From positions 1-42,441 of the forward strand of contig JADLCR010000090.1 of assembly GCA_020847095.1 (NCBI GenBank): a stretch of 42,441 bases of DNA, written 5' to 3'. The notes under the pieces are model-generated. The model did no database searches. It was given only the letters and a program-made list of their open reading frames with translations, and was not told the DNA's origin. The stretch is from Oligoflexia bacterium (GTDB lineage: Bacteria; Bdellovibrionota; Bdellovibrionia; JABDDW01). Shown here one piece after another: positions 1 through 42,441 of the stretch (the stretch's first letter is position 1; every line of letters starts with the position of its first letter). Position numbers and translations under genes: made by a program.

Positions 1-2
1 GA

Positions 3-650
3 TTTATTGCCTCCCAACTCATTGCGGAAGAAAAACGAACTAAATCGTACTACTTCATTGTTTTTGTTTCTGGGTTGGCAGGCATTATCGGTGCTGGCTT
101 CGCATTCAGCGTTCCTTGGACGCAATTGGATGTAAGCTACAATCAGCAATTCTTTATAAAGTTGGCCTTTTTGTTTTCATTCATATTAGTGCTTTCTACC
201 AATTCCAAATTTCGAGCAGAGATCGGATTTCAAAATTGGATGAAGATTTTGGCCCCTGTTATGGTGGTTATTTGGTCAATGAGCGGCTTGTTAGTTACAA
301 GTCAATGGAAAGAGGGCTTGGATCGCCTTCGCGAAATTCAAGCTCGAAGACCAGGATGCCAGTTGATTGAGGATCTAAATGAAAAGCGGTTTCTCATGGA
401 AAGAGGAATTAACGTTAGTTCTTCCCAATACATTTCACTACTTCTAAATGGAAGTTGGACCATTACAAGCATAGTCTTTTTTGCGGATTTTCAAGACCCA
501 ACTAATAATCTTTGTGAGGTAAAGACCTGGACCTCGGGAGTCAAATACCTTGGTTCAGAATCCTGGGCAAATTCATCAGCGCCTTGGCTTGCGATGCCGC
601 TTATCGAACGACAATTTGATTTTTCTCATTTCTTCGAAACCCCCAAGTGA
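3..650 (+). CDS. C-terminal part of a multi-pass membrane protein, cut by the window edge
   Basis: The reading frame is open from the first bases, so the N-terminus lies outside the window. Three hydrophobic segments are visible at the start (around the GIIGAGFAF, FIKLAFLFSFILVL and APVMVVIWSMSGLLV stretches). A soluble tail of about 115 residues follows. The tail resembles the C-terminus of the membrane protein at 20812-22266: both have a GC-x-L start, a WTxxxVxFFxD stretch, a CEV/CQV and a final FD/FDW segment. The two are therefore probably paralogues with a shared extracytoplasmic C-terminal domain. The gene sits 26 bases upstream of the Hen1-like fusion gene on the same strand and is probably in its operon. 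I do not recognise the family. A membrane glycosyltransferase-like role is possible but unsupported by any motif I can see. Confidence 0.75.
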   Translation, partial: FIASQLIAEEKRTKSYYFIVFVSGLAGIIGAGFAFSVPWTQLDVSYNQQFFIKLAFLFSFILVLSTNSKFRAEIGFQNWMKILAPVMVVIWSMSGLLVTSQWKEGLDRLREIQARRPGCQLIEDLNEKRFLMERGINVSSSQYISLLLNGSWTITSIVFFADFQDPTNNLCEVKTWTSGVKYLGSESWANSSAPWLAMPLIERQFDFSHFFETPK

Positions 651-676
651 GATTCTCGGTAAATTGAGGAAACTGG

Positions 677-2584
677 TTGAACACTAATCAAGCTCCAAGA
701 TGGCATGTGAATCTAGCATACTTTGCCTCAGCTAAACATGCACGCTACGGCAAATTTCATCGTGCGCTTACGGCGCTCAACTCACTTAATGTTAGTCCCT
801 ATGTCACCGAAGAAGAACTCCGCACGGCTCGACTTCGGCCATCTGAAGCCACTAAATTGGGTATTATTTTTAGATCCCCTCATCCAATTAGAATTCCCAA
901 ATCGACCAGGAATTTCGATTTATTGAATCCCCGCAATCGGCAAATCCTGGACCCTATCGTTGACTTTGTCTCGCCACGATTTGGGCCGCTTAGTTACTTA
1001 TCAGAGTTGGTCAAATGTTCTAGCAGCGAAGCTGAATTAACGTACATTTCCACAACAAAGAGTTTGTTTATAATAAGCACTTTAGGCTCCCGCTTTAAGC
1101 TCCGACCGGGGCGCTGGATCGTACCTACTAAATATTGGCGAATTTCTTCTTTACTTCTCAAGAGATCTCGACATTGGAAATTCCTTTCTATTGACGAGTC
1201 TCGACAAATTCTGGTCAAGAATTTAATAATTAATCAAATCAAAAAAAGCTCGATCGCAAATTGGTATGATATTGGGTGTGGGACTGGACGGTTGGCGCTG
1301 TCTTTAGCGCCAAGCCTTAAGCATGTTCAGATAACTGGAGTTGATCCTCTGGCGCGGGCACGCCATAAATTTAAAAACCTAAGATTTATTTCAAGAAAGT
1401 TTCAAAATCTCGGTAAAATCTCTTCAAACTCACTAGTGACCAGCTTGGAGTGCATCGAACACCTGAACTCCCAAGATCTAAAGTTCTTTGAAAGACAGAT
1501 TTTTTCTACTTGGAGCCCTCGCGAAGTCGTAGTGACCACGCCGAACAAATCCATTAATTTAAGACCAAAACTAATGCCCGGGCTTGTGACGAGGGATTCC
1601 TTACGTCACCCAGATCATTGTTTCGAGTTTACATTTTCAGAGTTCCGAGCTTGGTCCGAAAGAATCAGCAAAAAATACCTATATTCAGTTTCATTCTCGG
1701 GCTTTGGCAATCATTTCGAGCCTTGGGGATTCCCCTCAAGCCTCGCCCACTTTAAAAATCTTGATACTGGTTTAGCTTCTTTAAACCAATCTCAGCGACT
1801 TGCAGTGCGCGATCAAATCTGGCGAATTTTAAAACGCTTTGGTCACAACGTACATTCCATTTACCTCAACGGAAGTCGCGTGAGGCAAGACTACATTCCC
1901 AGTAGCGACATCGACCTTACGGTCATTTTTAAAAAAAAGCCCCCCCACCTCGGTCGCCATGAGTTCAATAGGATTTCGAAATTTGGAATCGAAAAATATA
2001 AATGCCTAGTCGACACCTCCGGAATAACACTTTGGCAACTTCAGCGGTTTGGATTTCCCAATTTCTACTCTCAGTTTCAATTGCTGTTGGGACCCGAACT
2101 TAATTTTCGGATTATGGCCCCCGAAAAGAGCAGCTACGTTCGCCGCGCTGCTCGACACACAATCCAGTTATTGAAACAGCTCAATGGCAGTCATAATGTT
2201 TCTCAAACTGTTACTCCCCCAGATCCTAACGATCCGTTCTTGGGCTATGCCACTACTCCGATTATTACTGACAACGGGAAACCGCGATTCGGTTTTAAAG
2301 AACTTGATAACACGCTGGGAAGAATCGCGAATGTATTGATTGTTAAAAAATCGTCAATTCACTGTGCCACTCGCTTGCAACGAGCCCAAATGACATCCCG
2401 ACACGTGGGTCGGAAATGGGGACTGCTTTTAACTGAGTTTCATAGATTCGTTCGGAAGAGAAATTCGTACTTGATTCCGACCACTCAATATGAAATTGAC
2501 TTGATGAGAAAACTTTGTCGGAAGGCATTGGATTTTCAAAACTATTTTCTAAAGGAGATCCATCGTGAAGGTAAAAACATTTAA
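677..2584 (+). CDS. Fusion of Hen1-like methyltransferase and polymerase-beta-type nucleotidyltransferase
   Basis: This 635-residue protein has at least two catalytic domains. Residues about 170-350 form a SAM methyltransferase with motif I DIGCGTGRL (198-206). They also carry the signature residues of bacterial Hen1 3'-terminal RNA 2'-O-methyltransferase: ExxEH (E258, E261, H262), VTTPN (286-290) and RHPDHCFEF (310-318). In Hen1 the two Glu and two His bind the metal. Residues about 375-480 look like a minimal nucleotidyltransferase, with GS (399-400) and a later DID (411-413). The N-terminal 165 residues and the C-terminus are unassigned. The start is a TTG with GAGGA six bases upstream. 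The next gene starts inside its 3' end, so the two are probably translationally coupled. The domain calls rest on motifs only. RNA is the known Hen1 substrate, but the surface-product context leaves the substrate open. Confidence 0.75.
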   Translation: MNTNQAPRWHVNLAYFASAKHARYGKFHRALTALNSLNVSPYVTEEELRTARLRPSEATKLGIIFRSPHPIRIPKSTRNFDLLNPRNRQILDPIVDFVSPRFGPLSYLSELVKCSSSEAELTYISTTKSLFIISTLGSRFKLRPGRWIVPTKYWRISSLLLKRSRHWKFLSIDESRQILVKNLIINQIKKSSIANWYDIGCGTGRLALSLAPSLKHVQITGVDPLARARHKFKNLRFISRKFQNLGKISSNSLVTSLECIEHLNSQDLKFFERQIFSTWSPREVVVTTPNKSINLRPKLMPGLVTRDSLRHPDHCFEFTFSEFRAWSERISKKYLYSVSFSGFGNHFEPWGFPSSLAHFKNLDTGLASLNQSQRLAVRDQIWRILKRFGHNVHSIYLNGSRVRQDYIPSSDIDLTVIFKKKPPHLGRHEFNRISKFGIEKYKCLVDTSGITLWQLQRFGFPNFYSQFQLLLGPELNFRIMAPEKSSYVRRAARHTIQLLKQLNGSHNVSQTVTPPDPNDPFLGYATTPIITDNGKPRFGFKELDNTLGRIANVLIVKKSSIHCATRLQRAQMTSRHVGRKWGLLLTEFHRFVRKRNSYLIPTTQYEIDLMRKLCRKALDFQNYFLKEIHREGKNI

Positions 2585-3623
2585 CTCTATAGATGGTTGG
2601 CATAAACCCTGGGAAATTATTGATCAGCTCCTCAAACAATTTATCGTCAGCGAATGTCATCACCTACTTCGAGAACCGAAGTGCTCAGTTAAGCTCAAGA
2701 AGGCAACCCATATCGGTTTAGCGGGAGAGTTACTTAAACAAGTAAACGAATTGCGAGAAGAGCCGTTTTCAGCAAGTCGGAGAGTAAAAATTCCCAAAGC
2801 TATGGATTCTTGGTTAAGTGATCTCATCGAAAATTATCCCCCCATTGGCAGAGATCGCGGAATCACAGTTCTTAAATCCACCCAGAAGTTTTTTAGATCA
2901 TATTCTTCTAAATCAGTCACTCGCCCTTCGGTTCCGAAAACCCCTGCTCGCGAGAAGGTTCTCAGACCCTCAACACGACCAGGCGACAACTGTGAACCGT
3001 TGTCATCTCCACCCCTTAGATGGGTTCGCGGCTTTTTGCACAGCCTTTTTGTCGACGTAGAGCTAAGTGCTATGGAGCTCTCGGCGGCTGGCATTATCAT
3101 GGCCAAAGACACTGCTTATTTTAGTGAATTTGCTTGCGACTTCAGCCTGCACATTTGGGACGAGGGGCGCCATGCCGAAATTGCCCTTTACGGATTGCGA
3201 TTTTTGGGCGGAAAACTCGGCGATTACACCTACACGAATCACACGTGGAATAAGGTTAACCAATTCTCTGAACTCGTTGAGCGCATTATGGGCGAAAACG
3301 TAATCGAAGAAGGCAACGCTTCGGACCGAGCCATGGGTCAAATTAAAAATCTAAGATCCATGGGTTATCATCAGGCAGCAAATCTTTTGGAACACATCAA
3401 TGTCGATGAACTTCGTCACGCCCGTCTGGGCAATAAGTGGGTAAAGCGGATTCTTGAACAAAATGATAGACAATTTATCGACCTGTTCAAGAGAGTTAGC
3501 ACTAAAATCGGCCGACCACTCAAACACCAAATTTCGTGTTTTGAAAACCTCGATGCTCGCATGCGAGCGGGATTTGATCGTAATTTTTTAAAACAATTCG
3601 GATTAAGTGCCGCCGGTGGGTGA
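2565..3623 (+). CDS. Ferritin-like diiron protein of DUF455 type
   Basis: The C-terminal half (about 155-300) carries the pattern of DUF455, a ferritin-like four-helix family: ExSAMELSAAG (166-176), IWDEGRH (197-203), LGDYTYTNHTW (218-228), VIEEG (246-250) and NVDELRH (279-285). The paired Glu and ExxH-type residues are the expected ligands for two metal ions, so an oxidase or hydroxylase role is plausible. The first 150 residues are basic and not recognised. The GTG start has a strong AAGGAG eight bases upstream and overlaps the Hen1-like gene by 20 bases, so the two proteins are probably made together. Its 3' end overlaps, on the opposite strand, the last codons of the small peptide gene at 3603-3752. 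The family assignment is from memory of the motif pattern. Confidence 0.7.
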   Translation: MKVKTFNSIDGWHKPWEIIDQLLKQFIVSECHHLLREPKCSVKLKKATHIGLAGELLKQVNELREEPFSASRRVKIPKAMDSWLSDLIENYPPIGRDRGITVLKSTQKFFRSYSSKSVTRPSVPKTPAREKVLRPSTRPGDNCEPLSSPPLRWVRGFLHSLFVDVELSAMELSAAGIIMAKDTAYFSEFACDFSLHIWDEGRHAEIALYGLRFLGGKLGDYTYTNHTWNKVNQFSELVERIMGENVIEEGNASDRAMGQIKNLRSMGYHQAANLLEHINVDELRHARLGNKWVKRILEQNDRQFIDLFKRVSTKIGRPLKHQISCFENLDARMRAGFDRNFLKQFGLSAAGG

Positions 3624-3752
3624 GGCGTAAACAGGCAAAATGATTTTTTTCTTTTTTAGGCCACCAAAATAATATTTCGGCTTCGAAAGCTTCTTGCTAC
3701 TCGTCGTTGCGCGAGTTCGTGCTTGCGATTTTATTGAATTCTTTTTGACCAT
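3603..3752 (-). CDS. Small basic peptide B, putative precursor or substrate peptide (49 aa)
   Basis: This short ATG frame encodes 49 residues. The N-terminal half is rich in Lys, Arg, Ser and Thr; the C-terminal half reads KYYFGGLKKKKI, then ILPVYASPT, then GGT. The C-terminal 21-residue block matches that of peptide A just upstream at 18 positions, and 10 of those 18 codons differ only at silent positions. That is strong evidence that the protein sequence is selected. A weak GGA lies about ten bases before the ATG. There is no signal peptide and no Cys. Nearby genes for a PqqD-like protein, radical SAM proteins, an oxygenase and a CotH-like kinase suggest that the peptide is modified after translation; this is inference. 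I do not recognise the family. Confidence 0.72.
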   Translation of the reverse strand: MVKKNSIKSQARTRATTSSKKLSKPKYYFGGLKKKKIILPVYASPTGGT

Positions 3753-3786
3753 GACTTTTCTATCCAAAAGATTTGTGTTAAATTGC

Positions 3787-3933
3787 TCAAGTTCCCACTA
3801 CGGTGGGCGAAGCATAGACCGGCAATGCGATTTTCTTCTTCTTGAGTCTTCCAAAAAAATACTTACCCCTGACCGAGGTTTTCTTGGTCGATTTTGTCTT
3901 CTTTCGCGAAAAAACCCGACGATTCTTAGCCAC
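3787..3933 (-). CDS. Small basic peptide A, putative precursor or substrate peptide (48 aa)
   Basis: This frame encodes 48 residues from a GTG at 3933, with AAAGGG (complement of 3939-3944) about five bases upstream. An in-frame ATG at 3963 would give 58 residues but has a poorer ribosome site. The N-terminal half is Lys/Arg/Ser/Thr rich and the C-terminus reads KYFFGRLKKKKI, then ALPVYASPT, then VVGT. It is a tandem paralogue of peptide B, 34 bases downstream, so the two are probably co-transcribed. The peptide sits between the Hen1-like/ferritin-like operon and the beta-helix/CotH operon, divergent from the latter. Its length, duplication and conserved C-terminal block fit a RiPP-like precursor or a small modified structural peptide. 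No known leader motif is evident. Confidence 0.72.
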   Translation of the reverse strand: MAKNRRVFSRKKTKSTKKTSVRGKYFFGRLKKKKIALPVYASPTVVGT

Positions 3934-4066
3934 TGTTGCCCTTTCTTTACAGTGATAGCCCATATGTACAGCGTTACCCAGTGCGCCGCAACTGCAATTT
4001 CTGCTAGAGCAACGGGATAATTATGTTAAAGTTTATTGGTTTTGATTACCGGGAGGCATTGATATC

Positions 4067-5431
4067 TTGCTGAACCTTACATTATTTTCTTCTAAACCGC
4101 CTTTTGCGGTCATACTCCTTTCTAATTTATTGTTATTTGGGACCTTGGCCCAGGGCCAACCCGAAAATAGCACCCTATATGTCAGCCAATTGCTCGAACA
4201 GTCCTCAAATGCTCCTTTTAAGCTGTTTTTGGATCTAATTGCTGATGCTGAAAAGCCTATAGAAATTCAGACCATCGAGGTCACCCAGAATAGCTTGCAA
4301 CCATCTCAAATTCGCGCCTTACCCCCCCTTGACGGTCACTGTACGCTTGAAGATTCTTTAAAGGGGGAAAAACGAAATGTTTTCCGATGTACGAACCTAC
4401 TCGTACCGACGCAACTTCCCCAAATACCTAGCCAATTTAGAATGGTTCTAGAATCAAAACAACGCATGGATTTGATAAAAGTAAAAATTACTGCAGTTCT
4501 CGAGGGAAAGAGAGTGAATGTGCACAAGTCCCCACTGCGTGTAGCACTTGTTGAGATGAAATCCCTTTTTAATGAACTCAAACCTCTGATCAAAGGAAAC
4601 CTGGTGACCTTGAATCCTCGAGAGTATCTTTTGAGGCAGTCGCTTTATATTCCTCCTGGCTTTCGAGTTCGAGTTCTTGCCGGAACAACGCTCCGACTTA
4701 ACCCTGGAGTCTCCGTTGTTTCCAGAAGCCCCGTGGATTTTTTAGGGGAAGCCCATAATCCCATTAAGATCATCGGTTCAGATGCAAATCGTCCTTGGGG
4801 TAGTTTTGCCGTCGTAGCTCCCAAACAGGAAATGCAGGCGACGTATCTTACGGTTAGTGGCGGATCTCAAGCCTTAATTGAAGCGATGGAGTTCAAAGGG
4901 CAGATGAGTCTTCATCACCTCGATGTAAAACTCTCCCACTCCAGATTTGAGAACTCCCAGGGTGAGGACAGTCTAAATATTAAATTTTCTAAAATACGCC
5001 TTGAAAATGTTATGTTCGCAAATGCAAAAGGCGATTTATTTGATGGTGATCAGGTTATTGGCCAGATCACCAATTCTCACTTTAGTAATGCGGGCAATGA
5101 CGCCATTGATTTTTCACATTCGTTGGTTACCGTTCGAAACTCAACTGTTGAAAACGCGAAAGACAAATGCATCAGTGTTGGCGAAAGCACTCAATTGGTC
5201 GGAGATAACCTCCGGCTTAGAGGTTGCAGAACTGCATTGGCCAGCAAAGATGATTCAATTGTGAAATTGGGGAGCTCTCAAATCAATAACGCTGAAGTGG
5301 CCTTTGCGGGATTTCGAAAATTTGAGCGATTCAAGCGTGGTGGCACGATCTTTATAGACAATAAAATGAAACTCGAAAACGTTCAAAAAATGCAGCAGAT
5401 CGACTCCTACTCATTGGTCCGAAAGTTATGA
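4067..5431 (+). CDS. Secreted right-handed parallel beta-helix protein
   Basis: The protein begins with a signal peptide (hydrophobic VILLSNLLLFGTLAQG, about 17-32). From about residue 190 to 440 it shows the repeating pattern of a parallel beta-helix, with short strands containing NSHFSNAG, NSTVENAK and similar turns. The opening IPPGFRVRVLAGTTLRL is typical of proteins with a disorder-to-helix cap. No catalytic residues can be assigned. Its stop codon overlaps the ATG of the GDPD-CotH gene (ATGA), so the two are coupled. Beta-helix proteins are known to travel with CotH-like proteins in some bacteria, which supports a shared extracytoplasmic job. The start is TTG with GGGAGG ten bases upstream, slightly far, so the exact start is uncertain. 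Confidence 0.75.
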   Translation: MLNLTLFSSKPPFAVILLSNLLLFGTLAQGQPENSTLYVSQLLEQSSNAPFKLFLDLIADAEKPIEIQTIEVTQNSLQPSQIRALPPLDGHCTLEDSLKGEKRNVFRCTNLLVPTQLPQIPSQFRMVLESKQRMDLIKVKITAVLEGKRVNVHKSPLRVALVEMKSLFNELKPLIKGNLVTLNPREYLLRQSLYIPPGFRVRVLAGTTLRLNPGVSVVSRSPVDFLGEAHNPIKIIGSDANRPWGSFAVVAPKQEMQATYLTVSGGSQALIEAMEFKGQMSLHHLDVKLSHSRFENSQGEDSLNIKFSKIRLENVMFANAKGDLFDGDQVIGQITNSHFSNAGNDAIDFSHSLVTVRNSTVENAKDKCISVGESTQLVGDNLRLRGCRTALASKDDSIVKLGSSQINNAEVAFAGFRKFERFKRGGTIFIDNKMKLENVQKMQQIDSYSLVRKL

Positions 5432-7476
5432 ATTTTGTGTTTTGGTTACTTATAATCTTTACCGATGGCCGCTCCGCAAACGCTTATACTCTGACATCGC
5501 AAAAGGGGTATACGTTTTTGTCTCAGTCTTTTGAACAGTGTCAGGCTAGAAATTTAAAAGGTCCCTCTGAATACCCATTCGACAACACTATAGAGTCTAT
5601 TCAAACAGCTTTCGATTTAGGCGCAGACTTGGTCGAAATTGACATTCAAAGAACCAAAGACAACGTTTTAGTCTTGTTTCACGATTGGAATCTTGATTGC
5701 CGCACTCAACTATCAGGAACTATCGAGGATTATACTTGGAGTGAATTGAAAAAAGTAGATTTCGCCTATTACTTGTCATTCGATAATGGCATCACCTTTC
5801 CGCTCAGAGGAAAGGGCCTTGGTAAAATTGTCAAGTTTTCTGAAGTACTAAAAAAGTTTCCTAACAAAGCCTTTCATCTGAACCCAAGGGGTAAAAAAAG
5901 AGTTCTACTGGGAGACTTATTGGTCAACGAATTGAGAAGGCATCCTGGCCTTCCGTTTCAGAAGTTTGCATTTTGGGGAAATAGGGAGATTTTTCTGGCC
6001 ATCAAAAATGAATTTCCAGAATTTGGTGATTTCATTCCCAATGGTCCGCAGGTGTCTCGTTGCGTGCAAGATTATTCGATCTGGGGATGGACCGGTTGGT
6101 TTCCTCCAAGTTGCAGAAACCGAGGCATAAGCATAGACGCAAGATCGCACCGAGTACGATGGATCTGGGGCTGGCCTGAGAAGTTTATTGAACGCGCCCA
6201 CTCTTACGGTTCAAAGGTTCATGCAATTTACGTTGAAGACAAAGATACCTTTCAATCCGTCGCGAATACTGAAATCGATTCGATAATAACCAGAGATATC
6301 GGTCTATTGTCAAAATTGCGTGATCAGCAGGAGCTTATCAGCACAATCGACATCAAACTCACTTCAGAAAATGAGACTAAGCTCAGAAACTTGATTGCTC
6401 AGACCCGACAGCGCAACAAGCTTGACAAAACTACAAAAGAAAAGATTCCTGCCCGAATTCGCATAAGCAACGTGGAATACTCGGGCACACTTAGGCTCAG
6501 GGGCGATCTTCCGCGCCACTGGGATGAGAAACAACCTTCGCTCAGAGTCAAGATCAACGGACCTTATTATCCTTGGGGCATTCGAACTTTTGATTTTATG
6601 CTCACAAGCGACAAGATCTACGAGCTTGAGCAAACGGCCTACGTCATGGCCAGAAGATTGGGTCTCTTTATACCATCGAGTGGATTTTCCCGTTTGACTC
6701 TTAACCTTCGAGATCTCGGAATGTACTTTTGGATTGAGAGATTTGGTAACAATATGAGAAAGCGCCATCAACGCGATTCTGGCTCTTTTATTTATGAAAA
6801 GGATGTTTGGCTTGCTTCCATCACTCGCCCGGACAACTCAGTTTATCAAAATACCTTCCTCAAAGGGACTGACTCACTAAACCCGATTCGACTATTTCCG
6901 AATATTTATAGTGTAAAATCTGAAACCAAGAATCTTGAATCTCTTTCCATGCAGCATTTTTCGAAATTTCTAGACCTTTTAAGGAGTCCAAAAACAGATG
7001 TGGCGAAATTATCCAATGTTCTAGATGTCGAGAAGTTTGCCAAATGGAATGCACTTCTGGTTGTCTTCGGCTCAGTACACGCCGCGCTGGGCGATAATCT
7101 GAGATGGTATTTGGACCATACCACCGGCCTGTTGGAACCGATCGCGTACGATCTTTTACCTCAAAGAATTCTAGCAGCTGGCGAAGCACCAGACGCTCGG
7201 CTATTGAGAAATTGTCCGTTTTCTAGGAAAATTCTCTCCTACCCGTCGATAAAGCGTCTTAGAGATGATTACTTGGGCCGGCTGGTGCAAGAGTCACAAT
7301 TCGATCCGCTGGCTATATCCGACCGGACTTTTGAAAATATATCTGGTCATTTGTCGGAAGAGCCGTTTGAAACACTTTCTGGAGATGGCCTTTCAAAACG
7401 AAGCCAGAGGCGCTCAGATCTCATTCACAACTTGAGTTTAATTAGAAAATGGTTAGCAAAAAACAAGAACAATTGA
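5428..7476 (+). CDS. Secreted GDPD-like domain fused to CotH-like kinase domain
   Basis: After a signal peptide (about 1-19), residues 30-310 resemble a glycerophosphodiester phosphodiesterase: DNT (52-54), VEID (69-72), FHDW (84-87) and an ITRD near the end. The usual first catalytic His in HRG is replaced (A40-R41), so this domain may be a pseudo-enzyme. Residues about 330-680 match CotH, the spore-coat-type kinase fold: LRLRGDLPRHW, KPY/YYPWG, then GDN (555-557) and PIAYD (571-575), which correspond to its conserved catalytic Asp/Asn region. CotH proteins phosphorylate Ser in basic, Ser-rich secreted proteins. It overlaps the beta-helix gene upstream by four bases and the PqqD-like gene downstream by 28. 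Its substrate here is unknown; the Ser/Thr/Lys-rich peptides at 3.6-3.9 kb are candidates only. Confidence 0.8.
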   Translation: MNFVFWLLIIFTDGRSANAYTLTSQKGYTFLSQSFEQCQARNLKGPSEYPFDNTIESIQTAFDLGADLVEIDIQRTKDNVLVLFHDWNLDCRTQLSGTIEDYTWSELKKVDFAYYLSFDNGITFPLRGKGLGKIVKFSEVLKKFPNKAFHLNPRGKKRVLLGDLLVNELRRHPGLPFQKFAFWGNREIFLAIKNEFPEFGDFIPNGPQVSRCVQDYSIWGWTGWFPPSCRNRGISIDARSHRVRWIWGWPEKFIERAHSYGSKVHAIYVEDKDTFQSVANTEIDSIITRDIGLLSKLRDQQELISTIDIKLTSENETKLRNLIAQTRQRNKLDKTTKEKIPARIRISNVEYSGTLRLRGDLPRHWDEKQPSLRVKINGPYYPWGIRTFDFMLTSDKIYELEQTAYVMARRLGLFIPSSGFSRLTLNLRDLGMYFWIERFGNNMRKRHQRDSGSFIYEKDVWLASITRPDNSVYQNTFLKGTDSLNPIRLFPNIYSVKSETKNLESLSMQHFSKFLDLLRSPKTDVAKLSNVLDVEKFAKWNALLVVFGSVHAALGDNLRWYLDHTTGLLEPIAYDLLPQRILAAGEAPDARLLRNCPFSRKILSYPSIKRLRDDYLGRLVQESQFDPLAISDRTFENISGHLSEEPFETLSGDGLSKRSQRRSDLIHNLSLIRKWLAKNKNN

Positions 7477-7760
7477 CATGCAAACAGATCATACCGATAC
7501 GAGCGCCGGACGCAATTACTCGTCGCCACGCAACAGGCGTCCTGAATGTTTTTCGTATTTCAAAGCAAGACGTCGTTTATGACCTGGATGGCGTTGCGGC
7601 CCAAGTATGGCTCAGAATTGATGGGAGAACAACGGCTGAGGAAATTGTTTCAATGCTCCTGAAAAAATATTATGTTTCAAGATCTAGACTATCAAAAGAT
7701 ATCACTCGACTGCTTCTTGAGCTGAAAGTTAGTCGCCTCATCACTTTAAAAATCACCTGA
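7449..7760 (+). CDS. PqqD-like protein (RiPP recognition element)
   Basis: This 103-residue protein carries the PqqD family pattern: DLDGVAAQVWLRIDGRTTAE (45-64) followed by EIVSMLLKKYYVS and a final LLLELKVSRLI helix and strand. PqqD-like winged-helix domains bind the leader of a peptide precursor and hand it to a radical SAM or other modifying enzyme. This is the best local evidence that a ribosomal peptide is modified by this island. It starts within the last codons of the CotH gene, so it is made in the same operon. A TTG at 7473 is an alternative start. There is no strong ribosome site, consistent with coupling. Confidence 0.85.
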   Translation: MVSKKQEQLTCKQIIPIRAPDAITRRHATGVLNVFRISKQDVVYDLDGVAAQVWLRIDGRTTAEEIVSMLLKKYYVSRSRLSKDITRLLLELKVSRLITLKIT

Positions 7761-8835
7761 GAACCTCAGAAGATTTTTTTTCGAGGTAATGAAGCAACAA
7801 AGAAGTGTATTCCATGCCGGTCGGCATTTGCTCGCGCTCGTGCTCTACCTCTTCACCAAAATAGAAAACGCCCTGCCCCGGCGTTAAAATGATCCGTTCT
7901 TCACCCATAATTAGAGGCCAATTCTGAGCCGATTGCTCGCTTGGCTTGCGGAACGATTGGTCTAACATTACTGATGAACTAAATCGACACTGACGTCGAT
8001 CAAGATGTCTTCTCAAAACTGCCAAATTGGCGTACCTCACCCAATAATTATAAGACGCTTTCAGAGGACGCCCAAAAACTTGGCTCGTAAACTTACATAG
8101 CCCTTGGTGCAGCCGATTAGCCTCTGTCTCGGTGTGCTCCCAAAACCGATGCGCCACCATATCATCGCCGTAAACCGCAAGACCCCTCGTAATTCGTTCA
8201 GATAAATATTTTGAATAGCTCGAAGCCACGATGCGGGGAAGTGCCCATGGAATTTTTAAGTAACGCTTTTTCCTGAGTTCTTTTCGCCACGAAACAATAA
8301 GTGTCCTTCGGTATTTTGCGCTTACCCAAGCCTTAGGCACGAGCACTCGGCTGTGAAAAAGGTACTCATGGTTAGTTTTGAGATCCTTTAGCGGCTTTTT
8401 CAAGCTCTGAATTTGCGCCCTAGAATCGTGCGACATTTCGACTGAAATTTGCAGTCCGGTCATTGGGTCAGTCAAAATGCAGTTCTTTTGGATAGGCCGA
8501 AGCGACGGATTTAAAATAAAGGGTCCATCTGGCAACTGAAGGTCATGGATTTTTAAACCCATAAACCAATCCAAACTTAACTTAAAACGAGGTCGACTTT
8601 CGACCTCTTTGGAATCTATTAGTACTCCAATAGACTTCAAATTTTTCAAATCTTTTGAACTGAATATTTCTTCGATGTTCGAGTTGGCAGAATTTTGCAC
8701 CCCAAGAAGCTTCAAAAAAACATCTGGGGTGACTTGCGTTTTTAATCGTTCAACGGCCTTCCCAGGAACCATTACCCAAAACCCTTTTTGGTCACGAGCT
8801 AACTTTACTTCAGGATTCAAAAAATAGGTTTTCAA
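7753..8835 (-). CDS. Putative 2OG-Fe(II) oxygenase with unassigned N-terminal domain
   Basis: The C-terminal third has the spacing of a 2-oxoglutarate/iron oxygenase: RRHLDRRQCRFSSSVMLD with HxD at H277-D279, then NWP, ILTPGQGVFYFGEEVEHERE with H332, and a final GMEYTSLLLHY. H277, D279 and H332 would bind iron, and R334 may bind the co-substrate. Residues 1-80 look like a small alpha/beta domain ending in LKNLKSIGVLI, which could be a PqqD-like winged helix; this is tentative. The TTG start overlaps the stop of the HExxH gene, so translation is coupled. The gene is the last of a four-gene minus operon (11971 to 7753) and converges on the PqqD-like gene with an eight-base overlap. It probably hydroxylates or desaturates the island's product. 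Confidence 0.6.
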   Translation of the reverse strand: MKTYFLNPEVKLARDQKGFWVMVPGKAVERLKTQVTPDVFLKLLGVQNSANSNIEEIFSSKDLKNLKSIGVLIDSKEVESRPRFKLSLDWFMGLKIHDLQLPDGPFILNPSLRPIQKNCILTDPMTGLQISVEMSHDSRAQIQSLKKPLKDLKTNHEYLFHSRVLVPKAWVSAKYRRTLIVSWRKELRKKRYLKIPWALPRIVASSYSKYLSERITRGLAVYGDDMVAHRFWEHTETEANRLHQGLCKFTSQVFGRPLKASYNYWVRYANLAVLRRHLDRRQCRFSSSVMLDQSFRKPSEQSAQNWPLIMGEERIILTPGQGVFYFGEEVEHEREQMPTGMEYTSLLLHYLEKKSSEVLR

Positions 8836-9743
8836 TGTCTTAAACGAGGCTCAACAGAGGCTCGATTCCTCGTAGATGTTTGGAATATCGACTCTAAACT
8901 ATTAAACACCTTCTTTAGAAAATGAACGTCGCAAAGCGGTATTATCTCACTCGGTTTGAAAGCCAAGACCGATTGCATTGCACGCGCTTTCATCCATGTC
9001 GTATAGGCAGTTTTGCTAAACATTGGATTTAGATCCAAAGGAGTAAAACGACCCAACTTAACCCCATTTTTCAGTAAAAGCGACCGGCCTCTGGCGTTGT
9101 CGATTCCCCTCACCTGCAGGTAACCGAAGATAACTTGCGTGCGGAAAAAGTCGAACCTCTTACTCTTAGCCAGGGGCCCTGTGTCCGCGCTGGTTCGATA
9201 AACGACCCCACACACATTAAATGGCAAACCACCCTTTCCTAACTCGCGGCCCAATAACACATCCCGATAAAGCACTAAGCTTTCTTGAAATGCATATCGC
9301 TCAAGGCCGCACTCAACCCAGGGTAAGCTCTTGTTGATAATAAAATGTGACAACTCATGAAAAATGCTGTTGGAATATTCTAAAACCATTCTCATGGTCC
9401 ATATCCACTCATCACTGTTCTTAGTACTCAATCTCCAAAGTAATTCGTCGGCAATCGGGTTATAGTAAATTTCATGATTTTTGAGGTCGAACTCTTCAAG
9501 CGATCTCCCCACCGTGATAAACTTCGGCACTAACCGAGCCCCCAAGACATGAGCTAAAACTCTGTTTTGCCGGTAGAGTCGAGAGATATTATACAAAGAT
9601 TTATCAAATAATAATCCCTCTGCATACAGCGGGTCAGGAATTGAGAGACGAGATTCTCGTCGCAATAGTTCGGCAAGTTTTTTCTGGAAACTGGGATCTG
9701 CGCCACTTCTCAAGTCTTGAGTTGAGTACTGGGTATTCGACAT
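8832..9743 (-). CDS. HExxH-containing protein, putative zinc metallopeptidase
   Basis: The 303-residue protein contains FHELSHFI (H129, E130, H133) within a longer helix, followed by ECGLERYAFQE, which could provide the third ligand. This is the zincin signature but I do not recognise the family. No signal peptide is visible, so it probably acts in the cytoplasm. The start at 9743 is chosen because GAGGA lies eight bases upstream and it leaves only a four-base gap to the previous stop; a longer frame upstream would overlap. It lies between the unknown gene at 9748 and the oxygenase. In this context a role in cutting a modified peptide is possible but unproved. The motif could also be structural. 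Confidence 0.6.
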   Translation of the reverse strand: MSNTQYSTQDLRSGADPSFQKKLAELLRRESRLSIPDPLYAEGLLFDKSLYNISRLYRQNRVLAHVLGARLVPKFITVGRSLEEFDLKNHEIYYNPIADELLWRLSTKNSDEWIWTMRMVLEYSNSIFHELSHFIINKSLPWVECGLERYAFQESLVLYRDVLLGRELGKGGLPFNVCGVVYRTSADTGPLAKSKRFDFFRTQVIFGYLQVRGIDNARGRSLLLKNGVKLGRFTPLDLNPMFSKTAYTTWMKARAMQSVLAFKPSEIIPLCDVHFLKKVFNSLESIFQTSTRNRASVEPRLRH

Positions 9744-9747
9744 TTTT

Positions 9748-10713
9748 TTAATCCTCAATAAAATCCAACCACTCTTGAGCCTTATCAAGTTCTACAATCA
9801 CTTTCTCTTTTTGAGACAACCCAGACATTTGCAAATCCCTTCTAAAATTAAATCGATAAAAAGCATCTTGTTCTCTTTGAGTTTTGCGGGATTTACGGTC
9901 ATTTGGTAACTGAGGTCTGAGTTCAAAGCCGTGATGCTCCGAAATCAAATAACGTCGCCATCTTGTTTTCGCAGCTGTCGCTACCCTATTCTTTTTGAAT
10001 AAATGGCCGCCTGCCTGAAGAGCGTAGTGAACCAAATCGCTGTCCGAGATTGCCCTATGGTCATTCAAGTCCAAAATTTGCGCTTCCGAAAAACCCTTTG
10101 CCCGATAAAACTCTTCGTAAGTGAGAAACTTTAAGGGTCTGTTAATCGCTCCAAAGAACATCTGAAAAAAATGGGCAATTGCAAACCCCTTGTTCTCAAG
10201 TTTTTTGCTGTTATTCACAATTGGAAAGTATGCACCCAATGGCTGATTTGACTTATTCAATTCTTTCAAGTGAGGAACACACCAGCGTGGTAGCGTTGAA
10301 CGTTCGCTCACCTGCGCTAAGATCAAACTCCATCGTGGTTGTCCTAACACATCCCTGATCCGTGAATAAAGTCGGTACATTCCAAGATGGCGACGCCATG
10401 AGCCCGGCACTACGTGGGCTACTTTTTCGTGTATATACAATTTGAGTTTCAGATTTATGGGTTCCGGAAATCTTTTAAAAAAAAGAGTCAGCCCAAGTGC
10501 GCCGTCCCTAACAATGATGGGCTCATTCAAGGGGAGCGCCCTAAAATTCTTTAAATCAGCCAACAACACCGAGGTGGGACGCTCGTATCTCCAACGACTT
10601 GAGGGGCTAAACATATGAAAGTATTCCCCCCCCGACTGCTTTGACCAGTCGTCTACCAGCTGCCTTTTCACGCGACTGACAGTCTGTAAATCGTTAGTTA
10701 AAATACGGCGCAT
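9748..10713 (-). CDS. Unknown protein paired with a glycosyltransferase (family shared with 24217-25344)
   Basis: I do not recognise this 321-residue protein. It is basic and soluble, with several conserved-looking blocks: LNEPIIVRDGALGLTLFF (residues 61-78), INLKLKLYIHEKVAHVVPGSWRR (about 85-107) and SEHHGFELRP. The IH...VP..WR block also occurs in the protein at 24217-25344, and both genes directly follow, and overlap, a similar glycosyltransferase. The two are likely distant paralogues working with their glycosyltransferases. It overlaps the upstream gene by 20 bases and sits just before the HExxH gene. The ATG has GGAAG close upstream. Confidence 0.6.
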   Translation of the reverse strand: MRRILTNDLQTVSRVKRQLVDDWSKQSGGEYFHMFSPSSRWRYERPTSVLLADLKNFRALPLNEPIIVRDGALGLTLFFKRFPEPINLKLKLYIHEKVAHVVPGSWRRHLGMYRLYSRIRDVLGQPRWSLILAQVSERSTLPRWCVPHLKELNKSNQPLGAYFPIVNNSKKLENKGFAIAHFFQMFFGAINRPLKFLTYEEFYRAKGFSEAQILDLNDHRAISDSDLVHYALQAGGHLFKKNRVATAAKTRWRRYLISEHHGFELRPQLPNDRKSRKTQREQDAFYRFNFRRDLQMSGLSQKEKVIVELDKAQEWLDFIED

Positions 10714-11971
10714 AAACTTCCATGTAGTCCTTCATATTGTGCACATCATCTCCGAACGCCTCGGGCGATCCAAGGCCCTTCGAAAGCAAAACGGCCCTAT
10801 TTTTAAAACCCTCAAACAGTCGGATCCGGGATAGGTTGGCTAATTCGGAATCTAGCAAAGCCGACAGAGATTTAACAGAGAACTTTTGTTCAAAGTGAGA
10901 ACGAATAAGACCTCTTAGAAGTTGAGGATTCTCACGATTTTTCAAAACCGCTTGAAAATGGTTTTGCAGATCTAAAGTATTAATAAAAGCTCCAAGAGGA
11001 CTTGGGCGAACCTCAACAAATCGAACCCCCGGCCCCCTAAATCCCGAATAACCCGCCCAATTCGTCAGAATAGCTGGTACCCCTTGGCAAAGCGCTTCAG
11101 CTGGAGCCATTCCAAAGTCTTCATCATGAAACGTGCTCAAACTGACAAAGCAATCTGTTTCTTTGTACACCCGAGTCAGATCGCGACGATTTAAATGTCC
11201 AAGAAAAATAATGGAGGCTTTAAGCTCTGAAGATAATGAATCTAAAAACTCATTTATTAGTTCAAAATATATTCCGTTATTGTGACGAAAACCGAAATGC
11301 GCGCTAAGTATCTGATCAAATTCTCCAGCGATAAGTAATCTGACATTATTGTGTTTAACTCGAATCTTTAGAAATTCTTTGATCAAAAGAAGAACGTTTT
11401 TTTGTACACTAATTCGGCCGGCATACGCGAAAACAAACTCTTCTCGCCCCAATCTTAACTGATCTCTCACTGAAGTTTGACCTTCGGCTATCTCATCTTC
11501 TTTACAGGCGCTAATATGCACCGGAAATGGAAAGGTTCCCACGAACTGTGTTCCCTTGGAAATCAGGTTAGAAACAAATTTGGACTGCTTAGGTGACGAG
11601 CAAAGAAATCGCAAGCGTACATTAACCAAAAGATCTTGAATATCTAACCAACGCCACAGGTTCGTGGAGAAATTCCCATACACATGCACTAAGACCGGAG
11701 GCAAACACCGTGACCCATATGCCTCAATCAGGGCAACCAATAGAGCCGGAGGAGGTGGTTGATGATCTAAAAAAACAATTACACCGGGATTAAACTTAAA
11801 AATAGATCTCGCCTGCTCCCAAAGGTCGCGCTTTGACATTTCCAAGGTGTAATTAGTGCTCTTTATAGTAATCTGAGGCAGGTCTCTGTAGCACTTTTCA
11901 AGAGCGGGCAATATGAATTTGCAACTTACCCAAGTGGAAGGTTCAAAGGATTTAATTAAAGCAACCTTCAA
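10694..11971 (-). CDS. Glycosyltransferase, GT-B fold (GT1/GT4-like)
   Basis: The N-terminal strand KVALIKSFEPS, the central VFAYAGRISVQKN and the EDFGMAPAE segment (the EX7E motif of GT4-like retaining enzymes) identify a nucleotide-sugar glycosyltransferase. I place the start at a TTG at 11971, because AAAGG lies nine bases upstream and the first strand then begins at the N-terminus. A frame extending to 12031 adds 20 residues without a ribosome site. The enzyme resembles the one at 25310-26611 along its length (for example HVYGNF/HVYGDF and GYSGF). Both are followed by an overlapping gene of one unknown family. It heads the minus operon that ends with the oxygenase. The acceptor is unknown. 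Confidence 0.85.
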   Translation of the reverse strand: MKVALIKSFEPSTWVSCKFILPALEKCYRDLPQITIKSTNYTLEMSKRDLWEQARSIFKFNPGVIVFLDHQPPPPALLVALIEAYGSRCLPPVLVHVYGNFSTNLWRWLDIQDLLVNVRLRFLCSSPKQSKFVSNLISKGTQFVGTFPFPVHISACKEDEIAEGQTSVRDQLRLGREEFVFAYAGRISVQKNVLLLIKEFLKIRVKHNNVRLLIAGEFDQILSAHFGFRHNNGIYFELINEFLDSLSSELKASIIFLGHLNRRDLTRVYKETDCFVSLSTFHDEDFGMAPAEALCQGVPAILTNWAGYSGFRGPGVRFVEVRPSPLGAFINTLDLQNHFQAVLKNRENPQLLRGLIRSHFEQKFSVKSLSALLDSELANLSRIRLFEGFKNRAVLLSKGLGSPEAFGDDVHNMKDYMEVYAPYFN

Positions 11972-12059
11972 AATCGAATTCCTTTCGCTAAGCCGATTAC
12001 TCAATTTGCTGAGGTACCGCATTTGGATCAAGCGCCATACCTTGGCACCCCAGACAAGG

Positions 12060-12088
12060 TTAATAAATCAATTACTAAAATTGATCAA
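12060..12088 (-). promoter_or_regulatory. Candidate sigma-70-type promoter for the glycosyltransferase operon
   Basis: Reading the minus strand, TTGATC and TATTAA are separated by 17 bases. This is close to the -35/-10 consensus, about 90 bases before the TTG start at 11971. The surroundings are very AT-rich, so a chance match is possible. Confidence 0.3.
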
Positions 12089-12143
12089 TTACGTCTATGC
12101 TTAGATTCAACCTATTAAAGACTCAACACTCTCAGAGAAGGCT

Positions 12144-12596
12144 CTAAAAAAATCCCCTTCTCAAATTTTGGTTCAACCAATTTCTAAAAATCAATTTGAG
12201 ACGGGTGGCTAAGGGAATTTTATGACTGACTACTTTTCCCAATACGTGACCCTCAGGTATTGGTAAATCCTCACCAGAGTGCAAATTCCGGGTAACTAAA
12301 ATTTTTTGATCCTCTTTTTTGAAATAACGATTGATGTGCCAAATGTAATGACAAATCAGAATTTGTCGGCTCTTACACCAAAAAACGATAATGTCAAATT
12401 GAGATAACTCGAGAGTCGTAGTTCGCACCATCACATTTGTATTAGTGCCAATAAGAGGCTCCATAGAGCCCGAGGCAACGTTAAAACAAGTTAATTTGTT
12501 TTCCGTTAATTGACTCTTAAGCGCCAAAAACTTTTCGTGATCAACTTTTTCAAATTTAGGATCTTTATTAAACGTTAAATTTTCAGGCGTTTTCAT
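12144..12596 (-). CDS. S24/S26 (signal-peptidase-like) peptidase, no membrane anchor
   Basis: Residues 40-50 contain ASGSMEPLIG, the catalytic Ser motif of signal peptidase I-type and LexA-like peptidases (S44). QFDIIVFW, ICHYIWHINR and ILVTRNLHSGED follow, with HVLGKVVSHKI at the end. The second catalytic residue looks like a His (H83 or H87) rather than the bacterial Lys, as in the archaeal/eukaryotic S26B type. The protein is 150 residues and lacks an N-terminal membrane segment, unusual for a signal peptidase. Its ATG overlaps the 3' end of the radical SAM gene, so both are made together. S26-like peptidases occur in some peptide-modification clusters, so removal of a leader is a reasonable guess. 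Confidence 0.7.
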   Translation of the reverse strand: MKTPENLTFNKDPKFEKVDHEKFLALKSQLTENKLTCFNVASGSMEPLIGTNTNVMVRTTTLELSQFDIIVFWCKSRQILICHYIWHINRYFKKEDQKILVTRNLHSGEDLPIPEGHVLGKVVSHKIPLATRLKLIFRNWLNQNLRRGFF

Positions 12597-13674
12597 ACCA
12601 AAACTTTATCTGATTTAGCATTCCCACAAAATGACCATAATTTTCGCGAACCCACCAGAACTTAGATTGACTCCGGTCGACCGTAATCGATCGCCTTAAG
12701 TAGTCGAGCACTTCTTTGATCTCGTCTTTTGGCATAAACTTGAAGCTCACTTCTTGCGGCCAAATCACGGTGTTTATTCCCATGTAAACCTGTCGATCAT
12801 TACAGAATTCGTAAATCTCTGGGAGAGTCTTCCAGTTTTCTCTCATTGGACAAACAGCCAGCGACATGCCTTTGTTATTGCTACGAGTAAGTTCGATAAA
12901 AAACTCCAGATTAGTTCTCATAAGGTCGTAACTTGCGTTCCGACGTATCTTTTCGTAGGTCGATTTATCTAAGGAATCGCATGAGACGGTAATCGCAGGT
13001 TTAAGCTTGTAAAGCATTTCGCGTGTCTTATCGTTTAGAATTGTTCCGTTGGTCGTAATGACTGTTTCAATTCTAGGATTTATATTGATAATGAGGTCCC
13101 AGATTTTATAGTAAAGAGGATTCAAAAAAGGCTCGCCGCCTAAAAACTTAGCTGCGGCCAAATGGGCAATAAAGGGCTCAATTTGTTCAATGAATGCGTC
13201 ATCATAAGGATTTTGCAATGGCTCCAGCCTCTCGCGGTTTCGGCGAATTGAAGAAGAAAAGTACCCATTACACATAAGGCACTCGAGATTACATACGTTG
13301 CTGGTCTCAAATTCAAAAATTTGAGGCATTAAAGAATTCTTAGTAATCTTGCCAATCCCGTACTTGTCATAATCACGAGCATGTACCCCCTGAAAGTTTT
13401 CTGCCTCTAACTGTCTTTCACAAAGCCAACAGCCTTTGGATAAATTGCCCTCGGTCATGGCCTCCTGAAGTTCGGTGCATTTTGAGCCATTCCAGATTTC
13501 ACTTAGAGTATTCTTGGGGTAGGTGCCCAGTTTATAACTTCTGTTAAAACAACAGGCTGTCACATTGCCATTTTGATCAAAATTCAAATTCACAGATGGC
13601 GCATGACAGATGGCACTGAGTGCCGAAGGGTTTCGTGTTGAATCATATTTTTTTAGAAGCCGAGAAGGCAGCAT
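12583..13674 (-). CDS. Radical SAM protein with N-terminal Cys-rich segment
   Basis: The cluster-binding CxxxCxxC is C128, C132, C135 (SNVCNLECLMCNG), followed by FLGGEPFL and VITTNGT. An N-terminal SPASM/twitch-like segment precedes the core, with C23, C41-C42, C82 and C85, and a LGTYPKNTLSEIW stretch typical of such domains. This layout is found in enzymes that act on peptides or on complex small molecules. It is a clear paralogue of the protein at 22271-23656, sharing SNVCNLECLMCNG and the IRRxR context. It overlaps the S24/S26-like peptidase gene downstream. Its ATG follows a TAGCAT box with TCGACA 17 bases upstream and no ribosome site, so the message may be leaderless. The reaction is unknown. 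Confidence 0.85.
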   Translation of the reverse strand: MLPSRLLKKYDSTRNPSALSAICHAPSVNLNFDQNGNVTACCFNRSYKLGTYPKNTLSEIWNGSKCTELQEAMTEGNLSKGCWLCERQLEAENFQGVHARDYDKYGIGKITKNSLMPQIFEFETSNVCNLECLMCNGYFSSSIRRNRERLEPLQNPYDDAFIEQIEPFIAHLAAAKFLGGEPFLNPLYYKIWDLIININPRIETVITTNGTILNDKTREMLYKLKPAITVSCDSLDKSTYEKIRRNASYDLMRTNLEFFIELTRSNNKGMSLAVCPMRENWKTLPEIYEFCNDRQVYMGINTVIWPQEVSFKFMPKDEIKEVLDYLRRSITVDRSQSKFWWVRENYGHFVGMLNQIKFWYENA

Positions 13675-13728
13675 AACTAAAAATGCTAGCGTCGAATTTT
13701 TTAAATGTCGATCGATATTTTAACGAAC

Positions 13729-13763
13729 GGCCTTGACTTGAAAACCAAGGCCGGTGCTACAAT
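13729..13763 (+). promoter_or_regulatory. Promoter with embedded inverted repeat for the bifunctional glycosyltransferase
   Basis: TTGACT (13733-13738) and TACAAT (13758-13763) are separated by 19 bases. The -10 box ends six bases before the GTG at 13770, so the transcript is probably leaderless. The perfect inverted repeat GGCCTTG/CAAGGCC (13729-13735 and 13746-13752) includes part of the -35 box. The promoter at 26618-26650 has the same layout. Confidence 0.5.
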
Positions 13764-13769
13764 TATGCT

Positions 13770-15806
13770 GTGAAAATTGCAATTGTGACTTTCGAATTTG
13801 AGGGGCTAACGATCAATGGTGGCATTGGAACCGCCTATAGACGCATGGCCGAAATGCTTGCAAAGCAGGGTCATAAAGTTACAGTCGTCTTCATCCCCTT
13901 TGATTGGAATGAGTCGTTTAAGAAAGTAAAACAAGACTTACCAAAAAACTTAAGCACTTTTGAAAATCTTGGCATTGAGATAGAGTACTTATTAAATCCA
14001 CTGTTTCATACTGCCCACAATTGGACTCATGATGAACGTTCAATGCAGGTATATCGATATCTAAAGCAGACTCCGTTTGACGTGATTCATTTTCCGGATA
14101 ATTGTGGACTTCTTTATTATTCTTTGCTGGCAAAAAAATCAAATTTGGAGTTTCAAAAATCCATCTTTGTTGCAGGAGCACACGGCTCGGTTCACTGGAC
14201 CAACACTATCGACAACAACTACTCTCTTAATTCGATCTTGCTCGCAGAGTGGGATCGTAGATCAATTGAAATGGCCGATGCCTTAGTGAGCCCAAGTGCC
14301 TATATGCTAGACTTCATCGATAGTGAAAAATGGCGAACTCCACCACATTCAGTTGTGATTCCTAATGTCAACTACCTCTCAAGACGCAAAAGATATCGCA
14401 ATCGCAAGACTCTTAAAAATCCTTCCAATGGTTTGATTTATTTTGGACGCTTTGAACCTCGAAAAGGAATTTTTTCTTTCGTTGAATCTCTTAAGATTTT
14501 GCTAGATAAAAACATCGATATCGGAGCACAAACTCGACTGCCTGTGTATTTTTTAGGTTCTGCTCGCCCCCCTTGGCATAATTCCGTTGCTTATATCAAA
14601 GGTGAATTGGCCGCGTATCAAAAGAGAATTGATTTGCAGTTCGTATTGGAACTCTCGTCTGAACGAAGCTTAGAATTTATAGCCAGTCGACCTCGGCACT
14701 TGGTATGCATGCCCTCACTTGCGGACAATTCACCGTATGTCACATTAGAGTGCGTTGAACGCGGATTCAGATTTTTGACAACTGATCGCGGGGGCCAAAG
14801 AGAACTTATCGATTCTGCCGATCATCATTTTACACTCGCGGGCCCTGAACCAGAAAGGTTTGCTCAAGGTATAGAACGGCACCTTAAACAAAGCTTCAGA
14901 AATGTGGCACCCTCTAAGCTCGCTTTGCAGGCAAATAAACGATGGACCGAGTTTCATAAGCAGCTGTTGAGAAGACATTTGCAAATAAATGCTGTGAAGA
15001 GTGCCACCCCAAGTGAATTAGTTTCGATTGTTTGCGGAGCACCGCCAAGCGATAGCAGCCTAAATCTTTTTCAAACTTTGCTCTCAATTGCCATTCAAGA
15101 TTATCCGCACATAGAAATTTGCCTTTCAAGCAATGTCGACATCAGCCACATACCTGGAAAGGCGGGCCTTCGAATTAAGAAGTTTAATCAACCACTTTCT
15201 TCTACGAGTTGGCGTGAAGTCGCAAGACAAGCAACTGGAAAATATATTCTGTTTTTGGATCAAGCAAAACTGGCCGACCCGGCAGCTATATCTGAGATGG
15301 TTCGAGTCGCCGAAAATCAATCAAACTCCAAAGAGCGGATTTTTGCGGTCAACGGAATCATCGAAGAGGAGTTGAGGGGCAAAAAGCACCTCAAAATGCC
15401 CTATCCGGACGACATTATGCATTTGATGTTATTACCCTCATCGGGAAACTCGCATCTTTTATGGAATCGAAAAGAGCTAATTAAGATTGATAAAAAGTGG
15501 GCAGCAAATGTGCTATCGGATACTGACATGTACCCACTTTTTTCCGGAGCCCTGGCTCGCGGGGGGCGCGTGGTGCCCATTCCCAAAGTAGTTATTGAGA
15601 GACCCTTTCAGGCGAGCAAATCGGATTATGAGGCCTCGTACGCTCGGTTCAATGCTCTTAAGCCACAGATTGGTTCATTTTCTAAATCAAAGAGTCGTCA
15701 GATGTATGCGCTTTTGGCAATATACAATGACAGTAACTATCTTCGAAAAATCAACCATGAACTTACCAGCAAATTGCTCCAAAGAGCTCCGCAGACCATT
15801 ATTTAA
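13770..15806 (+). CDS. Bifunctional glycosyltransferase: GT4-like then GT2-like domain
   Basis: Residues 1-410 form a GT-B glycosyltransferase of glycogen-synthase/GT4 type, starting KIAIVTFEFEG and GGIGTAYRRMAEMLAKQGH. They include LIYFGRFEPRKGI and the EX7E-like region SPYVTLECVERG (about 322-333) and RGGQREL. From about residue 418 a second domain begins with LVSIVCGAPPS and DYPHIEICLSS, and has YILFLDQ where GT-A enzymes have DxD. This looks like a GT2 domain whose metal site is altered. The GTG start follows a -10 box by six bases with no ribosome site, so the message is probably leaderless. The 3' end overlaps the convergent cysN stop region by eight bases. The acceptor is unknown, but the neighbours point to a modified surface polymer or peptide. 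Confidence 0.82.
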   Translation: MKIAIVTFEFEGLTINGGIGTAYRRMAEMLAKQGHKVTVVFIPFDWNESFKKVKQDLPKNLSTFENLGIEIEYLLNPLFHTAHNWTHDERSMQVYRYLKQTPFDVIHFPDNCGLLYYSLLAKKSNLEFQKSIFVAGAHGSVHWTNTIDNNYSLNSILLAEWDRRSIEMADALVSPSAYMLDFIDSEKWRTPPHSVVIPNVNYLSRRKRYRNRKTLKNPSNGLIYFGRFEPRKGIFSFVESLKILLDKNIDIGAQTRLPVYFLGSARPPWHNSVAYIKGELAAYQKRIDLQFVLELSSERSLEFIASRPRHLVCMPSLADNSPYVTLECVERGFRFLTTDRGGQRELIDSADHHFTLAGPEPERFAQGIERHLKQSFRNVAPSKLALQANKRWTEFHKQLLRRHLQINAVKSATPSELVSIVCGAPPSDSSLNLFQTLLSIAIQDYPHIEICLSSNVDISHIPGKAGLRIKKFNQPLSSTSWREVARQATGKYILFLDQAKLADPAAISEMVRVAENQSNSKERIFAVNGIIEEELRGKKHLKMPYPDDIMHLMLLPSSGNSHLLWNRKELIKIDKKWAANVLSDTDMYPLFSGALARGGRVVPIPKVVIERPFQASKSDYEASYARFNALKPQIGSFSKSKSRQMYALLAIYNDSNYLRKINHELTSKLLQRAPQTII

Positions 15807-17019
15807 CGGCGGTTATAAAGCCCGCAGCCGCAGTAAAATTAGTTTGATCATCTATAAGCACGAACGAGCCAGTTAAGCGATTACTTTGCCAAGTATCTAC
15901 TGCAATTTTTCTTGCCAAAGTTATTTGCATATTACAGATGTCGTTTGTCTCAACACCTGAAGCGCAGGCAACAGCAATGTGTCGATCAATATCTACTTTA
16001 GAGCACACTTGAAGGTCCGTGATGTCCGTTAAATTTGTGGTATGCATCAACTTGTACCTAGAGTCTCTTCTTAAAGGTGCGTTATCCATCCAACAAACGG
16101 TGGCTTCCAGTTGGTTAGTGTTTTTTGGGAGGTTCGCATCATCGAGTTTGCATAATAGTGTGCCGCGTTCTAAGGCTCGGTGCTCCTCGAAGGTGACTAA
16201 TACAGCCGCTGGGGCACTTACATGCGTTACCGGAAATTTCCAATTTTTCAATGAATTGACGGTTAAAACTTCATCGCCTGGGTATGCCTTAATTTGGTTG
16301 CCAACCTTCAGTTTGCCCGTACATAGCCAAATCTGGTAATAATCCAGGCCCTGAATTGACACGCGCCTTTGCACGTAGGCCCGAGTCTGATTCGACTGAT
16401 AGATTTGCATTCGCGGTATTTCAGCCAACCTGCCGAGCAATGAGGAACCTTTGCACCAAGGCATACGGGAAGATTTTCTTGCGATGTTTTCGCCGGATAA
16501 CGCCGAAATTGGAATGAAATCTATTTTTCCGAACGAAAGGTCGCGCTGCATGAAGTTTATAGTTTTGCAAATAGAGTAAAAATGACCTTCCGAAAAACCC
16601 ACTAAATCCATTTTATTTACACATACAAGCAGGTATGGTACCTTCAGCAGTGAAGCCAAATAAAAATGTCTCTTGGTTTGTTCAGTCAGTCCTTTAGTAA
16701 CGTCAACAAGCAAAAGTAGAGCATCTGCAGTAGAGGTCGCGGTTATCATGTTTCTTGTATATTCAAAGTGCCCCGGCGAATCGGCGAGGATGACTCGACA
16801 ATCGGAAGTGGAAAAATACCGATAAGCCACATCTATTGTAATCCCCTGAAGCCGCTCCTGCCGCAATCCGTCCGTAACCGCCAAATTGCTTCGGGCCATC
16901 TCAAGCTGATCTTCCGCAAGACAATCCGTATCCAGTAGTAAGCGCCCGATAAGAGTGCTCTTGCCGTCATCCACGCTCCCGCCCGTAGCAATTCTTAAGA
17001 TATCCCGAGGAGAGTTCAT
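15799..17019 (-). CDS. cysN: Sulfate adenylyltransferase subunit 1 (GTPase)
   Basis: This protein is the GTPase subunit that drives APS formation by CysD. Motifs include GGSVDDGKSTLIGRLL (P-loop), GITIDVAYRYFS, DSPGHFEYTRNM and NKMDLVG. At 406 residues it covers the GTPase and beta-barrel domains and lacks the C-terminal APS-kinase domain found in NodQ-type fusions; that activity is supplied by the separate cysC gene. It starts one base after the cysD stop and is the last gene of the minus operon radical SAM-cysC-cysD-cysN. No sulfite or PAPS reductase gene is in the window, so the PAPS is more likely for sulfation than for cysteine synthesis, although reductases could lie elsewhere. Confidence 0.93.
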   Translation of the reverse strand: MNSPRDILRIATGGSVDDGKSTLIGRLLLDTDCLAEDQLEMARSNLAVTDGLRQERLQGITIDVAYRYFSTSDCRVILADSPGHFEYTRNMITATSTADALLLLVDVTKGLTEQTKRHFYLASLLKVPYLLVCVNKMDLVGFSEGHFYSICKTINFMQRDLSFGKIDFIPISALSGENIARKSSRMPWCKGSSLLGRLAEIPRMQIYQSNQTRAYVQRRVSIQGLDYYQIWLCTGKLKVGNQIKAYPGDEVLTVNSLKNWKFPVTHVSAPAAVLVTFEEHRALERGTLLCKLDDANLPKNTNQLEATVCWMDNAPLRRDSRYKLMHTTNLTDITDLQVCSKVDIDRHIAVACASGVETNDICNMQITLARKIAVDTWQSNRLTGSFVLIDDQTNFTAAAGFITAVK

Positions 17020-17020
17020 T

Positions 17021-17911
17021 TTAAAAATATCCCGCTCGCTTTCGCTCTTCCATCGACCAGTCTGACACCTGATCGTCCACCCGACCCGACCTTTCAGATG
17101 ATTTGGAGGCCATAATTTCGTGAATCACTTCACTTATGGTAGTGGCCTTCGATTCAACTGCCGATGAACAAGTCATATCACCTACGGTGCGAAAACGAAT
17201 GCTCAACTGGGTTATAGACTCCCCGACCGTTGGACCAAGGTAAGGACCCGCGGGCAATATGCTCCTACCGCGAATCAAACAATCTCTAGTGTGAGAAAAA
17301 TAAAGCGAAGGAAGTTGTAGCTCTTCGACCTGCACGTAACGCCAAACATCGAGTTCCGTCCAATGACTCAATGGAAAAACCCGAAGATGCCCCCCTTCTC
17401 CAACTCGCCCGTTATATAGATTCCACAATTCCGGCCGTTGCTTCTGCGGATCCCAATGCCCTTGATTATCTCGAACCGAAAAAACTCTTTCCTTGGCTCG
17501 CGACTTCTCTTCGTCTCGTCTAGCACCTCCTATAGCTGCATCGAACTCGAATTCATTGATTGCGTCCAGGAGGGTGACCGTTTGAAGTGCATTTCTGCTT
17601 GGAAAAGGCCCATCCAAATCACAAGTACGACCTAGAAAAATCGAATCTTCTACTCGCCTCACAATAAGAGTCAATCCTAACCGAGCAATAGTTTTATCTC
17701 GAAATTCCAAAACTTCTGGAAAGTTGTGACCGGTATCAATGTGCATTATGGGAAATGGTACTTTTTCCGGCCAAAAGGCCTTTTCCGCCAGACGCAGGAG
17801 AACAAGAGAATCCTTTCCCCCTGAAAAAAGTAAAACCGGCTTTTTACATTGCGCGGCTGTCTCTCGCAAAATAAAAATCGACTCTGTTTCCAAATAATCA
17901 AGGAGTCTCAT
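17021..17911 (-). CDS. cysD: Sulfate adenylyltransferase subunit 2
   Basis: The enzyme forms APS from ATP and sulfate, with CysN. The SGGKDSLVLL PP-loop (residues 30-39), MHIDTGHNFPEVLEFRD, RRDEEKSRAKER and LSHWTELDVWRYV (about 190) are all present, and the length of 296 residues is normal. It overlaps cysC by 14 bases and is followed by cysN after one base, so all three are coupled. It supports the sulfation role proposed for the sulfotransferase at 20008. Confidence 0.94.
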   Translation of the reverse strand: MRLLDYLETESIFILRETAAQCKKPVLLFSGGKDSLVLLRLAEKAFWPEKVPFPIMHIDTGHNFPEVLEFRDKTIARLGLTLIVRRVEDSIFLGRTCDLDGPFPSRNALQTVTLLDAINEFEFDAAIGGARRDEEKSRAKERVFSVRDNQGHWDPQKQRPELWNLYNGRVGEGGHLRVFPLSHWTELDVWRYVQVEELQLPSLYFSHTRDCLIRGRSILPAGPYLGPTVGESITQLSIRFRTVGDMTCSSAVESKATTISEVIHEIMASKSSERSGRVDDQVSDWSMEERKRAGYF

Positions 17912-18680
17912 AACTCAAAAACTTTTCATTGATCGTGATAGATTTATCCCGGCGGCTTTTTATTGCCGCAGGCCCCACAGACTCCAGTACTTTTCTTCCC
18001 GCTTCTTCAACCGTAATTCGAGTTGTGTCGATAACAACATCGGGTGATTGAGGCGGTTCGAAGGCCTCGCTCACGCCCGTGAAGTTTTTGATCTTTCCGC
18101 TGCGGGCCAATTTGTAAAGACCCTTTGAATCACGACGCTCGCACTCTTCAAGTGGAGTAGACAAATACACCTCAACGAAATTTTGGCAGATATTGCGAAC
18201 AAATCTTCGCGACTCCTCATAAGGTGAAATGAAGGAAGCCACGACCGAAACACCATTTTTTTCAAGACAACTGGCCAGATGTCCAATTCTTTGAATATGA
18301 AGATTTCGCTCATTTCGACTAAACCCCGTTTGTGGGAATATGTTTCTAATTCTGTCTCCGTCTAGATGTTCAACTCTTAATCCAAGTGACTTCATTTGAG
18401 TGACTACTTCTGTTGCGGTAGTCGTCTTTCCAGCTCCAGAAAGTCCAGTAAACCAAACCACGACCGGCCTAAACTCCTTTTTGCCGTATGAAATTCGGCT
18501 CCAGATTCGCTCGTGGAGATAGTAAAGTATTATCTTGGCGGTTGCTTCGAAGCCGCCGACGAGAATGGAAATGGTAAACTGTCCTGTTAAAATATAGACC
18601 AAGCCTGCTGTTGCAAAAGTGCCCCAAAATCTCCACGAAAATGCTTTAGCGACCGACCTCAAATTCGATTCTATCAACAT
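17898..18680 (-). CDS. cysC: Adenylyl-sulfate kinase with N-terminal DUF2061 membrane domain
   Basis: Residues about 75-250 are APS kinase, which makes PAPS: VVWFTGLSGAGKTTTATEV, HLDGDRIRNIFPQTGFSRNERN and VASFISPYEESRRFVR. Residues 1-70 match the small DUF2061 membrane domain (SVAKAFSWRFWGTFATAGLVYILTGQ, then a second hydrophobic segment and YLHERIW). This fusion may tether PAPS synthesis to the inner membrane near the sulfotransferase. It overlaps the radical SAM gene upstream by 35 bases and cysD downstream by 14, so the four genes form one operon. Confidence 0.9.
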   Translation of the reverse strand: MLIESNLRSVAKAFSWRFWGTFATAGLVYILTGQFTISILVGGFEATAKIILYYLHERIWSRISYGKKEFRPVVVWFTGLSGAGKTTTATEVVTQMKSLGLRVEHLDGDRIRNIFPQTGFSRNERNLHIQRIGHLASCLEKNGVSVVASFISPYEESRRFVRNICQNFVEVYLSTPLEECERRDSKGLYKLARSGKIKNFTGVSEAFEPPQSPDVVIDTTRITVEEAGRKVLESVGPAAIKSRRDKSITINEKFLSYETP

Positions 18681-19911
18681 TTGAGCCCTCCCTTGCGGAA
18701 ATCAATTTGTAAAATTCAGGAAACGTCAACGCAAAGTTCTGCCCCCTAATCTCATCGAAATGGGCCATCGACTCTTTAAATTTTTTCCAAACCTCAGGAA
18801 TATCGGACCGACTTTCAGCAAAATCCAAAACATTAAGGAGGCGTTGTCTCAAGATGTCATTCTGATAATGGGGAGAGCAATCAAAAGTCCACGATTCAAA
18901 TTTTCTTCGCAATGCGATTTTTATTTTCCGTGGTAAATTGGTAATACAAAATTCAGGCGCACTATGGACGAAGTTAAAAGACACTTCCAGATTCGGAGCG
19001 TTTAAAACGACCCACTCTAAGTACTCAGGCAAATACCAAACATTCTGGTTGCTAACAGAGCAAAATAAAACCACCTTGATCTTGGAACATTGGATTTTAG
19101 AATATTTGAGAACATTTCTTCGGATGACATCCCATTTGGCGGGCGATCGTTCATATTCTATTCTACCGTCAATGTCGTCCAGGCTAAGGGATAGGGTCAC
19201 TTTTTTAAATAATTTCCATCGCTCAACCATGTCATTACGAAAAGTTGTAATATTTGTGTTATACAATAGTGAGATTTTGGAAGCGAAGCCTTGGGTAATA
19301 ATAATTTCCTCAATCTCTCGATTCTCTCTAGACAAAAGTGGTTCACCTCCGAACATTTCAACGTGCGATAGATGGGGTAACCACTTAATAAATGTTTCGC
19401 GGTTTGAACCATGGTCTGTAATTTTATTTGAAAGGTAATACTCTTGATTGGTTTCTAAATTGGAGTTTAATTTTTGCTTTAATGACTCTTTCAACCAAAG
19501 CGACGAAGCAACGGGACCACAAATTCGACACCTCAAGTTGCATAAGTTACTTAGTTTCAGATCAAGTGTCTGGGGGGCTGTCGGATGGTCTGTCGAATAA
19601 TCAATGGGCTTTTCTTCAATTCGGCCATTCAGATAATCTTGACGATAGCTTTTTACGCCGGCCGCTTCCTCATCCCAACAAATTTTGCACTCGCTAGGCT
19701 TTTGCCCGGATCTCAAATCCTGTCGCAGCTTAACAAGGCCTTCGGACTGCCATAAATCTTCAATAGTATGGGTCTTTAGGTTACCCATCTGATAGCCTGA
19801 AGAGGCCGATTGATGTGAAAACCTACAACACGGTCGATTAGAACCGTCTACATCAATACTCATATTCACCCACGGAAGTGGACAAAGCGATTCTGATAGT
19901 TTTTTATCCAC
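18646..19911 (-). CDS. Radical SAM protein with N-terminal twitch/SPASM-like segment
   Basis: CxxxCxxC is C124, C128, C131 (SNLCNLRCRICG), followed by EMFGGEPLLSRE and LYNTNIT. The N-terminus has C10, C28-C29, C75 and C78 arranged as in SPASM or twitch auxiliary-cluster domains (LCPLPWVNMSIDVDG, then MGNLKTHTIEDLW). The C-terminal 150 residues are unassigned. It starts at a GTG at 19911 with a TATAAT box about 11 bases upstream and no ribosome site, so it may be near-leaderless. It heads the PAPS operon and is divergent from the sulfotransferase gene. The reaction is unknown. Confidence 0.83.
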   Translation of the reverse strand: MDKKLSESLCPLPWVNMSIDVDGSNRPCCRFSHQSASSGYQMGNLKTHTIEDLWQSEGLVKLRQDLRSGQKPSECKICWDEEAAGVKSYRQDYLNGRIEEKPIDYSTDHPTAPQTLDLKLSNLCNLRCRICGPVASSLWLKESLKQKLNSNLETNQEYYLSNKITDHGSNRETFIKWLPHLSHVEMFGGEPLLSRENREIEEIIITQGFASKISLLYNTNITTFRNDMVERWKLFKKVTLSLSLDDIDGRIEYERSPAKWDVIRRNVLKYSKIQCSKIKVVLFCSVSNQNVWYLPEYLEWVVLNAPNLEVSFNFVHSAPEFCITNLPRKIKIALRRKFESWTFDCSPHYQNDILRQRLLNVLDFAESRSDIPEVWKKFKESMAHFDEIRGQNFALTFPEFYKLISAREGSNVDRIEFEVGR

Positions 19912-20007
19912 AAAGTTAGCTTATTATAAATTGGGTTTTGGACAAGAAAATTGAGCGTGATATTTTTCATGGCTTGACAGCAAACTCTGCGAACAAAACA
20001 ATAAATC

Positions 20008-20802
20008 ATGCATAAAAAGCCGCTTCTATTATTTGCAACACCACGCTCCGGGAGCACAATTTTCTATTATATTTTGAGCGAGTACTTAAATCGAACTAAC
20101 AGCGTAATTGGACTTAGCGAATTGTTCAGTCCAATAGCAGAATATTTAACGCACAGCAAAAAGCATTATACAGACCTGACTCTACAAAATTATTTTACCT
20201 TTGATCCGGATATTGAGACCTCGATAGGTAAGCAATTTTGCGAAATGTCCAATTATTTACAAGAAGCGCTAGAGACTTTTGAAAAAATACGCCTCGTTCG
20301 AATGAATCCGGAAAAATACTTTTTTAAGCTGATGAATCACCAGATCTATAGCGCCAATCAGTTGGAGTGGCTAAAAAGCGCTTACGATTGGGTATTTATC
20401 GAACGTCGTAATTTGTTCGATCAGTATTTAAGTCATCTCATTTCATTAGAAACAGGGGTTTACTATTCTAGCGACGGCATTCGAATTCCTGAAAAAAGCT
20501 TGGCCTGTCCTGTTGCTCTCCGGTCAATATCTCAGATGGTATTGCTAGAGTACTACAAGTCAAAAAACACCCTGACTCCCAAGAGAATTTTATATTACGA
20601 AGACTTCGTTTTAAATCCTGATCCCGGGAGAATATTGAAACTGCTTGATTTGCCAATAGGACAATACAATCCACAATTAGGACCCTTACCAAGAAAACAA
20701 AACAACCAAAATAAATTGACCTTGTTTGCTGACCCCGATGCTGTTTTAAATTCTTACAAAGACAGCGCGTTGCAAGAAATTAGTCCCATTCAGACTTTTT
20801 GA
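20008..20802 (+). CDS. Stf0-like sulfotransferase
   Basis: The protein starts KPLLLFATPRSGSTIFYYIL; the TPRSGST loop (11-17) binds the 5'-phosphosulfate of PAPS. A central IERRNLFDQYLSHLIS provides the second PAPS-contact region typical of Stf0-type sugar sulfotransferases. Its length, 264 residues, is normal. It lies divergent from the operon that makes PAPS, so substrate supply and transfer are side by side. The donor is clear from the fold; the acceptor is not, but glycan or peptide Tyr are both possible. A -35-like TTGACA stands 28 bases before the ATG, and no ribosome site is visible, suggesting a leaderless message. Confidence 0.8.
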   Translation: MHKKPLLLFATPRSGSTIFYYILSEYLNRTNSVIGLSELFSPIAEYLTHSKKHYTDLTLQNYFTFDPDIETSIGKQFCEMSNYLQEALETFEKIRLVRMNPEKYFFKLMNHQIYSANQLEWLKSAYDWVFIERRNLFDQYLSHLISLETGVYYSSDGIRIPEKSLACPVALRSISQMVLLEYYKSKNTLTPKRILYYEDFVLNPDPGRILKLLDLPIGQYNPQLGPLPRKQNNQNKLTLFADPDAVLNSYKDSALQEISPIQTF

Positions 20803-20811
20803 GAAACTAGA

Positions 20812-22266
20812 ATGATTTCGTTTTTTAAGAGAAATCTAATTAGAATTTACTTAATTGAGATCTTACTTTGTATGGTCATTTTGTCATACGCAGCCTACAC
20901 ACATCGGCCACTAGTCTTAGAACCTACGGCCAGTTGGTTTTACAAGGTTCTTGATAGGTCGATTTTAGTTTGGGATAAAAGTTGCCACCGAATCACTGAC
21001 TCACTTTTGCAAATACCTGCGATAGCTTCTATCAAGTTCTTGCCAAAAGAGATTTCACGAAACTTTGGGTTAAGAGCCCTTGAATTCGCTTATTCGCTGC
21101 ACCCGATATTGAGTCTGTTAATTTGCGCTGTACTCTTGCGGCGATCAAGAAAAACGGCATACTTACTATTTCCTATTTTTTCCTTTGTGCTGGCCACTGG
21201 CCCGTCGCTTGCCTTTTCTGAAAGTGTCGTCAACACTTCTATTTCAATCTTTTGGCCGCTATTTTTTTTGCTGATTGTGCGTAAGCCGAACACCATGAAA
21301 AGTGTTCCGCTAATTGCGGGCCTAATTTTAGGTCAAGCTTTTGGTTATGAAGCGGACATTCTTCTGCTATCGCTCTGTGCCGCTGTTTGTATCGATCGTC
21401 TAAAGACCCACAAAGACAATGCGGATTTGCTCATATTATTCGGATGTGTGGGGGCTATTTGGACTCAATTGACCCATGTTCTCTGGAAACCTGCAGGCTG
21501 GACTTCGGATTATTGGGCCTCATTAAATCAAGGTCCTTTAGGTTTTAATTTTCACGCTGTTGTCTTTGTCGTGGCGCTGATTGTCATTCCATTGACTATT
21601 CATTGTGCTCCCTTTTTTAATCAAAAACTTACCGGCCGAATTCGCTACCGATTGTTTATCACTGTAGCCTTAATCAACGGTTTGGTGTTCTTACTGAGAG
21701 TTTATTTTGATTCAAGCCTTTCAAACTTCTGGAATGCGTATCACTCTCGCGCATACAGCACACCAATGGCATTCATTCTAGCAGGAGCGTGTTTTTTGTC
21801 ATTGAAGAATCACTGGAAGCCAGAATTCAATTCAGGTCCCTGGCGAGCAGCGACCTTAGCTGGTCCATTTGTGATTGCCACCTGGATGGTCTACGACGTG
21901 ACGCTGACCCAGCGCTGGATCGACGGCGTAAAAACTTTAGCCCAACAATTAAAAGATCAAAACGGTTGCATCGTCTTACCCAAGCCGAAACCCGGTAGAC
22001 TTGCTCAAAACGCTTACAATTTAAGTGCTGTTACATGGCAAAGTTTGCTCATTTTCAACGACTCTTGGACAGTTCAAAAGGTTGCGTTTTTTCAGGATCC
22101 TAAAAATTCCGAAGCCAACCCCTGTCAGGTTGTTTCCCGACAGCCCCATACTCCCTCAATTGGATTTGACACATTTAATTCGAAGATTTCCCCTTGGATG
22201 GTCTTTCCGTTGGGTCGAGACACGAATTTTGACTGGACGAAATTAATGAATTTACCTTCTAATTAG
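20812..22266 (+). CDS. Multi-pass membrane protein with paralogous C-terminal domain
   Basis: About eight to ten hydrophobic segments occupy residues 10-380 (for example LIEILLCMVILSYAAY, ILSLLICAVLL, IFWPLFFLLIV, VVFVVALIVIPLTI). A soluble tail of about 100 residues follows (from NGCIVLPKPKPG). The tail resembles that of the partial protein at the left edge of the window. I do not recognise the family; its layout would fit a membrane glycosyltransferase or polymerase, but no motif supports this. It lies nine bases after the sulfotransferase and four bases before a radical SAM gene, so it shares their operon. Confidence 0.75.
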   Translation: MISFFKRNLIRIYLIEILLCMVILSYAAYTHRPLVLEPTASWFYKVLDRSILVWDKSCHRITDSLLQIPAIASIKFLPKEISRNFGLRALEFAYSLHPILSLLICAVLLRRSRKTAYLLFPIFSFVLATGPSLAFSESVVNTSISIFWPLFFLLIVRKPNTMKSVPLIAGLILGQAFGYEADILLLSLCAAVCIDRLKTHKDNADLLILFGCVGAIWTQLTHVLWKPAGWTSDYWASLNQGPLGFNFHAVVFVVALIVIPLTIHCAPFFNQKLTGRIRYRLFITVALINGLVFLLRVYFDSSLSNFWNAYHSRAYSTPMAFILAGACFLSLKNHWKPEFNSGPWRAATLAGPFVIATWMVYDVTLTQRWIDGVKTLAQQLKDQNGCIVLPKPKPGRLAQNAYNLSAVTWQSLLIFNDSWTVQKVAFFQDPKNSEANPCQVVSRQPHTPSIGFDTFNSKISPWMVFPLGRDTNFDWTKLMNLPSN

Positions 22267-22270
22267 TACC

Positions 22271-23656
22271 ATGGAAAAGCCGATTCGCCCGTCCCTCAAC
22301 GCCGATCAAATTATCGAATACAACAAATCTCGACAGGTCGTAAACCGTGACCTCTTATGCATGGCCCCGTTTAATAACATTTATTTTAATGTTTTAGGTC
22401 AAGGAGCGGCTTGCTGGTTAACTTTTCACGAGTCTTCAACATACCCTCGGCAAACGATTCGCGAAATTTGGTTTGGCGAGTATTTCTCCAATCTCCGTAA
22501 CCACGTAAAAAATCATGACCTATCGTACATGTGCCGGGTCTGCGACAAAAACATCAAAACCCGTCGGTTTAAAAATACGCTAGCCCAAGCTTATGATTTA
22601 AATACGCCAGTTGGGAAGTACCCAAGAATCATTGAGTTCGAACTCTCCAACGTCTGCAACCTCGAATGCCTTATGTGCAACGGAAGACTCTCGTCAACTA
22701 TCAGACGCCATAGGGATAATTTACCGGCACTCAAAAGCCCGTACGACGATCATTTTGTGGATCAACTTGAAGAGTTCATCCCTCACTTAGACGAAGCCCG
22801 GTTCAATGGTGGTGAGCCTTTTCTTCAGAAGATTTGTTGGGATATTTGGGAGAGAATAATCAAGATCAAACCCTCTATTCAAATTACTGTCGCAACCAAC
22901 GGAACCGTTCTCACAGACAAAGTCAAAACCCTGTTAGCAAAAGGAAATTTTCGAATTAACCTTTCTTTGGATGGGATAACCAAAGAAACGTACGAAAAAA
23001 TTCGAGTTAACTCAAATTTTGATCAAGTCATGAAACATGTTCGCTATTATTCGGAGTACTGCAAAAATAATAAATCCATTTTTTCAGTAATGATTAATCC
23101 AATGAGGCTGAACTGGCAAGAAATGCCGAAGTTTGTTCAACACTGTAACGAAAATCAGTATCATCTTTGGTTCAACACCATTTACCGGCCTTTTCATTTG
23201 TCACTTTGGAATTTGAGCTCGGAAAAACTCAAGCAAATCATTGATGTCTTGTCTCGAGAAGAATTTGAATTTAACCCAAGCACGATGAATTCGCGAATTT
23301 TTGACGGAAACATCATGAAGTATAGAAATCTCGTCAACAGCCAAATCAGAACTTGGCATGAACAGCAGTTGCAAAAAGAGCTTGAGAACTCCGATTACAA
23401 CTTCAAAATGAAATCTCGACAAGAAGCTAGGGCTAAATTTTATCACAAGCTTAGGTCTTCGACAGGAGACTTGGAATATCCGCTAGCTGTTTCAAAATTA
23501 ACCAGCTTGGAAGAAAAACTTAAGAAAAATGTCTCCGCCGATGATTTTTATCACTTTCTCAACGAATTACCCTTAGATTCAGTAACCCATGATTTAAATC
23601 ACAAAAGTCCAGATTTAATTGCCGAGCAAATCTATTACATGGCTGAGTACTATTAG
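22271..23656 (+). CDS. Radical SAM protein, paralogue of 12583-13674
   Basis: The core motif is C129, C133, C136 (SNVCNLECLMCNG), followed by RFNGGEPFLQ and VATNGTVLTD. The N-terminal Cys-rich segment has C30, C48, C88 and C91. It is related to 12583-13674 over most of the length but has a longer C-terminal region (about 90 extra residues, helical). It follows the membrane protein gene by four bases and precedes a DUF6624 gene by 20, in the sulfotransferase operon. No clear ribosome site lies before the ATG; translation is probably coupled to the upstream gene. Substrate and product are unknown. Confidence 0.85.
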   Translation: MEKPIRPSLNADQIIEYNKSRQVVNRDLLCMAPFNNIYFNVLGQGAACWLTFHESSTYPRQTIREIWFGEYFSNLRNHVKNHDLSYMCRVCDKNIKTRRFKNTLAQAYDLNTPVGKYPRIIEFELSNVCNLECLMCNGRLSSTIRRHRDNLPALKSPYDDHFVDQLEEFIPHLDEARFNGGEPFLQKICWDIWERIIKIKPSIQITVATNGTVLTDKVKTLLAKGNFRINLSLDGITKETYEKIRVNSNFDQVMKHVRYYSEYCKNNKSIFSVMINPMRLNWQEMPKFVQHCNENQYHLWFNTIYRPFHLSLWNLSSEKLKQIIDVLSREEFEFNPSTMNSRIFDGNIMKYRNLVNSQIRTWHEQQLQKELENSDYNFKMKSRQEARAKFYHKLRSSTGDLEYPLAVSKLTSLEEKLKKNVSADDFYHFLNELPLDSVTHDLNHKSPDLIAEQIYYMAEYY

Positions 23657-23676
23657 AAGACGACGAAAGGTATTTT

Positions 23677-24294
23677 ATGGACCAAAAAGTAAAGGGGCTC
23701 CAAAAGAAAATTAGTCAATGGTCTCTAGAGGAGGATGTGTGTCGTGCGGCAAATTTATTTGGCCCTCTTTATTATGAGAATAACTTGAAGGAGTGGGTCT
23801 ACTATCAAGAGAAGAACATCTCCAGATTATCAAGAATAATCGATGAATACGGGTGGCCCGGAATCAGCTTGTTGGGCGTTGAAGCCGCTGAGATGACAGC
23901 GAATCTTGTAATGAATTGCGTTTCTCAGCCACGGTTTATGAGGCGCTGTCTACCTTTAGTCGAGCAGGCCTGTCGGTTTGGCGATGCCTACGGCGAATGG
24001 TTCGTAAAAATATACGACACCATTATGGTTTTTGAAGGTAAACCTCAGGTGTTTGGCACTCAGCTGACTTGGTCTAAGCATGGAGTGCTGGTGCCATTTA
24101 AAATAATCGATGAAGCAAACGTTGACAGGCGACGAAGTATCTTCACTTTAGAATCATTGGAGCGTTATTTAGAAAAAGCTAATAAAAAAGCAAAAGAACA
24201 AAATCTCATACAGCCATCATGTGCTGAGAGATACCTCACTTATCTTGGCCTCTGGGCTACTGACAGAGGCTGGAGTCGACTCAGCAACCAATAA
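23677..24294 (+). CDS. DUF6624 family protein
   Basis: Residues 60-165 carry the pattern of DUF6624: YGWPGISLLGVEAAEMTANL, then QPRFMRRCLPLVEQA, GDAYGEWFVKIYD, then GKPQVFGTQLTW and VDRRRS. The function of this family is unknown to me. GAAAGG lies seven bases before the ATG, a good ribosome site. It is the last gene of the plus operon that starts at 20008. Its last 78 bases overlap the opposite-strand gene at 24217, an unusually long convergent overlap. Confidence 0.75.
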   Translation: MDQKVKGLQKKISQWSLEEDVCRAANLFGPLYYENNLKEWVYYQEKNISRLSRIIDEYGWPGISLLGVEAAEMTANLVMNCVSQPRFMRRCLPLVEQACRFGDAYGEWFVKIYDTIMVFEGKPQVFGTQLTWSKHGVLVPFKIIDEANVDRRRSIFTLESLERYLEKANKKAKEQNLIQPSCAERYLTYLGLWATDRGWSRLSNQ

Positions 24295-25344
24295 ATGTTT
24301 GCACCACGAAGTGAACCATCGAGGCCACGGAAACGATCTATTAGATGACGACGCAAGTGCCGAATAGTAATTCTTAGCACTTTCTCTAGATTCAATGATC
24401 GCGCCGTCTGTTAGATAATCAATGAACTTCTTTTCAAATCTCGTTGATATTCCGCAGGAAAGATTAGGGTAAAAGGGGTAAATTGTTTCGTAATGATGTG
24501 TCCGTTGCTTATTTTTCTCTTCCAAGATCAGAATACTTCCCCCTCGACTTAAAGCAATGCGCATTGAGTGCGAATCTACATAAAGATGCTTCTCGTTAAA
24601 TTCATGAACCCATGAAGTGCGAAAGTGACTTGCCTCCAAAAGTTGTTTATGTTCGAGAATGTTGATGTCCGCGCCCAAATACCGACAGAGAGTTATCATA
24701 AATTTATTATAAAATGCGGGCCCCTCCGAGTGCTCGCTGTCTTCATATCGAGCAGGTAAAAACGCATTGAGGCGCATTTTTCTAAGCCCCCTCTTTCCGC
24801 CTACTTTTCTTAAGATCATATCTAGATCTTTTTCGAGATGCTCAAGTGAGCACACCGAAGGCATTATCTGGCCAAGCAACAACAACTCATCGCGGTCCTT
24901 GGCGGATGTTTCGAGGATTTTTTCACTTTCTTCTGGAAGAAAATCAAACAATGCCGCCTGCGCCCTCCATGCCTCAGGTACATACTCTTCAAACTGGCTA
25001 TGAATGAGAATTTGGGCTTTAAAATTTCCCGGTTCGGGATTGCTAATAAAAAACCAAATAAGTGGCACGAGCCCATCACGTATTAGCCAAACATTTCTTG
25101 TCAAACTCGTGGCAAAATGCGGCAGATCGAGAAGAAAGATAGGATGAAGAGGTGCTACATAATTGTCAACAGCTGGCCACAGTCGATCAAAAAACGCCTG
25201 TATATCGGGGGGGCGTGAAAAAACATGGGCCGGTTTACGGTGCCTGGCCATTTCTCGCCAATTTGCAATACCATAGGGTGCGTAAAGATAATTCGGATTT
25301 TTGACTTTCTCAGTCATGGACATAATGTCGATAGGTTTTTTCAT
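24217..25344 (-). CDS. Unknown protein paired with a glycosyltransferase (family shared with 9748-10713)
   Basis: I do not recognise this 376-residue protein. Blocks include PHFATSLTRNVWLIRDGLVP, EPGNFKAQILIH and EYVPEAWRAQA. The IH...VP..WR block is shared with 9748-10713, which likewise follows a GT-B glycosyltransferase. The start is taken at 25344 (ATG, GGGA seven bases upstream), giving a 35-base overlap with the glycosyltransferase; an upstream start at 25392 is possible. The C-terminus overlaps the DUF6624 gene on the other strand by 78 bases. It probably acts with the glycosyltransferase. Confidence 0.6.
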   Translation of the reverse strand: MKKPIDIMSMTEKVKNPNYLYAPYGIANWREMARHRKPAHVFSRPPDIQAFFDRLWPAVDNYVAPLHPIFLLDLPHFATSLTRNVWLIRDGLVPLIWFFISNPEPGNFKAQILIHSQFEEYVPEAWRAQAALFDFLPEESEKILETSAKDRDELLLLGQIMPSVCSLEHLEKDLDMILRKVGGKRGLRKMRLNAFLPARYEDSEHSEGPAFYNKFMITLCRYLGADINILEHKQLLEASHFRTSWVHEFNEKHLYVDSHSMRIALSRGGSILILEEKNKQRTHHYETIYPFYPNLSCGISTRFEKKFIDYLTDGAIIESRESAKNYYSALASSSNRSFPWPRWFTSWCKHLLVAESTPASVSSPEAKISEVSLST

Positions 25345-26611
25345 ATACTGATCCCGCGTCAAATTTTGAAAATCTCGGTCCACAGTAATCACTGCCGTTA
25401 TGGCCGATATCAGAATTCAATTCCCCAACGCGGGCATTGAATCCCAAAAATATTGGTGGCTCAATATTAAAGGTGTTTTTAATTATTATTCTAGCGACCT
25501 CTTTAATATTTAACTTACTTTTTGCTAGTTCACTAAACTCTCGTCTCTGCTCGTCTGATCGCCTGTTAGTTAAAAGTTGACTCATACTTATCGTCGCATC
25601 GTTGATATCAAATTCAGGCCCACGCGATTCGATTTTTACCGGTATCCAAAGGCCCGCAAATCCCATATTCTTAAACCCCGAATACCCGCCCCAATCTGTC
25701 AAAATGAGCGGAAGCCCCGACACGGCCGCTTCAGCAGGAGCCATCCCGAAATCCTCATCATGCTGAAGACTTAGGCTAATAAAGGCATCCGAAGCGCAAT
25801 AAATTTGAGACACTTGTTTGGGGGCGAGTGACTGGATGATCCGAATCCTTTTCTGAGACTTCTCAGGCAGTCTATTAAACTCAGATTTCCAAAGATGGTA
25901 GAATTCTCCGCTTCTCATAGTACTAGTTGAATTGAATGGTGCACCCTGATCGTCGAAGTTGCCCATCAAAATGAGATGAGTGGTGTCGAAAAATGATTCG
26001 TGTAGCCAAGAGAAGGCCCGGCAAATGGCCGTCGTATTTTTTTGCATTGAAAGCCGGCCTGAATATAAAAACACGAAGTCTCTCTCTTTAATATTTAAAG
26101 CCTTTCGAATCTGCTCTCTTTTGGTCGGTTTAAACGTAAACTCATTTGCCTCAACGGGAAACGGACAAACCCAACTCACCGAGCATCGATCAATAAAAAA
26201 GGAACGCACGAGGTTTGCCTGCCGATCTGAAGCACAAACCCATTCAGCCCTGAAACCTTTAATGGAGTCTTGCCAAAGTGACCAATATTTTGAATTGAGA
26301 ATAAAATCTCCGTAAACATGAAATCGAATCTTTGGCCTTTGGATTTTGGTCTCATTTAGCTGCCGAGCTAGTTGTCTCAAAAAATCGCCATAAACTGGAT
26401 GAGTGTCTAAAAAGACAATCCAATCCGGGCACTCTTTGATTATTTCTGAAACTAACGTAACGAGATGATTTGTTGATATTATGCGAGAAAGTTTACGCTG
26501 GATCACATTAGTGCCAACCAGGTTCTCATAGCTTAAGCTGAGATTCTTAGTGATGATTTTAACACTTGACCAGGAGGACTCTTCAGCAATCTGAATAACG
26601 AAAAGTTTCAC
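25310..26611 (-). CDS. Glycosyltransferase, GT-B fold (paralogue of 10694-11971)
   Basis: VFLYSGRLSMQKN and EDFGMAPAEAAVSG (the EX7E motif) mark a GT4-like enzyme, and RFHVYGDF and GGYSGF are shared with its paralogue. It starts at a GTG six bases after a -10 box and has no ribosome site, so the message is likely leaderless. It overlaps the following unknown gene by about 35 bases. The pair duplicates the arrangement at 9748-11971, which suggests that two similar sugars or two acceptors are handled. Confidence 0.85.
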   Translation of the reverse strand: MKLFVIQIAEESSWSSVKIITKNLSLSYENLVGTNVIQRKLSRIISTNHLVTLVSEIIKECPDWIVFLDTHPVYGDFLRQLARQLNETKIQRPKIRFHVYGDFILNSKYWSLWQDSIKGFRAEWVCASDRQANLVRSFFIDRCSVSWVCPFPVEANEFTFKPTKREQIRKALNIKERDFVFLYSGRLSMQKNTTAICRAFSWLHESFFDTTHLILMGNFDDQGAPFNSTSTMRSGEFYHLWKSEFNRLPEKSQKRIRIIQSLAPKQVSQIYCASDAFISLSLQHDEDFGMAPAEAAVSGLPLILTDWGGYSGFKNMGFAGLWIPVKIESRGPEFDINDATISMSQLLTNRRSDEQRREFSELAKSKLNIKEVARIIIKNTFNIEPPIFLGFNARVGELNSDIGHNGSDYCGPRFSKFDAGSVYEKTYRHYVHD

Positions 26612-26617
26612 TTTGTC

Positions 26618-26650
26618 ATGATAGCATTGTAGCTTGTTTTTAAGTCAAGC
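26618..26650 (-). promoter_or_regulatory. Promoter with embedded inverted repeat for the glycosyltransferase at 26611
   Basis: On the minus strand TTGACT (complement of 26643-26648) and TATCAT (complement of 26618-26623) are 19 bases apart, and the -10 box ends six bases before the GTG. GCTTG/CAAGC arms flank the -35 region. Spacing, boxes and repeat position match the promoter at 13729-13763. Confidence 0.5.
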
Positions 26651-26654
26651 CTGA

Positions 26655-27584
26655 TTACCGTGGTGGATCGGTTTCGCGCCCCAGAACATTTCTTAGGTGT
26701 TTTTCCCAATTTCCATCTTTGTGACCATAAATTCGTTTCACTGACTGAAAGGCGAGAAGCTCGTATTGGGCGATGGCACGCTTGACCTTTATGACCTCTG
26801 GCACTTGAAGCACCTTTTTCAACTCATTTTTCACCACGGGAGAAAGGTTTTCAGTGTAAGGAAGAATGGCCACAAGAATCAAAATCGAATTTGGAGTCAG
26901 CACTAAAGAGTCGCGATTTATATCTGTAGATAAACTCCATTCAAAATAATTTGTTTTTTCAATATATATAGGTCCTAAGTTAACTGATGGCTCAAATGAC
27001 AACGTTGGAAACAACGTCGCCAACTCGCCCTCAATAAAGGGCCCGAAGCAAGGTTGTTCGCCACTCGCTCCGAGCTTCATTGAAATCTTTTCGATCGAAC
27101 GTTGAGCCTTTTCTCGATGGTAGCGGCTCAAGTTCTTTTCAAGCAATTTGACTTGCCACTTCCACTTTCTGAGTAGCCACAAAATCTCAATTATCGTCTT
27201 AAATTCATATGCGATCTTGTTTCTCATTTCATATTCAGTCGCAGTATGAATTTCAAGCTCGCCCAGAAACGGAAGATTCGAGAAAATCAGGCTAAAAGCA
27301 TCAATAATCAAAGCCATCTTGCAATCGGTGATTTGGTCGCGCACAACAATTGTATAATCGACATCGCTAAAAAAGGCGTTGTAGTCGTGAGCAGAGGCAA
27401 CGGAGTGCCGCGGAATAAGTTTCATTGATTCTCGAGAATATTGACTGAGTAAAAACTCAAGTACTGGCGTGAATATATGAATTAAAAAAAATCGAGTCGA
27501 CCTATGAACAAAATCAAATTGACGGACTCTACTTGCACGCAAAAGAATCCAAAGGATCAGGGGGTTAGTAATCCTTGGCGTCAT
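26655..27584 (-). CDS. Nucleotidyltransferase-like protein
   Basis: The 309-residue protein contains FFSDVDYTIVV (about residues 71-81), which resembles the SDxDxxV core of polymerase-beta-type nucleotidyltransferases, preceded by helical LIPRHSVASAHDYN. The usual GS turn is not obvious, so activity is uncertain. The rest is helical and unassigned. It lies upstream of the glycosyltransferase on the same strand, and its stop is only 43 bases before that start. The Hen1-like fusion at 677 also carries a nucleotidyltransferase domain, so the island has two. The start is an ATG at 27584; TATTAA lies directly upstream. Confidence 0.55.
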   Translation of the reverse strand: MTPRITNPLILWILLRASRVRQFDFVHRSTRFFLIHIFTPVLEFLLSQYSRESMKLIPRHSVASAHDYNAFFSDVDYTIVVRDQITDCKMALIIDAFSLIFSNLPFLGELEIHTATEYEMRNKIAYEFKTIIEILWLLRKWKWQVKLLEKNLSRYHREKAQRSIEKISMKLGASGEQPCFGPFIEGELATLFPTLSFEPSVNLGPIYIEKTNYFEWSLSTDINRDSLVLTPNSILILVAILPYTENLSPVVKNELKKVLQVPEVIKVKRAIAQYELLAFQSVKRIYGHKDGNWEKHLRNVLGRETDPPR

Positions 27585-27643
27585 TTAATAGAGACTACAT
27601 CAAAGCCCTGGATTTTCACATGGGTTGGTTTTAAAGTTTGTAC

Positions 27644-28432
27644 ATGCAAAGACAAAGAGCTGCGAAGGTGTTTAGCAAACCTTTTTGGAGACAAGTACGA
27701 TCTTTGACGCGAGCTAACCTTAAGTCTAGATACCGCAAAACATTTGCCGGGTTTATTTGGGTCGTTCTCAACCCAGTGATTTTATTTGGTGTTCACAGCC
27801 TCGTCTTTCAGCAGTTCTTAAAGCTCGAGGTTCCTAACTATCTCATTTTTTTGCTAACTGGACTTTTGCCATGGATCTTTATGTTACAGAGCCTGGAAAT
27901 GTGCACTTCAATATTTAAAACTTCTGGGGCGCTTTTAAAGGCCTACCCGGCACATCCACTAGTCTATTTGACTTCTCAGTTGGCGGATAACCTGATAAAT
28001 TTCTTAGCGGCATTTGTATTGATCCTTGTGCCTCTCTTATCGATAAAGCATTTTTCGCCGCTCGGATTTTTTTTATTACCTCTACCAATTATGGCTATGG
28101 CGATTGGCGTGTTCGGCATGGCCTGGTGGCTTGCAACTGCCCAAGTTTTTTGGGGTGATACGCGGTACATTGTATCATTCGCCATGAATGTTACTTTTTT
28201 GTTAACGCCAGTTTTTTATCCGGTGAATTTTATACCTGAATATTTGAGGTGGATTGTTGTCGTAAATCCCTTTTATCATCTGATCGCACCGTTTCGAATA
28301 GCGCTTTACGAGTTTCATTTGGAACTGTTTATGAAGTACTTAATGCACTCTTTTGTGGTAAGCATATTCTTACTCTTATCGGCCGCTTGGTTCTGGAAAA
28401 AGAAAAAAAACGAGTTCTACTTGTATGTCTGA
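27644..28432 (+). CDS. ABC-2 permease of a polysaccharide/O-antigen-type exporter
   Basis: Six hydrophobic segments and the sequence RYRKTFAGFIWVVLNPVILF near the N-terminus identify an ABC-2 permease of the Wzm/TagG type. VNPFYHLIAPFR in the C-terminal half is typical of the family. It partners with the ATPase gene, which overlaps it by eight bases. The pair moves a lipid-linked glycan across the inner membrane in known systems. An in-frame TTG at 27638 is an alternative start; no ribosome site is seen. Confidence 0.85.
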   Translation: MQRQRAAKVFSKPFWRQVRSLTRANLKSRYRKTFAGFIWVVLNPVILFGVHSLVFQQFLKLEVPNYLIFLLTGLLPWIFMLQSLEMCTSIFKTSGALLKAYPAHPLVYLTSQLADNLINFLAAFVLILVPLLSIKHFSPLGFFLLPLPIMAMAIGVFGMAWWLATAQVFWGDTRYIVSFAMNVTFLLTPVFYPVNFIPEYLRWIVVVNPFYHLIAPFRIALYEFHLELFMKYLMHSFVVSIFLLLSAAWFWKKKKNEFYLYV

Positions 28433-29189
28433 TGACATCATACTTGGAATCACCAAACTTAACCTTGTGTTTCGCCTTGATTTGCACAGATCAATGTCCT
28501 GGAAGGCTGCTTTTGCCAGAGCAGTATCGAACCCTCTTTCTGCTCTCACGGCAGAGCGCGACAGATTTCATGTGCTAAAAGATATTTCGTTTCAAGTCCG
28601 CAAAGGTGAGCGAGTTGGTATTCTCGGCGTTAATGGTGCCGGGAAAACCTCTTTATGCCGCTGCATTGCCGGCATATTTCGGCCAACAACAGGTTCGATC
28701 TCAATAAACAAACCAGTTCGAGCGGTATTTAATACTCAAGTGGGAATTAAACCCGAGTTAACGGGACGTGAAAATGCGGAACTTTTGGCACAATTTGTTT
28801 ATCCAGATGAATCTAACCACAGTGAATTAATCAACGAAGCGCTCGAGTTTTCGGAGTTGGGTAATTTTATCGATATTCCTTTTCAAAACTACAGCAATGG
28901 AATGCAAACCAGACTTTGTCTCTCACTAATTTCAGCTAAGCCCGCACATTTGCTAATACTTGACGAAGTTTATGACGGAGCTGATGCATTTTTTAAAGAA
29001 AAGGTGTCCAAGCGAGTTCTCAAGCTCATCGAAGAGTCAGGTGCCGTCTTATTTGTTAGTCATGATGCCGAGCAAATCCGGCGTGTCTGCACCAGAACAA
29101 TCATTTTAAATCATAACCAAATTGTTTTTGATGGCCTCCCGCAAGAGGGGCTCGCCTTTTTTCAAACTTTAAAGCCAATCCAATCGTAA
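28425..29189 (+). CDS. ABC ATPase of a polysaccharide/O-antigen-type exporter
   Basis: The Walker A motif is GVNGAGKTSL (about 68-77). SNGMQTRLCLSL is the signature region and LLILDEVYDGADAFF Walker B, close to Wzt/TagH ATPases. At 254 residues it lacks the C-terminal glycan-binding domain of the larger Wzt proteins, so chain-end recognition is not expected. Overlap with the permease gene shows that they form one transporter. It is the last gene of the accessory island on this side. Confidence 0.88.
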   Translation: MSDDIILGITKLNLVFRLDLHRSMSWKAAFARAVSNPLSALTAERDRFHVLKDISFQVRKGERVGILGVNGAGKTSLCRCIAGIFRPTTGSISINKPVRAVFNTQVGIKPELTGRENAELLAQFVYPDESNHSELINEALEFSELGNFIDIPFQNYSNGMQTRLCLSLISAKPAHLLILDEVYDGADAFFKEKVSKRVLKLIEESGAVLFVSHDAEQIRRVCTRTIILNHNQIVFDGLPQEGLAFFQTLKPIQS

Positions 29190-29444
29190 GATATCAGGTC
29201 ATTAACCAGAGTTCTTTAAGTGGGTTTATATTACCTTGGTTCAAATTAGGCGCCGAAAGGTCAAAAAATGAACGCCAGATTGGCCTCAAAGCGCGTGAGG
29301 GTAATGAGCCTGTATTTCGACATAGAAGTATCCCTGCCAAGGCTAGTGTGCTAGGTTCGCACCAGACGCTGTCTACTCACCGAGTTCTAGGCATTCTGCC
29401 CAACTTCTCTTTGAGCTGACCCCTGCCATGAAGGAGGTTTGAAT
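29190..29444 (+). other. Non-coding stretch upstream of the IF-1 gene, possible structured leader
   Basis: There is no convincing gene in this stretch. It contains short self-complementary segments (for example CTAGTGTGCTAG at 29343-29354), and a 28-codon frame starts at 29268. A long 5' leader of the infA-like gene is possible, but I see no known riboswitch motif. Confidence 0.25.
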
Positions 29445-29666
29445 ATGGCTAAAGATGATCTAATTGAGCTTGCGGGAACCGTATCTACCGCCACAGGTGG
29501 CGGGCAATTTTCTGTTCAGCTCGCGAGCGGCAATACTATTATGGCTCGATTGAGTGGACAGATGAAGCGTTTTAAAATCCGCGTAGTAAGTGGCGATAAA
29601 GTGACTGTAGCGGTTTCGCCCTATGATCTCACTCACGGATTCATCACCCGACGTCATAAAGAATAA
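29445..29666 (+). CDS. Divergent translation initiation factor IF-1 (paralogue-like)
   Basis: The 73-residue protein has the IF-1 OB-fold pattern, MAKDDLIELAGTVSTATGG, ASGNTIMARLSGQMKRFKIR and SGDKVTVAVSPYDLTHGFIT. Several normally conserved positions differ (FKIRV instead of HYIRI, GGGQ in the first loop). It is therefore probably a second IF-1-like protein, with the normal copy elsewhere. AAGGAGG lies seven bases before the ATG, a near-perfect ribosome site. A small zinc-ribbon gene follows after 15 bases. Confidence 0.85.
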   Translation: MAKDDLIELAGTVSTATGGGQFSVQLASGNTIMARLSGQMKRFKIRVVSGDKVTVAVSPYDLTHGFITRRHKE

Positions 29667-29681
29667 CCGAGCGGAGCCGCC

Positions 29682-29873
29682 ATGAACCACACTGTCCGAT
29701 GTCCGAATATGAACCACAGCCGCAGTAATCCACCTGTGCGCTTTTGCCCAACATGTGGCGAATTACTTAACAAGCAAGTTCCCAAAAGCTGCGACCATGA
29801 CAAACATTTGCTCAGGCGAAAGCAAGGCGATCGTCACTGCTACGACTGCGGCCTGCTGCTTTCGACCATATAG
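29682..29873 (+). CDS. Small zinc-ribbon protein
   Basis: The 63-residue protein has paired Cys motifs: RCPN, FCPTCG, CDHDKH and CYDCG, which would bind one or two zinc ions. Small proteins starting VRCPNMNH with RFCPTCGE occur in several proteobacteria. The function is unknown. GCGGAG lies five bases before the ATG, and the gene follows the IF-1-like gene, so a shared operon and a translation- or RNA-related role are likely. Confidence 0.75.
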   Translation: MNHTVRCPNMNHSRSNPPVRFCPTCGELLNKQVPKSCDHDKHLLRRKQGDRHCYDCGLLLSTI

Positions 29874-29880
29874 GAGTATA

Positions 29881-30216
29881 TTATTTATAAAATGCCACCA
29901 CAGCTGCGGCGATGATTAGGCCAAATGAAATTATATACCTAATGCTAAATCCTTCACCAAGATAGAAGGCGGCAAAGAAAACGAATACAGAAAGCGCAAT
30001 GCACTCCTGCATGATCTTAAGTTGATAGCCTGACCACGACTGATACCCGATTCTATTTGCAGGCACTTGCAATACGTATTCAAAAAAGGCGATACCCCAA
30101 CTTGCAATAATAGCCAGCCAAATTGGTGAACTCCTGAATTTTAGGTGACCGTACCAGGCAAACGTCATAAAGCAATTGGACAAAAATAAAAGTCCAACGG
30201 TCCAGGCGACATTCAT
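29881..30216 (-). CDS. DUF486 family membrane protein
   Basis: The 111-residue protein has four hydrophobic segments. WYGHLKF and FEYVLQVPANRIGY are hallmarks of DUF486, a small family related to drug/metabolite transporters. It ends next to the zinc-ribbon gene (convergent). The transported substrate is unknown. Confidence 0.85.
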   Translation of the reverse strand: MNVAWTVGLLFLSNCFMTFAWYGHLKFRSSPIWLAIIASWGIAFFEYVLQVPANRIGYQSWSGYQLKIMQECIALSVFVFFAAFYLGEGFSIRYIISFGLIIAAAVVAFYK

Positions 30217-30322
30217 AGATGATTAAGCCTCCGATTCTAATTATCAGCAATTTTACTGACTCAGATATCGTACCTAAAAGGTTTAATTTGCATCAATCGA
30301 TATACTTGGGTAATTACAGGTA

Positions 30323-30685
30323 ATGTCTGATGCAACAAATTGCCCCAAATGTCAGTCGGCAAATATCTATTTTGAGGGAAGTATTTGGACCTGTCCTGAA
30401 TGTTGGAACGAGTGGACAATTTTTCAAACTAACGAGGCCGATTCCTCGCCCACCACAGAAACAGATTCTCGAATTAAGGACGCTTTCGGAAATATTTTGG
30501 CCGAGGGCGATGCCGTGACCATCATCAAAGACTTAAAAATTAAAGGATCTTCAGCAGTGGTCAAAATTGGGACGAAGATCAAAAATATTCGATTAGTTGA
30601 CAGCGACGACGGCCACAATATTGCGTGTAAAATCGATGGCATTGGTTCTATTCACTTAAAATCAGAATTTGTAAAGAAAGCCTAA
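30323..30685 (+). CDS. yjdM: YjdM (PhnA-like) zinc-ribbon protein
   Basis: The N-terminal ribbon [14 protein letters not shown] and [10 protein letters not shown] is followed by [24 protein letters not shown], a pattern shared by the YjdM/PhnA family. The family was once linked to phosphonate use because of its gene context in E. coli, but its function is not established. Its length of 120 residues is normal. No operon partner is evident. Confidence 0.88.
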
Positions 30686-30792
30686 AGACTAAGCCTAATT
30701 ATAGAGACTTCTTGACTTGCCTAACACTTGGTGTCAGTTTTGTATCAATGTTAACTGCGCCGAAAATTCCCACGGAATAGTTTGTATATCAA

Positions 30793-32496
30793 ATGGATCA
30801 TAGGTTTTCCAGTTTACTTCTGTATCTCAAAAAACTCTACCTGCTTGTTGGGAAAAAAGTATTCACTATTTACATCTTAGGGCTCGTTTCAGGGTGTTTG
30901 TATTTTCTGACTGATCTGGCTATTGCCTTTAATTTTCAGGTGTTTCTCTCATTTCTTGGGCTGGCCGATCCTTCGATTGTCAAGGTCCCAGATTGGGTAC
31001 CTCAGAAATCACTCAATTTCGCCGTGGCTTTTCTATTGGTCATCGGCTTTTTGAGGGCGATTCTTCAGTGGATACAGACTTTCATGCAAGGTGCTGCCGT
31101 TGAATCATTCAAGCACCAGATTCGAAGTCGCTTGCTCAAATGGACTTTCGGACTCGACGTCCCAAGTACTCAAGACACAATTTTGTTTTTTAATGAACGC
31201 ACCAATTCTGCCAGCATCGCAGTAAGCGGATTGCATACCATGGCAATGAAAGCAACCACTTCGCTGCTGCTGGGATTAGAGCTTTTTTGGTTAGCGCCCA
31301 AAACTAGCCTTTATGTCGTCGTGTTTATTGGCATTGCTTCTTTACCAATGCGAATGATTGATAAAAAAATTTCTAAGCTAGGTGGAGGTATAAAAACAGA
31401 GTGGGACCATATAAATTCAAGGCTCCTGGTGAGTTTAAAAAACTATTTGCTGCTGAGAATTTATGGCCTTGTTAAAAACGAAGAACAATCGATTAACGAT
31501 AGTTTAGGCAAGTATTTAGCCAGGATTTTATCTGTTTTTAACTTCAATGGTCTAAAATTTTCGACCACCCAATATATGGGGCTGGTATTAGTCTGCCTTG
31601 TATCTTTACTTAAGGGCCCAAACAACGAAATGGCGAGTGGAGTAATCGCGAGCTATTTATTTTTGCTTCTGAGGTTTTTGCAATCACTGTCTGATGTTGC
31701 GGCCTCGACGACTACAATCAATATGTATTGGGGTCAGATGCAAGATTTTGCAGAACTTTGCTATAAGAAATTTGAAGTTAACCAAGACACGAACGGGCAA
31801 CGGCAACTGAGCAGAATTTCGAATCCAGTTGGATGGCGCGTCCAGAACGTTAGTTTTTCTTACCCTGGAGTCGAAGGACAGCCGTTATTTCATAATTTCG
31901 ACCTCAACATTCCGGCGGCTAACACACTGGTCATACATGGGCCCTCCGGCTCGGGAAAGAGTACCTTGCTCAATATTTTGCTGGGAATCCTAAAGCCCCA
32001 GCGCGGAAAAATCATAGCCACCTTAGGAAATAACGAATTTGAGGTTAATCAAATTATGGCTGAGTTGCTTGAGGCTGTTGGCTACGTGGGCGCAGAGAGC
32101 TTTATCATTGAGGGCACTATTCGCGAAAATCTTCTTTATGGGGTGAATCGAAAAACGACAGAAGATGAGATAATTAGAGCTCTTCAAATGGCAGAATGTG
32201 ATTTTGTTTTCGGTTTTCCAGATGGACTCAATCATATGCTTTCAGAACACGGGACTGGACTTTCTGCGGGCCAAGCCCAAAGATTGTCTTTGGTTCGCGC
32301 GTTACTTAGAGAGCCTAAAATTCTTGTTCTTGATGAGGCCACCGCCAATTTAGATTATGAAACCGAACTTCGATTAGTTAAGACCCTGGAAGCAATCAAG
32401 ACAAATATGACGATTCTTGCAGTCACCCATCGACCGGCATTGCTTCGACTCGCAGATATCCAACTTCGTTTTCCGCTGAATTCGAACCCTTTGTAA
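30793..32496 (+). CDS. ABC exporter with fused membrane and ATPase domains
   Basis: The N-terminal 320 residues hold about six hydrophobic segments. The ATPase has Walker A GPSGSGKSTLLN, LSAGQAQRLSLVRALLREP (signature) and ILVLDEATANLD (Walker B). This is a type I exporter half-transporter that works as a dimer. A peptidase C39 domain is missing, so it is not a classic double-glycine peptide exporter. It stands alone between yjdM and the ndh gene. An export role for the island's peptide cannot be excluded but is not supported by the context. Confidence 0.88.
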   Translation: MDHRFSSLLLYLKKLYLLVGKKVFTIYILGLVSGCLYFLTDLAIAFNFQVFLSFLGLADPSIVKVPDWVPQKSLNFAVAFLLVIGFLRAILQWIQTFMQGAAVESFKHQIRSRLLKWTFGLDVPSTQDTILFFNERTNSASIAVSGLHTMAMKATTSLLLGLELFWLAPKTSLYVVVFIGIASLPMRMIDKKISKLGGGIKTEWDHINSRLLVSLKNYLLLRIYGLVKNEEQSINDSLGKYLARILSVFNFNGLKFSTTQYMGLVLVCLVSLLKGPNNEMASGVIASYLFLLLRFLQSLSDVAASTTTINMYWGQMQDFAELCYKKFEVNQDTNGQRQLSRISNPVGWRVQNVSFSYPGVEGQPLFHNFDLNIPAANTLVIHGPSGSGKSTLLNILLGILKPQRGKIIATLGNNEFEVNQIMAELLEAVGYVGAESFIIEGTIRENLLYGVNRKTTEDEIIRALQMAECDFVFGFPDGLNHMLSEHGTGLSAGQAQRLSLVRALLREPKILVLDEATANLDYETELRLVKTLEAIKTNMTILAVTHRPALLRLADIQLRFPLNSNPL

Positions 32497-32501
32497 ACGT
32501 A

Positions 32502-33812
32502 TCAGTGGTCAAAATGATCTTTATCTATTCGGTAACTGATCTTGTTTGCTGAATAAAACCGCCAGGTCTTGTGAGTAATTAGTCGCGCACCATGGCCAAA
32601 GCTGAAATAACCCCAAACCCACTGGAAAAAAACGAAAACTCTATTTTTAAAACGCATCAAATAAATGACATGTACAAATACCCAGGCCAACCAGGCAAGG
32701 AACCCTGAAAGTTGTAACTTTCCAGATACAACAACAGCTCGCGACCTACCGATCGTCGCCATCATACCCTTATCCCAATATTTAAAATGTCCCCGAGGCT
32801 TACTATCAATGTCATTCAATATCTGTTTCGCGACAAACCTCCCTTGCTGAACAGCAACTGGGGCAATACCGGGCAGCGGCTGACCTTCATTGGTTTTAAA
32901 TGCCGCCACGTCACCGACGGCAAAAATATTTTTGTTTGTCGGCAGGCTTAAATCATGAAGCACATTTAAACGCCCCTGCTTGTCTTTTTCCGAAGAAATA
33001 TTCTCTGCCAAGGTTACAGGTCTCACTCCTGCCGCCCAGATAATTGTTTTGCAATTGATCCATTCTTGATTTGCTTTAAGGCCCTCCAAACTCAAATCAC
33101 TTGCGTGGCTTTTTTCAAGTACTGTTACACCAACATCTTCTAGTTCCTTTTTTGCCATTTTAGACAGTCGCTCCGGAAAAGTTGGCAAAATTCTTGGCCC
33201 GCTTTCAATTAGAAAAACTTTGGTTAACCGAAGGTTTGCCTTTTTATAGTCATCAGAAAGTGTACACTTTGCCATTTCCGCTATAGCCCCAGCCAACTCC
33301 ACGCCAGTTGGCCCACCGCCAATGATGGCAAAACTCAGAAAGGATTCTTGAGAGGCTTTATTGGTTTCCTTTTCTGCTAATTCAAATGCCGTCAATATTC
33401 TTCTGCGTATTTCCGTAGCCTGTTCTATGTTTTTAAGGCCAGGTGCCATTACCTCCCATTCATTCCTGCCGAAATAAGAGTGCTTAGTTCCGCAGGCAAT
33501 AATGATATAGTCAAAATTTTTCCAAGCATCGTCAAATTTGATTTTACTGTTTACGATATCGACCGATTCAACTTCAGCCATTACAATATCAATACTCGCA
33601 GATCGATTAAAAAGGCGTCGAATAGGTATAGCGACATCTGAAGGATTAAGACCTGCCATCGCAACTTGATAAAGTAGCGGCTGAAATAAATGATGATTTC
33701 TTCTATCGAAAATATGAACATCGAGATGTTTTGAGTTAGCTAATATTTTTGCTGCCGTTAACCCTCCAAATCCAGCTCCAATTATAGCTACTGACTTTTT
33801 AGCGGGTTCCAT
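32502..33812 (-). CDS. ndh: Type II NADH dehydrogenase
   Basis: The 436-residue flavoprotein has two dinucleotide folds (AIIGAGFGGLTAA near the N-terminus and IIGGGPTGVELAG around residue 165), FQPLLYQVAMAGL, IIWAAGV and NIFAVGDVA. These match the NDH-2 family, which oxidises NADH and reduces quinone at the inner face of the membrane without pumping protons. The hydrophobic amphipathic C-terminus fits membrane binding. An ATG at 33812 is used; a GTG at 33818 overlaps the upstream stop. The two genes are coupled. Confidence 0.9.
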   Translation of the reverse strand: MEPAKKSVAIIGAGFGGLTAAKILANSKHLDVHIFDRRNHHLFQPLLYQVAMAGLNPSDVAIPIRRLFNRSASIDIVMAEVESVDIVNSKIKFDDAWKNFDYIIIACGTKHSYFGRNEWEVMAPGLKNIEQATEIRRRILTAFELAEKETNKASQESFLSFAIIGGGPTGVELAGAIAEMAKCTLSDDYKKANLRLTKVFLIESGPRILPTFPERLSKMAKKELEDVGVTVLEKSHASDLSLEGLKANQEWINCKTIIWAAGVRPVTLAENISSEKDKQGRLNVLHDLSLPTNKNIFAVGDVAAFKTNEGQPLPGIAPVAVQQGRFVAKQILNDIDSKPRGHFKYWDKGMMATIGRSRAVVVSGKLQLSGFLAWLAWVFVHVIYLMRFKNRVFVFFQWVWGYFSFGHGARLITHKTWRFYSANKISYRIDKDHFDH

Positions 33813-33814
33813 TT

Positions 33815-34333
33815 TCACTTACCTAAAACCTCATTTATAATTGGTGATAAATGTTCGAGAATGGATTTTTCCGAAGCTGGGCCACTATTGTCAAAAACAA
33901 GATCCCACGGAAGTTGCACAGCCTCAGATTTACGATTGATTTCATTGATCCGATCATCAGAAACCGGGATATGCGCTGAGTTATCTCTGTTTTGCACTCG
34001 CTCGTGGCAGATTTTTAGCGGAGTTCTAATTGAAATGAGGCGCGTTTTATATTTGACCATTAAGACTCCTAAAAAATCGTGAAAGGCATCAGATGCCCCA
34101 GTGGACTCGACAATGACGCTGTCCCGGGATTCCAAAATTTGACTTATTCTAGTGAAAACCTTTCCAAAACCTTCAGCATCTCGTTCTATGCTTCGCAGTA
34201 ATGAGGTACGGATATTTTCTAAGAAAATGGGCTCAACCCGAAGAAATCTAATGCCAAAATGACGCTCAATAAGGGTTCCAATATAAGTTTTGCCAGTTCC
34301 TTTTGGCCCAATTAATAAAATTACATTTTTCAT
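33815..34333 (-). CDS. P-loop kinase-like ATPase (shikimate-kinase-like)
   Basis: The protein starts MKNVILLIGPKGTGKTYIGT, a Walker A motif. SVIVESTGA and the ICHERVQNRDNS segment follow the pattern of small nucleotide or gluconate kinases. The substrate cannot be told. The start at 34333 is preferred over a TTG 12 bases upstream because GGAGG stands five bases before it. The stop overlaps the ndh start. Confidence 0.7.
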   Translation of the reverse strand: MKNVILLIGPKGTGKTYIGTLIERHFGIRFLRVEPIFLENIRTSLLRSIERDAEGFGKVFTRISQILESRDSVIVESTGASDAFHDFLGVLMVKYKTRLISIRTPLKICHERVQNRDNSAHIPVSDDRINEINRKSEAVQLPWDLVFDNSGPASEKSILEHLSPIINEVLGK

Positions 34334-34616
34334 TTGGGCCTCCAAACAAACCTTGCTTGATTAATCGACACCTCTGATTTGCCTCTGCGCATCTCAATTA
34401 TTTTCTAAAGGGACTAGCGATGACAATTCTAATTCCTAGACTTAAATGACTCAATCGACTCATATAAAAATTACTCAAAAATATTGCGAGCCTCTTTTCG
34501 GCCTTCGCCCCGTTAATGGGGTGCATAAAACATGACTTTTGAAGCTTGATTACTCACAGCAATTACTATAATCAAAGAGCCGCCCGTTCAAAGGAAGCGA
34601 ACTAGGGGAGTTTTGA

Positions 34617-35711
34617 GTGAAGTTTTTAGTTATCGCATTGACCCTTTTGCTTTGGCCCAAGACTGGTTTCGGTACCGATTCTGACGGCGCACCAAATACT
34701 CCAAAACCAACCGATTCCCGAGGTTTTATACTGCCTTTAATTACAGCTGTAGATGGGTCGTCGACCGCCCTGCGATATCGCAACCTGCACAAACCCGACG
34801 GTACGATTTCAAAAGACCAGTTTCAATATCGCTTGGATTTGCGAGTAACTCTTACGTTCTTGAAGGACGGCAGTTTAAAACTCAAAGCACGAGCCATGAC
34901 TGGACAAGGTTATGACGGATCTTGGAATGAAACTGGATTGAGACCGGAAAACGCTCAACTCAATAGCGATTTTAATTTAAGAAATTTCTATTTAGAGTAC
35001 ACCCCCAGCAAGGCTTGGACTTTCCAAGCCGGGGCACTCAATAACAGCCCCTCCAACATAAATGCAGGGGGAGTCTTGGCGTTAGATGGAGACGGCTGGA
35101 TAGATGGTGCTCGCGCTTCTTACACGGATCCTCAATTATGGGCTGATGCCATTTCGGTCGTTGTCGGCCAAATCGATGAATATGGAAATACAAGTTTTTT
35201 TGATCGAAACTTTGACGGCGGTGCGAATTTCATCCAAATTGACATTCACGGCAGCTTGAACAGGTACACTTCGTTGGTCGCCGAAATGACCCAATTTGAC
35301 GGAGTCGAGTATATTCGAGCAATAATCGAACTAACGACAAGAGATGTCGTTAAATTTATAGACAAAGTGGTCGTCGAAGAAATGCTTGCAACAGGCTCAA
35401 AAACTCATCAGGGTTTTGCACTTACGGTAAAAAAGGCTTTCAAATCTTGGCAATTTACAACCGAATATTCTTATAAAAGCGATCAAATCAGCGGCATGAG
35501 TCCTAGCAAATTGCCACTTGAAGATCTTTACCGAGCTGGCCATCAAATCACTATCGGAGCTGATAAGAAAATGGGTAAAGATGGCTCTTTGGGCACTATG
35601 TTCGTACGCTACGGCAAGACGCTAAATGGGACTGATCTGTTTAACAGTCAAGGGGCGCGATTTGATTTCGGATACAAAATTGGCTTAAGTCGAAAAAAGA
35701 AAAAGCCCTAA
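34617..35711 (+). CDS. Outer-membrane porin-like protein
   Basis: A signal peptide (LVIALTLLLWPKTGFG) is followed by about 340 residues of alternating polar and hydrophobic strands with aromatic girdle residues (for example FYLEYTP, GFALTVKKAFKSWQFTTEYSYKS, FDFGYKIGL). This pattern fits a beta-barrel of the phosphate- or general-porin type. The GTG start has GGGGAG about six bases upstream. No partner gene is evident. The subfamily is not determined. Confidence 0.65.
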   Translation: MKFLVIALTLLLWPKTGFGTDSDGAPNTPKPTDSRGFILPLITAVDGSSTALRYRNLHKPDGTISKDQFQYRLDLRVTLTFLKDGSLKLKARAMTGQGYDGSWNETGLRPENAQLNSDFNLRNFYLEYTPSKAWTFQAGALNNSPSNINAGGVLALDGDGWIDGARASYTDPQLWADAISVVVGQIDEYGNTSFFDRNFDGGANFIQIDIHGSLNRYTSLVAEMTQFDGVEYIRAIIELTTRDVVKFIDKVVVEEMLATGSKTHQGFALTVKKAFKSWQFTTEYSYKSDQISGMSPSKLPLEDLYRAGHQITIGADKKMGKDGSLGTMFVRYGKTLNGTDLFNSQGARFDFGYKIGLSRKKKKP

Positions 35712-35726
35712 TATTGCGATCCGAAT

Positions 35727-36098
35727 TCAAGGCCGTGTCGCACTAAATTCAATTCTCAATTCCTCATATTGCAAAAACAAAGATACTGTTATAGCTGAGC
35801 CAGCTTGAATTTCTAGTTTCTTCCTAACTGAAGCTTTTAGTGGAAGAATATAACTTACGGCTTTTGTGTCATACCAAATGGCTGTCTTCCATTTGTAACC
35901 TCCAACGAGCGCGGTAGTTCTGAGGCGTCCCCATCCCTCCTCAGATATTCCATGAGTTTTGCGAATAATTTTCGATAGCGCTTGAGGGAGGGTTACGAAA
36001 TGCCAACTTGCTGGCCCCTTATGTTTCCAAACTTTGCCTTTGAAACCGTACTTTTTCAGCTTAGATTTCCTTACGTCAGTGATTTCCATCAGCGTCAC
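35727..36098 (-). CDS. DUF1905 domain protein
   Basis: The sequence has FKGKVWKHKGPASWHFVTLP, GWGRLRTTALVGGYKWKTAIW and YILPLKASVRKKLEIQAG, matching DUF1905. The function of the family is unknown. A GTG at 36098 or an ATG at 36089 could start it; both lie inside the end of the 36076-36270 gene, so the two are coupled. It converges on the porin-like gene. Confidence 0.8.
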   Translation of the reverse strand: MTLMEITDVRKSKLKKYGFKGKVWKHKGPASWHFVTLPQALSKIIRKTHGISEEGWGRLRTTALVGGYKWKTAIWYDTKAVSYILPLKASVRKKLEIQAGSAITVSLFLQYEELRIEFSATRP

Positions 36099-36270
36099 TC
36101 ATCTTTTTTAATACGGTGGCAATCGTAGTCGAATCCAAATGAGCTTGCTTCATCAGCAGCTCAGCTTTTTCAAAATCATCTGAATCAACGGCGTCAAAAA
36201 AAGCTTCGAGTTTGCCAACCTCGGCAAGTTTTTCTAATACTAACGAACCCTCAAATTCAATTTCGTCCAT
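36076..36270 (-). CDS. Small acidic protein, unknown
   Basis: The 64-residue protein is acidic and predicted helical (LEKLAEVGKLEAFFDAVDSD, then FEKAELLMKQA). I do not recognise it. It overlaps the DUF1905 gene by 23 bases and probably shares its message. Confidence 0.55.
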   Translation of the reverse strand: MDEIEFEGSLVLEKLAEVGKLEAFFDAVDSDDFEKAELLMKQAHLDSTTIATVLKKMSDADGNH

Positions 36271-36393
36271 AAGACTTTCTCTTCAATTCTTGCTGACGAA
36301 GTGGTTGGCGGATACAAGCTGCCGCAAGTCGAACCCCCATAGTCCCCATACCGAGCGCAACACCACACTCGCTTCGCCGTATCTTATTGTCTA

Positions 36394-37218
36394 TCAACTG
36401 AGCTCTTTTTTAAAAAAGAAGCTTCGATCATTCATAACTATAAAAACACTTAACACCAACAGCAAGATTGTTTGAATGACTTTGCTATCTGGATGAGTCA
36501 AAAACACCTCATTAAAAACACCAGCGGTAATATGAAAAATAACTGCGACTAGGATGTTTCTGTCAGTTTTGTAGTAAAGCCAATTCATAAGTATAACGAA
36601 TGGAAAAAGACTAAGGGCAAAATTAAGAGAATATATCCATCCGGCTGCCACAACATTGCTGTGATAGTAACCTCGTATGAATCCCAAAGGGATATGCCAG
36701 ATAACCCAGAAGAGTCCAAAAATTAATGAGGTGCTAAAAAGACTGAAACGAGCACGAAGGCAGTCAGTTCCATAGGAATGCCAAGCAAGTTCCTCTAGAA
36801 ATGGCGCAAGGATGAGTATGAACCAAGTCGGAAAAACTCCGGAGGAAAAGGAAGCGCTTTTTGCTAAAGAGAACTGTTCGATGCTATGGCCAAGAATAAG
36901 CGACAATGCTTGTGCCAAAAGAATACTTCCCAACATCAAAAAGCAGGTTATGAAAAAGTACAAAGGCTTAATTTTAGGAAATCGAATGAGTCTTGATGTG
37001 AGATCACTTCGAAGAACAGGATCCTTATACATCATGAGAAAGGCGGTTAGTACGGGGGCAACTAACCCCAAAAGCCCTAGAGCACTAATCCAAAATTCAA
37101 TAACGGCGTCTTGAAGTGGTTTGCGACTAATATAGGCCGCAATAAACCAGAAAAACCAGGGAATCACGGTTGAGAGAAAATAAAACAAAATTGGACGTCT
37201 ATATTTTGAAAGATTCAC
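36394..37218 (-). CDS. CPBP family intramembrane metalloprotease
   Basis: The protein has about eight hydrophobic segments. APFLEELAWHSYG (EExxxH-like, around residue 140) and WVIWHIPLG (around 170) match the catalytic Glu and His motifs of the CPBP/Abi family. Family members cut prenylated or signal peptides within membranes. No partner gene is apparent. The start at 37218 is not supported by a clear ribosome site. Confidence 0.8.
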   Translation of the reverse strand: MNLSKYRRPILFYFLSTVIPWFFWFIAAYISRKPLQDAVIEFWISALGLLGLVAPVLTAFLMMYKDPVLRSDLTSRLIRFPKIKPLYFFITCFLMLGSILLAQALSLILGHSIEQFSLAKSASFSSGVFPTWFILILAPFLEELAWHSYGTDCLRARFSLFSTSLIFGLFWVIWHIPLGFIRGYYHSNVVAAGWIYSLNFALSLFPFVILMNWLYYKTDRNILVAVIFHITAGVFNEVFLTHPDSKVIQTILLLVLSVFIVMNDRSFFFKKELS

Positions 37219-37364
37219 TGTATTTTTCCATTTCTAAAATGCGAGAACCCCAGGGGACGACCCGAGTTCTCAAACTTTGAAATTGGTGGAGGCGGAATTT
37301 CCAGCCTAAATCCTCAATTTTCCTCGCATAAACATTTCTAGCGCACCGACGGTACACCACAAGG

Positions 37365-37817
37365 TCAAGCTGTTGGACTATGCCTCCAGAGCGCAAAACC
37401 ATAAAGCACCATTGCAACGGTCATACTTGTTGCCCCAAGAAGCACAAAAATAGGTGACGTTCCAAGAACAACTTCACCTAGAATTCCCAATGGCATAAGT
37501 ATCCCACCAAGACTCAGCCACGATATCAGCTTAGTGCCACGATCACAGATCGGGAATTGGAACAGTAAAAAACCAACCACGATGTTCAAAAATCCAAACA
37601 AAGTCCCGTGAACGTGCGCCAACCGTATTTCAAAGTGGGCCCCCGTTGAATATTGCGCTGCCCACTCTGCTGCGTTAGGGGCAAAATCTCTCAAATAAAC
37701 CAGGATGAAGCCCAGAAACATGAACGCTCCCATGGTCCACAGACCCACGATTAGATTCTTCTTACTTTCAAATTTTTTACCTACGGTAAACGAGTCGTTC
37801 GTTGTTTGAGTTGCCAT
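37365..37817 (-). CDS. Four-helix membrane protein, unknown
   Basis: Four hydrophobic segments are visible: LIVGLWTMGAFMFLGFILVY, LAHVHGTLFGFLNIVVGFLL, LISWLSLGGILMPLGILGEV and FVLLGATSMTVAMVLYGFAL. The HVHG in the second helix could bind a metal or haem. I do not recognise the family. It follows the cupin gene by 16 bases, so they form one operon divergent from the TetR gene. Confidence 0.7.
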   Translation of the reverse strand: MATQTTNDSFTVGKKFESKKNLIVGLWTMGAFMFLGFILVYLRDFAPNAAEWAAQYSTGAHFEIRLAHVHGTLFGFLNIVVGFLLFQFPICDRGTKLISWLSLGGILMPLGILGEVVLGTSPIFVLLGATSMTVAMVLYGFALWRHSPTA

Positions 37818-37833
37818 TTTGCGATCCTTTCTC

Positions 37834-38202
37834 CTACTTAATCAGCATCAGGCGAGAATCTTCTTGAGCCACAACCTCATGCATTTCTTTAGGCGGAATT
37901 GAGAAGTAGTCTCCTGTCGCCAGCACTGTCGTCTCCCCATTCATCACGAAATTAACTTGTCCACTTTCTACATAAAGAAAGGCTGCAGTTGGCGTTTGAT
38001 GCTTTTCGAGCTTTTGCCCTTTTGAGAGTCCGATGCCCATGACTTTAAAAGACTCATTGAACAGTGGCTTTATGACTTTGTCTTCTTTATTAAACACAAT
38101 GCTTTTTGAGACAGAGCCTTTCATAGAAACTCCTTCTTTTGCAAAAACCTGACTTGCTGTAGCTAGAACTACTAAGGACATACCTATTTTTTTTAAGAAC
38201 AT
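37834..38202 (-). CDS. Secreted cupin-domain protein
   Basis: A signal peptide (SLVVLATASQVFA) is followed by a small cupin barrel: GQKLEKHQTPTAAFLYVESG and GDYFSIPPKEMHEV contain the His and Glu residues that bind a metal. The reaction is unknown. It is transcribed away from the TetR regulator and with the four-helix membrane protein, so TetR control is likely. Confidence 0.8.
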   Translation of the reverse strand: MFLKKIGMSLVVLATASQVFAKEGVSMKGSVSKSIVFNKEDKVIKPLFNESFKVMGIGLSKGQKLEKHQTPTAAFLYVESGQVNFVMNGETTVLATGDYFSIPPKEMHEVVAQEDSRLMLIK

Positions 38203-38292
38203 ATTGCTCCTCCAATATGGTTATTATACACTTGAGTAGTTATAAGACAAGAATTATTATTCGATCGTATAGTAATATTATGGAGATTGAAA

Positions 38293-38907
38293 ATGGCTAG
38301 AAAATCTAGTGACTTAGACAAAAAAATGGTCGCAGCCGGTATTGAGCTTATTCAAGAGGGGGGAATTGCAAGGCTGTCCACTCGAGAGATCGCCGATCGT
38401 GCTGGCGCAAACTTAGGTATGTTCAATTATCACTTTGGAACAAAAGAAAAATTCATTCTTAAAATCTTAAATGATTTTTACCAAAAGTTTTTGGATGACC
38501 TTATGGGCCTAAATGGCGAAGACCCAGAGCTTGAGGCGGTCCTCCATCAGATCGCAGCGTTTTCAAGAGACAATAGAAAGCTACTGACTCCTATTCTTTC
38601 GGATGTCTTGGTTGGCGATAAAGTTGTTATTCGGTTTTTGAAAAAAAACTTCTCCAAACATTTTCTTGTTCTTGAGTTGGCATTGCAAAAGCACTTAAAG
38701 CTGAAAAATCTGTTGGCCTCTAACCCACACCATGCCATTCGTTTTCTCATTGGCGCGGTCGGCGTTCCCAATATTTTGCTCGAGATTTCCGAAAAAGGCT
38801 CTCGATATAAGTATTCACCAGAGAGCGATGAGGAGCTGGTGTCCAGAGTGAAAGCCGCAATCATTGGCTTAGAATCTAAACTTTGCATCTCTGAGATGCT
38901 CTCGTGA
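38293..38907 (+). CDS. TetR family transcriptional regulator
   Basis: The N-terminal helix-turn-helix is LSTREIADRAGANLGMFNYHFGTKEKFILKIL (quoted here as the typical TetR layout, residues 28-59). The ligand-binding C-terminal domain is unassigned. The ATG at 38293 has GGAG seven bases upstream. It is divergent from the cupin operon; the 90-base shared region has an imperfect TATTA/TAATA repeat (38255-38277) that might be its operator. Confidence 0.88.
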   Translation: MARKSSDLDKKMVAAGIELIQEGGIARLSTREIADRAGANLGMFNYHFGTKEKFILKILNDFYQKFLDDLMGLNGEDPELEAVLHQIAAFSRDNRKLLTPILSDVLVGDKVVIRFLKKNFSKHFLVLELALQKHLKLKNLLASNPHHAIRFLIGAVGVPNILLEISEKGSRYKYSPESDEELVSRVKAAIIGLESKLCISEMLS

Positions 38908-38927
38908 TACGCTGTATTACAGCGTAT
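38907..38927. repeat. Perfect palindrome after the TetR gene
   Basis: Two 10-base arms, ATACGCTGTA and TACAGCGTAT, are separated by one base. They start on the TetR stop codon. No T-run follows, so it is not a normal terminator. It could be an operator or a recombination-type site. Confidence 0.45.
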
Positions 38928-38935
38928 GGTGGAGG
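38926..38935. repeat. Left copy of a 10-base direct repeat
   Basis: The sequence ATGGTGGAGG also occurs at 42357-42366. In both places it directly follows a hairpin-forming sequence. The copies flank the toxin-antitoxin, secreted-protein and TIGR02147 genes. Ten bases is short, so it may be chance. Confidence 0.3.
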
Positions 38936-39043
38936 CGTTTACATAGCGCCTAAGTCCTTGGATTTTCAATAGAAAATTTTTGGTCACTACGGCTCACTAC
39001 AGCATGGGTGGTGATAAAGGAACAAGGGTTTAATAACTAAAAT

Positions 39044-39073
39044 ATTGCGAAATTTCGCAATTTATACTATTAT
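39044..39073 (+). promoter_or_regulatory. Promoter and palindromic operator of the toxin-antitoxin pair
   Basis: The perfect 18-base palindrome ATTGCGAAATTTCGCAAT (39044-39061) overlaps TTGCGA (39045-39050), and TATTAT (39068-39073) follows after 17 bases. The -10 box ends six bases before the GTG start at 39080, so the transcript is probably leaderless. The palindrome is a likely site for the XRE antitoxin. Confidence 0.55.
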
Positions 39074-39079
39074 AGTCAT

Positions 39080-39388
39080 GTGGAGTCAAAACAGCAGCGA
39101 TATGACATCAACCCCATTACTGTAAACGGCATTAAAGTCTCTCATGTTGTGATCGATCAGCATTACCAAGAAAAACACAGCGATCACATGACTGATGAGT
39201 TAATTTTAAAGCTCGTTCAAGAATTGGATGGGCGAATAGAACTTCCAGATACGGTGAGTGGCAAGTTTTCATATTTTGTCACGTTAGTGGAAGTTGATGA
39301 AAAGCAATACCGGTTGATTTGACTTCTTGAGAACGATGCCATTTATATTGGCGTTGTTAACGCATATCGCGATAAGCGAAGGAGATAG
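39080..39388 (+). pseudogene. Toxin-like gene with an in-frame TGA at codon 81
   Basis: The first 80 codons encode a small protein ending QYRLI. The frame then meets TGA (39320-39322) and continues without any further stop for 21 codons (LLENDAIYIGVVNAYRDKRRR) until TAG, two bases before the antitoxin ATG. In the toxin-like proteins I recall, the motif YRLIWLLE is followed by IYIGVVNAYR, so the TGA sits where a Trp (TGG) is expected. The simplest view is a nonsense mutation that truncates the toxin. The base after TGA is C, a leaky context, so partial read-through is possible. The GTG start has a -10 box six bases upstream and no ribosome site. Confidence 0.7.
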
Positions 39389-39390
39389 CT

Positions 39391-39693
39391 ATGGGCTTTC
39401 CCAGTGAAAAAGAATTAAAATCCATGAGAAAAAAGCTTGAGCATGCCGAACCCTCACGCACGCTCCCTAAAAATGCATCTAAAGTGGATCAAGTGAAATA
39501 TAAATTATGCGAGAAGTTTGTTGTTTACTTGATGGAAAACAAAATGTCGCAGATCCAACTGGCAAAAAAGCTAAAAGTTGATCCTTCACGCATCAACGAA
39601 ATCGTCAAATATCGAATCGATCTTTACACAATTGATAAATTGATGGATCTCGCAGAACGGCTTCACCTAAATTTTGATGTGGATGTGGCATAA
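39391..39693 (+). CDS. XRE family antitoxin-like regulator
   Basis: The 100-residue protein contains a helix-turn-helix, MSQIQLAKKLKVDPSRINEI (about 51-70). It starts two bases after the toxin frame ends, with AAGGAG about eight bases before the ATG. This toxin-first order is typical of HigBA-like pairs. It probably binds the palindrome at 39044. It is intact even though the toxin frame carries a stop. Confidence 0.8.
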   Translation: MGFPSEKELKSMRKKLEHAEPSRTLPKNASKVDQVKYKLCEKFVVYLMENKMSQIQLAKKLKVDPSRINEIVKYRIDLYTIDKLMDLAERLHLNFDVDVA

Positions 39694-39704
39694 AATCAAT
39701 GCCT

Positions 39705-41207
39705 TCATTCAAGTACGAATTTGCACTCAAACTGGGCATTTTCATCACGGTACCAATTCTTATATTTTGAACCTATAGTTAGGGTCAATTTATTTGAAAG
39801 ATCTTTTTCTACTCTAATAGAACCATCTTCTGAAATGTAATCTCGGCTCCAAGGCTGAGAACCATGTCTTTTCCAAGAGTCACCATAGATCATATGTGCT
39901 TCGGCCCAATCTACACCACCAATGCTAGAGGTGTAATCTCTCGAATCAACATGGTTATAAACATCATAAGTCATATTGTTACCAGTGAGTGTTTCAAATT
40001 GTAATACAGAAACGTCACTTCTCTCAGAAGAAGGTTGAATTGTAACTTCCGATATACGTTTTAAATAGTATGGTTCCCATCTTGAAAGTTGACCAATGTC
40101 ATCAGCAACCCATTGACTCGTATCACACGTTCTTGACACAACTTTATAAGTACCCGTGAAAGGCTTCCAATAGTCGGTTCTAAGAATGTCCTGCGGATTT
40201 GAAAATTGAGGAACTTTATGATTGAAATACAAAGACCTTAGGTAATCTTGAATCTCGTAACGACTAGAAGCTAATTGTTTGATCACAGTAACCACTTCAT
40301 CTTGATTTGTTATTCTTTTGATGACAAATTCCCTTTGTTTGCCACATGAGTAGTTTATTTCGCCATCAATAAATTTATCTTCAAGATAATTGGACCAGCT
40401 TTGATAGCTGGGCGGTGGAGAAACCGTATTGTCGATTTTTGAATGTAGGTAGGCCATGGCAAGTTCAAAGCTAGAGTCGTAAAAACCGAGAACACAGGAA
40501 TCCTCAGAACTAAATATAAAATCACTATAATAAGGAAATTCAATATAAAACAAACCTACTTTTTCTTGTGTCAGCCTATCTAACAATTCATTCTCGGTAA
40601 GATTCGATATATTTTTTACAACACCTTCAAAATAGTCTGTTTGCTTACTAATAACATCGAGGACTTTCAATAAGGTTTGGTCTTTAGACAAAAATGCTCC
40701 TAACCTGAAGACCGCTTGTTTTTGCAATTCTACAGCCTGTGCTTCTGTTGCACCTGCGAGGTGTCCAAATTCGTGTAACATCAAACCTAAAATTTGTATT
40801 TTTGCGTATCTTTGAGGAAGTTTAGGAATAATTTTATGTGCACTTAAACAAATAGCATTGCTTTCGGATGCATAAATACTAGCGAAAGTCTCTTTTCCAT
40901 CGGCCTCATAACAAGGTTCATCCCACAAGACTTCAACATCTGTACTCTCCACTATATCCCAAAGTTTGGTGTTACCTGCGGGTGCATTGCAAAATAAATT
41001 AACATTTTGATAAGGAGTGCCAGAGCAAAAGTCTTTAAGAAAGAGGCGTAACGTTTTTCGTGAATCTTTTATGATGCTGCTAAATTCAGCAGTTGTCATG
41101 GGTTCAATGGGTAGAAGATCGCCACCTCCAGTCATTCCGCCCATACTCGCAAGCAATGAGTGCGTCATGAAAAAGAACGACCAAACCATCAATAATTTTA
41201 AACCCAT
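39705..41207 (-). CDS. Secreted protein with HExxH motif, unknown family
   Basis: The start at 41207 is chosen because GGGGGG lies four bases before the ATG and a signal peptide (LLMVWSFFFMTHSLLA) follows directly. The protein has 500 residues. HEFGHLAGATEAQ (H145, E146, H149, possibly E156) is a zinc-binding metallopeptidase-like motif. Several Cys residues could form disulfides outside the cytoplasm. I do not recognise the C-terminal half. It is divergent from the TIGR02147 gene. Confidence 0.7.
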   Translation of the reverse strand: MGLKLLMVWSFFFMTHSLLASMGGMTGGGDLLPIEPMTTAEFSSIIKDSRKTLRLFLKDFCSGTPYQNVNLFCNAPAGNTKLWDIVESTDVEVLWDEPCYEADGKETFASIYASESNAICLSAHKIIPKLPQRYAKIQILGLMLHEFGHLAGATEAQAVELQKQAVFRLGAFLSKDQTLLKVLDVISKQTDYFEGVVKNISNLTENELLDRLTQEKVGLFYIEFPYYSDFIFSSEDSCVLGFYDSSFELAMAYLHSKIDNTVSPPPSYQSWSNYLEDKFIDGEINYSCGKQREFVIKRITNQDEVVTVIKQLASSRYEIQDYLRSLYFNHKVPQFSNPQDILRTDYWKPFTGTYKVVSRTCDTSQWVADDIGQLSRWEPYYLKRISEVTIQPSSERSDVSVLQFETLTGNNMTYDVYNHVDSRDYTSSIGGVDWAEAHMIYGDSWKRHGSQPWSRDYISEDGSIRVEKDLSNKLTLTIGSKYKNWYRDENAQFECKFVLE

Positions 41208-41316
41208 ATTACCCCCCCTATTCTTACGTGGCGAGACTAACCTCTTGTACCTAAAATAATCAATAACTTTTACTTTAAAGACTTGCCATCTGAATTTACT
41301 AAACATATGAATTATA

Positions 41317-41335
41317 AATTTAGTTTTACTAAATT
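41317..41335. promoter_or_regulatory. Perfect inverted repeat abutting the TIGR02147 start codon
   Basis: AATTTAGT and ACTAAATT (8-base arms, 3-base loop) end one base before the ATG at 41336. A half-site-like AATTTACTAAA lies near 41293. This is a likely autoregulatory operator; there is no ribosome site. Confidence 0.5.
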
Positions 41336-42144
41336 ATGAAAACAAATATTTTCTCTTACAGAGATTACAAAAGATTTCTTTTAGACCTCATTAAATCATC
41401 ACCGAATAATGGTAGAGGCTTGCGTAAAAAATTAGCTGAGTTTATAGGATGTCAGAATACATTCATCACACATGTTTTCTCCGAAAAAAATGAGTTAAGC
41501 TTAGAGCAAGCAGAGGCCACAGCGCGCTTTTTTGGATTAAATCGAGAAGAAACAGAGTTTTTTTGTTGCTTATTCAACACCAAAGAGCTGGCACTCAAAG
41601 TCTAAAGAAATTCTTAAAATCATCTTTAGATCAACTTACAACTAAAACAGATCTATTGAAAACTCGACTTGAGATTCCTCAGTCGCTTTCGGCAAAAGCT
41701 CAAGCTCGCTACTATAGCAGTTGGCATTATAGTGTTATTCATATGGCTTTAACAATTCCACAGTTAAATACTAGAGAAAATCTATTAAAACACTTCAATC
41801 TCTCAATGGAAAGACTTGATGAAATTCTACAATTTTTAATTCAAGAAAAAATTATTTCAAAAGAGAAAAATACCTTTAAGGTTGAAATTCCTTTTTTACA
41901 TTTAGAAAAACACTCGGATCTTGTATCAAAGCACCATTTGAATTGGAGAGTTCGAGCATTGCAATCATTCGAAGAAATTAAATCGACGGATTTACATTAT
42001 TCTCTGGCATTTACAATTTCTGAAAAAGATTGGCCTCATTTGATTGAGCATCTCATGAAATCACTTGGGGGTTGTGCTGAGATCATCAAACCCTCGAAAG
42101 AAGAAACCATAGCTGCTCTTTGTCTTGATTTATTTAAACTCTGA
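41336..42144 (+). pseudogene. TIGR02147 family protein, interrupted by a one-base frameshift
   Basis: The N-terminal part (MKTNIFSYRDYKRFLLDLI, then LRKKLAEFIGCQ) and the C-terminal part (HQRAGTQSLKKFLK onward) together make a full-length protein of about 269 residues of the TIGR02147 family, seen often in Bdellovibrionota and Fibrobacter. They lie in different frames. A run of seven Ts at 41558-41564 is the join: eight Ts would give EFFLLLIQHQRAGT. The frame therefore lacks one base. This may be a real mutation, a slippage site or a sequencing error. The family includes predicted regulators, and the N-terminus resembles a helix-turn-helix. Confidence 0.75.
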
Positions 42145-42180
42145 AAAATCAGAAAGGACGAAGCATTCGATTTATCATAT

Positions 42181-42227
42181 GTAGTGATTTAAAACCCCGT
42201 AGTGAGCACCCACTACAAAATCACTAC
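42181..42227. repeat. Nested inverted repeats
   Basis: The outer arms GTAGTGATTT (42181-42190) and AAATCACTAC (42218-42227) enclose inner arms GTAGTG (42199-42204) and CACTAC (42211-42216). Such double hairpins are found at some recombination or attachment sites. CACTAC also appears twice near 38985-39000. Confidence 0.4.
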
Positions 42228-42333
42228 AACTATGGTTATTTCGGGTGATTTTCGATGATCCTGGAGAAACAAACTTAGAGCCCTCCTCCGAACTAACTGG
42301 TTAAAAGTAAAAACAAAAACTGAAAATAAAAAG

Positions 42334-42355
42334 AAACCCGCGCGAAGCGGGTTTT
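42334..42355. terminator. Bidirectional-type terminator
   Basis: AAACCCGC and GCGGGTTT form an 8-base stem with a GCGAA loop, flanked by an A-rich left side and a short T-run on the right. It could end transcription from either direction; a gene or RNA running leftward from the right edge is possible. Confidence 0.65.
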
Positions 42356-42356
42356 A

Positions 42357-42366
42357 ATGGTGGAGG
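42357..42366. repeat. Right copy of the 10-base direct repeat
   Basis: ATGGTGGAGG matches the copy at 38926-38935. Read on the minus strand it ends CCTCCACCAT, which resembles the CCA end of a tRNA or tmRNA. The bases further right do not form a normal T-arm, so no RNA gene is called. Confidence 0.3.
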
Positions 42367-42441
42367 TGATGTAAACCCCCTATAATCAATAACTTATAGC
42401 ATTTGGGCATCACTTGGGCAATGGGAGATATTTTTGTAATA

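Follow-up and report, generated by a model that had tools for sequence, protein, structure and literature searches.

Tandem small basic peptides point to a rare small-protein family, tentatively read as substrates of an accessory pathway

The window – a whole contig (C90) of 42,441 bases from a draft genome of 2.7 Mb – encodes two short minus-strand peptides that, judged by sequence comparison, belong to a real but rare small-protein family with no description so far. We tentatively favour, at somewhat less than even probability, the reading that these are precursor-type peptides serving as substrates in a rare accessory biosynthetic pathway. This substrate reading accounts best for their size, basic variable tail, conserved PVY block, rarity, tandem copies, and overlap with an orphan gene in related genomes.

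The two genes, designated A and B, are arranged in tandem, with a gap of 34 bases between the end of B and the start of A:

Positions 3787..3933, minus strand: peptide B, the upstream copy, 48 aa, GTG start, translation VAKNRRVFSRKKTKSTKKTSVRGKYFFGRLKKKKIALPVYASPTVVGT*
Positions 3603..3752, minus strand: peptide A, the downstream copy, 49 aa, ATG start, translation MVKKNSIKSQARTRATTSSKKLSKPKYYFGGLKKKKIILPVYASPTGGT*
Positions 3802..3864, minus strand: conserved block of peptide B, KYFFGRLKKKKIALPVYASPT
Positions 3615..3677, minus strand: conserved block of peptide A, KYYFGGLKKKKIILPVYASPT

An earlier sequence-only reading had described two minus-strand frames of 49 and 48 codons sharing a block identical at 18 of 21 positions, and retranslation reproduced this exactly. 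Neither peptide has an acidic residue: peptide B contains 11 K and 5 R (pI 11.9) and peptide A 11 K and 2 R (pI 10.8). Alignments bear out the earlier description of the N-terminal halves as basic, Ser/Thr-rich and diverged; the tails of both peptides are basic, rich in Ser, Thr, and Lys, and variable, and the C-terminal block is conserved. We saw no cysteine, no obvious cleavage site, and no repeats within either peptide. A third copy was not found in the genome, where a weak match on contig C92 contains a stop.

Codon-by-codon comparison of the two blocks argues that the peptides are genuine. Different, silent codons are used at 10 of the 18 identical residues, and 12 of the 16 nucleotide differences across the 63-nt block fall at codon position 3. 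By the Nei-Gojobori method, pS is 0.81 (saturated) and dN is 0.098. Four of the other five frames, namely the two remaining sense frames and two on the antisense strand, show predominantly replacement differences; the third antisense frame has eight silent and seven replacement differences (partly conservative), but an in-frame stop interrupts it in both copies. When 16 differences were placed at random in the block, 18 of 21 residues remained identical in 0 of 20,000 trials. The pattern therefore reflects neither chance nor a recent DNA duplication. Saturated synonymous sites and a dN of about 0.10 thus indicate that peptides A and B are translated and under purifying selection at the protein level, and the pair appears to be an old duplication retained by that selection. 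The earlier claim that ten silent codon differences mark protein-level selection is therefore upheld by the codon counts and substitution rates and by the relatives in other genomes (G330 and G321). Short translated ORFs under protein-level selection are also what is asked of RiPP-type peptides, and A and B are of this kind.

To define the distribution of the family, we searched the whole phylum (369 genomes) with a two-sequence profile and then with a three-sequence profile to which the G330 peptide had been added. The first search identified a relative at G330:C374:3759-3875 (E 8.9e-6, 369 genomes; sequence MKKKQKKNTNKNKSKNNYYFGSLKKEKIKDTPVYGWPGP), and the second a 63-aa relative at G321:C459 (E 1.1e-4; C-terminal end YNFGRITKEKMKDTPVYGWPGP) that is backed by a gene arrangement matching that of G330. 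In 50,000 shuffles, no permuted G330 peptide reached the native score against the window profile, compared with 32 of 50,000 for the G321 peptide; the G321 relationship therefore depends mainly on its link to G330. Profile-profile comparison of the window pair with the G330/G321 pair gave an E of 3.8e-6 (probability 87%). G330 and G321 represent two genera of a family other than that of the window genome. The common signature is Y-x-F-G-x-[LI]-x-K-[KE]-K-[IM]-x(1,2)-P-V-Y-[AG]-x-P, and the residues invariant across the four peptides (peptide A numbering) are Y27, F29, G30, K34, K36, P40, V41, Y42, P45, and G48, along with M1 and T16. These independent relatives confirm the block.

The family was detected in the window genome, G330, and G321, that is, in 3 of 369 genomes. 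The peptide was not found in two other genomes of the window's family/order or elsewhere in its class (144 genomes), where matches with E values of 0.01-0.05 are chance frames, and a four-sequence profile applied to the relatives' class (58 genomes) yielded no further convincing member. The peptide profile matched no plasmid, phage, or viral contig, and broader scans of genome contigs returned nothing bar one chance match inside a reverse-transcriptase-like protein of Flavobacterium. A weak match in G052 (YYFGGLRK) was also rejected, since it is read antisense to a gene for a PLP-type enzyme. Searches of Pfam, NCBIfam, PHROGs, PADLOC, PDB, and Rfam gave no match to the peptides above threshold, in keeping with the earlier statement that the block falls in no described family; Rfam also offers no match for a non-coding RNA reading of the region. 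No anti-phage defence match was obtained for the peptides, the neighbouring DUF455 protein, or the partner protein of about 300 aa described below, and among open-licence papers none describing this family was found by title or abstract.

Across the window and relatives' peptides the pI is 10.2-11.9, with 12-19 Lys+Arg in 39-63 aa and few or no acidic residues. Such short peptides with variable, disordered-looking tails could instead be small nucleic-acid- or ribosome-binding proteins, in which the tail binds RNA or DNA, the block docks on a protein, and no modification takes place. This is unlikely, if still worth weighing: the peptides occur in so few genomes, their gene overlaps a rare accessory gene in both G330 and G321, and they match no described nucleic-acid-binding family. 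Their patchy distribution is more in keeping with an accessory pathway than with a housekeeping function.

The accessory gene in question provides the one gene link seen in the relatives. In both G330 and G321 it encodes a protein of about 300 aa (38% identical between the two genomes), and its start shares 20 bases with the 3' end of the peptide gene, and a squalene-cyclase-like toroid gene (39% identical at the protein level) lies about 1.3 and 3.1 kb from the peptide gene in the two relatives. A glycosyltransferase-like gene flanks both loci: in G321 it is of the PMT type, and in G330 it is a related fragment where the contig ends. Among the 369 genomes, the approximately 300-aa protein is present in exactly G330 and G321, as is the toroid, and the window genome has neither. 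The peptide, approximately 300-aa, and toroid genes thus co-occur strictly within the family of G330 and G321, as expected of one accessory locus. Searches assigned no family or function to the approximately 300-aa protein; a guess by eye that it is alpha-beta-beta prenyltransferase-like found no support against one such sequence. Among plasmids the toroid has a single relative, from Deinococcus, whose context is unrelated.

Two features limit how these loci are to be read. G330 and G321 are almost identical over about 30 bases of the overlap, and these bases also encode the start of the next gene and probably its ribosome-binding site, so the identity of KDTPVYGWPGP in the two relatives is not a clean sign of selection on the peptide; this complication is absent from the window pair. 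In addition, the relatives' sequences are short draft-genome contigs (5.1 and 8.6 kb) that on inspection carry transposase-like genes, so wrong binning is possible.

Overlap of the peptide gene with the approximately 300-aa gene is an arrangement typical of a substrate, or a subunit, with its partner. The 20-base overlap in both relatives would serve equally well for a subunit pair, in which the peptide is an accessory adaptor whose block binds and activates the neighbouring enzyme without being its substrate. We consider such a role rather improbable, given that the tandem copies in the window differ in their tails and lack an obvious partner there, and that the partner differs between lineages.

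The window itself presents a different setting, with peptides A and B alone on the minus strand between two unrelated plus-strand operons. The genes discussed below are:

Positions 677..2584, plus strand: fusion of a Hen1-like methyltransferase with a nucleotidyltransferase domain; the gene overlaps that of the DUF455 protein
Positions 2565..3623, plus strand: DUF455 protein (PF04305), extended by about 110 residues at the N-terminus; convergent, its 3' end sharing 21 bases with the end of the peptide A gene; listed for context, with a putative link to the peptides
Positions 4067..5431, plus strand: beta-helix protein, hydrophobic at its N-terminus; the gene points away from the peptide genes
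Positions 5428..7476, plus strand: GDPD-CotH fusion protein, starting 1.5 kb from the peptides
Positions 7449..7760, plus strand: PqqD-like protein (PF05402, E 5e-12), 3.5 kb from the peptides
Positions 12583..13674, minus strand: radical SAM/SPASM protein of the twitch type; the window has three radical SAM/SPASM proteins in all

The beta-helix, GDPD-CotH, and PqqD-like genes form one plus-strand operon. Farther along are glycosyltransferases, the three radical SAM/SPASM proteins, and a sulfotransferase-like protein, and the window also contains sulfate-activation genes and transporters (names by inspection of the translations). DUF455 was rejected as a fixed partner: other genomes of the class contain only distant paralogues of it (25-31% identity), and the surroundings of the 19 that were fetched showed no peptide motif.

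The sequence-only reading had taken the peptides to be substrates of the enzymes around them. Their status as genuine, conserved peptides overlapping the approximately 300-aa gene in relatives favours the substrate part of that proposal; the tie to the window's PqqD, radical SAM, and CotH genes is one of proximity only and is not supported. Co-occurrence of the block with these three genes, which would have been expected in relatives, was not seen by inspection of the 5.1- and 8.6-kb contigs, a weak negative at those lengths. Genome G139 contains a clear relative of the window's beta-helix/CotH/GDPD module, and no peptide motif was present in the 19-kb stretch around it (L036) or the adjoining 15-kb stretch (L037); CotH is therefore not tied to the peptide.

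This bears on a specific alternative, suggested by analogy, in which the nearby GDPD-CotH protein would phosphorylate Ser/Thr residues of the tails. CotH phosphorylates Ser/Lys-rich repeats of CotB and CotG in Bacillus, and its targets are Ser/Lys-rich disordered regions (PMC7821199). The window peptides resemble these spore coat proteins in having a basic Ser/Thr/Lys-rich region and a CotH-domain gene nearby. They are, however, far shorter, they are without the direct repeats of CotB/CotG, and their conserved part lies elsewhere, the supposed target tail being what has diverged. The window CotH protein is moreover fused to GDPD and looks exported (hydrophobic N-terminus, by eye), whereas the peptides have no signal; the peptides form no conserved cluster with cotH, the gene is absent from the relatives' contigs, and its module persists in G139 without a recognisable peptide. 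We therefore regard the peptides as improbable CotH acceptors.

Export of the peptides themselves is about as doubtful. Strongly cationic sequences in tandem copies, with ABC transporters encoded at 27638-29189 and 30793-32496 of the window, could suggest mature antimicrobial or signalling peptides that act after export and undergo no enzymatic modification. Yet no signal sequence, double-glycine leader, or Cys pattern was seen in them, and the transporters resemble a polysaccharide exporter and an MsbA-like flippase.

Several other features of these regions are recorded as observations in their own right. The Hen1-like RNA methyltransferase-nucleotidyltransferase fusion (677-2584, plus), which overlaps the DUF455 gene, is unusual. 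In L036 of G139, DUF4956, beta-helix, probable VTC-like, CotH, and GDPD genes form one run (3896-8453), and the window's beta-helix and GDPD-CotH fusion are of the same kind. A pair consisting of a glycosyltransferase and a protein of no matching Pfam family is duplicated at 9748-12031 and 24217-26611 (minus; mutual E 1e-44 and 3e-10, respectively), and two apparently membrane-bound hypothetical proteins at 75-650 and 20812-22266 (plus) are homologous to each other (E about 1e-16). The minus-strand gene at 7753-8835 encodes an orphan protein of 360 aa. Over its last ~160 residues this protein is similar to the C-terminal end of an Eleftheria terrae protein that is annotated as a sulfotransferase and encoded in a region with other hydroxylase genes; the orphan possibly contains an oxygenase domain, and a single-sequence structure prediction was uninformative (pLDDT 35). 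The adjacent orphan at 8832-9788 (minus; 318 aa) has a zinc-peptidase-like HELSH motif and no family match.

Returning to the substrate reading, peptides A and B would be small, cytoplasmic, precursor-type substrates of a rare accessory biosynthetic pathway. The C-terminal ~22 residues (Y-x-FG-x-L-x-K-K-x-K-I-x-P-V-Y-x-x-P) would be the part recognised, and probably modified, by a partner enzyme, with the invariant PVY tyrosine as the likeliest site and the basic Ser/Thr/Lys-rich N-terminal tail free to vary. The partner in G330 and G321 would most likely be the orphan protein of about 300 aa encoded by the overlapping gene, which we infer to act on the peptide. In the window genome, where this partner and the toroid are absent, the sole gene link from the relatives does not hold; a regional enzyme may have replaced the partner, for example the DUF455 protein or else the PqqD/radical SAM set. 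In favour of the substrate reading, the region holds unusual modification enzymes (PqqD-like, radical SAM/SPASM, GDPD-CotH, sulfate activation, glycosyltransferases). Against it, the peptides stand apart from the neighbouring operons, they have no cysteine and no obvious cleavage site, and their layout, conserved at the C-terminus and variable at the N-terminus, inverts the common leader-core order.

Compared with known RiPP precursors, the peptides are likewise short ORFs, overlapping a specialised gene in the two relatives, and PqqD-like and radical SAM genes are present in the window. They differ in the alignments by C-terminal conservation and N-terminal variability instead of the usual leader/core layout; in addition, no curated precursor model matched, and the partner genes vary between lineages. 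Membership of the RiPPs is accordingly not established. Some precursors, such as that of bottromycin, carry a follower peptide, in which a C-terminal recognition part can accompany a variable N-terminal part. A precursor of this type would explain the layout seen here by analogy only, as no sequence similarity to it was noted and no related enzymes were identified. A more specific proposal – a new class of modified peptides whose Y-x-FG...PVY block is altered by the approximately 300-aa enzyme family, with the toroid as second enzyme and the window as an instance of the same kind of substrate served by different enzymes – is speculative and on the unlikely side.

If the peptides are substrates, they would point to a peptide-modifying pathway, so far undescribed, that is present in two distant lineages of one phylum, and the approximately 300-aa and toroid orphan families would gain a testable substrate. 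The common signature could then be used for genome mining, as current models miss it. If they are not substrates, they would still represent a real orphan small-protein family, one that annotation may overlook given the size of its members and the GTG start of one copy.
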